Shown here: piece by piece, positions 1 to 51,527 of the stretch
Layout: every line of letters begins with the position of its first letter
Position numbering within the stretch: the stretch's first letter is position 1
Virus record (IMG/VR): IMGVR_UViG_3300024433_000608
Coordinates: 1 to 51,527 of that record
Length of the DNA stretch: 51,527 bases
Source of the DNA: a virus
Direction: 5' to 3' (one strand)
Translations under genes and position numbers: made by a program
The notes under the pieces: model-generated
The model's database searches: none
Seen by the model: the letters and a program-made list of their open reading frames with translations, nothing else
Told to the model about the DNA's origin: nothing

Positions 1-1
1 G

Positions 2-1315
2 GCATTAAAACCTACACCTGTAGGATATTGGCCATTAGGAGATAACTCAGCAAGTGATCCTTTAGCACAACCAAATGTAGCAGTGGATGATGCAAGTGTT
101 TTTGAATTTGATGGAGTGGGTGATTATGTAAGTTTTTCAAGTATAACTCTTTCAGCAGAATTTACTATCTCAGCTTGGATAAAACCCACAAATTTAGGTA
201 GTAACACAAGTCATATAATTAGTACAGGCACAAGTAATTCAAATAGAATAGGAATATATACTGCTGACACACTACAAATTAAATTAGGAGGTAGTAATGT
301 TTATTTAAGTGAAAGTGGCGGAAATGATTTTGTACAAGATGTATGGCAACACGTTTTAATAGTTAGAGATAACAGTAACAATATAACAGCCTTTAGAAAT
401 GGGGCATCTTTTGGAACTTCTGCATCTAACTCAAACACAGGAACTTTAGATAGCATTTTTAGATTTAACAATACAATATATAGTAGTGGTAATTTGGATG
501 AGGTAGCAATTTGGCAAAGTGATAAATCAAGTGACGTAGCTACTATCTATAATTCAGGAGTACCAGGTGATCTTAGCTCTCTCAATCCAACTGCTTGGTA
601 CAAACTAGATCAATCAGCAAATTGGGAGGCAGATACAGTAGGTAACTGGCAAATACCAGATGCAGTGTCAGCATATCCACAGAGTTTTGATATACCTGGT
701 GCTACTAATGTATTTGTTGATGGTGGCAACAACTTCTTTACTCCTTATATAACATCTCCTAATAGATGGCCTATAGGTACTATTTCTTTTTGGCTTAATA
801 CTTCTGAAACTGGGTATAACGGTTTGTTTAAATTCTCTAATGGTTGGCAATTAAGATTTGATAACCAAGCTGCTCAAAGATTTTTTTGGATTACAGGTTC
901 TGGTGTTAATTATATAGCATGGAGTGGTGTTACTATTGCTGATTCAAAGTGGCATCATATAGCTTTAGTTATGCCAAGTGGTTCAGATAAAACTCAAGCT
1001 AAATTGTATATAAATAATCAAGAAATCAGTGTAGCTATAACTGCTGGTACTAATGATGGAACTGGCGTAAATATGGAAGGTCTTGAGTTAGGCACTGATG
1101 GTGTTTTTGCTGGTAGTGGAAATAAGTTTAGTAACTTTACATTCCACAACATTGCTTTTGATGATGCCCAAATAGAAGCTCTTTATAATAATGGTACTCC
1201 ACTAACAACACAAATAGAAACTGCTAATCTAAAAGCATGGTGGAAAATGAATGCTGATACCAGTGTTTGGAATTTAGTATTAAATCAATGGGAAATAATA
1301 GACTATGCTAACTAA
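2..1315 (+). CDS. LamG-repeat tail/fibre protein, 5' end outside window
   Basis: The frame is open from the first bases of the window, so this is the C-terminal part of a longer protein; the Met codon at 83 is internal. Two concanavalin/LamG-type beta-sandwich units can be seen. Each has a DGxxDYV-like opening strand, a TISxW strand, a WxHxALV-like strand, a YINNQE-like strand and a closing segment with YNxGxP, AWYKLD and a W-I/E-I-x-D turn. Such repeats are common in tail proteins of Bacteroidota phages and are thought to bind surface glycans. The frame ends in TAA at 1313-1315, just after the second closing segment, while the next ORF, overlapping by 11 bases, carries straight on with a LamG unit. 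The two are probably one gene split by a frameshift. Assignment to the LamG fold is strong; the exact structural role (fibre or appendage) is inferred. Confidence 0.8.
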   Translation, partial: ALKPTPVGYWPLGDNSASDPLAQPNVAVDDASVFEFDGVGDYVSFSSITLSAEFTISAWIKPTNLGSNTSHIISTGTSNSNRIGIYTADTLQIKLGGSNVYLSESGGNDFVQDVWQHVLIVRDNSNNITAFRNGASFGTSASNSNTGTLDSIFRFNNTIYSSGNLDEVAIWQSDKSSDVATIYNSGVPGDLSSLNPTAWYKLDQSANWEADTVGNWQIPDAVSAYPQSFDIPGATNVFVDGGNNFFTPYITSPNRWPIGTISFWLNTSETGYNGLFKFSNGWQLRFDNQAAQRFFWITGSGVNYIAWSGVTIADSKWHHIALVMPSGSDKTQAKLYINNQEISVAITAGTNDGTGVNMEGLELGTDGVFAGSGNKFSNFTFHNIAFDDAQIEALYNNGTPLTTQIETANLKAWWKMNADTSVWNLVLNQWEIIDYAN

Positions 1316-2966
1316 CGCTTTTTTTAAAACAAGAACTGACGGTAAAGAACTATCAAACTCAAGTATGGTAGGTCGAAGTTCAGAAACAGAATTTACAGTA
1401 TCTTTATGGGGATTTCCAAGTGGATTAAACCAAACCTATGGACAAGGTATATATACTATAAACGGTTCTTTTTATAATACTAATGATCCAGGTGGTATAT
1501 TTAGGATTTATATACTTCCAGGTGGAGGTGTGAAGGTTCAAACTGGAGCTGGTGGCGTTGGTGGTCAATTAATATTAGGTGATGCTGATTCACCTATACA
1601 AATGAATAAGTGGTTTCATTTAATGCTTGTTTTAGAAAATAATACTTTAAATATTTTTGTAAATGGACAAGATAAAACTTCACTTGCAACTGTAACAGGA
1701 ACAATATCAACTATGCCAAGTTTATTAACTGGCGCTTATAAAAACTATATGTTAGGTTATTATAATAACGTGGCATATTCGTGGCAAGGTTCAATGGTTC
1801 ATTTAGCAACTTGGGATTCAGATAAGTCAAGTGATATTTCTACTATATATAACAATGGAAAGCCAGGTGATTTAACTTCTTTATCACCTAAAAACTGGTG
1901 GAAATTAATAGATGGTTCATTAGTAGATTCAGGCAGTGAAGCTGATAATGCTGTTGCTGTTGGTACTTTACCTACTGTAGTAGCTACAAATGTTAATAGT
2001 AAATCAAACCCTGGTACTAGCTCAGGTATGACAGAGCAAAACCTTGTTAACAATAATGTGTCTACACTAAACGGAGAAAGTTCAGGTATGACTTCAGGTA
2101 ACTTAGTATTAAGTGACTTATCAAGGAATTTACCTTATGAGAATTATAGTTTACAATTTGACGGAACTGCGGATTATATAGATTGTGGTAACATAAGCGG
2201 TTTAAATGGAGGTCTTACAGAGGCTACTTGGTCGGGATGGTTTAATAGAGCAAGTTCAGGAACTTTTTATATAATGGGTACTTATGGAACAGGGCAAATA
2301 CAATTTTTTGTTTTGCAGGGTAACAATTATATAACTGCTTATGCAGGTAATTCAGCAGGAGCACAAAGAACAATGGCAAAAGCAAATGTAACTGCTTGGA
2401 CTACAAATCAATGGTATCATTTTGCATTTGTTTATGATGAGTCAGAAAGTAGTAATGCTGATAAAATGAAAATTTATATTGATGGGGTTTTACAAGTCAA
2501 TGCTGTTGCTGGTAATTCATTAACAAGTTTAAATTCATCTACTGCTAGTTTTAATATTGGTAGATTAACAGGTACAACAACAAACGAATTTAATGGTAAA
2601 ATTTCAAACGTAGCCATTTGGAATAATGGGCTATCATCAACGGAAGTACAAAATTTATATACTAATGGAATGCCACAAGATTTAACTACCTTTACACCTC
2701 AACCAATAAGCTGGTGGACTTTAGGTAAAGAAAGTTTTTGGGACGGAGCTGATTGGGTAATTAGAGACATGATAGGAACTAATGACGGTCTTTCTGATAA
2801 TATGGGAGGAAGTGAATTAAAAGGAGACGCTCCAAGAAGTCAAGCTAACGGAGTAGGGACAAACATAGCTGTACCTACAGACTTAAAAGGACAAGCAGGT
2901 TGGAGCGATAAAAACGGATATAGTATAAACATGAGTTCAACAGCAAGAACAACAGACACACCTTAA
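1305..2966 (+). CDS. LamG-repeat tail/fibre protein, C-terminal part
   Basis: This 553-residue ORF holds two further LamG-like units. The second is the clearest, with FDGTADYIDCGNISGL near residue 285, WYHFAFVYDE and MKIYIDGVLQ. The C-terminus, ending GRTTDTP-like (ARTTDTP), resembles a recurrent tail end of LamG proteins in crAss-like and marine Bacteroidota phages. It has no virion-attachment domain of its own and starts directly at a LamG strand (TEFTVSLWGF). Its ATG lies inside the end of the upstream LamG gene, in another frame. The simplest reading is that it is the downstream half of one long protein broken by a single-base indel near 1312-1316. Translation as a separate, coupled gene is the alternative. 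Role: probable receptor or glycan binding on the tail. Confidence 0.8.
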   Translation: MLTNAFFKTRTDGKELSNSSMVGRSSETEFTVSLWGFPSGLNQTYGQGIYTINGSFYNTNDPGGIFRIYILPGGGVKVQTGAGGVGGQLILGDADSPIQMNKWFHLMLVLENNTLNIFVNGQDKTSLATVTGTISTMPSLLTGAYKNYMLGYYNNVAYSWQGSMVHLATWDSDKSSDISTIYNNGKPGDLTSLSPKNWWKLIDGSLVDSGSEADNAVAVGTLPTVVATNVNSKSNPGTSSGMTEQNLVNNNVSTLNGESSGMTSGNLVLSDLSRNLPYENYSLQFDGTADYIDCGNISGLNGGLTEATWSGWFNRASSGTFYIMGTYGTGQIQFFVLQGNNYITAYAGNSAGAQRTMAKANVTAWTTNQWYHFAFVYDESESSNADKMKIYIDGVLQVNAVAGNSLTSLNSSTASFNIGRLTGTTTNEFNGKISNVAIWNNGLSSTEVQNLYTNGMPQDLTTFTPQPISWWTLGKESFWDGADWVIRDMIGTNDGLSDNMGGSELKGDAPRSQANGVGTNIAVPTDLKGQAGWSDKNGYSINMSSTARTTDTP

Positions 2967-2975
2967 TTTAAAACA

Positions 2976-3221
2976 ATGGCAACATATATAGTAATAGACA
3001 TAGACACACAAACCGCATCTGTAGACTTTAGTCAAGTTAATACATCAAGTGCTCAAACTATGAGAAGAAACTTGGCTAACACTGAGGCGATGATTAGTTA
3101 TGATGTAGAACCTTCATTTATTACAAATGGTAGATTAGTTCCAATACAAACATTAAATCACGAAGAGGCGTTAGCTCTACTTGCAACACCAGCTTGGTCA
3201 GAGCCAATACCAGAAGAATAA
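2976..3221 (+). CDS. Small conserved protein following the LamG tail gene
   Basis: An 81-residue acidic protein starting at ATG 2976 after an A-rich leader (TTTAAAACA) and 9 bases behind the LamG gene. It has no signal peptide or membrane segment. The N-terminus is a beta-rich VIDIDTQTASVDF stretch, and the C-terminus reads LNHEEALALLATPAWSEP. Proteins of this size and ending are familiar to me directly downstream of LamG tail proteins in related phages, but I know no function. By position it could be a tail-fibre chaperone or small accessory tail protein; this is inference only. Confidence 0.7.
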   Translation: MATYIVIDIDTQTASVDFSQVNTSSAQTMRRNLANTEAMISYDVEPSFITNGRLVPIQTLNHEEALALLATPAWSEPIPEE

Positions 3222-3236
3222 TTAAAAATTAAAATA

Positions 3237-3626
3237 ATGGGCGATTTAACAAAAAATTTTAGCAAATCAGAATTTGATTGCAACAGTGGGTGCGACATGC
3301 CAGAGGATGTGTTTGACAACGTAGAGGTACACGCACAAAATTTACAGACAATTAGAGACTTCTTAAATGAATCTATAAAGATAAACTCAGGGTACAGATG
3401 CCCTAGCTACAATTCAAAGGTTGGGGGAGTATCCCAATCACAGCATCTTACTGGAAACGCAAGTGACCTGGTTGCACATAATTACACTCCTAGTCAGTTA
3501 GCAGATGTTATTGAGGGTTTAATTAGGATAGGAGCTATTGAAGAAGGAGGTCTTGGAAGATACAACACATTTACCCACTATGACCGTAGAGGTACTAAGG
3601 CTAGGTGGGATAATACAACAAAATAA
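3237..3626 (+). CDS. Endolysin, peptidase M15 family (D-Ala-D-Ala carboxypeptidase-like)
   Basis: A 129-residue zinc peptidase of the M15 (VanY/DacB-like) family that should cleave peptide bonds in peptidoglycan stems or cross-bridges. The three zinc ligands are visible: His70 and Asp77 in SQHLTGNASD and His114 in FTHYD. INSGYRCPSYN is the family's conserved loop. There is no signal peptide, so export must depend on the holin encoded just downstream. It begins at ATG 3237 after a TTAAAAATTAAAATA leader and is followed by the holin and spanin genes, a complete lysis set. Its length fits a stand-alone catalytic domain without a wall-binding module. Confidence 0.9.
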   Translation: MGDLTKNFSKSEFDCNSGCDMPEDVFDNVEVHAQNLQTIRDFLNESIKINSGYRCPSYNSKVGGVSQSQHLTGNASDLVAHNYTPSQLADVIEGLIRIGAIEEGGLGRYNTFTHYDRRGTKARWDNTTK

Positions 3627-3637
3627 AAAAAAGAAAA

Positions 3638-3838
3638 ATGAGTAGTAAAACAAAAAACATAATAACTAATATTATAGGAATAATATTATTAATAGTTAAT
3701 GTAGTTATGTACTATAGAGATGATGAAACTTTAGCAAGTTTTGTTACAATTTTAGTAGTTAGTTTAGCATTATTTTTATTTAAAGGATCAGAAACAAAAG
3801 AATGGTTAAAAAAAGCTTTATCAAAAGTTTCTTCTTAA
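3638..3838 (+). CDS. Putative holin, two transmembrane segments
   Basis: A 66-residue protein with two hydrophobic helices, roughly residues 8-27 (IITNIIGIILLIVNVVMYY) and 32-50 (TLASFVTILVVSLALFLF). They are separated by a short charged turn (RDDE), and the protein ends in a Lys-rich tail. This is the layout of a class II-type holin, which forms the inner-membrane lesion that lets the endolysin out. It sits between the M15 endolysin and a spanin gene and overlaps the spanin gene by 37 bases. No sequence family is recognised; the call rests on size, topology and position. Confidence 0.7.
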   Translation: MSSKTKNIITNIIGIILLIVNVVMYYRDDETLASFVTILVVSLALFLFKGSETKEWLKKALSKVSS

Positions 3839-4230
3839 TTATACTATTAGTCAGCTGTTCTCCACAAAAAAGACTTAACAAGTTAATAAAAAAACATCCT
3901 ACCTTAGTACAGCTAGATACAATTGTAATTAGAGATACTATAGTCATAGAAGACTATTCTCATGATACTACTACTATTTTTCAGTTTCATGATAGTACTA
4001 CTGTAGTTAATAATGAAAAAGTTATATTAAAATATTTTTATGACACACTTACCAGAGAAATACACCACGAATATATATGCCTCGGGGATACGATTATACA
4101 GGAGAAAATTGTACAAGTTGAGAAAGTCATTTACAAAGAGCTTAGCTGGTGGGAAAAATATGAAACATTAATATATATTATATTAGCATTATTCGTGGGT
4201 TTAATCATTTATAAAAATTTTACAAAATGA
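3802..4230 (+). CDS. Probable one-component spanin (u-spanin), lipoprotein with C-terminal TM helix
   Basis: A 142-residue protein with a positively charged N-terminus, a hydrophobic stretch and a lipobox LVSC (Cys19), so it should be lipid-anchored in the outer membrane. A second hydrophobic helix lies at the extreme C-terminus (about residues 121-138, TLIYIILALFVGLIIY), followed by Lys-rich residues. Between them is a periplasmic segment rich in D-T-I/V and predicted beta strands, including the near-repeat IVIRDTIVIED. A lipoprotein anchor plus a C-terminal inner-membrane helix is the architecture of unimolecular spanins such as phage T1 gp11, which fuse inner and outer membranes at lysis. 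It overlaps the holin at its start and the phosphoesterase (ATGA) at its end, which suggests translational coupling. Confidence 0.75.
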   Translation: MVKKSFIKSFFLIILLVSCSPQKRLNKLIKKHPTLVQLDTIVIRDTIVIEDYSHDTTTIFQFHDSTTVVNNEKVILKYFYDTLTREIHHEYICLGDTIIQEKIVQVEKVIYKELSWWEKYETLIYIILALFVGLIIYKNFTK

Positions 4231-5303
4231 GCGGAGATTCAAATAAAAACTACAATAATAGATATAAAGAAAAAGCTCCAGGAAATCCAAAATTTCGTCT
4301 TAAGCCTGATGAAGCAGAAATTGTTTTAGAATATCGAAGAATTAGAGATGAAGCTGTAGCTGCAGGAATAAACCCTAATAGTATAAAACATGGTTGGATA
4401 AAGTCAAAAAAAGCATCTTTATTTTTTAAAAATCCTCATTATCAAAAAGAAGAGTATGATAAGTTTAAAGAAGAGCTTATTAAAGAATTAGCAGAATATA
4501 GTCCTGTTTTTTCTAAGATTAAAAGAAAGCAATCTTCTGATCCACATTTATTAATACTAGACCCTGCTGATGTACACATAGGGAAGCTTTGCACAAGTTT
4601 AGTATCAGGAAAAGAGTATAACAGCCAAATAGCAGTACAAAGGACCTTAGAAGGCGTATCAGGAATATTAAATAAAACTGCAGGTTTTAACTTTGATAGG
4701 ATAGTACTAATACTAGGAAACGATATTTTACATGTCGATGGTCCTAACAACACTACCACTCGAGGCACTCGTCAAGATGTAGACGGTATGTGGTACGATA
4801 ACTTCTTACTAGCTAAAAAGTTATATGTAGATATTATAGACTATCTAGTTAATATAGCAGATGTTTATATAATGTATAATCCTAGTAACCATGATTACAT
4901 GAGCTCTTTTTTCTTGGCCGATATTATTAAGGTATACTTTAAAAACCACAAGAATGTTAAAATAGATTCTTCTTTACAATACCGTAAATATTTTACCTAT
5001 GGAGCAAATCTTATCGGCAGTTGTCACGGAGATGGAACTAAAATGGATACTTTACCGTATTTAATGGCAGACGAGGCTAAAGATTGGTCTAGTTGTAAAT
5101 ATAGATATATGTTCACACATCATGTACATCATAAAATAGCTAAAGATTATCCAGGACTTTCTATTGAGTCTCTTCGTAGCCCTTCGGGAAGCGATGTTTG
5201 GCATCACAAGATGGGATACACTTCTAGTAACAATGCTGCCATCGAGGGATATGTGCATCATCCTAAATTTGGACAAGTCGCTAGAATAACGAATTTATTT
5301 TAA
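4227..5303 (+). CDS. Calcineurin-like metallophosphoesterase
   Basis: A 358-residue protein whose C-terminal two thirds carry the motifs of the calcineurin-like metallophosphoesterase superfamily in order: D115-x-H117 (ADVH), GND166xxH169, N221-H222 (PSNHD), H267-G-D, and a H-H-V-H-H cluster at 298-302. These would bind two metal ions and hydrolyse phosphoesters, possibly DNA. Residues 1-100 are helical and charged and may be a DNA- or partner-binding domain (a helix-turn-helix is possible but not clear). A phosphoesterase at this point, between lysis and neck genes, is typical of crAss-like phages. Its start overlaps the spanin stop (ATGA). The physiological substrate is unknown. Confidence 0.85.
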   Translation: MSGDSNKNYNNRYKEKAPGNPKFRLKPDEAEIVLEYRRIRDEAVAAGINPNSIKHGWIKSKKASLFFKNPHYQKEEYDKFKEELIKELAEYSPVFSKIKRKQSSDPHLLILDPADVHIGKLCTSLVSGKEYNSQIAVQRTLEGVSGILNKTAGFNFDRIVLILGNDILHVDGPNNTTTRGTRQDVDGMWYDNFLLAKKLYVDIIDYLVNIADVYIMYNPSNHDYMSSFFLADIIKVYFKNHKNVKIDSSLQYRKYFTYGANLIGSCHGDGTKMDTLPYLMADEAKDWSSCKYRYMFTHHVHHKIAKDYPGLSIESLRSPSGSDVWHHKMGYTSSNNAAIEGYVHHPKFGQVARITNLF

Positions 5304-5323
5304 AAAAACTAATAAAGATTAAT

Positions 5324-5331
5324 TATATTTG
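5324..5331 (+). promoter_or_regulatory. Candidate Bacteroidota -7 promoter element (TATATTTG)
   Basis: The element TATATTTG matches the Bacteroidota -7 consensus TAnnTTTG exactly and lies in the 32-base gap between the phosphoesterase and neck genes. Its 3' end is 4 bases before ATG 5336, so transcription would start at or almost at the start codon, giving a very short or leaderless mRNA. No good -33 TTTG box is seen. The same TTGCAT extension recurs upstream of 18970 and 22252. Confidence 0.45.
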
Positions 5332-5335
5332 CATT

Positions 5336-6046
5336 ATGCTACCACTTATAGATTTACAGAGCCAATTAGATGAAGCGTTAAATACTAACTCTTCAGATTC
5401 TGTATTCGATGATTTATACTATACAGACCTCATCAATGAGCAGAGAGCACTATGGTTAAGAAACGAGTACAACAAGTCTAGAACCATAGACCCTAATATA
5501 CAACAAGAAATAGGATGTTTAGAAATGGAACTAGTAGACCCACACGTATGTTGTGATTTATCTATTCCTTTAAACTGTAAGATTCTTAGAAGCAAGAAGC
5601 AAATACCTAATACTATAGAGTTCTATTTTAGAAAAGGCATTACTTCAATAGGTCCTATAGATATTACTAAGAAGAGGTTTACTATGATAGACTACAATAG
5701 AGTTCCTTATGCAGGTAATGGTAGAACTACTAGAAATGCTGTATATGCTTTTCTTTATGATAATTACGTATATGTGATTAGTAAAGATCCTTCAATGAAG
5801 ATTGTTAAATATATTAATGTAAGAGGCCTTTTCGAAGACCCTTCAAAACTAGGAGAATTTACAGATTGTTCAGGAAAAGCATGCTGGAGTCCATATACTA
5901 TATATCCTCTTAATCAGTGGATGTGGGCATATATTAAACCTCAGATTGTACAACAATTAATACAGAAACAGCAGATTCCTCAGGATAATGAGAATGATGC
6001 TAAAGACAATAAAACAGATTTAGGTGGACAAGCAAGAAAACAATAA
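5336..6046 (+). CDS. Neck/tail-module protein of crAss-like phages (unknown structure role)
   Basis: A 236-residue protein, first gene after the candidate promoter at 5324. It is a mixed alpha/beta protein without signal or membrane segments; a Cys-containing stretch (CCDLSIPLNCKILRS) and an SPYTIYPLNQWMWAYIKP segment stand out. The last 35 residues are Gln/Asn/Asp-rich and probably disordered. In crAss-like phages a protein of this size precedes the IHF-like and ring/adaptor genes and belongs to the collar or tail. I therefore infer a structural neck role from gene order, not from a recognised domain. The next gene overlaps its end. Confidence 0.6.
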   Translation: MLPLIDLQSQLDEALNTNSSDSVFDDLYYTDLINEQRALWLRNEYNKSRTIDPNIQQEIGCLEMELVDPHVCCDLSIPLNCKILRSKKQIPNTIEFYFRKGITSIGPIDITKKRFTMIDYNRVPYAGNGRTTRNAVYAFLYDNYVYVISKDPSMKIVKYINVRGLFEDPSKLGEFTDCSGKACWSPYTIYPLNQWMWAYIKPQIVQQLIQKQQIPQDNENDAKDNKTDLGGQARKQ

Positions 6047-6572
6047 CTATTTAAAAAGAGGCAGTGGCAAAACTAACGGAAACGTTATTAAAAGACACTT
6101 TTATTCTTTTTATAATAAACATGCTAAGCTTAACAAGCTTTCTAGAAAAGCATATGATGCTTTTTTAAAAGATTTACTTGTTGCTTTTAGTGAAGCTATT
6201 GTAAAAGAAAACCTACAATTAAAACTAGGATGTTTAGGATATCTTAGAGTACAGGCTAAAAAACTTAACTTCTTTAATAAAGAAGGAAAATTACAAAAAT
6301 CATTAAAAGTAAACTGGGATGCTACTTGGAAAAAGTGGGAAGCTCAGTATAAAGACTTAACAAGAGATGAAATAGTTGCATTAAAAAATAAAAAAGTTGT
6401 TTATTTTATGAATGAACATACTAATCAAGAATTTTATAAACACCATTGGGACACGACTACGTCTACAGTAAAGTACCACAGGTTCTATACTTTTACTCCG
6501 TCAAGACAATATTCTAGACTAATTAAAGAAGTAGTTACTGACCCGCAAAGAAAAACATATTATTATGGATGA
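6024..6572 (+). CDS. IHF/HU-like protein of the crAss-like neck module
   Basis: A 182-residue basic protein. Residues about 39-80 (SRKAYDAFLKDLLVAF, then LKLGCLGYLRV) have the pattern of the IHF/HU family: a helical pair followed by the beta-arm entry where a GxGxF/L-type turn is expected. IHF-like subunits are a known feature of the crAss-like structural module and in some members form part of the tail. The start is GTG at 6024, 23 bases inside the preceding gene; no in-frame ATG occurs before the conserved core, so GTG is the best choice. It ends overlapping the next gene (ATG 6565). A DNA-binding role is possible, but a structural role is as likely. Confidence 0.6.
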   Translation: MDKQENNNYLKRGSGKTNGNVIKRHFYSFYNKHAKLNKLSRKAYDAFLKDLLVAFSEAIVKENLQLKLGCLGYLRVQAKKLNFFNKEGKLQKSLKVNWDATWKKWEAQYKDLTRDEIVALKNKKVVYFMNEHTNQEFYKHHWDTTTSTVKYHRFYTFTPSRQYSRLIKEVVTDPQRKTYYYG

Positions 6573-6813
6573 ATTTACAGAAGAAACAGATGACAAAGGA
6601 GCAGTAACCTGGACTAAAAAAATAGAGTTAGAAGATGGAGGCTATATTTGTACTAAAGTAGAAAAAGTATCTAATGGCTATATTAAATGTATAGACAAGT
6701 CTATGAAAGACGGAGATAGTTGGAAATACGAAAGTACTAAATCTATTCATGAGGATAATCCTATGGAAGAAAAGTCTATCGTAGAAAAACTAGCAGCTTA
6801 TTTAAAAGGATAA
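6565..6813 (+). CDS. Small acidic hypothetical protein in neck module
   Basis: An 82-residue acidic protein (many Glu/Asp/Lys) with predicted beta strands (WTKKIELEDGGYICTKVEKV, SWKYESTKSI) and a short C-terminal helix. It overlaps the end of the IHF-like gene by 8 bases and is followed 3 bases later by the ring/adaptor gene, so it is surely part of the same transcript. No family is recognised. It could be a minor neck component or assembly factor; this rests on context only. Confidence 0.65.
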   Translation: MDEFTEETDDKGAVTWTKKIELEDGGYICTKVEKVSNGYIKCIDKSMKDGDSWKYESTKSIHEDNPMEEKSIVEKLAAYLKG

Positions 6814-6816
6814 CAA

Positions 6817-7944
6817 ATGTACTCAGGAAATACAGTATCATATCTTACTATAGTAGACAAGGTCTTTAGAGACTTTGGCTTCAAGTATGATATTAATGAC
6901 GAAGAAGTTCTAGAATGGTTAGCAGAGTTTATGGCTCATACTAACTCTGGAATTACTATGGAAGATAAAATATCATATTTAGAAGTTTGTGATGGTAGAG
7001 CAAACTTGCCTATTGACCTTCACAAAATTAAACAAACTGTTGAAGTTTCTGGAGCAGCTAGTATAGAGGATGCTGAATGCGGAAAAGGACGTATGTTACC
7101 GATGAGATGGTCTACTGATAATTTTCATATGAGATACCATAAAGATTCTAGAGATTATACTACAGAATCTGCTAACACATATACTGTTGGCCAAGGATTT
7201 ATATTTCCTTCTTTCAGTAAAGGAATGATAGCAATATCTTATGAAGCAATACCAACAGATGATTGTGGATATCCTACTATTCCTGCAGAACAACAATGGT
7301 TAGAGGCAGCTGCCCATTACATAGCATATAAGATAGCAAAGAAGCTTTGGCTTCGTGACGAAATACGAGGAGATAAGTATCAAATTATAGAGAGAGACAA
7401 AGAGTGGTATTTTGCCCAAGCAGTTAATTTCTCTAAACAATGGAACGGTGTAGATGATGCTGAGTCCTTTAAAAATCAACATGTTAGAACTATTCCTAGT
7501 ATACAAGACCACGCTTCGTTTTTTGCTAATATGCAGCTACCTGAACAGCGTTATTTTAGACCTAAAGCAGGAGCACCTCTTAATGATACTCCTAATAGTA
7601 CAGGAGTGCAGAGTTTAAGTAATAGAGCTTCAAATAATCCTAATGTGCTTCCTGTATTAGTTACAGGAGTAGCTACACTGATAACAACAACAAGTGCTTC
7701 AGTAACTAGTCAACTTACTTCTTATGGTTCAGCTGCTATTACTAATCATGGAAATTGTTGGTCTACGCTTCCGAATCCTACTACATCTAATTCTGTATCA
7801 GCTTTAGGAGCTATTAGTGCTCCAGGTTCGTACACTACTAACCTAACAGGATTAACAACAGGAACAACTTATTATGTTAGAACATTTGCTACTACAGCAA
7901 CAGGAACTAGTTACGGTAATCAAACAACATTTACAACTCTTTAA
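6817..7944 (+). CDS. Ring/adaptor (head-tail connector) protein with C-terminal FN3-like domain
   Basis: A 375-residue protein. Residues 1-250 are an alpha/beta body of the size and position of the crAss-like ring/adaptor protein just upstream of the muzzle gene (the place held by gp43 in phage crAss001; P22 gp4-like tail accessory role). This assignment comes from gene order. Residues about 276-375 form a separate Thr/Ser-rich beta-sandwich ending LTGLTTGTTYYVRTFATT, the form of FN3-like repeats common in Bacteroidota surface proteins. The stop codon overlaps the muzzle ATG (TAATG), indicating tight coupling. The FN3-like extension would be displayed at the neck, where it could bind glycans or decorate the collar. 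Confidence 0.7.
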   Translation: MYSGNTVSYLTIVDKVFRDFGFKYDINDEEVLEWLAEFMAHTNSGITMEDKISYLEVCDGRANLPIDLHKIKQTVEVSGAASIEDAECGKGRMLPMRWSTDNFHMRYHKDSRDYTTESANTYTVGQGFIFPSFSKGMIAISYEAIPTDDCGYPTIPAEQQWLEAAAHYIAYKIAKKLWLRDEIRGDKYQIIERDKEWYFAQAVNFSKQWNGVDDAESFKNQHVRTIPSIQDHASFFANMQLPEQRYFRPKAGAPLNDTPNSTGVQSLSNRASNNPNVLPVLVTGVATLITTTSASVTSQLTSYGSAAITNHGNCWSTLPNPTTSNSVSALGAISAPGSYTTNLTGLTTGTTYYVRTFATTATGTSYGNQTTFTTL

Positions 7945-10900
7945 TGCCTACACAACAACATATTAATACATATGGTGGATTAAATCAAGACACTGCTTTT
8001 GATAGTATACAACCTAATATGTATATAGATGCTTTAGATGTAAGAATAAGCACTTCTGATGGAGAATCTAATGGAGCTATTACTAACATTGAAGGAAACT
8101 CTGAATCTTTTTCTATAGACCAGACAGGAGCTTCAGGAACTAAAGAAATAATAGGCCATTGTGTTTTAAGAAATTACATTATACTTTTTTGTGCAGATGA
8201 TACCGGTACAAATGGTTGGATATATTATATATCATATGATGAAAAAAGTAGAGAAATAAATACTCCAATAGTAGTTCCTAATGTTGCAGGAGATCCAGTA
8301 TTAGTTTATTTCAATGCGGGGCTTAACTTTAAAAAAGCAAATCCTATAGAAGCAGTAGGACGTTTTGAAAATAATGCTACTCAAAGAATTTATTGGACAG
8401 ACTATACAGAGTTTATGAGGTCTTTAGACATAGCAAGTGTTATTAATGCAGGAAGTGCTGCTACGCCTATAACTACTCCTTTAGGAAGTATAGATATATT
8501 TCCTGACGTAGATTATACTCAACCACTTACCACTAACATAACTTCGGGAGGCCAATTACTAACAGGTTCCTATCAATTTGCTTATAGACTAATTACAGAG
8601 GACGGAAAACAAACTTTAATATCTCCTCCTGGAAATTTAAATCATTTAGTTTTAGACCCTGATACTACAGCAGTTACTCCTTTATATATGGGAGACCCTC
8701 AAAGTACTAACACTTTTAAAAGTATAGAAATAACAATAGCTACTAGTGCTTATAATACTATTTTTAAAAAAATAGAACTTATTGCTTTATTCTATGAAAC
8801 TCTTTCAGGTACTCCAGAAATTACTTCAGTAGAAACAATTAATTTAGATAGTAGTGGAACTACTAAATTTATTTATACTGGAGCAGAAAACACTATTACT
8901 ACAATTACTACTACAGAATTTGCTATTAAAGTATATCCTTTCAAAACAGTAAAGACAATGGTTCCTAAAGATAATTCTTTAGTAGTAGCTAATATTAAAT
9001 CAAGTAGCTTTGATGTAAAAGATTTATTAGGACCAGGAGAAACATTAGATCTTAAAACTTATAGATATAATAATGCATTAACTCCTATAATACCTCCAGG
9101 GCCTCCTGGAAGTGAAAATGTTGAATTTAATTTACAATATAATTTAGACAGACATTGGGAAGGAATATGGCACGAAAGTGAGCAGTATAAATATCAATCT
9201 AATGGTACTACTTTAGGAGGACAAGCTGATGGAGGTACTCCAAATCTAAAATATAAGTTTACAATTAATCGTCAAATTATTGATGACTATAATGGAGAAG
9301 AACTTGTAAAAGAAGCTGGATATGCTAGTTTAAATAACGGTAATCCTGAAACTATTAATTTAAATGATGGTTATAGTCATATTAATAAAAGTTTTACTTC
9401 ACACGCATCTCCATATAAAAGCGGGTTAGTAAGAGGATACAAACGAGGAGAAACATATCGTTTTGGTATAGTATTTTATAATAAAAAAGGAGAAGCTTCT
9501 TTTGTAGAATATATAGGAGATATTAAATTTCCTGATATATCTGATGTAGATGACAGTACTACTGTTGTAGCTAATCAAGAAGGAGGAGCTGTTAATTTAG
9601 ATTATTTTCCAGTAGCAGTAGATGGAGATACTTCAGATACTAGCACTTTATTTCATAATACTTATGGATGTGATTTAGGAATAGAAATGACTTTAGATTT
9701 TACTTCTTGTCCTATTTTATTATCTCAAATAGAGTCTTATCAAATAGTAAGAGTTCCTAGAACTAATAACGATAAACGTAGAGTACAATCTGGTATAGTA
9801 AAAAGTTTTACTGATTTTCCTATAGATGCACCAGTTGCCACTGACGGTTATGATTTTCAAGTATCTGGAAATAATAATGTACTTCATATGTCAATAACTA
9901 GTAATGGAGTTGAAAATTGTGGTTGGGATACTTTGAATAATATTTATAATGAAAATAGACAAGCCGTTACTCCAGGAACAGCTGGTGATTATGCTGTAAT
10001 GGGAAATTTTTTACAATTTTATTCTCCAGAAATTTCTTATGATTTTAATAAGTCTACAGCTTCAGGAGATTTAGGATTATTAATTACAGGAGTATATGAT
10101 AACTTTCCTATAGGAGGGGGAACTAATAGTTATGAAACAAGAGTTTCTATAACCAGTACTCCTTTAGGGGATGAATTAGGAGAAGAAATTACAAAATCTT
10201 TTTTTAAACCTAAACAAACTTCTCCTATTGCTAAAACTTCTTTAGGAGTATATAATGGAGGAGCAGGTCCTACTAATTATCCAGTATCTTATAGAGGAAT
10301 AGAATATTTTAAATTTGTAGATAGTCAAGTATTTACTACAGCAGAACGAATTGATGCAGGCATTACTACTGGTCAAGAAGCAATAGCTTTAAAAACATAT
10401 GGACCTTTAGTAGATACTACAAATTCTCCTAATGTTAAATATTTAAGAAATGTAGTAGTAAATTTAGACGCTCCTCTTCCTTTTATTATTACTCCTCCAG
10501 CCATCTATCCACCTGCTGCACCTGGAACTCGTTTAAATAATCCTGGAAATGTAAATGGAACTCGTTTAAGTAGAGGAACTTCAGGATTAATAACAGCTAT
10601 AACCAATATTAAAAATGATCCTTATACAGGAGCAGCTCCTAGTAAATACAGCACAACAACTACTTTTGATGTAAAAGGTTCTACAGCTATAGTTCCTAAT
10701 AGAATTGGTTATGTATATCCTCAAACTCCAGATCCTGCCCCAGGACTAAATGCTTTTTTAAGACAAAGCCCTGTAGTAGATTTAATATCATTTAAAAGAG
10801 AAATTTATGGAGGATATTCTCAATCAGCTTTAGAAAATAATATTTTCTTTCCTTGTTCTCCTGTTATAGATAAAGCACAATTAAATCCTAAAGTTTTTGG

Positions 10901-12584
10901 AGGAGATACTTTTATAAGTATGTTTAATTTACAGGATATAAGTATTTTATTAGATAGTACTCCATTTAGTGATGCTGCTACTGATATGAAATTTAAATCA
11001 CAAAATGCTTCTACAAAAACACTTCCTGTAGAAACACAAGTAAATACTGATTTAGCATATGGAGCAACTTATAAAACAAACAGTGAGCAATATTGGGTAG
11101 TAGGAGGGATAACAGAAATAAGAGGATATTTAAGACAAGAAGAACAAAATTTAAGTAATGTCGGAGGAAGTACTACTAATGCTAAAATATTAAATGCTTA
11201 TAAAGATGCTTACAATCCTGTATATTCTATAGAAACTAATTCTTCGGGAATAGGATTTTTTGTAAAGCCTGATACTATTGCTAGTGGAACTAAAACAGTT
11301 ACTGATGATATTAGAGGATATCTTTCTGATGTAAAAATAAATGGAGAGTTTCTTGACTCTTGGACAATCTTTCGTTCTAATAATTATTACGATGTCGAAG
11401 CAGACCACGGTCCTATTAATAAAATAGTAAACTGGAAAGATGAAGTATACTTCTTTCAAGATAATGGTGTAGGAGCTTATAGCATTAATCCTAGAGCTGT
11501 TACTACAACTACTGATGGTATACCTACAGAATTAGGTTCAGGACAAGGATTCGCACACCACCAATACCTTAGCACAGAAAATGGTTCTATACACCAATGG
11601 GGAGTAAAAACTACTGATACAGGTATTTATTATTACGATGCTACTCACAGTAAAATATTTAGAGTAGGAGAAGGCAATAATCCTTTATCAGAAATAAAAG
11701 GAATGCATTCATTTTTAAATACAATAAATGGTGATGTGCTTCTTAGAAAAGAAAATGGAGGAGATAATCCTATCTTAGGCAAAGGAATTACAATGGCCAG
11801 AGACATGATAAACGATGAAGTGCTCTTTAGTTTTCATGGTAGGTATACTTTAAGATTAGTTGATAATAGAGTCTTTACTTATTATCCTGGAGAATATGTT
11901 TATTATATTGCAGGTCCTGATACTTTTTATTTTCAAGTTAATACTGAATTTACTACTACTACAAATCTTGTAAATAATATAGCATTAGTATCAACTAATT
12001 GTACACAAATAACAAACCTAGAGTTTATCGCACAATTAACTACAAGAAATAATACTACTTTAGTATTCGATGAACTATCACAATCATTTTCTTCATTATA
12101 CTCTGCTGTCCCTTCAACATACTTAGAGAATGGTAATATATTATTATCTCCTAATCCTAGTTCTAAAGCAAATGTCTTTATACATAATAAAGGAAACTTT
12201 GGAGAATTTTATGGAACAGTTTCAGAATCATATGTTAAGTTAGTCATTAATCCAAATGCAGATATAAATAAAATATTGAGATTCTTAGAATTTAATTCTA
12301 CAGTTAGAGATAAAGGTAAAGCAATTGATAGAACTAAAACTATTACTGCTTTTAGAGTACAGACTCAATATCAAGATACTAACAAAGTTGCTTACTCAGC
12401 AGCCAATGTAAAACGTAGATTTGATAAGTGGAGATTAAAGATTCCTAGAGATCAATTATCTACTTCTAAGAGAGGACGTTTGAGAAGTACTTTTTTTACC
12501 TTAACTTTATACTATGATAATACGTATAACAAAGAATTAATTCTTAACAGAATAATGTCTCACTACGATATACAGGTTTACTAA
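7944..12584 (+). CDS. Tail muzzle / stabilization protein of crAss-like phages
   Basis: A 1,546-residue protein. The N-terminus, with YGGLNQDTAFDSIQPNMYID and an NIEGN motif shortly after, is the hallmark opening of the crAss-like tail stabilization protein family (distantly P22 gp10-like), called muzzle (gp44) in the crAss001 structure. The body is almost entirely beta-rich with many Thr/Asn repeats, as expected for a beta-propeller-like tail tip. The last 120 residues are more basic (KRRFDKWRLKIPRD). The gene is locked between the adaptor (TAATG) and cargo 1 (TAATG). It should form the distal end of the short tail and gate release of DNA and cargo. Family assignment is confident; fold details are inferred. 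Confidence 0.85.
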   Translation: MPTQQHINTYGGLNQDTAFDSIQPNMYIDALDVRISTSDGESNGAITNIEGNSESFSIDQTGASGTKEIIGHCVLRNYIILFCADDTGTNGWIYYISYDEKSREINTPIVVPNVAGDPVLVYFNAGLNFKKANPIEAVGRFENNATQRIYWTDYTEFMRSLDIASVINAGSAATPITTPLGSIDIFPDVDYTQPLTTNITSGGQLLTGSYQFAYRLITEDGKQTLISPPGNLNHLVLDPDTTAVTPLYMGDPQSTNTFKSIEITIATSAYNTIFKKIELIALFYETLSGTPEITSVETINLDSSGTTKFIYTGAENTITTITTTEFAIKVYPFKTVKTMVPKDNSLVVANIKSSSFDVKDLLGPGETLDLKTYRYNNALTPIIPPGPPGSENVEFNLQYNLDRHWEGIWHESEQYKYQSNGTTLGGQADGGTPNLKYKFTINRQIIDDYNGEELVKEAGYASLNNGNPETINLNDGYSHINKSFTSHASPYKSGLVRGYKRGETYRFGIVFYNKKGEASFVEYIGDIKFPDISDVDDSTTVVANQEGGAVNLDYFPVAVDGDTSDTSTLFHNTYGCDLGIEMTLDFTSCPILLSQIESYQIVRVPRTNNDKRRVQSGIVKSFTDFPIDAPVATDGYDFQVSGNNNVLHMSITSNGVENCGWDTLNNIYNENRQAVTPGTAGDYAVMGNFLQFYSPEISYDFNKSTASGDLGLLITGVYDNFPIGGGTNSYETRVSITSTPLGDELGEEITKSFFKPKQTSPIAKTSLGVYNGGAGPTNYPVSYRGIEYFKFVDSQVFTTAERIDAGITTGQEAIALKTYGPLVDTTNSPNVKYLRNVVVNLDAPLPFIITPPAIYPPAAPGTRLNNPGNVNGTRLSRGTSGLITAITNIKNDPYTGAAPSKYSTTTTFDVKGSTAIVPNRIGYVYPQTPDPAPGLNAFLRQSPVVDLISFKREIYGGYSQSALENNIFFPCSPVIDKAQLNPKVFGGDTFISMFNLQDISILLDSTPFSDAATDMKFKSQNASTKTLPVETQVNTDLAYGATYKTNSEQYWVVGGITEIRGYLRQEEQNLSNVGGSTTNAKILNAYKDAYNPVYSIETNSSGIGFFVKPDTIASGTKTVTDDIRGYLSDVKINGEFLDSWTIFRSNNYYDVEADHGPINKIVNWKDEVYFFQDNGVGAYSINPRAVTTTTDGIPTELGSGQGFAHHQYLSTENGSIHQWGVKTTDTGIYYYDATHSKIFRVGEGNNPLSEIKGMHSFLNTINGDVLLRKENGGDNPILGKGITMARDMINDEVLFSFHGRYTLRLVDNRVFTYYPGEYVYYIAGPDTFYFQVNTEFTTTTNLVNNIALVSTNCTQITNLEFIAQLTTRNNTTLVFDELSQSFSSLYSAVPSTYLENGNILLSPNPSSKANVFIHNKGNFGEFYGTVSESYVKLVINPNADINKILRFLEFNSTVRDKGKAIDRTKTITAFRVQTQYQDTNKVAYSAANVKRRFDKWRLKIPRDQLSTSKRGRLRSTFFTLTLYYDNTYNKELILNRIMSHYDIQVY

Positions 12585-15500
12585 TGGCAAAGAATTTTAA
12601 ATCAAATAAAGCATATAAGTCTTGGTTAGCATATGGCCATGCTTCTGGTGAATTTGCAAAAACTCCTGGTAATCAGAAAGTTAGTATTAAAGGTAATCCT
12701 AAAAAAGTAAAACATGCGCACGGAGGACCTAAATATCCATCAGCTCCTTATTATCCTTACAAAGGAAGTACTCTTCGAGTAAACAAAAGCTACGATAAGA
12801 ATCATGTACAGCCTAGTGTATTTAATCACGGAGGCCCTCACATAGACCCTACTGCTTTAGAAGCTGCTAATGCTAATATAAATACTGCTAATACTAGTGC
12901 TAATAATTATTTTAGCAATCCTGATAATTTTGCTGCAACTCAAAAAATGCTTAATGAATATGCTAATGTTGGGAATTATAATCCTACAACTTATTCTGGA
13001 GGATTTACTAATACAGGTAACACAGTATATGGAGGATATAATTCTCCTGTTAATCAAACTAATACTTTAACAGGAGGTGAGTTTTATAATAATGAGAAAA
13101 TAACTGATTTGCCTATAGTATCTTATAATGATTTTACTGACAAAAAAGGGCAACATTTTTATGTACCTAACTATGGAATAAAAACTCCAACAGCTCCTAT
13201 AGATAGAAACCTAGCCACAGAAACTGCTCAAAGACCAGTAATGCAAAATGTTCCTTTAAAAACAAATAAGAGAAAAAGTAAAATAGGAGGAGTTAATAAT
13301 AAATACATGAAAAATGTTGGTACTAAACATTTTCAAACTCAAGCATTAGATGAACAAGGTAATCCTATGATGGAAGATTATTCTATATTTAAACAAGGAG
13401 ATAAAATAATTAATGAGCGTACTTATAATACTGCTTTAAGAAATCAACAAGCAGAGCAAACAAAGTATGAATCAGATTTATTAAAAACTCAAGAATTAAT
13501 TAATCAATATAAAACTTATGGAGGCTCTATAAAAAAGAAATATCCAAATGGAGGAAATGATAAAACAGTTCCTTCATGGATTAATAAGAGTATTACTAGT
13601 CGTCCAAATTATGTAGAAAAACTTCCTACACAAGAAGAATTAGATAAAATAAAATATACTAAAGATTATACTCCTACATTTAAACAACAAGTTTTAATAG
13701 ATAAAGGGCTTCTAAGTTATAAAGATGCTTATAAAGGAGAGGGAGAAAAAACTAAAGCTGCTTGGAATAAATATTCAGACCCTCTTAATAGAGAGCAGAT
13801 AAACAAACTTTATTCAAAAGAAGATGCAATAAAGCTTGGCTTAAGAAGAGAAGGCATAGAAAATTTAGATGCTAGTACAATGAATACTCTACAAAAGCTT
13901 AGTCCTTTACCTAATAATATGAATGAATTAATAGGTGCAGAAATTATAGGAGATGCTAGACTAAATAATGAGTCTTTAAACAATGAAGAAAAAATATTAT
14001 TATATAACAATATACAGAATGCTATAAAAAGAACAGGAAATCCTGAAAGAGGTGGTATAGAATATGCTGATTACGGTAATCAAGGATATGGTAGTCCTGA
14101 ACAATTTGAAGACTGGTTTGTTAACAATAATATTGGACCACAAAATCTTAAAAGTAATTTAATAAATACTGCACTTAGTGCTTTTAATCCAGTACCTGGT
14201 TCAACAGTTAAAGCACTATATGCTACAGCAAAAGATATTGCAACTCCTTTAACAAATAGTTACACAAATCCTGGATTTAATTTAGCATCTACAATAGGAC
14301 GAGGAAAATATTGGCAAGATGAAAAAGATCCTGGTACATATTATTATACAGATCGTTATGATTGGGGAAAAGGAGCTGGAGGAAATAAAGGAAATAGTTT
14401 CTTTCAAAAAGGATTAGATTACCTAAGAGATACAGAATCGTCAAATACTAAAAATACAGAAGTGGATAAAAGAAAAATACAGTTTAAATTAACTAAAGCA
14501 GAGATTGATAAGTTAATTGCAGAAAGAGATGCTTCAGCACAAGCTATGGGAGGCTATATGAAATACGCAGATGGGGGAACAATCTTACCTCCTAATGAAA
14601 TGCCTAACGTAAACAGTCTCAGTGTTCCTCCTTTATCCGAACAAATAATAGGATTATCTCCTGAAGCTATAGGAGATGTTCCTCCTATTAATCCTTCTCC
14701 TGCTACTGCTAAAGTAGGCGCTTCTAGTATTCCAAATGATTTTGCTTTTCCTGGAAAATTTTATAATGCAGAAAATTTAACAAAGTGGAGAGAGCAAATG
14801 ACAAAAGATTTTACTAATCCTACTACTAAAAGAAAATATACAGAAATAGACCCTGCTGTAAGTGATAGTTTACAGACTTTATTTTCTAATACAGGATATA
14901 AAGAAGACTCTAATATTTTTAAAGATAAAGAGGGTAAAAAATTCGATAATCCTTACGCTAAAGTTGCTTGGAGTGCTGCTACTACTAGTAATGCTGTGAT
15001 GAATCTTTTTAATCAAGATAAAGAAGGTATAAAAAAACTAGGATTTAGACCTGCAATAAGTCATTCTAATTATATAACAGATGCTTTATTAGCATCTAAG
15101 GATTCAGATTATAAATATAATTTATATAATGCTGAACCAATATCTAATACTGAATTAGGAGTAGGAGATATATTATTTAGAGGAAGAAATACTACTAAAG
15201 ATTGGACATTTGAAGATTTTCAAAATAATGCAGAAAAAAATAAAGATTCAACAAAAAAAGGAAAATATAAAGGATACGAGAGTCATTCTGATATTATAAC
15301 TGACAAAGGAGAAGATGATAAGGGCAATTATTATTTAATAACAGGTGGTAATTTAGGCAATACTTTTAAAAATAAAAAAGTATATTATAATCCTGAAACA
15401 GGAAAATTAAAAAATTCAAATTATAAAGGAGTAATGCGTTTAAGAGAAGAAGCTAGACCACAAGAACTTGCTCCTATGCAAAATATACCTATGCAAAATA

Positions 15501-18500
15501 TACCTACAGAAAACATGAGAGGAGATATACTAAATCCTATGGAAATTTCTAGAAATAGTCTTGCATCTATATTACCAAATAATCAATTTAACATGGGAGG
15601 ATATATGAAATATGCTAATGGAGCAGAATTAGAAACAGACCCTCCATTTACTAAAGAACAATTTCAAACAGCTATGGGCAGTGCTGATATGTCGTTAGGA
15701 GTAAAGCCTCTTAATAGATCAGAACAATATCAGTATTATACAGGAAAACCTTATAAAGGAGATAGAACTTCTTTTGATAGAGGAATGACAGCATTAGCAA
15801 CAACTGGTATAGGAGCAGGTATAGGAGCAGGAAGAACACTCTTAGATTATAAAAATAATATTAGACCAGCAGCCCGAAAACAATATGATGAGTATATTGC
15901 AGATATGAATGCAATGGGAAGTAGTTGGGCAGATCCTAATAAGCAAATGTCTTTTGATGAATATTTAGATTTTTATGAAAGTGGTGATTTAGGTTGGAAA
16001 AAGGAGAAAATACTACAAGTAGGAGCAGGAGCACTAGCAGGAAGTATTCCTGGATTTTTATCTAATTTTCTTGTAAATAGAGGATTAGATGCAGTAAGAA
16101 TGAACAAAAATAGAAAACATAGAGAAGCTTTAGAAAATGCAAAAGCTTTGGGCGAACCAACAAATAAAGAAATACTGGAATTTAGAAATCAACAAAAACA
16201 TGGAGGGTACATGCAGTATGCTAATGGAGGCCAATTTGATACAGGTGGACAAATGGGAGAGTTTTCAGGTGTACCTGTTACTGAGTTTAATAATGGAGGC
16301 TCTCACGAAGCTAATCCTTTAGGAGGAATCCCACAAGGTCCTGGTGCATTAGTAGAAGAAGGAGAGTTAAAATTAGACCTTCCTAGTGGAGAACAGTTTA
16401 TAGTGTCTCCTAAAATAATGTATAAGAAGAATGATAAAGAAGTAGCTGCTATTGCTCAAGAATTAGGAATCAGTGAAAAAGAATTTAAAAAATTTGCAGG
16501 CAAAAATATGGTAAGTGTATTTAAATCACTTACTAGAAAGAATAGTTTTAATGGAGAAAAAAGAGAAGGAGATACTATTCAAGAAAATTCTATAGAAGCT
16601 GATATAATGCCTTTCGTTGAATTACATACTTTTCTTACTGAAAGAAAGAACGCTGAAGAGGCTGCTAAAAAAGAACAAGCTTTTGCTCAAGACATGGATA
16701 TGATGATGCAAGAGCATCCTGAATACATGCAAGCAATGATGGCTCAACAACAACAGCAACAAGGTCCTTCACCAGAAGAACAAGCTATGATGGAGCAACA
16801 AATGATGCAACAACAAGGTGGAGCTCCACAAGGAATGCCTCCAATGATGGGAACTTATGGCGGAATGTTAGAATATAAGAATGGTGGTTTATGGGCAAAC
16901 ATACATGCTAAACGTGCTAGAATAAAAGCAGGTTCAGGAGAAAAAATGAGAAAGCCTGGTAGTAAAGGAGCGCCTACTGCTCAAGCTTTAAAAAATTCTC
17001 AAACTTATGGCGGAAAAATGAATCCTGATAAAAGTGTAATACATTTTAATAATGGTGGATATAGTTATTCTGATTATCTAGCCCCACAACAAGCAATGCC
17101 TGTACAAGGTGTAGCTGCTAGTGGTTATGGACAAGGAGGAATGATGCCTAAACAATATAAATATGGTGCAGGATTAGGAATAGCTTCTGATGTATTAGGA
17201 GGAGCTGCAAGTGTTGTAGGAAATATACCTGGTATTGGTACAGCATTAGGAGCAGGTCTCGGAACTCTTGCAGGAACTGCTGGTTATCTTTCTGATAATG
17301 CAGCTGCTTCAGAAGATGGAAAAGTAAGTGATATTGATCCCGCACAACTTGCTTTAAAAGCTGGAATGGGAGCTGGTGCAGGTGCTTTAGGATTTGCAGG
17401 GGCAACTGCTGTAAATCTAGGAGGAGCAGCAGTAGACCAATTTACTGATTCAAAAGAAGATGAAAAAAATGCAAAAACTGCTTTAATCTTACAAGACCCT
17501 ACCCATCCTGAACATGAAAAAGCTAAAGCTAGAGAATTAGAAAAACAAAAAGCATTAAAAGGTACTGGTGCTATAGGCGCAGGAATCGGATTAGCATCAA
17601 ACATTATAGGAGGTAAAGTTGATGCTAAAAATGCAGCAGGAGTAGCTGATGCTGACTTTTTAGAAAGTGGCGCTAATTTAGCAGATTGGGCTCCTGAGAA
17701 TACTACAACAGCTATAGACGCAACAACAGGTTTAGCATCTTCTATGGCTCCGCCACAAATGGCTCAAGGTGGTTATATGGAATATATGCATGGTGGTGCT
17801 ATAAAATATCCAACTGGCGGTTCAGTAGATGTAAAAGGATTATTTAATTCTATTGAAGCAATGAAAAACCCAAATTGGGAAAGTATAAAAAATAATCTTA
17901 AACAGATGAATCCTAATATAGGCGAAGATGAATTAAATATTATGACTACTAAATTTATATCTAATCCTGAATTAATGAATAGTTATCCGTTTGCTTCTCA
18001 AGAACTTATTGATAATTCTCCTAATTCCAATATTAATTTAGAAGATTTACCAAAAGGAGATGTAGAAAAGCAAGATAGTGTTTTAAATCTTCAAAGTAAT
18101 CCTTTTGGTTCTTCTAATCCAAAAGATTCTAAATCAGAAATGACTTTGATGGATGATGAAAATCCTACTTTATCTCAAAAAGTTATAGATAAAATACAAA
18201 ATATAGAAGATTTTGATTCTGATGCTGCAGAAGAAGCAGAATTAGATGCTCAGACTGAAGCAGAAATGTTTGCAAATGCTCCTAAAGTAACAAGAAAGCC
18301 TGATTTAACATATAAAAATCCAGATACTTTAAAATATAACACTAGAGAAACTAACTATCTTAAACCTACATTTTTAGAAAATGTATTAGCAGCATCTCCT
18401 GGAATAGCTAATATAGGTATGGGATTAAGTAAAGCTGATAAATTAAAGTTAGATAGAGTAGATCCGATATCAGCTAAATACATAAATTTAGATGAATCTA

Positions 18501-18937
18501 GAAAAGCTAATGAAAGACTATTAGCTGCTCAACAAGCTGCGACTAAAAATGTAGCAGGTAATGCTGGAGGTGGTAATTATTTAGCTAATATGCAGGCTAC
18601 CTATTTAAAATACCTACAGGGTATGTCAGGTATAGACCAACAAGAACAAAATGCAAATGCTCAAATAGGCAATCAAACTGCTGCGCAAAATGCTCGAATT
18701 GCTGCTCAAAATTCCCAAATAGGATTTAGAGAACAAGACTATGATGCTAGAACTAAAGCTGCTAAACAAAATATGATAGGAACAGGTATAGGACAAATAG
18801 CTGATGTATATCAAGGTAATCGACAAAATAAATTCTTAGCAGAAAATTATTTTCCATTAGTTGCTCCTAATTATTCTGACTATTATAAATATGAAACTAA
18901 AGCAGGAGCAAAAAGAAGAGCAAAGAAAAATAGTTAA
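12584..18937 (+). CDS. Cargo protein 1 with DUF2272-like domain and Gly-Gly/aromatic repeats
   Basis: A 2,117-residue protein in the place of crAss001 gp45, a protein packaged in the capsid and released with the DNA. Visible parts: (1) short motifs of the type GGYMKYANGG near residues 656, 1004, 1206, 1425 and 1728; (2) residues about 765-955 resemble DUF2272, a CHAP/NlpC-like fold, with W796-S-A, H827 in SHSNYI, H901-S-D and GGN923; (3) a SHEANPLGG/LVEEGELKL segment near 1237; (4) a Gln/Met-rich low-complexity stretch near 1390-1420; (5) a Gly/Ala-rich hydrophobic region about 1525-1660 suited to membrane insertion; (6) a helical C-terminus with AASPGIANIGMG and Gln/Ala-rich coils. The DUF2272-like part may cut peptidoglycan during entry, but Ser stands where CHAP enzymes have Cys. 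Start ATG overlaps the muzzle stop. Confidence 0.8.
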   Translation: MAKNFKSNKAYKSWLAYGHASGEFAKTPGNQKVSIKGNPKKVKHAHGGPKYPSAPYYPYKGSTLRVNKSYDKNHVQPSVFNHGGPHIDPTALEAANANINTANTSANNYFSNPDNFAATQKMLNEYANVGNYNPTTYSGGFTNTGNTVYGGYNSPVNQTNTLTGGEFYNNEKITDLPIVSYNDFTDKKGQHFYVPNYGIKTPTAPIDRNLATETAQRPVMQNVPLKTNKRKSKIGGVNNKYMKNVGTKHFQTQALDEQGNPMMEDYSIFKQGDKIINERTYNTALRNQQAEQTKYESDLLKTQELINQYKTYGGSIKKKYPNGGNDKTVPSWINKSITSRPNYVEKLPTQEELDKIKYTKDYTPTFKQQVLIDKGLLSYKDAYKGEGEKTKAAWNKYSDPLNREQINKLYSKEDAIKLGLRREGIENLDASTMNTLQKLSPLPNNMNELIGAEIIGDARLNNESLNNEEKILLYNNIQNAIKRTGNPERGGIEYADYGNQGYGSPEQFEDWFVNNNIGPQNLKSNLINTALSAFNPVPGSTVKALYATAKDIATPLTNSYTNPGFNLASTIGRGKYWQDEKDPGTYYYTDRYDWGKGAGGNKGNSFFQKGLDYLRDTESSNTKNTEVDKRKIQFKLTKAEIDKLIAERDASAQAMGGYMKYADGGTILPPNEMPNVNSLSVPPLSEQIIGLSPEAIGDVPPINPSPATAKVGASSIPNDFAFPGKFYNAENLTKWREQMTKDFTNPTTKRKYTEIDPAVSDSLQTLFSNTGYKEDSNIFKDKEGKKFDNPYAKVAWSAATTSNAVMNLFNQDKEGIKKLGFRPAISHSNYITDALLASKDSDYKYNLYNAEPISNTELGVGDILFRGRNTTKDWTFEDFQNNAEKNKDSTKKGKYKGYESHSDIITDKGEDDKGNYYLITGGNLGNTFKNKKVYYNPETGKLKNSNYKGVMRLREEARPQELAPMQNIPMQNIPTENMRGDILNPMEISRNSLASILPNNQFNMGGYMKYANGAELETDPPFTKEQFQTAMGSADMSLGVKPLNRSEQYQYYTGKPYKGDRTSFDRGMTALATTGIGAGIGAGRTLLDYKNNIRPAARKQYDEYIADMNAMGSSWADPNKQMSFDEYLDFYESGDLGWKKEKILQVGAGALAGSIPGFLSNFLVNRGLDAVRMNKNRKHREALENAKALGEPTNKEILEFRNQQKHGGYMQYANGGQFDTGGQMGEFSGVPVTEFNNGGSHEANPLGGIPQGPGALVEEGELKLDLPSGEQFIVSPKIMYKKNDKEVAAIAQELGISEKEFKKFAGKNMVSVFKSLTRKNSFNGEKREGDTIQENSIEADIMPFVELHTFLTERKNAEEAAKKEQAFAQDMDMMMQEHPEYMQAMMAQQQQQQGPSPEEQAMMEQQMMQQQGGAPQGMPPMMGTYGGMLEYKNGGLWANIHAKRARIKAGSGEKMRKPGSKGAPTAQALKNSQTYGGKMNPDKSVIHFNNGGYSYSDYLAPQQAMPVQGVAASGYGQGGMMPKQYKYGAGLGIASDVLGGAASVVGNIPGIGTALGAGLGTLAGTAGYLSDNAAASEDGKVSDIDPAQLALKAGMGAGAGALGFAGATAVNLGGAAVDQFTDSKEDEKNAKTALILQDPTHPEHEKAKARELEKQKALKGTGAIGAGIGLASNIIGGKVDAKNAAGVADADFLESGANLADWAPENTTTAIDATTGLASSMAPPQMAQGGYMEYMHGGAIKYPTGGSVDVKGLFNSIEAMKNPNWESIKNNLKQMNPNIGEDELNIMTTKFISNPELMNSYPFASQELIDNSPNSNINLEDLPKGDVEKQDSVLNLQSNPFGSSNPKDSKSEMTLMDDENPTLSQKVIDKIQNIEDFDSDAAEEAELDAQTEAEMFANAPKVTRKPDLTYKNPDTLKYNTRETNYLKPTFLENVLAASPGIANIGMGLSKADKLKLDRVDPISAKYINLDESRKANERLLAAQQAATKNVAGNAGGGNYLANMQATYLKYLQGMSGIDQQEQNANAQIGNQTAAQNARIAAQNSQIGFREQDYDARTKAAKQNMIGTGIGQIADVYQGNRQNKFLAENYFPLVAPNYSDYYKYETKAGAKRRAKKNS

Positions 18938-18947
18938 ATTGCATAAA
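18934..18947 (+). promoter_or_regulatory. Conserved TTAA(n)TTGCATAAA motif before cargo 2
   Basis: TTAAATTGCATAAA overlaps the stop of cargo 1 and lies 22 bases before ATG 18970. It matches the TTAACTTTGCATAAA found before the RNA polymerase gene except for one missing base and thus deviates from the TAnnTTTG consensus. It may be a weaker promoter or a phage-specific control site. The leader after it is almost pure A/T (ATAATTAAAATTAAA). Confidence 0.3.
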
Positions 18948-18969
18948 AAATTATATAATTAAAATTAAA

Positions 18970-21900
18970 ATGGCAAATCCATATTCAAGCCCCATAAATT
19001 ATAAGTATAAGCCTTTAGATATAGGTGTTTTAGCACAACCTTTAGCACAAGAACAAGCAAGGTATGATGCAACTATGGATGTATTAGATTCTACTACATT
19101 CGAATTAAAAAATTTAGACCCTGACAGTGATAGAGCTAAATACCTGCAAAAACATTTAGGAGATAGTGTAGAAAGAATATCTGATAATTTATTAAAAAGT
19201 GGAGATTATAGAAACGCTGGAAGAAACTTAAAAAAAGCAAATAAGTTTTATAACACTAATGAGGAAATAAAAGCTATACAAGGAAATTATTCAGCGTGGA
19301 CGAAAGCTTTAAAAGAACAAAAGAAAAGAGTTGCAAAAGGAGATTTAACTCAAAAAGCTTTTAATGAGTGGAAGTTTAGGCAAACAAATGAATTTAAACA
19401 ATCTGGAGGCACAGGTTTTACAGAAGATGGAACTTATACTAGTATAGGTACACAAGGAAGAGTAGCATCTAAAGAAAAAGAAATAGAAGAATGGGCATTA
19501 AAATTAGCAAAAGCAACTCCTGAACGAAAGAAAGTTATATATAGTCAAATACAAGATGTTGCTGGAGTAGATTTTAAAAAAGCTCTTCCTAAAACTTTAA
19601 TAGAAGAAAAAAATTTAGATAATATTACTAGAGAATTATATAATACTTTAAGTACTTCTGCAAGGTTTGCTCCTTGGTTAGAAGATAGAGCTGATTATTC
19701 TCAATATTTTTCTTCAAGAAATCCTGATGGTTCTACTAATGTAGAATGGGCTTCTAAAGAATACGGTAAAAATTTAGCAATATACAATGCAGAACTAAAA
19801 AAGATAGATGATAGTACAACATTAAATGCAAAAGATAAAAAAGCTAAAAAGGCTATAATAAAAACTAAATTAAATGAATTAGAAGAAGGATACAAAAACG
19901 CTAAACAAGGCGGAATGGAAAGATTTTATAAAAATGCTTTTACTGAAAATTATATAGCAAACCTTTCTAGAACAACTGCTGATATTGTAGATTATCGTAA
20001 TGAAATTGATAATGTAAAACTCTTTGATGATAAAGCAGCTATGAAAGCTGCTAAAAAAGCTGATAAACTTATAGAAGGATTAGATGTTAATTATACTAAA
20101 GATAGCACAGGAGATTTATCTGTTATTCCAGGCTTAGAGCAACTCAGTGCAGAGCTTGATGCGAGTGGAAATTTTATAACAATTACAGACCCTATTACAG
20201 GAGTAGTAACTCCTGCAGGAACTAATTTAATGTTAGATGCTGTAATAGGAACAGGAACTTCTGTCGATGATCAAGGTAATGAAATACCTGCTACAGGTTT
20301 AACTGCTTATAGTGAAAATATTTCTGATTTAGATTCACAAATTAATTCAATAGGCACAACTCAACAACAACTTTATCAAAACCAATCAGTAGACCCTGCT
20401 GAAATAGAAAAATTAGAAGTACAAAAACAAACTTTAATTAATAAAAAAGCTCAAGTAGCTACTAAACAAGAACAGGCTAGAGGGCTTATAACAGTTGCTA
20501 CTGAAAATGCTATTAGAAGTCAAATAGAAGAATTAGAAGTTGCTAACGAAGATGCTGGTATTTATAAGGCTCAACTAAAAGAGTTTAATAAAGTTAAAAA
20601 TGGTTCAATGAATATTGAAGATTTTTTAAAAGAGCAAAAAGAGTTAGGACAAAGTATTTATAATCTTGACCCAAGAAAAGCTAGTCAAGATTCGGGATAT
20701 GAAGTATTAAGTATACCAAGTGGAGGATATGATTCAGAGGGAGATCCTATAGAATTTGAAAAAGGAACACAAAGTAGTGTAGAAAAAGTATATAATGAAA
20801 TATTAGAAGCTGATAAAACACAAAAAAGATTTAATCAAAATCCTACTATAGTAGAATTTACTTTAGGAGGAGCTCACAAATCTACAGAATATAGTTTTCA
20901 AGAAGTTAAAGGACAAAAAAAACAAGAAGCATATTATGATGATCAGGGAGATTTAAAATATAGAACTAAAAGAGATGCAAACGGAAATATTGAATACTAT
21001 GACAAAACCCGATTAGTAAGAAAAAAATATCCTGATGTTAATGTTAACACAGATGAGTTAAAAGAAAAGCTAGATAAACTAGGATATGACTTAGTAGAAG
21101 ATACAGATAGACAAAGTTTTTCAGATAAAAAAACATACTTAGATAACCAAACAAATCGTCATTACAGAGCTGTTCCTAAAAATCTAATAGAAGATTATGA
21201 TGCTTATCAATTAAATAATATAAATAAATCTAATGAAAAAATAGCTAGAAATATATATGATTTACAAGGAGATTTAGGAACAAATGATATAGGAGTCGTT
21301 GTTGATGAAGTCAGTAACGAACTTTCAGGAGGAGAGTTAACTAGATTAACAGATTTTCAAAAAACAGATGTTCAATATACTAATACTGAAGTATTTGAAC
21401 GAGATGATTTTGGAAATTATAGTATGGTAGAAAAAGCTAGTCAAGACCCAAAAAATTTTAGACCTAATCTAGAATTATATGTACCTAAAAATATAGTAGG
21501 TACTAATGAGGATGGTACTCCTATAATACGTTGGAGCTTAGCAGAACGTTTAACTCCTGCACAAGTTAATGCAGAATTAGATAAACTTACTCCAGGACAA
21601 TTAGGTATTACTAGTGAAGAAGATAGTATACGTTATTTAAATTTAAAAACTTTAAATGCAGAAGACAAAAGAGAATACTTTAAAAATAGGATGAATGGAG
21701 ATTTAGCTTTATTTGACGCATGGGTAGAAAGATTTAATCAAGATGTTTTTATTGGTTCAACAGGTACTACTTTTAATACTACTAGTATGTTAGAAAATGC
21801 TACAGAAAGTTTAGGAACTATAATGCAATATTCAAGTCCTACTGAAAAAATGAGTGCATTAAATAGTGTTGCACAATTAGATGTTGCTTTAGATAATAAA

Positions 21901-22218
21901 AAACAGAAACAATTACGTAGTGATTTTGTTAGTTTAGAATCAGGAGCAGTAGACAGTCTTCCTTTTAAACAAGGTACTCCTTTTACAATGTTAAACAATA
22001 GTGGAAAAGAAGAAGTTTTTTATTATGAATTAGGATATGAATCGAGTAATGGCGCTATAATTCCTATAATTAATTTAAAAAATACAAGTGGAGAGTCTAT
22101 TGATTCAGATAAATTAGACGATATTAAAGCTGGGCAAGGAAATCCTGAAATACTTATGAGAAAATTAGAACTACAATATGGAATAGAATCTCCTCAAGCA
22201 TATATATTAAACCTTTAA
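18970..22218 (+). CDS. Cargo protein 2 of crAss-like phages, mostly helical
   Basis: A 1,082-residue hydrophilic, charged, mainly helical protein between cargo 1 and the RNA polymerase, the place of the second cargo protein in crAss-like virions. The N-terminus (SSPINYKYKPLDIGVLAQPL, followed by a helical segment containing YDATMDVLDS) is of the kind that opens this family: a short anchor then long coiled coils (residues about 25-130 and 460-540, rich in Lys, Glu and Gln). The second half alternates beta segments and helices. No enzyme motif or membrane segment is visible. It is likely carried in the head and ejected with the genome. Function beyond this is unknown. Confidence 0.7.
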   Translation: MANPYSSPINYKYKPLDIGVLAQPLAQEQARYDATMDVLDSTTFELKNLDPDSDRAKYLQKHLGDSVERISDNLLKSGDYRNAGRNLKKANKFYNTNEEIKAIQGNYSAWTKALKEQKKRVAKGDLTQKAFNEWKFRQTNEFKQSGGTGFTEDGTYTSIGTQGRVASKEKEIEEWALKLAKATPERKKVIYSQIQDVAGVDFKKALPKTLIEEKNLDNITRELYNTLSTSARFAPWLEDRADYSQYFSSRNPDGSTNVEWASKEYGKNLAIYNAELKKIDDSTTLNAKDKKAKKAIIKTKLNELEEGYKNAKQGGMERFYKNAFTENYIANLSRTTADIVDYRNEIDNVKLFDDKAAMKAAKKADKLIEGLDVNYTKDSTGDLSVIPGLEQLSAELDASGNFITITDPITGVVTPAGTNLMLDAVIGTGTSVDDQGNEIPATGLTAYSENISDLDSQINSIGTTQQQLYQNQSVDPAEIEKLEVQKQTLINKKAQVATKQEQARGLITVATENAIRSQIEELEVANEDAGIYKAQLKEFNKVKNGSMNIEDFLKEQKELGQSIYNLDPRKASQDSGYEVLSIPSGGYDSEGDPIEFEKGTQSSVEKVYNEILEADKTQKRFNQNPTIVEFTLGGAHKSTEYSFQEVKGQKKQEAYYDDQGDLKYRTKRDANGNIEYYDKTRLVRKKYPDVNVNTDELKEKLDKLGYDLVEDTDRQSFSDKKTYLDNQTNRHYRAVPKNLIEDYDAYQLNNINKSNEKIARNIYDLQGDLGTNDIGVVVDEVSNELSGGELTRLTDFQKTDVQYTNTEVFERDDFGNYSMVEKASQDPKNFRPNLELYVPKNIVGTNEDGTPIIRWSLAERLTPAQVNAELDKLTPGQLGITSEEDSIRYLNLKTLNAEDKREYFKNRMNGDLALFDAWVERFNQDVFIGSTGTTFNTTSMLENATESLGTIMQYSSPTEKMSALNSVAQLDVALDNKKQKQLRSDFVSLESGAVDSLPFKQGTPFTMLNNSGKEEVFYYELGYESSNGAIIPIINLKNTSGESIDSDKLDDIKAGQGNPEILMRKLELQYGIESPQAYILNL

Positions 22219-22229
22219 TAGATTTTTAT

Positions 22230-22237
22230 TAACTTTG
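22230..22237 (+). promoter_or_regulatory. Candidate Bacteroidota -7 promoter element (TAACTTTG) for the RNA polymerase gene
   Basis: TAACTTTG fits TAnnTTTG and is 14 bases before ATG 22252, in the 33-base gap after cargo 2. Together with the flanking bases it forms TTAACTTTGCATAAA, almost the same as the motif before cargo 2 and similar to the one at 5322-5335. A start about 6 bases downstream would leave a leader of roughly 9 bases. No convincing -33 box is seen. Confidence 0.45.
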
Positions 22238-22251
22238 CATAAATAAATACG

Positions 22252-25200
22252 ATGGCAAAAAAGAATAACTCTTCAGAAGATACTACTCCAGAAAATCTAG
22301 ATCCTACAACAAGTTTACCTCAATCTACTCTTAATAGATTAAAAGACGCTAATAGGATGACTAATTACTTAGTCCAAAATCCAAATGGAGTAGGCCCTAT
22401 TATGCAGGGAAAATTAGCGCCTGACTATAATATTCAAAAATTAAGAGACCTTTCTTATGATTTAAATGATCAAGTAGAAGGAGGAGAATATCAAGATGAA
22501 AAAGTATTTAAACCTTTTAAAAGTTTATCAGAAATAGATACTAGAAGAGATTTAGCTTATCAAAGCCGTTTAGCAGAATTAGGATTTAAAGAAAACACTT
22601 TAGCATACGAACAAGAGTTAGATGATAACCAAGCTTGGTATGAAGAAATAGCTAATGCTCAAACTAAATTTATGGGCAAACTATTTAATTATACTACAAC
22701 TGGTTTAGCAGGTATTGTTTATGGTTTAGGAAAAGCTGCAACAACAATGGATGCTGGAGCAATTATAGACAATGAAGTTTTTAGAGCTATGGATGACATG
22801 GACGATTGGTTAAACAAACGTTTTGTTATTCATGGAGGAGCTGATTATAGACAAGCTCAAGAAAGAGGAGAATGGTTTGGAAATAGATTTTTAATAAATC
22901 CTTTAAAAACTGTAGGAGATGATATTACTGATGCTGCTGCTTTTGTAGGAAGTGCTATTCTAACAGAAACTGCTGCAGGACTTGCTACAGCTGCTTCAGG
23001 GGGATTCGGTAGTGGAGCTTTAGCTGCAAATACAATGAAAGTAGGTATTACTGGAGCTAGATTGTGGAATAGATTTGCAGGAGGAGTAAAAGTATTAAGA
23101 GGCCTAGATGTAGCAAGCGACATTGCTAAATCAGCAAAAGTTATACAACAAGTAGATAAGTATAAAAGAATAGCAGGAACAGCTAGAGGTATTATGACAG
23201 GTGCTGGTATGGAGTCTGCTATGATAGGTAGGGACACTCAAGATCAAACTTTAGAACAATTACTAGCAGACCACAAGAAACAGTATGGAAGACCTCCTAC
23301 TGCTTCTGAAAGAGCTAGATATGAAAACACTGCAGAAAATGCAGGATTAAATGCTTATCTTTTAAATTTACCATTAGTAGCAGGTTCTAACATGTTACAA
23401 TTCCCTAAGATATTTTTAAAAGGATATGGTTCTAGTAGAAAAGTTATGAAAGGTTTAGAACTTGCTGGAGGTAAGTGGGGACCTAAATATGATAAATTAA
23501 GTAGAGCAGGTAAAATAGGATATTGGGGAAAGAAATCATTAGGTACAGGTATAACAGAAGGTTTTGAAGAATTTGCTCAAGGAGCTATAGAAGATGGACT
23601 AATAGATTATTATGGATCTAACTACTCGCCTCTTGCTACTAAAGAAGGCGTAGGGTATTTAGATGCTATGAGTACAGCTGCTTATAAATATGCAGGTACT
23701 ACTGAAGGAATAGATTCTATGACTATAGGATTTTTAATGGGTATGATAGGAATGCCTATGCCTACTAATTTTAAAACAGGTAAAAAAACTAAATTAGGAA
23801 AAATAGCAGGAGCTTTTGAGTGGCACGGGGGAGCTTTTGGAGAAATTAAAGAAGCTAGAAGAGAAATTAAAGAAGTTAGAAAAGCTGCAGAAAAATTAAA
23901 TAATACTGATGCTGGAACAGCTTTACAAGAATCTTATCAAAACTTTGTAAGAAATATTCAAATAGAAAATGACAAAGATGAAGCAATAGCTTCTGGAGAT
24001 ATTTTTGAATATAAAAATAAAGAACACGATTCTTTATTTAGTTACACTATGAGCCGTTTTAATATAGGATTAGAAGATACTATTTTTCAAGAATTAGATG
24101 CTCTAGAAAAAATGAGCACAGAAGACTTTAATAAAAATTATGGTATTAAAGGATTAGAAGAATGGGATGATAATTCTAAAAGAGAAACTCTTACAAAAGC
24201 TAGACAAAAAATTACTGATATTCTTGAAGTAACAACTAATACTCAAACTATAATGGATAGTAAATTTGGTAATGTAAAACCAGAAGACGCTCCAATGTAT
24301 AGAGGATTACGAGACCAATTAATTTATACAGCAGCCGCTGTTCAAAACGCTAATAGTAGAGAACAAGAACTCAACAGACAAATTACTGATAGAAGTTGGG
24401 AAGGAATAAATACTAGTAGGCTTGATGAAGCAACTTTTAAGTTAGATAAAAAATCTGCTAAAGAAGGGTATGTTGAGTTTAAAGAGGAGTATGATAAAAT
24501 TATGGATGAGGAAATGGATAACTGGAAAAAGAATAATCCTGCTACCTATTCTATTAATAATCAATTAGTAAAAGACTTATACCAAGATTTAAAAAAATTA
24601 AAAATAAGAAGAAATTCTGCAGCAGAATTATTTGAATTTTTAATGACTCCTAAAGGTACTAAACTGTTTAATGAGTTCGATGCTAAAGTAAAAGAAAAGC
24701 AAGCAGAATTATTAAAAGAATATACAGAACAAAAAACAAAAGAAAATCTTGAAAAAGCACAAAATCAAAAAGAAGTTAACAGAGTAAAAAAAGACGCTGA
24801 ATCTAATGGTACTGTAAATGCAGTAAATGAAGTTAAAGAATCTGAAGCTAATAAAATATCTGACCAAATAGATAAAAAGAGAACTGCTGAAGAACAGGCT
24901 ATAGCAGAATTAGAAGCAGAGCTTATGGATGAGATGGTTCCTCCTGAAGGGGCTCCTGTTGGAGACCTTAAAGATTTAGCATCACAAAAAGAAGATAATA
25001 AAGATCCTAACGATGCTTTAAAAAGTATGGTAGATACAGCAGCTACAGATAGGTCTATAAAAGGACAAGAAGCTATTGATTATATAGTTGCAGAAAATGC
25101 AAAAGTTTTATTAAACTCAATATTAGAAACAGTAGGAGTAAATTACGATATTAGTGATATAAACTCTGTAGCCGATTTAGGTAGCGCTGCAATAGCTATG

Positions 25201-28200
25201 AAAGACTCTGAAAGATGGGCAGCAATACAAGTAGCTGCTATAGAAGAAGTAGAAGCTTTAACAGCAAAAAGAAAAGCAGAAGCAGAACAAAGAGCACAAA
25301 AACGTATTAATGAAAGTGAATTAGAAGATACTACTAAAGATAATAGTGGAGTAGATGGTCCTTCAGTAAACATAGCAGAAACCCAAAAAGATACTTCTAC
25401 TGAAGATGATGCTAATAATGGACTAACTTTTCTTGATGAATTGTCTTCTGAAAACCCTGGAGGAACTCTGGGATTACAAGTAACTGATGAGACTATTATA
25501 CTTATTACCCATGACAAAGAATTTAAAGAAGGGCTAAAAGAAAAGAAAAGTACAGTTATTGATGAAACAACTGGAAAACCTAAAGAAAATCCTTTTAAAG
25601 AAAAAGATGAACCTAGATTAGATTCTGATTTATTAAACAATCCTAATTTTTTACCCGCAAGAGAAACTAATGAAGAAGATGTTGAGGTTACTATTAGCAG
25701 TTTAAATAATGATTGGAATAATAAAGAAAAAAATCAAACAGCAGAGTTAATGGCTTTTGGAGTTTTTAAAGATGGAGTGTATTTAGGAATGCTTCCTGAA
25801 TTTAAACCACAAATGCCTGAGCACTTTTTAGCTTTAAGAAAAGCAGCTTTTGCCGCCCATAAAAAAAATAAAGCTATTAAACATACTCTTGTTGAAAAAA
25901 TAAATACTAGAGTTAATAATGCTAGAGTGGCAACTATTAATCCTCCTTCTAATGTAGCAATTACTCCTCCAGCTGGAGCTCCTATTAAAAATTCTCCTGT
26001 AGATGTTATAGAGCAAGCCAAACAAGAAGGCGCTACTTTTGTTACTAAAGATGGAAAAGAAATAGAATTAGATTTATGGTTAATTTCTAAAATATCAGAT
26101 AACGGAGCAGGAGTAATAAAAGATAATAATTTACCTAAAGAAGTAAAAGATGCTATTAAAGATTTAAATCCTGATAGACTTACAACAGGTATGGTATATA
26201 TGTTAGTACCTCATCCTAAAGGACTTTTTCCAATTAGATTATTTTCAAATACTTTTCAAGATAGTGACGAAGCTTTTAAAAGACATCTTAATGAATCTTT
26301 AAAAGAATTAAAAAACGCTGCAATAGAAAAGAAAATAGAAGAGTTTAATAAAGTAAAAGCAAGATTAGAAGGTTATTTTCATAAAATAAGTTTTAACTAT
26401 GATCCAAATATAGGGTATCTTATTAGTTCTCAGAATCCTGTTACTACTAATAAATGGGGAGGAAATATATTACCAAATTCTAGTAGTAGTAAACCTATAG
26501 ATGTATTTAAAGCTTTAAAAGATGAAATTTTAAAAGTCGGTTTTAAAGCAATGAATAAAAGCAATAATAATGCTAAATATTCTAAGAACGGTTTTATAAG
26601 TACTGATGTTTTTTCACAGAATGGTAACTTCTTTCATTCTTCAGGATTTGTTTTAGATTCTTATTCTGAACCAGAAGCAATAGAGCTTGTAGATAAAGTT
26701 GAAAATGCTGTTCAAGTAGAACAACAAATAGATGCTAATAACACTATTTCTGCTAAAAATAAAATAATAAATGATGTACCTACACCAAGAAAAGAATCAG
26801 TTTTAACTGAAAAACAGGCTAAGGATGTAGAAGCTGGTAAAAAAGTTAGTGCAGCTGCCATAAAAAAAGTTCAGGAAAAAGCCTTAAAAGGTGAAGACGA
26901 GCTTACAAGTGCTGAAGAAAAAGTTTTAAAAGATAATCCTATTGAAGAATTTGAAATTTCAAAAGAAGAAATTTTAAGCAGTGAGCCAACAGCAGAACAA
27001 ACTAGTGAGGTTAAAAGAAAAAAACGTAAAAAAGGTAAATCAATAATTCCTCTTACTGACACTAATAATGCTGACTCTAGTACTTTAAGAGAAAGAAGTT
27101 TAGGAAAAGTAGATGGTACTAAATTTAATGAACAAGAAGAAGTAGCATGGTTAAAAGATAAACTAGGAAAACAAGTAGTAGAAAATACTACAATGTTTAA
27201 TTCTATAGAAGACTTACAAAAATATCTTCCTGAAGAAGTATATAGCATGTTATTAAATGCTCGTAAGAACGGTAGAAACCTTCACGGGCTTTTCTCAACA
27301 GCTGCTCTATATCTTAATAGAAATGCTTTTGAAGGCACTGCTTATCACGAGGCTTTCCACATAGTATTTCATTTAGCTTTACCAGTAGAACAAAGATTAG
27401 CTCTTATAAAAGAAGCTAGAGAAAAGTATAAAGATGAGTTAGAAGAAAATGCTTCAGAAATTCAAGTAGAAGAAGTATTAGCTGACAAGTTTATGGAATA
27501 TGTACAATCTAAAGAAGCTAGTAAAAAAGGACTGCCTTCTAAGATTAAAGATTTCTTTAAAAGAATGTACAGAATGATTAAGACTTTCTTTAACGGAGAG
27601 TCTAATGTTTCTATAAATGAAGTTTTTGAAAATATTCAATTAGGATTATATAAAAATAAACCTAAATTCCAAAATACTAACTTAACTCAATTAGCAACAG
27701 GTAGTTTTAGAACTGCTCTAAGAGAAGAGACTTATGACAATGTTAATGAGGAGCAACAAGCATTAAACTATTTAAGAAACCGGTATTTTAAATTAGTAGA
27801 TCAGTTAAAAAAGACTACTCATAAAAAGAAAAAAACTAAAGATTTACGAACTCGTGCAGAAGTAATTGCTCAAGTAGGAGAAACTTATTTAGATAATTTA
27901 TTATTAAATGATGTACTAAATAATATAGATAATTGGAACGATGAAGGAAATGAAAATCTAATTAAGTTAGGAGAAAATTTAGAAAGAGTATTACTTAATA
28001 ATTCTTTTGAAGATAATTATTCAGAAACAACTAAAGATTTAAAACCTAAAGAAAGTGCTAAATTATCAAAAGAAGAAGTAGAAGACCTTACTTTAGAAGG
28101 CGGTTTTGATTTTTCTTTTGGAAAAGGATTACCAGAATTTATGAGAAAGTTTCATAGATACTTAGCACTTGACGGTCTTAAATTCCAAGATAATAGAATT

Positions 28201-31200
28201 ACTACTACTATAGATACTTACGAAACAGATCAAATAAGTAATGAAGACGAAGAATCTACTCAGGAAGAAAATTGGTTTAAATCTCATATAGAAATTAACC
28301 CTGAAGATTCTGCAAGTCAAGAACTTAGATACTTTTTAAATTCTATTCCAAAGTATGATTCTACTAGAAAAGATGCTAAAATTGTTTATGATGCTTTTGG
28401 GGAAGAGATAAGAGAAGATAGTTCTAAAGTATTTAAATATTTAGCAGAAAAAATAACTAATACTACTGAAGGTCCTGACCAAATGATGGATAAATTAGAA
28501 GCTTTAAAAAATTCTAAACCTTATATTAGACCTATTATAGAAAAACTAAATGACCCTAAGAATGCAGGCATTAAGTCTGACATGTATATATACTTAGCAT
28601 CTAAACAATATATTAAATTCTTAACAGTATTAGAAGATAATGGAGTTTTTAAAAGTTTTTATTCTAATAGAAAAAGTACTGACTATTTGATAGCTGAAGA
28701 ATTAGTAAGTAATTTTTTAAATGAAAAAAATAAATTATTTCAAGATAAAAAAGTAGGAACACGTAAACAAAAAGATTTTGAAAAAATTAATATAACAGAA
28801 GCTAAAAAATTTAAAACAAGTATAAAACAAATTTTAGATAAAGTTAGTGGCCTAAAAAGTGGAAAAAAAGAAGAAGACTTATTTACTAAAAAATTTAGTA
28901 ACAATAAAACTTTTATAGAAAATATAGCTCTTGAACTAAGCGGTAATAAAAAGCAAGGTAATTATGGATTTAATTTAACAGCTGAAGATTTACAAAAATT
29001 ATATGTTAGTTATGATAATGAAAGTGCTATAACTAATTTTAGAAGATTTCTTGAAAAAATTGATAAAGTAGCTGACCAATTAGTTGCTGGAAATAATCCA
29101 TTTTTACTTTTAAAAGCTCAGGATGAAGTAGATAAGACTACTGTAAGTAGTTCAGTAGTAGAAAGATTAGCAGAAGATTATAAAAGAATATTTGCAGGAG
29201 AAGTACAGTCTTCTTCTAGAAACGTAGATAATAAAACAGTTTACAATGTTCAACTAGCTAACTTTTTAAGTAGGACTGTTGCTAAGTGGAAAGACGGTAA
29301 TCTAAGAACAGATTTTATGACTTTTGTGTCAGAAGATCCTTTATTAAATAAATCTCCATTATTAAAAGATTTACAAAATAATCCTGATTTAGTAGATCAA
29401 ATGGAAGTAGTACTATTAGATGGATTAAAAAGAGAAGGTAAAAGTACAGGTACTAAATATACAAGATTATCTCCTATTGAATACGAAGCTACCGCAATGG
29501 CAGCATTTAGATATGCAGGTTCTACATATGGTTATTATAAAATGCCTATTCCTGCAGATGCTCCTACTATGCCTTTTATCAAACTTGAAAAATATTCTGA
29601 AGAAGAAGTTATTGATAGACTAACTGATGTTGCAGAAGGTGAATATTATAGAATAAATAAATTAAGAAATTTACCTACAAATTCTAAGTTAAGAAATATA
29701 AAAAATTATGTAAAAAATGGTACAAAGTTTTCTTTACTAACATTTTTAAATGATGAGGTTAATACTAGTAAGCCTTTTAATAAAACTGCTGTGAGAGAAA
29801 GTATAAAAACTTTTTTAAACGATAAAACTGATAATGGATATTTAGGTTCACAATTAAAAGCTTTAAAAGATAAAAAAGTTATAGAAAATTATGATTTAAA
29901 AACAGGTAAAATAGTTTTTAGTGAAGGTGTTATAGATAGTAGAGAAACAAATAAATTAGAATTTATCAAAAGTTACCTATTTAATAGTCTTTATGTAAAT
30001 ACTCAAATGACTTCTTTATTGGCTACAGACCCTGCATTTTATAGTGGTACTGTTGATTATCAAAAAAGATATAAACAAGTTATAGGTCCTAAACTTTATT
30101 TAGACCCTAGTAAAGTTCGCCCTAATTATTATATTAAGGCTATGAAGGATGAAAAACTTCCTTCTAAAAAAGAAACTGCTGAAGCTGTCCAAGAACTTCT
30201 TAAAAATTCTTCTTTATCTAAACAAGAGCAAAAAGAAATAACAGCAATATGGAGTTTTACAGAGGATGTTCATAATACTACTGATGCTCAAACATATTTA
30301 CACCCTAGAAGATATAAAGAAGTAATGGAAGGGCTTAACAGATGGTCTGACGAAATGGAAGCTGGTTATAAAAGAATACTTGCTGGTAAAGATATTGCTG
30401 AAGACATTGCTTTATTTCCTCCTATAAAACCTTTCATGTTTACCCAAAATAAAATAGAAGGAACTGTTGTAGGTATGCAAGTAAAAAATTCAGAAGCAAT
30501 GTTAACTCCTTCTTTAGCATTACAAAAAGATGGAAAAGGACAATTTAAATATCCTGATTTAGCAAAAGTATATCAGACTTTAAATACTGCTACAACACTA
30601 AAAGATGGTACTAAAATACCTGGTATAGATGCTTTAGTTTTTGAATCTGCTATTAAAAATGGATTAGAAGGTATAGCACCTGCTGATAAAGATGGTAAAC
30701 CTGTACTAGCTACTATAGATAATATAGGAGAAGCTCCGATAATTTCTTTAAAAAATTCTGATTGGGGATTACAACAAGAAACACCTGCTCACTATTTAGA
30801 TGACTTAAATAATTATGGTACTCAGTTCCGTAACTTAATTATTGCTGATTTAAATATGGAAGGAATTTACATTATTGAAGGTAAAGAATATACTGGTAAA
30901 GAAGTAGCTGAATTATATCAAGATACTATTATTACAGATTTAGAACAATCTTATGAAAAAGTAGAAAAGTTATTTTTAGATAAAAATGGCGATGTAAATT
31001 ATGCTGCTATTTTAGATAAATTACAATCAGAAATAGATAGAAGAGATTTAGGAGATGACGCTAGAGCTGCTTTAGATTATTATGTCAAAGAAAATCCTGC
31101 AGGATTAAAACAATTACGTCCAACATTACCTTTGTATCATCCTGTCCATACTATTATGATACAAAATATTCTTAATGGAATATTTAATAAATCTATTACT

Positions 31201-34200
31201 AAACAAACTACATCAGGAGGAGCAGTTGTAAATACTTCTTCATACGGTATTTCAGATAGTTTAAATTTTGATCCTAAAACAGGAACATATGAAGTATTAA
31301 TGCCTTGGACTTCTAAAAAATATTTTCCAAAAGATGCAAATGGAAATATAGATTTATCAAAACTTCCTGACGAAATTAAAGAATTAGTAGGATATCGTAT
31401 TCCTACAGAGGATAAATATTCTATGTTTAAGATGAAGATTGTAGGATTTACTCCTGCAAGTATGGGAGGCACTTTAATATTACCTAGAGAAGCTACTACT
31501 ATAGCAGGTCTGGATTTTGATATTGATAAACTTTATATAATAACTCCTGCTTTTAAAGTTAAAAAGAACGGAAATATAATATATAAAAAACCTATTAATA
31601 AAAATACTCCTACAGCAGAGGCAGCTTTACAAATATTTGAAGATACTGCAATATTAGAAAGATTTTTAAATGATAAATTTGATGCAGAAGAAGTAAGTAA
31701 AATATTAGAATTTAAAAATAAAATTAATGAAGACATAGTTAAAAATAAACAAGGTCTTAAAAAAGAAAACGCAGCTTTATATGCAGAAATACAATCAGTT
31801 AAAAAATTAAAAAGTCTTGCTACAGATGAAAGTTCTAAAATAGCTCAACAAATTAAATTAGATGAGCTCTATGAACAAATGGCTGAAAATAAAATTGATT
31901 ATGATAGTGCTTTAGAAGAACAATATAATAAGTCTCCATATAAAGAAATATTAGAAAAAGCTGTAGCAGATGCAGACAATATAGAACAGTACAATGGTAA
32001 AGCTGAAAGAGATAATTTAAAATTAGAAATAATAAAAGGTATATTAAGTAATCCTCATACTTTAGAAAGCATATTACCTGGTGGTAGTTTTGAGCAACAA
32101 GAATTACTTAGCGCTAAAATAAGATTATTAAAAGCTGGAGAAGTAAAAAAAGCTAATAGCCTAAAAGGAAAAGCTCTTAAAGATGCTGCTAATAGTTTAG
32201 ATGATGCTAGTATTTTTAATATTTTATATCCTAGTACTCAATTAGAATTATTTGAAAGAAATATGACAGGTAGAGAACTTACTGGAATAATAGCTAATCA
32301 AAACTCTCATCATGCTAAAGCATTATTTACTAATATGAAGCTAAAAGTTCCTGTAAAAGTTGTTCTTAAAAATGGAGCAGTAGCAGAATACGATGCTCTT
32401 AATGAGTCTAAAGTTAATGAACAAAGAGTTTCTAAAAACTTATCTTCATTACTAGCAGCTGTTGTGGATAATGCTAAAGTGCCACTATCTTCTTTCTTAA
32501 ACTTTAACAGTTTTACAGCTGATACTGTTTCTTTAATGACTAGACTAGGTATAGATGAAGAAGTAATTTTCTATTTAATGAATCAACCTATTATTATCCA
32601 ATTAAGTAAAACTCATTTTGCAGAAAAAGGAAATTTATCAGAAGAAAATCTTTTTAAAAATATTGTTAAAGAGTGGAGAATGAAATTAAAAGAAAAAGGA
32701 ATAGAATCTAAAGGCATTCCTTATGAGCTTGATAAAACTGCACTAGAAGATTCTCTTATTAAAGAAAATCAAAATACTGATGATTATTATACTACTCAAT
32801 ATCAAGCACTTTTAATGTTTAGTAACCTTAAAACTAAAGCAGAAGAATTAGCATTATCTGTACAAGCTTCTAGAATGGATACTAAAGGATTAGGAGCAAC
32901 AGTCGCAGAAGGATTTGTTTTCTTAGATAAGCAAAGAAGATTATTAGAACTAGTAAGAAAAAATGAAAATAGTATATTAGGAATTACTGAAACATTCGAT
33001 GGTACAAGTGATCAAAGAATGATGGCTAAATTTAATGAGTTAGGTATTCAAAAACCATTATCTTTAATGGATAGAATACTTCCTTATAGTGGTAAATTTA
33101 ATGAAGAAACAGGGCAATTTGAGCTTAATTTATTAGGACAGGTTAAAGCTTATATATCTGACCAAAAAGGTAAAACTATGGGAATAACGGAAAAAGAAGC
33201 AAGGTTAATAGAATCTCAGTATATGGGATATATAGCTTCTAAATTTCCTTTCTTTAATAATAGTGAAGGAGAAAGAATCGTTAGAGATACTCCAGAAAAA
33301 CTAAGACAATATAAATTAAATAATCCTAAATCTAAATATTCTGTATTATTAGACGCTATTTATGTTAAAGATTCTACAAAAAAGTTTCCATTACCAACTA
33401 TTCAATATTATAAAACAGGTAAAAAACCTATCGTAGAGGAGCAAATAAAAAAGACTTTTCAAAAAATGTTAGAATTAGGAACTAAAGAAGAAAAAGATTT
33501 AGCATTTGATTTAATTAAATATGCTTATCACACTACTGCTTTTGAATACACTCCTTTAAGTTATTTACAAATAGTGCCTACTGTATTCTGGACAGATGAT
33601 TTTGCTAGAAAAGAAACAAACAAAGAAAGAGGGCTTACAGATGCTAAAGGAAGAACTTTTAATGAAGTTTTAGAAGATGCTGATAATTATATTAGAAATA
33701 CTAAATTATTTGAAAACACTAATCCTACTATACAACCTAATACTACTCCTATAAGATATCAAGAAGAAGGTGGAGGATTATTAGCAAATCATTTTATACA
33801 TCAATTTATTCAAAATAACTTTGAAAGAGAAGGATTTGTAAAAAGTGTTCCTAGAAAAGCAATAGGAATTAGTCATAATGGGGCAACAAATACTATCACG
33901 ATAAGCAAGCTAGCATCTCTTCCTTATTATTCTTATAGTGATGGTATCATGTATTATATAAAAAGGTATAATAAACTTAAAAAGAAGATGGAATTATTTT
34001 CTTTTTATACAAAAGTTGAAGATAGTTTTGTATATAAAAAAGTAGATGGTTTAGGTGCTACTAACTTTTTAAAAGTTTATAATGCTGGACAAGAGGCCAA
34101 AGGATGGTTACAAAAAGTTACTCCTGCTACTGCCGCTAAAAAGGGTCCTGAAGGAGATATAGAAGCTCAAATAGCAAAAGAAATAGAAAAACAAGCTGCA

Positions 34201-36147
34201 GCTGAAGCTGCTGCAAATGGTTTAATAGTAGATAGCCAAAACGATATTGAAGGTCAATCAATTAATTTTGAAACTTTAAAAGCTTCTTTAGCTACCCCAG
34301 AAACAACAACACCTACAACAACACAACCAGTTACTAAAATTATATCTGGAGCACAAACTGGTGTAGATCAGATTGGCTTAGAAGTTGGAAAAGGATTAGG
34401 AATGAAAACTGGTGGAACAGCTCCTATAGGATTTCAAACTGAAAAAGGGAAAGATAAATCCTTAGCAGAAAAATATGGTATAAAAGAAATTACTGCAGAA
34501 GAACAAAATAAGTATGCAACAGGTAAAACCGATGCTTATACTGCTAGAACAGAAATGAATACTTTAAATTCAGATGGAACAGTTTATTTTGCTACCAATG
34601 CAGATAGTGCAGGAAAAATTGCTACAGAAAGATATGCTAAAAAACATAGTAAGCCTTTTATTCTAAACCCTACAGCGGAACAATTAAGAAAATTCTTAGC
34701 TGATAATAATATTAAAACTCTTAATGTCGCAGGTAATAGAGGTAGTAAACTTACTACTCAGCAAAAAACAAATATTAAGAAAATTCTTACTACTGCATTA
34801 AAAGCTCCAACACAACCAGCTGCAACAATTAGTGAAAGTTTCGAAAAATTCAAAGGAGAAGGATTTGACCTTGCTCCAAATGATACAATAAAGAATAACA
34901 TAAATATATTCTTCCCTTCTTATTCTAGAAAAGGAATAAAAACTAAATCAACACATAGAGGACTTATTTCTTATAAAAATGGTAAATTTTACAACGCAGG
35001 TAAAGAAATAGAACTTACAAAAGAAGAATTAGAATATCTAAAAAGAGTAGTAGACTTCCGAGTTAAGCTTGAAGATTATGTAATAGGTAAACTAGAAAAA
35101 CATCCAGATATAAACATTGAGGAATTTAAATCAGATTCTTTCAATAAGTGGGCATCAAGTTTACTTAAGATTCTAGATAATGAGTTTAGAAAAGCAAAAA
35201 AAGCAAATCCTAAAGGAACAAAACAAGAATGGGCTACTAGTTGGTTAATAAAATTAGGTTTTACTCAGAATGAAGCAAACACACTTCTTTCAGAAATTGG
35301 ACCAACTCCAAACCTCTTTAATACCACAGAAATAGCCTTCTTAAATTCTTATAGACTTGATTCAGATAACTTATTAGATAAATCAGAATTAGATGGAAAA
35401 GAAGCTAAAGCTCCTTTTGAGGCCGTTGATCAAATACTAGAATCAATATCAACAACACAACCAGCTGGTAAGGTTAGCATTAATACTACAAGATGGACTA
35501 AGGATTCACCAAAAGAAAACCCTAGTACAGCTTATGTATTTACAGAAAATATAAATTCTATAGGAAGTACTAGAGTTGGAGGCGGATCAGCCGTTATTAG
35601 AAATAATCCTAACGCTATTGGTATAGTAACTAAAAAGTATTACACTTATAAAGAAAACAGGAACTCTAGTAATAAAGAACAGTGGAATGCTAATTTCCAA
35701 GATACAGATGCTGATTTTGAATTGTTTAAAAAAGTTAATCTAGAACAGTTTGCTAAATTGGATAAATTTGACTCTAAGATATTTCCAGATGGTTTTGCTA
35801 ATTCTTTAGCGTCTGTACCTAATAAATTTGCATTATGGCTTCAAAATGAATTGCAAACTAGATATGGTTTAGTTACTGAAGTAAACAGCAAAGGGACAGG
35901 ATTAATTTCTAAATCTGTACAGCAAGCTACTCAACCAGTTGCTGAAGAAACTTCTACAGCTGAAGTTAAAAAAGAAGGAGGATTTAATCTTGATGCTTTA
36001 AAAGCTATGACAAGTGAGAGTCGTAATAGTCTACCTTATACAACTAAAACAAAGAGTGGAAAAACTATAGCAGATGCTGGTATTTCACTAGAAGCTTGGG
36101 TACAGATGAGTGTAGAAGAACAAAACAAACATATAGAATGTAACTAA
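22252..36147 (+). CDS. Giant virion RNA polymerase polyprotein (4,631 aa) with zincin-like, SLOG and other domains
   Basis: One uninterrupted 13.9-kb ORF. Residues about 130-330 hold Gly/Ala-rich hydrophobic stretches. A metalloprotease motif H1699EAFH1703 with E1741VLAD downstream gives a gluzincin-like pattern. The RNA polymerase core is marked by R3049IPTED and the metal-binding D3088-F-D-I-D3092 in GLDFDIDKLYII, the signature of the crAss-like, QDE-1-related single-chain polymerase (phi14:2 gp66 type). Residues about 4030-4180 (IISGAQTGVDQIGLEVG, RTEMN, SDGTVYFA) are a SLOG/cpYpsA-like (formerly molybdenum-carrier) domain. Residues about 4408-4555 (AYVFTENINSIGS, FPDGFANSLA) are another domain seen in phage polyvalent proteins. 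The protein is expected to be packaged, enter the cell and transcribe early genes. It is about twice the length of phi14:2 gp66. A cleavage step is possible but no site is evident. Confidence 0.9.
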   Translation: MAKKNNSSEDTTPENLDPTTSLPQSTLNRLKDANRMTNYLVQNPNGVGPIMQGKLAPDYNIQKLRDLSYDLNDQVEGGEYQDEKVFKPFKSLSEIDTRRDLAYQSRLAELGFKENTLAYEQELDDNQAWYEEIANAQTKFMGKLFNYTTTGLAGIVYGLGKAATTMDAGAIIDNEVFRAMDDMDDWLNKRFVIHGGADYRQAQERGEWFGNRFLINPLKTVGDDITDAAAFVGSAILTETAAGLATAASGGFGSGALAANTMKVGITGARLWNRFAGGVKVLRGLDVASDIAKSAKVIQQVDKYKRIAGTARGIMTGAGMESAMIGRDTQDQTLEQLLADHKKQYGRPPTASERARYENTAENAGLNAYLLNLPLVAGSNMLQFPKIFLKGYGSSRKVMKGLELAGGKWGPKYDKLSRAGKIGYWGKKSLGTGITEGFEEFAQGAIEDGLIDYYGSNYSPLATKEGVGYLDAMSTAAYKYAGTTEGIDSMTIGFLMGMIGMPMPTNFKTGKKTKLGKIAGAFEWHGGAFGEIKEARREIKEVRKAAEKLNNTDAGTALQESYQNFVRNIQIENDKDEAIASGDIFEYKNKEHDSLFSYTMSRFNIGLEDTIFQELDALEKMSTEDFNKNYGIKGLEEWDDNSKRETLTKARQKITDILEVTTNTQTIMDSKFGNVKPEDAPMYRGLRDQLIYTAAAVQNANSREQELNRQITDRSWEGINTSRLDEATFKLDKKSAKEGYVEFKEEYDKIMDEEMDNWKKNNPATYSINNQLVKDLYQDLKKLKIRRNSAAELFEFLMTPKGTKLFNEFDAKVKEKQAELLKEYTEQKTKENLEKAQNQKEVNRVKKDAESNGTVNAVNEVKESEANKISDQIDKKRTAEEQAIAELEAELMDEMVPPEGAPVGDLKDLASQKEDNKDPNDALKSMVDTAATDRSIKGQEAIDYIVAENAKVLLNSILETVGVNYDISDINSVADLGSAAIAMKDSERWAAIQVAAIEEVEALTAKRKAEAEQRAQKRINESELEDTTKDNSGVDGPSVNIAETQKDTSTEDDANNGLTFLDELSSENPGGTLGLQVTDETIILITHDKEFKEGLKEKKSTVIDETTGKPKENPFKEKDEPRLDSDLLNNPNFLPARETNEEDVEVTISSLNNDWNNKEKNQTAELMAFGVFKDGVYLGMLPEFKPQMPEHFLALRKAAFAAHKKNKAIKHTLVEKINTRVNNARVATINPPSNVAITPPAGAPIKNSPVDVIEQAKQEGATFVTKDGKEIELDLWLISKISDNGAGVIKDNNLPKEVKDAIKDLNPDRLTTGMVYMLVPHPKGLFPIRLFSNTFQDSDEAFKRHLNESLKELKNAAIEKKIEEFNKVKARLEGYFHKISFNYDPNIGYLISSQNPVTTNKWGGNILPNSSSSKPIDVFKALKDEILKVGFKAMNKSNNNAKYSKNGFISTDVFSQNGNFFHSSGFVLDSYSEPEAIELVDKVENAVQVEQQIDANNTISAKNKIINDVPTPRKESVLTEKQAKDVEAGKKVSAAAIKKVQEKALKGEDELTSAEEKVLKDNPIEEFEISKEEILSSEPTAEQTSEVKRKKRKKGKSIIPLTDTNNADSSTLRERSLGKVDGTKFNEQEEVAWLKDKLGKQVVENTTMFNSIEDLQKYLPEEVYSMLLNARKNGRNLHGLFSTAALYLNRNAFEGTAYHEAFHIVFHLALPVEQRLALIKEAREKYKDELEENASEIQVEEVLADKFMEYVQSKEASKKGLPSKIKDFFKRMYRMIKTFFNGESNVSINEVFENIQLGLYKNKPKFQNTNLTQLATGSFRTALREETYDNVNEEQQALNYLRNRYFKLVDQLKKTTHKKKKTKDLRTRAEVIAQVGETYLDNLLLNDVLNNIDNWNDEGNENLIKLGENLERVLLNNSFEDNYSETTKDLKPKESAKLSKEEVEDLTLEGGFDFSFGKGLPEFMRKFHRYLALDGLKFQDNRITTTIDTYETDQISNEDEESTQEENWFKSHIEINPEDSASQELRYFLNSIPKYDSTRKDAKIVYDAFGEEIREDSSKVFKYLAEKITNTTEGPDQMMDKLEALKNSKPYIRPIIEKLNDPKNAGIKSDMYIYLASKQYIKFLTVLEDNGVFKSFYSNRKSTDYLIAEELVSNFLNEKNKLFQDKKVGTRKQKDFEKINITEAKKFKTSIKQILDKVSGLKSGKKEEDLFTKKFSNNKTFIENIALELSGNKKQGNYGFNLTAEDLQKLYVSYDNESAITNFRRFLEKIDKVADQLVAGNNPFLLLKAQDEVDKTTVSSSVVERLAEDYKRIFAGEVQSSSRNVDNKTVYNVQLANFLSRTVAKWKDGNLRTDFMTFVSEDPLLNKSPLLKDLQNNPDLVDQMEVVLLDGLKREGKSTGTKYTRLSPIEYEATAMAAFRYAGSTYGYYKMPIPADAPTMPFIKLEKYSEEEVIDRLTDVAEGEYYRINKLRNLPTNSKLRNIKNYVKNGTKFSLLTFLNDEVNTSKPFNKTAVRESIKTFLNDKTDNGYLGSQLKALKDKKVIENYDLKTGKIVFSEGVIDSRETNKLEFIKSYLFNSLYVNTQMTSLLATDPAFYSGTVDYQKRYKQVIGPKLYLDPSKVRPNYYIKAMKDEKLPSKKETAEAVQELLKNSSLSKQEQKEITAIWSFTEDVHNTTDAQTYLHPRRYKEVMEGLNRWSDEMEAGYKRILAGKDIAEDIALFPPIKPFMFTQNKIEGTVVGMQVKNSEAMLTPSLALQKDGKGQFKYPDLAKVYQTLNTATTLKDGTKIPGIDALVFESAIKNGLEGIAPADKDGKPVLATIDNIGEAPIISLKNSDWGLQQETPAHYLDDLNNYGTQFRNLIIADLNMEGIYIIEGKEYTGKEVAELYQDTIITDLEQSYEKVEKLFLDKNGDVNYAAILDKLQSEIDRRDLGDDARAALDYYVKENPAGLKQLRPTLPLYHPVHTIMIQNILNGIFNKSITKQTTSGGAVVNTSSYGISDSLNFDPKTGTYEVLMPWTSKKYFPKDANGNIDLSKLPDEIKELVGYRIPTEDKYSMFKMKIVGFTPASMGGTLILPREATTIAGLDFDIDKLYIITPAFKVKKNGNIIYKKPINKNTPTAEAALQIFEDTAILERFLNDKFDAEEVSKILEFKNKINEDIVKNKQGLKKENAALYAEIQSVKKLKSLATDESSKIAQQIKLDELYEQMAENKIDYDSALEEQYNKSPYKEILEKAVADADNIEQYNGKAERDNLKLEIIKGILSNPHTLESILPGGSFEQQELLSAKIRLLKAGEVKKANSLKGKALKDAANSLDDASIFNILYPSTQLELFERNMTGRELTGIIANQNSHHAKALFTNMKLKVPVKVVLKNGAVAEYDALNESKVNEQRVSKNLSSLLAAVVDNAKVPLSSFLNFNSFTADTVSLMTRLGIDEEVIFYLMNQPIIIQLSKTHFAEKGNLSEENLFKNIVKEWRMKLKEKGIESKGIPYELDKTALEDSLIKENQNTDDYYTTQYQALLMFSNLKTKAEELALSVQASRMDTKGLGATVAEGFVFLDKQRRLLELVRKNENSILGITETFDGTSDQRMMAKFNELGIQKPLSLMDRILPYSGKFNEETGQFELNLLGQVKAYISDQKGKTMGITEKEARLIESQYMGYIASKFPFFNNSEGERIVRDTPEKLRQYKLNNPKSKYSVLLDAIYVKDSTKKFPLPTIQYYKTGKKPIVEEQIKKTFQKMLELGTKEEKDLAFDLIKYAYHTTAFEYTPLSYLQIVPTVFWTDDFARKETNKERGLTDAKGRTFNEVLEDADNYIRNTKLFENTNPTIQPNTTPIRYQEEGGGLLANHFIHQFIQNNFEREGFVKSVPRKAIGISHNGATNTITISKLASLPYYSYSDGIMYYIKRYNKLKKKMELFSFYTKVEDSFVYKKVDGLGATNFLKVYNAGQEAKGWLQKVTPATAAKKGPEGDIEAQIAKEIEKQAAAEAAANGLIVDSQNDIEGQSINFETLKASLATPETTTPTTTQPVTKIISGAQTGVDQIGLEVGKGLGMKTGGTAPIGFQTEKGKDKSLAEKYGIKEITAEEQNKYATGKTDAYTARTEMNTLNSDGTVYFATNADSAGKIATERYAKKHSKPFILNPTAEQLRKFLADNNIKTLNVAGNRGSKLTTQQKTNIKKILTTALKAPTQPAATISESFEKFKGEGFDLAPNDTIKNNINIFFPSYSRKGIKTKSTHRGLISYKNGKFYNAGKEIELTKEELEYLKRVVDFRVKLEDYVIGKLEKHPDINIEEFKSDSFNKWASSLLKILDNEFRKAKKANPKGTKQEWATSWLIKLGFTQNEANTLLSEIGPTPNLFNTTEIAFLNSYRLDSDNLLDKSELDGKEAKAPFEAVDQILESISTTQPAGKVSINTTRWTKDSPKENPSTAYVFTENINSIGSTRVGGGSAVIRNNPNAIGIVTKKYYTYKENRNSSNKEQWNANFQDTDADFELFKKVNLEQFAKLDKFDSKIFPDGFANSLASVPNKFALWLQNELQTRYGLVTEVNSKGTGLISKSVQQATQPVAEETSTAEVKKEGGFNLDALKAMTSESRNSLPYTTKTKSGKTIADAGISLEAWVQMSVEEQNKHIECN

Positions 36148-36965
36148 TGGGAAATTGTGTAAATAAATCATTACCTGAATTTAAAGCATTAGCTTCTGAA
36201 GCAGGTATAAATAGTGCAATACTAGCTGCTAAAATAGGAGTATGGCAAGATAAAAATAATCAAGTAGGAGTTTTTCCTAGTTTAGCAGAATTAGGAATAG
36301 ATGAAAATATTTATTATCAGAATAGATTAAATGCTAAAACTAGAGCTAAAAATAAATTAGTAGAATTAAATATTATAGATAAGTTTAATAATATAGTAGA
36401 AGGACAATTAGGAGAGTTTAGAAAGAAAGGTAGAGAATGGGCAAATCATTATATAAGAAAAGGAATACTAAATCCTGGAGAACAACTAATAGTAGAAGAA
36501 AAAGGTGGAAAGAAAGTTCTTTTTAATATGGACATCTTAAAAAAAGTTGATGAAGCAAATTATCAATTAGAAAAACAAAGTAAGCTTCCTCCTAATCAAG
36601 AATTAAACAATAAACTTGAAGCATGGGCCAAGAAAAACAATATTAGTGTAGTAGCTATGGAAGATGTGAAAGAACGTCTTCTAGCCTCTGGAAAATACAT
36701 TGAAGGTGCTATAGGAGTAGCAGATTTAACTAATCAATTTATTGCTATTGCCGATGACCTTGCTGACATTACTACTCTTCCTGAAGAAGCTGCTCACTTT
36801 GCTATAGAATTAATGCTTGATGACGTATCTGTTCAAAAAGGATTAGCAATGGTATCTACTACAGATACTTATAACCAAGTAAAAGAAGACTATGCTAATA
36901 TATATACTACTGAAGAGCAGTTTAGAAAAGAAGCATTAGGTAAAATACTTGCACAAGAATTATAG
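36147..36965 (+). CDS. Cargo protein 4, N-terminal fragment before a frameshift
   Basis: A 272-residue ORF whose ATG overlaps the polymerase stop by one base (TAATG). It is helical and has PEEAAHFAIELM near residues 212-223, which looks like a zincin helix whose first His is replaced by Glu (EExxH for HExxH), so probably inactive. The frame ends in TAG at 36963-36965. Coding continues without a break in the -1 frame, which is open from 36944 and reads ...IDKNKEDDSNKSIRGFLNG onward into the next ORF. A single missing base near 36,960 (GAATTATAGAT for GAATTAATAGAT) would rejoin them as one protein of about 1,640 residues. No canonical slippery heptamer is present in the overlap, so programmed frameshifting is unlikely. 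Confidence 0.75.
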   Translation: MGNCVNKSLPEFKALASEAGINSAILAAKIGVWQDKNNQVGVFPSLAELGIDENIYYQNRLNAKTRAKNKLVELNIIDKFNNIVEGQLGEFRKKGREWANHYIRKGILNPGEQLIVEEKGGKKVLFNMDILKKVDEANYQLEKQSKLPPNQELNNKLEAWAKKNNISVVAMEDVKERLLASGKYIEGAIGVADLTNQFIAIADDLADITTLPEEAAHFAIELMLDDVSVQKGLAMVSTTDTYNQVKEDYANIYTTEEQFRKEALGKILAQEL

Positions 36966-37153
36966 ATAAAAATAAAGAAGATGATTCTAATAAATCTATT
37001 AGAGGATTTTTAAATGGTATCGCTGTTAAATTTAATAGATGGATTAAAAGTGTTTTTAGAAAGAATACAGACTCAAGAACAGAGATTCAAAAGATATTAG
37101 CTCCTTTAGCAGATAGTATTTTAAAGCAAGAGTATTTAGGAGATAGTAACATA

Positions 37154-40100
37154 TTGAGCAACGATCCTTTATATCAAGTAGAGTCTTTAGAAAAACAAGA
37201 AGTTGCAGATAAAGTAAATGAAATAATCCAGAATGCTGATTTCATAAAACCTTCTAATAGTTTAGGTAGAATTGTAGAAAATCCTAGTGATGCTACTCAT
37301 TATGTAAATATACTTACTGGAAAAGTATATGAAAGAGTAAGTAATTTTATACGAGATAAAAAAATAGATAAAAATGATTTATTAGATACATCTAATTTAT
37401 TAGGGAATAAAGCTGATGAATTTATAAGAGATTTTTTCAACGATTCTCTAAAAGAACTTTCTGAATATGGGCTATCATCTAATGAAGCGTTAGAAAAGTT
37501 TGTAAGACAATTAGATGTTCTAAAAACTAAAATGAAGAACAATGGAGAAACTGTATTATCAAATGATATAGTTCTTTATAATGACGAATTAGGTATAGCA
37601 GGTACAGTCGATTTACTTACATATGATGAAAAAGGAATGTTTCGTATTTATGATATGAAAACAATGCGAGGAAATCAGCTTAAAAGTAGTTATGCAGGAG
37701 ATTCAGTATCTAAATATGATACTACTAAATTTGGAAAATCTAAAAGACAATCACACCAAGAACAACTATCTACTTATAGATTATTATTAAATAATACCCA
37801 CGGTGTAAAAGCTTCGGAACTATATATTATTCCTATAGTATTACCTCAATATGCAGCAGGAGATACTCAAGTAGAGTCTTTAGATTTACAGCCTAATATA
37901 AGAGTTAGTATTTTAGATAAAGTTAAAACGGCAGAACTAGATAATAGTAAAACATTAGGAGAGTTTGAGCATGAGCCTGCTAACATTACTATAGACGATA
38001 CAGAAGAAAATGTTAACGAAAAATTAAGATTTTTAAAAAATGCTGTATCTGCTTTAAGAAGCAAAAGAAATAAATTAAAAAAAGGAAGTAAAACAAAAGA
38101 TGAACTTGCAAAAGCTAGAAAAGAATTAGCAGAGTTAGAAAAGAAAATAGCGTTAGGAGAAATCAATGCTGCAATTACGGGAATCTTAAACATAGCTATT
38201 TCTGATATGCAAGGAATCCAAGGTAATATTATAAAAACTAGAAAAGGGGAAATGGGATTATCTTCTTATATAGTAAGAAGAAATCAAGAATTTATAGAAT
38301 TATATAATGATATTGCTAGTACACTATTATCAGAATTAAACTTATGGATTCCATCTAAATTTAATGCTAAGATACAAACAGACATTGAAACTTTTAGAGC
38401 TCAGTTACAACAATTAGGAGATGTAAATTTAGCTTTAATACGTAGAGCTACTGTAGAATATTTAGATGCTGGTAACAGAGATATTTATGGTAATGTATTA
38501 GATCCTAATTTTGATCCTAAATCTATTGTAAAAGATACTGAGAAAGATGCAGGATGGTGGAGACTTATAACAGGTAGCTATGGTAATTCAGATAGTAATA
38601 TACTTAAGATAGCCATGAAAATGATTAAAAAAACTATTAATTCTGTAAAAAGCTTTACTATCTCTACTGGAAGAACTTTAATAAATTTAGAAGACGATTT
38701 TAAAAAAGCAGGATTTACCAATGAAGATTTAGTAGATAGAAGTAATGATGGAAAATTAGGAGCATACTTAGTATCAGAATACAGTAATCAAAAATTTCAA
38801 GAAGCTTTAGAAAAAACTAGAGACGAAATAGCTGCAAAATTAGAATATGATACTTTTGAAGAAATAAATAAAATGTCTTTAAGTAAAGTAAATCAACAAT
38901 ATTATAGTAGGACTATAGCAAAATTTTATGCAGAAAACTCTAAACAAGTATCAGCAGAAAAAGTTGTAAATGGAAAAACTATTACAATATCTGAGATAGT
39001 TCCTTCTGATAAATATTTAGATACTACTTTTGCAAAAAATATGCAAAATCAAACTTTTGCAAGATATTATAATGCTTTATTAGATACTAAAAGAAAAGCT
39101 TTAGCAAAGCAACCTGCTGCTAATAATAATAGAACAGCACTATATCTATTGCCACAAATTAGAAGAACTTTTATAGAAAGATTAACTAATAAAAACAATA
39201 GTTTTTTAACTAATATGGCAGAAATTGCTAGAGAATCTGTACTTATTGATAAAGATGATACACAATTTGGAGATTTAGAAAATGTTAATAGTAAATCAGT
39301 ACCTATCTTTTTTAATAGTAGGTTAGATAAAGATGCTGATATTTCCTATAATCTAGCTAGTACTTATACTCATTATGCTGAAATGGCTGAAAATTTCAAA
39401 CAAATGAATGAAATAGCTGCAGATATGGAAAATTTACTTACTAGTATTGGTAAAAGACAATATTTACAAAAAGGTATTAAAACAAAACAAGTACCAGGAG
39501 TACAATCTAAAGAGTTTAGAGCTGTTCAAGATATGTTAGATAATCTAGTTTATGGTAAAGAAAGAGCTGCTTTAGAAACTAAAGAAATTTCAGAAAATGC
39601 CGCTACAAAGTTTCTTGGAATAGCGGGTAAAAGATTGTCCTGGACTAAAGTTTCTCAAAAATTTACATCTTATATAAGAACTAATAACTTAGCTTTAAAT
39701 TTTGTAACATCTTTAACAGGATTTATTAAAGGTAGTGTAGATTCTAAAATAGAAGATCAAATAGGATTATATACTACTAATGAAAGTAAGTGGTGGGCTA
39801 GAAATGAGTTTAAATATAATTTTTCTAAAATAGTAAGCAATATAGGAAAAGCTAGACAAAGTAGTAAAATGCATCTTATATTAGAACAAAACGATGTTGT
39901 AGATATTACTAAAACTATGACAGATTCTGATAAAAATAGAGCTGCTAGATTACTTTTAGATAAAGATATTTTATTTACTAATTATAGATTAGCAGATTAC
40001 TTTATGAAAGGCAATGTTACACTTGCTGTTTATGATAATTATAGATTAGTAGGAAATAAATTTATAACTAAACAACATTTTAAAGATTTAAAAGAAAATA

Positions 40101-41077
40101 AAGGTAAAGACTCTAAAAAAATAGATGAAAAATGGAAAACTTTAAGAGATAAAAGTTTATACAATGCTTTTGAAGTTAAAAATGATAAATTAGAATTAAA
40201 GTCTGAATTTACTGAAATAGTTACTAATGAATTAATGAATGTAGTTAAGAATAGAATAGTTACTATTAATCATATAGTAGATGGTACAGTTGCTAAAGAA
40301 GATAAAGGAGCTCTCTCTAGAACTATTTTAGGAGATTTTGTATTAATGCATAGAGGCTGGTTTCTTTCTGGTATAGATAATAGACTTAAAGCAGATGGAA
40401 TAAATTATAATACAGAAGAACACGAAATAGGTTATTATAGAGCCGCAGGAAGTTTTATTAAAAAGATTATTAGTGATGAAACTATGGGATTAAAAGTAAA
40501 ATTTATTCCTGAAATATGGAAAAATTTATCTCCTGCAGAAAGAAGAGGTTGTAAAAAAACTCTTTTAGATATAGTATGGATGCAAGGATTAGCAGTACTA
40601 GGAGCAATGATACAATTAGCAGCTGATGACGATAAAGATAATATGAGCCTTCAATACATAGCATATACTATGAATAGAGTAAATCTTGAAATGCAAGCAT
40701 TAATGTTTCCAGCAGAAACTTTAGATATTATGGAAGAGCCTGTAGTAGGAGCAAGAGTTATTAAAGAATTGGCTAATATAACTGAAATATTTAATTTTAA
40801 TGAAACATATGAACGAGGTATGTACAAAGGAAAAACTCATGCAGGAAGATGGTGGAACAGAAGAATGCCTTGGAAAAATTTATATGAATTACAATTTCCT
40901 GAACAAAAAAATAGATTTATAAAATCTATATTAAATTCTGGAACATATAATATATTTAAAGGAGACGGGTTTTTTGGAGAAGAAGGATTCTTTTCTGGTA
41001 TAAGCAATATATTTAGTGCAAATGCCGATGAACGTAGAGCATACAGTGAAGAAGAAGTAGAAAACTTTTTGGAATAG
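37154..41077 (+). CDS. Cargo protein 4, main part: PD-(D/E)XK nuclease domain plus crAss-like C-terminal region
   Basis: A 1,307-residue ORF counted from the TTG codon at 37154. The same frame is open back to 36944 with protein-like sequence and no ATG, so the true N-terminus lies in the frameshifted upstream ORF. Residues about 85-215 carry a PD-(D/E)XK nuclease core: GIAGTVD153, IYD167-M-K169 and a downstream HQEQLSTYRLLL helix, as in RecB/Cas4-like phage nucleases. A Lys/Glu coiled coil follows (about 285-330). The C-terminal 450 residues (NNLALNFVTSLTGFIKGS, VDGTVAKEDKGALSRT, LMHRGWFLSG) match the conserved end of the crAss-like cargo protein next to the RNA polymerase. It is probably packaged and delivered; the nuclease may attack host DNA or process phage DNA. 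It ends in TAG. Confidence 0.8.
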   Translation: MSNDPLYQVESLEKQEVADKVNEIIQNADFIKPSNSLGRIVENPSDATHYVNILTGKVYERVSNFIRDKKIDKNDLLDTSNLLGNKADEFIRDFFNDSLKELSEYGLSSNEALEKFVRQLDVLKTKMKNNGETVLSNDIVLYNDELGIAGTVDLLTYDEKGMFRIYDMKTMRGNQLKSSYAGDSVSKYDTTKFGKSKRQSHQEQLSTYRLLLNNTHGVKASELYIIPIVLPQYAAGDTQVESLDLQPNIRVSILDKVKTAELDNSKTLGEFEHEPANITIDDTEENVNEKLRFLKNAVSALRSKRNKLKKGSKTKDELAKARKELAELEKKIALGEINAAITGILNIAISDMQGIQGNIIKTRKGEMGLSSYIVRRNQEFIELYNDIASTLLSELNLWIPSKFNAKIQTDIETFRAQLQQLGDVNLALIRRATVEYLDAGNRDIYGNVLDPNFDPKSIVKDTEKDAGWWRLITGSYGNSDSNILKIAMKMIKKTINSVKSFTISTGRTLINLEDDFKKAGFTNEDLVDRSNDGKLGAYLVSEYSNQKFQEALEKTRDEIAAKLEYDTFEEINKMSLSKVNQQYYSRTIAKFYAENSKQVSAEKVVNGKTITISEIVPSDKYLDTTFAKNMQNQTFARYYNALLDTKRKALAKQPAANNNRTALYLLPQIRRTFIERLTNKNNSFLTNMAEIARESVLIDKDDTQFGDLENVNSKSVPIFFNSRLDKDADISYNLASTYTHYAEMAENFKQMNEIAADMENLLTSIGKRQYLQKGIKTKQVPGVQSKEFRAVQDMLDNLVYGKERAALETKEISENAATKFLGIAGKRLSWTKVSQKFTSYIRTNNLALNFVTSLTGFIKGSVDSKIEDQIGLYTTNESKWWARNEFKYNFSKIVSNIGKARQSSKMHLILEQNDVVDITKTMTDSDKNRAARLLLDKDILFTNYRLADYFMKGNVTLAVYDNYRLVGNKFITKQHFKDLKENKGKDSKKIDEKWKTLRDKSLYNAFEVKNDKLELKSEFTEIVTNELMNVVKNRIVTINHIVDGTVAKEDKGALSRTILGDFVLMHRGWFLSGIDNRLKADGINYNTEEHEIGYYRAAGSFIKKIISDETMGLKVKFIPEIWKNLSPAERRGCKKTLLDIVWMQGLAVLGAMIQLAADDDKDNMSLQYIAYTMNRVNLEMQALMFPAETLDIMEEPVVGARVIKELANITEIFNFNETYERGMYKGKTHAGRWWNRRMPWKNLYELQFPEQKNRFIKSILNSGTYNIFKGDGFFGEEGFFSGISNIFSANADERRAYSEEEVENFLE

Positions 41078-41208
41078 AAAAATGAGCAAACGCCAAATTT
41101 TTTTTCAAAGCTTTACACGGTTCAATTTTGAAAAGCCATTACTCGTAAAGAATATGTTACTATTCAGAGTATGAAGGATTAAAGCTCCTAAGAATTAGTG
41201 TAAAAAAC

Positions 41209-41237
41209 AAAAGGGCAACTGTAATGGTTGCCCTTTT
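41209..41237. terminator. Bidirectional intrinsic terminator at the convergent junction
   Basis: An 11-bp perfect stem AAAAGGGCAAC / GTTGCCCTTTT with a 7-base loop. The A-run on one side and the T-run on the other make it work in both directions. It lies between the end of the virion operon (41077) and the end of the early minus-strand operon (41314), where a two-way terminator is expected. Confidence 0.85.
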
Positions 41238-41241
41238 AAGT

Positions 41242-41310
41242 GGTAGATCACGATTACGGTCCTCACCGCCTTAGTACAAAATTTATCAAATAAAAACTAA
41301 GAAATCTACC
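41242..41310. other. Structured intergenic element, three-way-junction fold possible
   Basis: Sixty-nine bases closed by a perfect 7-bp stem (GGTAGAT at 41242-41248, ATCTACC at 41304-41310). Inside are a short CGGT/ACCG hairpin with a 4-base loop and a 6-bp CTTAGT/ACTAAG hairpin (41270-41275 with 41296-41301). It lies between the terminator and the end of the minus-strand gene at 41314. The size is tRNA-like but the T-loop, D-loop and U8 are missing on both strands. It may be a small RNA, a 3' stabilising structure or a tRNA relic. Confidence 0.35.
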
Positions 41311-41313
41311 TAG

Positions 41314-41823
41314 TTATTTTTCACCGTCATTTATAGTCTTATAAAATTCAGGACTAATTTCTCTAATTTTCTTATTGTTTTCTCTTTTTAATCGTTGAAC
41401 ATATGCTATTTCTTCTTTAGTACTATCAGTACCTAAGTTAGTCATTATTACTGCATTCATATGAAGCAGTACATCTATTTTAAATTTTGTTAATTTATTC
41501 ATTTTATAAAATATTATTTCAGTTTTAGATAATTCTTCAAATTTGTATACTGGTAATTCACCAATATCCATTTCTTTTGTTTCTTTATAATAATACGGAG
41601 GATTGCTAGAAAATATAGTAACTATTTTATTTTGCTCTCGAGCTCTTTCAATTTCTTTAGGAAACTGAAACATAATTTCTACATAAACTTCTCTAGCAAA
41701 TGTTTCATCAAGTTCTAACATTTCTATAATCTCTTTTAAAGGCTTATTAGCTAACATAGCCTCTTTAAAAGTATTTTTTCTTCTGTAAGTTAAACTTGTT
41801 TTACCAGTGAATGATGTCTCCAT
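41314..41823 (-). CDS. Hypothetical early protein, last gene of the minus-strand operon
   Basis: A 169-residue charged, mostly helical protein with no recognised family. Residues 20-60 resemble a helix-turn-helix-like arrangement (NKPLKEIIEMLELDETFAREV), and a proline/tyrosine stretch SSNPPYYYKE lies near 74. It has no signal or membrane segments. Its start lies 23 bases inside the UDG-like gene, so the two are probably translationally coupled. It is the last gene before the bidirectional terminator. A DNA-binding or regulatory role is possible, but I do not recognise it. Confidence 0.65.
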   Translation of the reverse strand: METSFTGKTSLTYRRKNTFKEAMLANKPLKEIIEMLELDETFAREVYVEIMFQFPKEIERAREQNKIVTIFSSNPPYYYKETKEMDIGELPVYKFEELSKTEIIFYKMNKLTKFKIDVLLHMNAVIMTNLGTDSTKEEIAYVQRLKRENNKKIREISPEFYKTINDGEK

Positions 41824-42451
41824 ATTTTGTATGTAAAATTTGATTAGTATTAATTAATGTTTCATGAGTACCTTTATAGAATAATACATGATGCTTATCT
41901 TTTACATAAGGTAATAATACTTTAGAATGTCTATCCCAAAGAATAAATACAGTACCTGGTTGATAATCATTTATAGCATTAATTGTTGCTAAAATAAACT
42001 TTTTCCACGGCTTACTATGACTTCCTGGACGATTTTCTCTAACAGAAAGCGCTGTGTTTAACATTAATATTCCTTGATTAGCCCAATTTTCTAAAGTAAA
42101 ATCCCACTCTAAACAGAGGCCATCATAATATTCTTTTTCTACAATATCAAATAATTCTAATAATTGACTAGATAAAAATGTAGAATTATAATTATTACCT
42201 AAAGCAAGGCCATTAGCATTACCATCAGGATAAGGCTCTTTACATACTATTACTACTTTAAGTTTGTCCCAAGGACAATCTTTAAAAGCTTTAAAAAGAT
42301 TTTCTCTTTTAGGATACACTGTATTCATAGCATATTCTGTAGATAAGAAATTCATAAGTTTTTCCATATAAGGATCTTTTAAGGTATCCTTAAGTTTAGA
42401 TGTCCAGCTTTCTCCCAGCTGCTCTATCCAATATTCTTTATTTAGTTTCAT
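41801..42451 (-). CDS. Uracil-DNA glycosylase-like protein with altered catalytic motifs
   Basis: A 216-residue protein that aligns along its length with family-1 uracil-DNA glycosylase. KVVIVCKEPYP (residues 66-75) stands for KVVILGQDPYH; ANGLALG for AHGLAF; GILMLN132TALSVR for the conserved LLLNTVLTVR; VFILWDRHSK for VFLLWGSHAQ; and HHVLFYKGTHETL for HHVLKAPHPSPL. The uracil-contacting Asn is kept. The catalytic Asp64 of E. coli Ung is Glu72, the following PYH His is Pro75, and the HPSPL loop His is displaced or lost. Either catalysis is changed, or it binds DNA or uracil without cutting. Glycosylases of this family occur in crAss-like phages. It shares its first 16 bases with the radical SAM gene. 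Confidence 0.8.
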   Translation of the reverse strand: MKLNKEYWIEQLGESWTSKLKDTLKDPYMEKLMNFLSTEYAMNTVYPKRENLFKAFKDCPWDKLKVVIVCKEPYPDGNANGLALGNNYNSTFLSSQLLELFDIVEKEYYDGLCLEWDFTLENWANQGILMLNTALSVRENRPGSHSKPWKKFILATINAINDYQPGTVFILWDRHSKVLLPYVKDKHHVLFYKGTHETLINTNQILHTKYGDIIHW

Positions 42452-42454
42452 TAT

Positions 42455-42667
42455 TTATCTAAATTGATTACCTCTTATCATTTCTATTACTGTATCAACA
42501 GTTTCCATAACTTGATATCTTGTAGCCCCATCCATCATATCTACCATAGTAGGCACTGGGCCTACTCTAACATTTGGATGCTGACGAACTGCTTGAATAT
42601 AATCTGTATTTACATAAATAGTTTTTTCTCCTGCTGCTCTTTGTTTTGTTAATTTTATCATTGCCAT
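42455..42667 (-). CDS. Small FlbD-like protein
   Basis: A 70-residue protein reading MIKLTKQR(AA)GEKTIYVNTDYIQAVRQ and ending VMETVDTVIEMIRG. This is the pattern of the small FlbD-like family (MIKLT...YVNxDxI...V.ESV..V...I), a compact beta-rich fold found in flagellar operons and in many phages without known function. It lies 3 bases from the UDG-like gene and 10 bases after the radical SAM gene, in one operon. No enzymatic role is suggested. Confidence 0.65.
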   Translation of the reverse strand: MAMIKLTKQRAAGEKTIYVNTDYIQAVRQHPNVRVGPVPTMVDMMDGATRYQVMETVDTVIEMIRGNQFR

Positions 42668-42677
42668 AAGTTCTATT

Positions 42678-43538
42678 TTAAAATATGTATCTAATTTTAT
42701 TCCAAGGAATTATTTTATTATGTAACTCCTTAAATTGATTAATATATTGTCTTTTTAGAGGTATCTTATATCTTAAGTTTTTACCTCCGTATTGAGAAGT
42801 TTTATGTTCCTGAATCTCAGGAGTCCATAAATCATCTTCAGCTTTAGGATTATATACTAAATTATAATCATGACGTTTTTGATTATGAGTAAGAAATATA
42901 CATTCAGCTAATACGCCTTTTTTATATTCTACATAATCGTTCATCATATGAAATATAAATTCATAATCCTTTAGCCATCCATCATATACTATGATAGGAC
43001 TGTAGTTAACATGTACATCATATCCTGCTTCTATAAAAGCATTGATCGCTTTTATTCTATCTATAATTTTAGTAGTACCAGGCTCATGTATAGATGACAT
43101 ATGCTGTGGCATAAGACTAAATCTAATACGAACTTTACCTTTAGGATCAAAGTCTAATAATTTAGGATTTACATATTTTGTAGCAAACGTAGCCATAGCT
43201 ACAGGGTGCTCTACAAAAAATTCGAATATCCTTTGCCAATCATAATACTTAGCATGAAGAGCAAAGTCTTCGTTACAGCTAATATCGTATGTCATATATG
43301 TACTATGTGTCTGATTAGGTTTCTTTACATTAGCATAAAAATATGCATGCTCATTAACCTCTGTAAGTATGTCTCCAATGTTTTTTGCCACATCTAAGCC
43401 TTCAGGCTTATGACGCTTCATATAACAGTAAGAGCAATTGTATAAACAACCATAGCCAAAGCTAGGAGTAATGTAATCACTACTTCTAAGAGACTCTCTA
43501 ATTGTAAAGGTTTTTCTAATAACTTTATTTAGTTTCAT
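42678..43538 (-). CDS. Radical SAM protein, spore photoproduct lyase-like
   Basis: A 286-residue protein with the CxxxCxxC iron-sulfur motif of radical SAM enzymes at C31, C35 and C38 (GCLYNCSYCYMKRHKP). CxxxCxYCY followed by a small barrel, with RIRFSLMPQ and DVHVNYSPIIVYDGW strands, is the layout of the spore photoproduct lyase (SplB)-like family, which uses a SAM-derived radical to reverse thymine dimers. Phages of Bacteroidota often carry such genes. Repair of UV damage is therefore likely but not proven; another nucleic-acid modification is possible. Its ATG overlaps the stop of the upstream 63-residue gene by 4 bases, and the UDG-like repair gene lies downstream. Confidence 0.8.
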   Translation of the reverse strand: MKLNKVIRKTFTIRESLRSSDYITPSFGYGCLYNCSYCYMKRHKPEGLDVAKNIGDILTEVNEHAYFYANVKKPNQTHSTYMTYDISCNEDFALHAKYYDWQRIFEFFVEHPVAMATFATKYVNPKLLDFDPKGKVRIRFSLMPQHMSSIHEPGTTKIIDRIKAINAFIEAGYDVHVNYSPIIVYDGWLKDYEFIFHMMNDYVEYKKGVLAECIFLTHNQKRHDYNLVYNPKAEDDLWTPEIQEHKTSQYGGKNLRYKIPLKRQYINQFKELHNKIIPWNKIRYIF

Positions 43539-43726
43539 TCTGGTCCTTTATTGTTTTCATCTTTCATAATATTAATTTGACTATCTGCTGTATTTTCTTC
43601 ATAAGTACTTTCTAAAGCATTTAAATATTCATCTACAGGTTTTGCTACCCAATCAGGAGCATCTGATAAAAATTCTGTTTCTCCATTTTCTAGAGTAATT
43701 TTAATTGTCCAATGTATTATTTTCAT
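43535..43726 (-). CDS. Small hypothetical protein upstream of radical SAM gene
   Basis: A 63-residue acidic protein: MKIIHWTIKITLENGETEFLSD gives two beta strands, then a helix and an Asn/Asp-rich tail. It overlaps the radical SAM start by 4 bases (ATGA) and follows the DUF3846 gene by 3 bases, so it is read in the same transcript. No family is recognised. Confidence 0.6.
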   Translation of the reverse strand: MKIIHWTIKITLENGETEFLSDAPDWVAKPVDEYLNALESTYEENTADSQINIMKDENNKGPE

Positions 43727-43729
43727 AAT

Positions 43730-44020
43730 TTAATCTATTAAACCAACAGGTACTATAATAGCATTACCTACTATATATTCTCTGCCAGATAGCCCAGTGG
43801 CTATATCATTATGAAGAAAGTTTCTTAACCGGCCTTCTTCGTTAACCACAATATCATATTTTCCACATCTAGATTTTAGAATTTCTATATAACCTCCTAC
43901 TGCTTTCTGCATAGAGCCTAAATCTAAATCATTTGTGAAAGGAGTAATAGTAGCTACTACTTCTTTGTTTACTTCATCAACTGTAACTAATACAGGTGAT
44001 TCTAAATTTTGTATTTCCAT
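43730..44020 (-). CDS. DUF3846-like protein
   Basis: A 96-residue protein with the DUF3846 pattern: AVGGYIEIL, then VNEEGRLRNFLHNDIATGL (Asn-Glu-Glu-Gly and an Asn/Ala motif), then YIVGNAIIVP. The family is widespread in mobile elements and phages and its biochemical role is not known. It starts at an ATG 32 bases from the inverted repeat at 44052-44080, which lies in its leader. It is the first gene of the leftward cluster DUF3846 - 63-aa protein - radical SAM - FlbD-like - UDG-like. Confidence 0.7.
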   Translation of the reverse strand: MEIQNLESPVLVTVDEVNKEVVATITPFTNDLDLGSMQKAVGGYIEILKSRCGKYDIVVNEEGRLRNFLHNDIATGLSGREYIVGNAIIVPVGLID

Positions 44021-44051
44021 AACATTTAGTTTATAATTAATTAATAACAGA

Positions 44052-44080
44052 ATACTATTTTCGTAGTATGAAAATAGTAT
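44052..44080. promoter_or_regulatory. 11-bp inverted repeat over the start of the small lipoprotein gene
   Basis: ATACTATTTTC (44052-44062) and GAAAATAGTAT (44070-44080) pair perfectly around the loop GTAGTAT. The ATG at 44068-44070 of the plus-strand lipoprotein lies at the loop/stem border, and a T-rich run follows. It could hide the start codon, act as a weak terminator, or, in the other direction, shape the DUF3846 leader. Confidence 0.5.
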
Positions 44081-44223
44081 ATTTTTTTATTTTATTATTA
44101 TGTTCTTCTTGTGCAGTAAAAGAGCCTATTCAGTGGGATTTAGACTATTCTAATTACCAAAGTTCTATTGATACTACTTCTAATTATGTAGAAGATATAA
44201 AAGAGTTTTTTATTGAAGAATAA
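44068..44223 (+). CDS. Small lipoprotein (51 aa) on the strand opposite to its neighbours
   Basis: A short ORF: MKIVYFFILLLCSSC, then AVKEPIQWDLDYSNYQSSID, then a Thr/Ser- and acid-rich end finishing FFIEE and TAA. It has a one-Lys n-region, a hydrophobic core and a lipobox-like LCSSC with Cys15 as the lipid site, so a mature outer-membrane or cell-surface lipoprotein of about 37 residues is expected. In phages such proteins are often superinfection-exclusion or receptor-masking factors; this is inference. It is alone on the plus strand within the minus-strand early region, which suggests separate control. The inverted repeat at 44052-44080 covers its start codon. The main doubt is its length. 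Confidence 0.55.
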   Translation: MKIVYFFILLLCSSCAVKEPIQWDLDYSNYQSSIDTTSNYVEDIKEFFIEE

Positions 44224-44224
44224 A

Positions 44225-44283
44225 TAATGCAGCCAGAACCCTAATATGGCTTGTCGACTTAGCTTGTTAATCTGACTGCATTA
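44225..44283. other. Structured intergenic element closed by an 8-bp stem
   Basis: TAATGCAG (44225-44232) and CTGCATTA (44276-44283) pair perfectly and enclose 43 bases. Inside, CCA/TGG pairing and a TTAG/CTGA hairpin are possible, the latter with a G-T pair that favours the plus strand and a loop containing TTGTTAA. It starts one base after the lipoprotein stop. At 59 bases it is too short for a tRNA. It has no coding potential. Confidence 0.35.
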
Positions 44284-44288
44284 AATAA

Positions 44289-44376
44289 TTTGTGTATAGA
44301 GGCTATAACTCTATCCATATAAGTCTTCTCGAGGTACTTACGACCTTGCTATGAGTTTCACATTTAGGCACACAAA
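44289..44376. other. Structured intergenic element closed by a 7-bp stem, with two internal hairpins
   Basis: TTTGTGT (44289-44295) and ACACAAA (44370-44376) close an 88-base segment. Within it are a perfect 6-bp hairpin ATAGAG/CTCTAT (44296-44314) and a 6-bp hairpin CGAGGT/ACCTTG (44330-44348) whose G-T wobble favours the plus strand. The size recalls a class II tRNA, but there is no acceptable anticodon arm, GG in a D-loop or TTC T-loop. It lies just beyond the stop of the minus-strand gene at 44379. Together with the previous element it fills the gap between the convergent genes. Confidence 0.35.
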
Positions 44377-44378
44377 GT

Positions 44379-44939
44379 CTAACAACTACACCAACCTATA
44401 AATCCCCACTTACCTTTTCTTTCAGTAGTAGAAGGTTTATAAGTTACATCCGCACATAATACATCTTCTCCAACAAGTCTTTTACCTATTTGAATTTTAA
44501 TGCTTACATCAGGATTCTTTTCTACATAAGCTCTTGCCTTAGCAATAGCGTCTGCTTGTTTAGTTTCCATAATCTGAACATCTTGAATACCTCCGTATCC
44601 ATTTGCTACTCCTACATAAACAGTTTCCCATTTACGAGTTCCTTTATTAGGAAAACTATTAACTTGCGTTTTTATTTTATTAGTATTAGGTTTAGGAGCT
44701 ACTATTTCATAAGCAAATGAGGTTCCTTTATAATAGGTTCCATTATTTTCTTGCTTTTCCATATACTGCTCTAACTCTTTTTCAGATTTAAAAATCTTAC
44801 GAGTATCTAATTCATTATTACCCTGATGTCCAGCATAATAATCATGACCATGTTCTTCTAATAATACTTCTTTAAGTCTATCAAAAGCTTGTCCGACAGT
44901 TCTTCCTGTCATTGTGTTGTATTCTTTAACTCCACCCAT
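44379..44939 (-). CDS. Hypothetical early protein
   Basis: A 186-residue soluble protein of unknown family. The N-terminal half has AFDRLKEVLLEEHGHDYYAGH with a His/Tyr-rich turn, and the middle is beta-rich (WETVYVGVANGYGGIQDVQI). A helix (QADAIAKARAYVEKNPD) then leads into strands (VSIKIQIGKRLVGE) and an end GKWGFIGWCSC. It stops in TAG, rarer than TAA here. It lies 12 bases after the 77-residue gene and ends beside the structured element at 44289-44376. No function can be given. Confidence 0.65.
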   Translation of the reverse strand: MGGVKEYNTMTGRTVGQAFDRLKEVLLEEHGHDYYAGHQGNNELDTRKIFKSEKELEQYMEKQENNGTYYKGTSFAYEIVAPKPNTNKIKTQVNSFPNKGTRKWETVYVGVANGYGGIQDVQIMETKQADAIAKARAYVEKNPDVSIKIQIGKRLVGEDVLCADVTYKPSTTERKGKWGFIGWCSC

Positions 44940-44951
44940 TTTTTTATTTTT

Positions 44952-45185
44952 TTAATTTAAATTATCTATTTCTTCAGGATTTACTAATCTAAATCCTGGT
45001 TTTTCTCCTCCAAAAATCCATCTTATAATGAAAACAAGTTTCCAAGGAATATAAAGAATACATGTTTTACCATATATTGCTTGATGAAGATTTAATTCTT
45101 GTTCATTTTCCTCAACAAACTTTTTATATCTTTTAAATCTTCGAAGCTCTCTTTTTACTTGCCATCTATTCATTTTCATTTTCAT
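44952..45185 (-). CDS. Small basic protein with one possible membrane segment
   Basis: A 77-residue protein: a very basic helical N-terminus (NRWQVKRELRRFKRYKKFVE), then a hydrophobic stretch ILYIPWKLVFIIRWIFGG that could sit in or on the membrane, then an acidic end. Its start overlaps the preceding gene by 20 bases within a run of repeated ATGAAA codons, so the first or second Met could be used. Possible peripheral membrane protein acting on the host; no family recognised. Confidence 0.6.
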   Translation of the reverse strand: MKMKMNRWQVKRELRRFKRYKKFVEENEQELNLHQAIYGKTCILYIPWKLVFIIRWIFGGEKPGFRLVNPEEIDNLN

Positions 45186-45777
45186 GTATTTTATTTGGTT
45201 TAATACTCGATTCCCCTACTAAATCTTCAAGGATATCATCACACATTTCTTCTTTTTCAGGTGTTATAATAGACCAAACTTCTTGATCTAATAAATCTAC
45301 CTCAAGTCTATCTTCCCAGCCTTTCTTTAAAGCTTCTGATTTACCTAAAATTAAAGGTAAAGTATAAGGTTTGCCGGAAAAATAATTATTACTTAGCACT
45401 GCTTTTTTGCCTTCTGGACTTATTTTTGAATATTTACCGTCCATTAGTAGTTTGTAATCAGCTTTAAACTTATCTATAATACTATAAACAAAGACAACAT
45501 AGTCTCCTCGTTCATAATCATCAACATAGTTTTCAAATGCTCCCATAGTATCATAGAAACATTGAAAATCTACATCTTGATAAGCTCTAACTACAACAAA
45601 AACAAAGCCTTCTTTGTAATTATTTACTTTACAATCTCCTATATATGCATTATAAAATCTAGTAGTAAACATAGTTTTACCAAAAGAATTTTTAACATTA
45701 CAAGAGAATATAGCTTTAGGGATTCCTAACAATGGAAAAAGAAAAGTAGCCGTTTTTGTGTACTTTACATATCCCAT
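45166..45777 (-). CDS. Hypothetical early protein
   Basis: A 203-residue protein with a hydrophobic N-terminal beta segment (TATFLFPLLGIPKAIFSCNV), a VVVRAYQDVDF strand and a strongly acidic C-terminus. Its N-terminus is not a good signal peptide because it lacks an n-region and a cleavage site. It sits 3 bases after the PD-(D/E)XK nuclease gene and overlaps the next small gene. No family is recognised; position suggests a nucleic-acid-metabolism or host-takeover role. Confidence 0.65.
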   Translation of the reverse strand: MGYVKYTKTATFLFPLLGIPKAIFSCNVKNSFGKTMFTTRFYNAYIGDCKVNNYKEGFVFVVVRAYQDVDFQCFYDTMGAFENYVDDYERGDYVVFVYSIIDKFKADYKLLMDGKYSKISPEGKKAVLSNNYFSGKPYTLPLILGKSEALKKGWEDRLEVDLLDQEVWSIITPEKEEMCDDILEDLVGESSIKPNKIHENENE

Positions 45778-45780
45778 CTA

Positions 45781-46797
45781 TCATAAATCTATTATTAATT
45801 CACCATCATTTTCGTAGTACTCCATGGGATAATCCCACAAGTCCTTTTGAGTATGAAACAAATATCTTTCGATAGCTTGTTCAAAACCTTCATAGCTTTT
45901 GCCATCAGAATTTGAACCTCCGTTCATACCTATATTAAGTATGTCATCTTTAACAGTATAAATTAACGGTTTGTTATAAGAATCTTTTTCACAAACTATA
46001 AATTTAAAAGAAAGAATATGATATCCCTGCTTTATAAGGTCTTCAAACTGATATGCTAGTCCGAAACTATAGGCAGCAGCTTGAAAGTCATAACGATATT
46101 TCCAAAAGTTATAAGGAAAACTATATACATTAGTTCCAATAGTTTTTACATCTATAGGAATTATAGTTTTCTCATCATGGTCTATAAAGACTAAATCAAG
46201 TTCGCCTTTACACTCTACTGTCCTATACTCAAATTGTATTACCTGTTTCTTAATCAATTGCTGATTAGGTCCAGGTTTTAAATATTTGCTTATATAAGAA
46301 TCAGATACCATAGAAGCATGACATGTTACTGCTTTTGCATAATCTTCCTGAGAAATTACTGTCTTACCTTTAGACTTAATTAAGTCTCTATAGTAATTAG
46401 TACCCGTTGATATAACTTTAGCAATTCTAGTTTCCTCTTTCCAAGATTGACCATATTGTAAATATCCACATGCTCTTACAATAGAGTCAGGATAATCTTC
46501 TAAGAAGTTTTCTTTATTATGATACAAATCTTTTGTACCTCCTACTTCAGAAAAAACATGGTCCATTATCTTTTTAATAGTATCACTCACAGTAGAGTTA
46601 CCCATAATATGAAACTTATCGGTAAATTCTGTTTCTTCTGTAACAAAGTGATCTACTGCATTACCGAACACAAAATGTGCGGGTACAGTATCGTCTTCAT
46701 TCATGTACTTTTCCTGAGCCCTCAGATACGCTTGAGGGCTTTTCAGAATCTCTTTCAAGAGACTCTGGTTTTGTTTATTAATGGTTCTATATTCCAT
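45781..46797 (-). CDS. PD-(D/E)XK nuclease, RecB/Cas4-like exonuclease
   Basis: A 338-residue protein. The conserved H50 in VFGNAVDHFV, then G198-E-L-D201 and D216-V-K218 in IPIDVKT, followed by a helix with Gln/Tyr (YDFQAAAYSFGL), reproduce the PD-(D/E)XK core of RecB-type and phage exonucleases. It should be a metal-dependent DNA exonuclease that acts in recombination or degradation of host DNA. It is next to a RusA-like resolvase (adjacent, no gap), which suggests a recombination pair. Crassvirales commonly carry such a nuclease. Confidence 0.8.
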   Translation of the reverse strand: MEYRTINKQNQSLLKEILKSPQAYLRAQEKYMNEDDTVPAHFVFGNAVDHFVTEETEFTDKFHIMGNSTVSDTIKKIMDHVFSEVGGTKDLYHNKENFLEDYPDSIVRACGYLQYGQSWKEETRIAKVISTGTNYYRDLIKSKGKTVISQEDYAKAVTCHASMVSDSYISKYLKPGPNQQLIKKQVIQFEYRTVECKGELDLVFIDHDEKTIIPIDVKTIGTNVYSFPYNFWKYRYDFQAAAYSFGLAYQFEDLIKQGYHILSFKFIVCEKDSYNKPLIYTVKDDILNIGMNGGSNSDGKSYEGFEQAIERYLFHTQKDLWDYPMEYYENDGELIIDL

Positions 46798-47289
46798 TTA
46801 TTTTCTAGTTTTAATATTATACACTAATTTTCTTTCCTTTAAAGTATTTACTGGAACAAACTCATAAGTAGTCTTTGTTAAATACTCGATGCTATCATCA
46901 GGTATCAAACATTTCTTTATGAGCATATCATCCATACACTTTAACCACACTAACGCAAGATTGCCTATATCCCAATTTGGTTTATAGCCAGGTTTAGGAG
47001 GCTTCCAACTTATTGTCTTAATTTTTAACGGGCCTTTTCGTAACATCTTAACCCCTCCATAATTTATAGGAGCATATAATTTAAGATGTGTTTCTATAGG
47101 CGTATTAATTGTAAGATTAGCAGGAATATGTTTCTCCAAATAACCGTGAAGAGCTGCTACAAAAGCAGCTCTAACAGTATAATGTGAAGAAGCATAAATC
47201 TTATTATATCCTATCTTAATAGACTTATTTTTACTAGTATGAATATGAGTTATAAATTCTGGAAATTCTAATTTGATTTCACTTACCAT
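46798..47289 (-). CDS. RusA-like Holliday junction resolvase
   Basis: A 163-residue protein. WDIGNLALVWLKCMDDMLI followed by CLIPDDS and beta strands matches the RusA pattern (PDxDNxxK..LDxL.....DDxxV) with acidic residues at the three usual positions. Gly stands next to Asn where RusA usually has Asp, and Leu where Lys is usual. RusA enzymes cut four-way DNA junctions. The gene directly precedes the PD-(D/E)XK nuclease gene in the same operon. Confidence is moderate because the motif is not perfect. Confidence 0.6.
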   Translation of the reverse strand: MVSEIKLEFPEFITHIHTSKNKSIKIGYNKIYASSHYTVRAAFVAALHGYLEKHIPANLTINTPIETHLKLYAPINYGGVKMLRKGPLKIKTISWKPPKPGYKPNWDIGNLALVWLKCMDDMLIKKCLIPDDSIEYLTKTTYEFVPVNTLKERKLVYNIKTRK

Positions 47290-47300
47290 AACTCTTATAT

Positions 47301-48707
47301 TTAAACGTCCGTAACTCTATTATTAATAATTGTAGTCATAACATCTAAACTTTTGTCATAATCAAATAACATACTTTTATATTGATTAATATCAATATCT
47401 AAAGGAATTATTTTTTGACTTTTATTATAATCAAACTTAGCATTACTTATCATATCTGATAATTGTGCTTGAGTATGTTTACCATAATTTATATCTAAAG
47501 AAAGACAATCAAAAGGAATTACTTTTCCATTATCATCAAAATCTATAACAGTAACAGGCATATACTCACAACATCTAAGTTTACCAGAATCTCTATAAGG
47601 ACAAGCTACTACATTCATTGGATTAATCAATATAGCAAGACCAGTATTACCGAAATAACCTTCTTCTAACCAATCAGAATTAGCAGCATGTAAACCTCTT
47701 GAGCACGTAGCTTCAGGATTACTATCACATTGACTTCTTGGTATACTAACAGCTTCTCCTATATTAATACGCATTTGTCCAGAATGTCCATCTGTATAAA
47801 TAGTAGCATTACTATCATTTACAGTTAAATTACTATACAAATCAGATAAATTACCTATACAAACTTCTCCTTTATGAGGATCTTGATCATTATCAAGCTG
47901 ACCATAAGAATTTACTTTCATGTCTACAGTAGTACCATCAGCACTTACTAGAACTGGAACAGTAATTTCTTTATAATCTGAACCTGTAGAATCAGCAAAA
48001 TGCTTAGCAGTTTCTACTGAATAATATTTAGTAATATTTCCTAGTTTATTTCTTGTTCCATAAAGATTATAATCTTGAGGATTTTTATTAAAACTAATTA
48101 TAGTAGCCCATTCTTTAGCAACAAATTCATTCTGCGCTTTATTGCCTTCTTGATGAAGATTAACATTTCTGTATGCTATAAAACATCCACTAGGAGTTAT
48201 TGTCATCTTATTTTTAGCTAAGAATCCATATAAATCTTCTCTGCATTTAGCATTAGGATTTAGTACTAACAATCTCCAGAAATTAGTCAAAGAAAATCGT
48301 TCCTCATCACTAAGATTAGGGTCAGCAAATTTTCTACCTAAAAATTCAGGAATAGGAATAGGAATATTCTTCATAAAAAGCTCGCTATTCTTAACTTCAA
48401 AATCAGAATTATTAACAGTAGAATTAGATAATGTTTCCATCCAAGTAATTAGTTGAGCATTCTTTTCTGCTTCTAATTGCTTTTCAGCAAACTCTTCTTC
48501 TAATTTTATTTCTCCTTCAGTTTTTATAGGGCTCATTAGCTTTATAAGTTTACTTACTTCCTTTTTATTTTTTTCATTAGTATTCATCATTAATTCATAA
48601 ACACTTATGATTTGTTCATCAGACTCAAAGGTTTTCTGATACATTTTTTCTTTGATAAAACACACGATAGTGTTTCCAATTTTTGTCGCTTTAATCATTG
48701 TCGTCAT
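47301..48707 (-). CDS. rIIB-like protein
   Basis: A 468-residue protein. FWRLLVLNPNAKCREDLYGF, then LAKNKMTITPSGCFIAYRNV, is the conserved core of the T4 rIIB family. The C-terminal part has IPRSQCDSNPEATCSRGLH and a PMNVVACPYRDSGKLRCCEY segment, also typical. An N-terminal 150-residue region with coiled-coil character precedes the core. rIIA and rIIB act together in T4 exclusion and membrane/DNA association; in crAss-like phages the pair is common but untested. The start overlaps the upstream small gene by 17 bases; the Met at 48695 (TTMIKATK) is an alternative start. Confidence 0.85.
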   Translation of the reverse strand: MTTMIKATKIGNTIVCFIKEKMYQKTFESDEQIISVYELMMNTNEKNKKEVSKLIKLMSPIKTEGEIKLEEEFAEKQLEAEKNAQLITWMETLSNSTVNNSDFEVKNSELFMKNIPIPIPEFLGRKFADPNLSDEERFSLTNFWRLLVLNPNAKCREDLYGFLAKNKMTITPSGCFIAYRNVNLHQEGNKAQNEFVAKEWATIISFNKNPQDYNLYGTRNKLGNITKYYSVETAKHFADSTGSDYKEITVPVLVSADGTTVDMKVNSYGQLDNDQDPHKGEVCIGNLSDLYSNLTVNDSNATIYTDGHSGQMRINIGEAVSIPRSQCDSNPEATCSRGLHAANSDWLEEGYFGNTGLAILINPMNVVACPYRDSGKLRCCEYMPVTVIDFDDNGKVIPFDCLSLDINYGKHTQAQLSDMISNAKFDYNKSQKIIPLDIDINQYKSMLFDYDKSLDVMTTIINNRVTDV

Positions 48708-48930
48708 TTTTTAATTTAATTATACATTTCTCTGTACTCCACCAACGGTTTATACTTACTCTTAAAGGAGGCATTTTTCTTTTTATACTCCATTGATCAC
48801 TTCTTTCAAAGTGTATAGCTCTTGGTGTTAACTTTGCCACTGTTTCAACATGTAATTCTGAATACATAGGCCTAAGAACCTTATCTCCAACAAAAATAGG
48901 TTCTCCAAAATAATCTCTCATTTGTTCCAT
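48691..48930 (-). CDS. Small protein between rIIA and rIIB
   Basis: A 79-residue protein, beta-rich and likely a small barrel: EPIFVGDKVLRPMYSELHVETV, AIHFERSDQWSIKRK. The GDKV turn recalls SH3-like folds. It has no signal or membrane segment. It sits one base after the rIIA-like stop and overlaps the rIIB-like start by 17 bases, so all three are likely to be translated together. No family is recognised. Confidence 0.6.
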   Translation of the reverse strand: MEQMRDYFGEPIFVGDKVLRPMYSELHVETVAKLTPRAIHFERSDQWSIKRKMPPLRVSINRWWSTEKCIIKLKNDDND

Positions 48931-48931
48931 A

Positions 48932-51442
48932 TTAACTTACTTTTTTTAATTCAACATTTTGTTTCTCTTTAACAAATTCATATTCTTTTTCATTTGTTTT
49001 TAGAAACTCTACTTCTTCTTCATTAAACATTACATAATAATAAGGATTAAGCTTTTTAAATTGCTTAATACTTTTTACTGCTTTGTTATGGTTGCGTATA
49101 TACTTAGCAATAGCTATATAAGGAAAATCTTTTATTAACTTTCTAGTATCTAAATATTCTAGTATATCAAGCCCATTAAAATATTTTTCGATAGATTTAA
49201 CTCTATCTAAAAAATCATAATCAAACAAATCATGTTCTTTAGCTACTTCGTAACAACTATTTTCAAACATATTTGTACTATAACCATAACTTTGATTTAC
49301 AGATCTATTACCATTTGTTTTTATATATTTGTTAGCAAATTCTAACTCATTAGCTAAAGGTTCATATACCTTTTTCCAAGACTCAAAATATTCACTATGA
49401 GTAGTAATAAACTTTCTCACATTAACATATTCAGCTTCTTTCATATATTTTATAATAGTCATTGCTCTTACAAAAACTTTATTTTCTTTTTTCATAAAAC
49501 TTTCTAGTGTTACAACATTTTTTACATCTTTAAAATACTTCATATTAGTAGGAGAAACTGTATAGGCTAACAAATTGCCCTTTCGTCCTAATGTAGGAAG
49601 CTTTAAAGAAGTATTACTCATATATATTTTAGCTAAATACTTTAACATATACTTATCGTCATGAGAAGCTACTAACTTTAAAGGTCTAACGCATTTATCA
49701 ATATCACATTTAATAAGTTCTTTTCTATGATAACTATATTCATTTCCTTGAACATATTCATCTAATAATTGTTTAGAAATTATTTTAGTCTTATCAATAG
49801 TTCTACGATTGCTTCCATAAGTATTCTTAGTCCATTCCTTATCTACTACTACTCTATCATAAGATTCAGTATTTTTCAAAAAAGATTTTAATACCTCATC
49901 TTGATAAAGTTTTATAGTAGTTCTCCAATTAGCTTTATCATCATCTTTTAGCTTTAGCTCTTTTTTATATTTAACTAAAGATTGTCTAGTTTTAGATTTT
50001 TTTCTAATTAAATAAACATCAGTGAAATTTTCTAATTCTTCTCTTATGTATTTACTTTTCTTAGCAACATGACTCTCTTTTATTCTATAAGCTATACTAT
50101 CACTTTTAAATATATTTTTAACACTTCCTTTATTACATTGTCTTAGTCCTTTTTGTCTAATCATCTTATTACATTCATAATCAAAGAAAGGATATTCAGG
50201 AATTTCTATATTTATATTTTTAAAAGGAGTAAAAGTGAAAGGCTTTAGATTATCCCAAATAGCATGATTCTGATTATTATATCTTCTATAGCTAATTTGA
50301 CTATAATCTCCAAATAGAAGACCTAAATTAAAATGATTGCCTTCATACATAATTTCAGGTTCCATATCCCTATTTCTTACATAGTGAATAAAATCATCAG
50401 TATCTAGTATATTATTGTCTTCCCATCTTTTCTTCCACTCTTCCTTAACAGCTTCTATTTTATCAAGAATAGCTTTCTTAGTTCTAGGAGTATATTTTAC
50501 ATCTTCTCTAGTTTGAATAATGTCTAACTCTCCTATCTCAAATTTTAGAGCTACAGGAAAACTTACTTTTTCACAAGATAAATTATCCCAATCAATAGGA
50601 TAAGCTACTTTGCCTAAACACATATGCATACCATCAAAAGGATTAGTAGAATCATTATAAATCCAATGAGTGCCTCTAAGAATTTTATAATCATTCTCTA
50701 CACCACAGCCATCAAAATATACATTATCAAAATAAGCTAATTGCTTTTTACATTCTTCCTTAAATCTGTCATCTTCTAATTCTAAAGTATCATATCTATT
50801 TCTACTTTGCTTAATATAGATTTTTATTCTAGTACCATTTCTTTCAGTACTACTACATTCAGAAATCTTATCTAATCTAGGCATCTTCTCACCTTTACGT
50901 AATAGATATTGATATTCTATACCATTGTATCTAGTTTGTATATAAACTATATCTGCATAAGAAAGACCTGATTTAGAACCAATACCAAAAGCACCGATTA
51001 CATTATCACTATCTTCTTTAGTAGATTTTAAATAGCTACAGAATACATCTTTTACTCTACTAGGAGATAAGCCTACGCCAAAATCTTGAGTAGACCAATA
51101 CCAGCCACTATCATCTTTAGCTATCTTAACATGCACAGCATCGTTATCAAAAACTTCAAGATGTGTTTTAAGTTTTAATATCTCTTCATCAGAAATATCA
51201 TTGTAAATAGAATACTCATTTCTTATAGAGCTCATATCATTATTCTTAATGAAATCAGCTTCTGCGTGAGCATCAAAGGAATTACTTACATATTCTCTTA
51301 CAATAGCCCCTATAGGATTCTTATAAGGATTCTGAAGTAAATCCCATAGTTTGTGCATATCAGTTGCACTTATATTAGCATCATGGCCTTCTAAGACCAT
51401 ACTACTATCGTAGTTAATTTGTTTGTCTTTATTTAATTTCAT
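48932..51442 (-). CDS. rIIA-like protein with GHKL ATPase domain
   Basis: An 836-residue protein. Residues about 20-220 carry a GHKL (HSP90/histidine kinase/MutL) ATP site: the N-box E50YVSNSFDAHA, DFGVGLSP and the glycine lid FGIGSKSGLSY. This N-terminus and the size identify the rIIA family of T4 and crAss-like phages. The C-terminal half is helical and Lys-rich. With rIIB two genes downstream it probably forms a membrane- or DNA-associated pair. ATP binding is well supported; the biological task is not known here. Its first 16 bases match those of the UDG-like and radical SAM genes but for one base. Confidence 0.85.
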   Translation of the reverse strand: MKLNKDKQINYDSSMVLEGHDANISATDMHKLWDLLQNPYKNPIGAIVREYVSNSFDAHAEADFIKNNDMSSIRNEYSIYNDISDEEILKLKTHLEVFDNDAVHVKIAKDDSGWYWSTQDFGVGLSPSRVKDVFCSYLKSTKEDSDNVIGAFGIGSKSGLSYADIVYIQTRYNGIEYQYLLRKGEKMPRLDKISECSSTERNGTRIKIYIKQSRNRYDTLELEDDRFKEECKKQLAYFDNVYFDGCGVENDYKILRGTHWIYNDSTNPFDGMHMCLGKVAYPIDWDNLSCEKVSFPVALKFEIGELDIIQTREDVKYTPRTKKAILDKIEAVKEEWKKRWEDNNILDTDDFIHYVRNRDMEPEIMYEGNHFNLGLLFGDYSQISYRRYNNQNHAIWDNLKPFTFTPFKNINIEIPEYPFFDYECNKMIRQKGLRQCNKGSVKNIFKSDSIAYRIKESHVAKKSKYIREELENFTDVYLIRKKSKTRQSLVKYKKELKLKDDDKANWRTTIKLYQDEVLKSFLKNTESYDRVVVDKEWTKNTYGSNRRTIDKTKIISKQLLDEYVQGNEYSYHRKELIKCDIDKCVRPLKLVASHDDKYMLKYLAKIYMSNTSLKLPTLGRKGNLLAYTVSPTNMKYFKDVKNVVTLESFMKKENKVFVRAMTIIKYMKEAEYVNVRKFITTHSEYFESWKKVYEPLANELEFANKYIKTNGNRSVNQSYGYSTNMFENSCYEVAKEHDLFDYDFLDRVKSIEKYFNGLDILEYLDTRKLIKDFPYIAIAKYIRNHNKAVKSIKQFKKLNPYYYVMFNEEEVEFLKTNEKEYEFVKEKQNVELKKVS

Positions 51443-51527
51443 TTTTTATACATTTATTAAATATTTCTTTACTCTTTTCTATTCCTACCTTTTTAACAAG
51501 GTCAGAGAAATCAGTTACACCTTCTAT
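51429..51527 (-). CDS. C-terminal end of a gene cut by the window edge
   Basis: The minus-strand frame from the window edge is open and ends in TAA at 51429-51431, giving 32 residues (IEGVTDFSDLVKKVGIEKSK followed by EIFNKCIKNEIK). It overlaps the rIIA-like start by 14 bases, which fits the tight packing of this operon. It is helical and basic; too little is present to assign a family. Confidence 0.6.
   Translation of the reverse strand: MEGVTDFSDLVKKVGIEKSKEIFNKCIKNEIK

Follow-up and report, generated by a model that had tools for sequence, protein, structure and literature searches.

Two short elements of a virus genome, here called e1 and e2, recur in diverged phages with their folds conserved and have been transferred among these phages at the level of the module. 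They lie side by side in the window (the whole stretch of DNA that was analysed, a 51.5-kb virus record), and the folds of both favour the minus strand. Our best explanation, to which we give about an even chance, is that they represent two families of small structured phage RNA without relation to each other, exchanged as modules and acting as homodimers.

Late-type genes occupy the plus strand of the window up to 41077, and early-type genes, with exonuclease VIII-like, rIIA- and rIIB-like members, run on the minus strand from 41314. A gap between two minus-strand genes (44021-44378) contains both elements: e1 at 44225-44283 (minus), with a 13-bp closing helix that has U-G at pair 9, a fixed core and a P2 hairpin; and e2 at 44289-44376 (minus), a four-arm, or cloverleaf, RNA. 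The spacer between them is 5 bases long (44284-44288). A sequence-only reading of the window had described here a 59-base element closed by 8 bp and, 5 bases away, an 88-base element closed by 7 bp, and both were confirmed at these positions. The same gap holds a plus-strand ORF of 51 aa (44068-44223), antisense to the early operon, which has a lipoprotein-type signal (LLLCSSCA) and stops one base short of e1; among the other records, denoted below by L numbers, it is absent from L006 and L011, and its start is seen in L093 as far as the contig end. An 11-bp hairpin (ATACTATTTTC/GAAAATAGTAT) with a T-rich run behind it (44052-44080) overlaps the start of this ORF. Elsewhere, the early region encodes a spore photoproduct lyase-like radical SAM protein (42678-43538, minus; Pfam PF20903), and a single ORF of 4631 aa spans 22252-36147 on the plus strand.

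Copies of e2 in L022 and L059, like the e1 copy in L007, were found by exact-word scans of viral contigs. On the 52.9-kb contig L022, e2 is identical to that of the window at 88 of 88 positions, the 7.1 kb compared being otherwise dissimilar at both the nucleotide and the translated level; the copy in L059 is roughly 75% identical, again without other nucleotide similarity to the window in the stretch compared. Folded in isolation and without constraints, the minus strand of e2 has one and the same cloverleaf as its best structure in the window, L006 and L059. With more of the surroundings included, the cloverleaf is best in L022 only, and flanking sequence competes for the closing stem in the other three. 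The closing stem P1 (minus) joins 44370-44376 as 5' strand to 44289-44295 as 3' strand; all its cells are paired, and two of its pairs are changed on both sides in L059. Arm 1, in the D-arm position (44343-44369, minus), consists of an outer 4-bp stem and an inner 5-bp hairpin that covaries. Arm 2, in the anticodon-arm position (44319-44341, minus), has 6 bp and an 11-base loop, with two pairs changed on both sides; one arm-2 pair is lost in L006. Arm 3, in the T-arm position (44296-44314, minus), has the loop TTATAGC, abuts P1 directly and is invariant in all copies. Across the e2 alignment (A4), which holds three distinct sequences only, pairing is kept in 95.4% of 87 cells, and both sides have changed in 5 of 29 pairs, a result matched in 2 of 500 shuffles; if the partners are slid against each other, both the pairing and the double changes are lost. 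Two more compensations visible by eye in arm 1, if the gap in L022/L006 is shifted by three columns, were left uncounted. A model built on e2 (R1) finds it once each in five of the eight records searched (the window, L022, L059, L006 and L011), not in that of L007, nor in those of L093 and L094, which end before this place. Its specificity was gauged on 87 loci (806 kb), which gave two matches (E 0.24 and 0.41).

This architecture raises the alternative, applicable to e2 only, that the element is a tRNA mimic, which host tRNA-processing enzymes would excise and which would function as an adaptor or as a decoy, for instance of a defence enzyme that cleaves tRNA. Like tRNA (RF00005), e2 has four arms, with the invariant, T-like arm 3 (loop TTnnAnC) abutting an acceptor-like stem of 7 bp (7-8 bp) without a spacer; the 4-5 bases ahead of arm 3 and the 1-2 bases between arms 1 and 2 also agree. 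The e1-bearing record L007 has a separate tRNA-like piece (1996-2060, plus) with a standard T arm, an encoded CCA and a D-arm hairpin, but without an anticodon arm, which scores 17.1 bits against RF00005, below the threshold of 29. Unlike a tRNA, however, e2 has non-standard D and anticodon arms: the two-base spacer before arm 1 is missing, a hairpin stands in place of the D-loop, and its loops of 10-13 bases contrast with the 7-base loop on a 5-bp stem of a tRNA anticodon arm. CCA is not encoded either, albeit a host enzyme could add it. No tRNA model scores e2: RF00005 has no match at E up to 10 in 44020-44400, and ARAGORN has none at default settings and, when relaxed, makes only scattered calls, mostly intron-bearing and on both strands. 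The earlier judgement that neither element is an obvious tRNA holds, and no Rfam family is reached at gathering score. We regard the tRNA mimic as unlikely.

Relatives of e1 outside the close kin of the window were found in L007, L104 and L109, in stretches that otherwise share no nucleotide similarity with the window. The copies in L104 and L109, which were found by a pattern with the loop bases left free (14 stretches: four known, eight chance and two new), have the core TTAACAAGCTAA, the loop word, AAGCC and then TTAGGGTT within a closing helix of other sequence. Although the helix of L104 differs in sequence, its pairing is kept. L007 has the helix of the window plus one further C-G to U-A exchange, together with a far longer insert in mid-element, and e1 of L006 has ten extra bases. 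The P2 stem is of 3 bp only and is invariant. In the e1 alignment (A6), again of three distinct sequences only, 47 of 47 cells are paired and 7 of 16 pairs are changed on both sides (1 of 500 shuffles). The corresponding model (R2) matches e1 in the window, L006, L011, L104, L109 and L007, and finds none in the records of L022 or L059; a second match in the window (E 3.2) is at chance level. In 82 other loci (742 kb) it gave one match (E 0.085).

The compensatory changes in both families, which bear out the covariation in relatives that the sequence-only reading had proposed to look for, also bear on the simplest alternative, chance stems in AT-rich sequence. Counts alone would favour chance: the claim that such stems exceed expectation was not borne out, with three stems of at least 8 bp in 44020-44400 (2.0 in shuffles) and two in 41070-41330 (1.15 in shuffles). 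Folding energies were mixed. The two elements together on the plus strand are only partly unusual (z -1.88, with 6 of 200 shuffles as good); e1 alone stands out on either strand (z about -3.4); and e2 alone is ordinary (z -0.75 on plus, -1.2 on minus), so that it would fail on the energy comparison with shuffled sequence proposed earlier. We accept e2 because of the comparison with relatives, not because of its single-sequence energy. Chance is highly improbable, and in our view refuted for e1 and e2, given that both families show compensatory changes and recur in unrelated phages.

The strand preference is apparent from the same alignments. G-T pairs had been read as favouring the plus strand, which was contradicted: the wobbles of the covarying folds are G-U on minus and A.C on plus. 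In every row of A4 and A6 the wobble pairs are G-U on the minus (RNA) strand, where only two A.C cells occur, both in e2 of L059 and one of them arising from gap placement. For e2, alignment folding on minus gave a consensus energy of -17.6 (SCI 0.88, z -4.2, 1 of 1000 shuffled alignments as good), against -13.7 on plus (z -3.0, 5 of 1000); on the pair of window and L059 alone the strands are equal (-16.25 and -16.3). The plus-strand reading was dropped on these scores and the wobble tally. Of the two internal 6-bp hairpins noted from the sequence, only ATAGAG/CTCTAT is kept. L006 and L059 no longer pair at CGAGGT/ACCTTG, a stretch that forms different arms on the minus strand. Flanking genes are co-directional with the RNA strand in the window, L022, L059, L104 and L109; beside the 1.5-kb gap of L007 the gene calls are ambiguous, and the larger genes are on the same strand as the RNA. 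The preservation of G-U pairing on one strand only, which is the coding strand of the neighbours, speaks against a view of the elements as DNA-level mobile units (attC-like or miniature inverted-repeat) whose stems act as folded DNA. Such units would fit the way in which the elements end exactly at the closing stem in unrelated surroundings, and the swapping of modules at one site; conserved ends of the attC type are absent, and no recombinase was noticed beside the elements. We consider this reading very improbable.

That the modules move separately from their surroundings is evident from the records that carry them. A search with a neighbouring protein gave three close relatives of the window, one of them essentially the same virus, and one distant relative without the gap; both e1 and e2 are kept in the close relatives. 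The 1546-aa structural protein and the 836-aa rIIA-like protein of the window have no match in the records of L022, L059 and L007, and the first two of these contain one weak exonuclease match each (24-26% identity). One protein of the L059 record and one of the window both match phrog_8510, so a remote kinship of these two phages is possible; for the neighbour protein of L059 no further relative was found. L006 carries an extra stem-closed element of about 139 bases between e1 and e2, which is absent from the window and L011, and one spot holds different stem-closed elements in L104 (1727-1834) and L109 (2675-2805, minus), between flanks that align with 97% identity upstream and 94% downstream. 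As this swap and the third element of L006 show, stem-closed units come and go whole. At corresponding spots, L104 3144-3219 and L109 1100-1420 (minus) have closing stems that differ yet pair, different insides and an 8-base palindrome each (GCTATAGC, TCTCGAGA). The gap at 1100-2560 of L007, about 1.4 kb long, contains several stem-closed stretches, such as 1741-1836, whose closing stem has 10 bp. The PeSL cassettes of T4-type phages, reportedly described by Arbiol in 2010 and Comeau in 2014, are said to be mobile and to consist of an early promoter linked with a terminator hairpin. They resemble e1 and e2 as small intergenic stem-loop units moving between phages; unlike them, e1 and e2 have conserved cores and no promoter found attached. 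A promoter scan with a sigma-70-type consensus, which may not be the type of this phage, gave hits at shuffle level, none tied to e1 or e2.

The main rival is that the elements act in cis behind stop codons, as processing marks, in 3'-end protection or in termination, without any action in trans. The minus-strand gene 44379-44939 ends in TAG, and the 5' end of e2 is 2 bases past this stop; in L059, e2 and the stop of the gene upstream overlap. In L104 and L109 the closing helix of e1 runs into a U-tract, so that e1 could simply be a terminator there. The third element of the sequence-only reading, e4, lies in the other gap (41242-41310, minus), 3 bases past the stop of the minus-strand gene 41314-41823 and just ahead of a terminator-like hairpin (41208-41238, minus) that ends the minus-strand operon. 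One arm of e4 is compensatory in L011 (CTTAG/CTAAG to TCTAG/CTAGA), but no copy was found beyond the clade of the window, the sole other match of a word scan (in L092) being a chance one within a coding gene. In the same gap, the noncoding stretch 41110-41190, closed by AGCTTTA/TAAAGCT and 98% conserved in L006, is possibly another element. Against the cis reading, e2 of L022 is 171 bases past the stop, and a plain hairpin needs neither the fixed core of 20-odd bases in e1 nor the invariant third arm of e2. We hold action purely in cis to be possible but doubtful.

Neither element corresponds to a catalogued RNA. No Rfam match was obtained for e1 or e2, the GOLLD and ROOL models included, and self-cleaving ribozymes, tmRNA and known riboswitches were rejected on the same ground; snoRNA-like matches in L007 were under threshold and disregarded. 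Searches of known phages with the stretch of both elements (E up to 10) gave nothing beyond scattered, partial hits no longer than 47 bases, searches of plasmids with the L104 stretch gave only pieces of at most 47 bases, and genome scans gave no match to the e1 or e2 word and no bacterial-genome match. Pattern matches discarded as chance came to 10 of 14 stretches (these 10 lie within a single conserved coding gene), 49 of 54, 2 of 6, 12 of 16 and 8 of 14. In the literature, searched by titles and abstract beginnings mostly outside subscription journals, no description of e1 or e2 was found. According to one source (PMC12286853), GOLLD and ROOL are structured phage RNAs, often near tRNA genes, that assemble through kissing loops and show covariation between copies. 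They are like e1 and e2 in being phage-encoded structured RNAs with kissing loops (putative in e1 and e2); in contrast, GOLLD often exceeds 800 bases and both are in Rfam, whereas e1 (59-165 bases) and e2 (88-92 bases) match no Rfam family.

The proposal that the elements were related phage RNAs stood as regards phage RNAs, their folds being conserved with compensatory changes in other phages, but not as regards mutual relatedness. Apart from stem closure and a self-complementary loop, e1 and e2 have no sequence or fold in common, and each covariance model, run on the window, misses the element of the other family; a motif of about 12/15 bases common to e1, e2 and an L007 element was put down to chance.

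The self-complementary loop points to a mechanism. The e1 loop in the window is AA-GTCGAC-A (palindrome at 44253-44258, minus), and in L104 and L109 it is AA-GCCTAGGC-A, with the flanking A's preserved. The arm-2 loop of e2 contains CTCGAG (44328-44333, minus) in the window and L022, CTGCAG in L006 and ACTAGT in L059. Thus, in both e1 and e2 the loop stays self-complementary while its word changes. When the letters of the e1 and e2 loops were shuffled, a self-complementary hexamer arose in 2.4-6.7% of cases, and self-pairing as good as that of the real loops in 0.1-4%. The palindrome idea is post hoc, having arisen after looking. Among ten hand-picked elements, with e2 counted three times and e1 twice, six had palindromes (0.64 expected); a second set of ten stretches had two (0.88 expected), one of them inside a 321-base stretch that is not a single element, and a general palindrome rule for stem-closed elements was not borne out by this set. 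Since the loop word is replaced by another self-complementary word in each family, a kissing homodimer is the most likely mechanism, and e1 and e2 probably self-dimerise through kissing loops. In the retroviral dimer initiation site (PMC4588261), a self-complementary word in a hairpin loop starts RNA dimers; its layout of unpaired A's is the same as that around the word in the nine-base e1 loop, albeit with no common descent and with the e1 dimer being putative.

In the explanation that we prefer, two unrelated RNA families exchanged as modules and acting as homodimers, e1 and e2 would be transcribed on the minus strand along with the surrounding early genes. Each module would be self-contained, its closing helix free in sequence as long as pairing is kept around a conserved core, and modules would be gained, lost and passed among diverged phages. 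Two copies would pair loop to loop as a kissing homodimer, and this dimer would be the active form, either inside the early mRNA or excised from it. As a first guess, it would act on a host RNA-binding factor, either as its decoy or as a scaffold for it.

More tentatively, the elements may belong to a modular class of phage RNA genes, in which cassettes with different cores are swapped at fixed intergenic spots behind stops, some of them (e1 and e2) homodimeric and one built on a tRNA-like cloverleaf. e1 and e2 provide two families absent from Rfam, of a size suited to synthesis and with conserved cores, for which a minus-strand transcript, RNA ends at the closing helix and dimer formation are predicted. 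If the swapping of cassettes is general, phages would possess a pool of small, mobile RNA genes, overlooked by gene-finders and comparable to their tRNA cargo.
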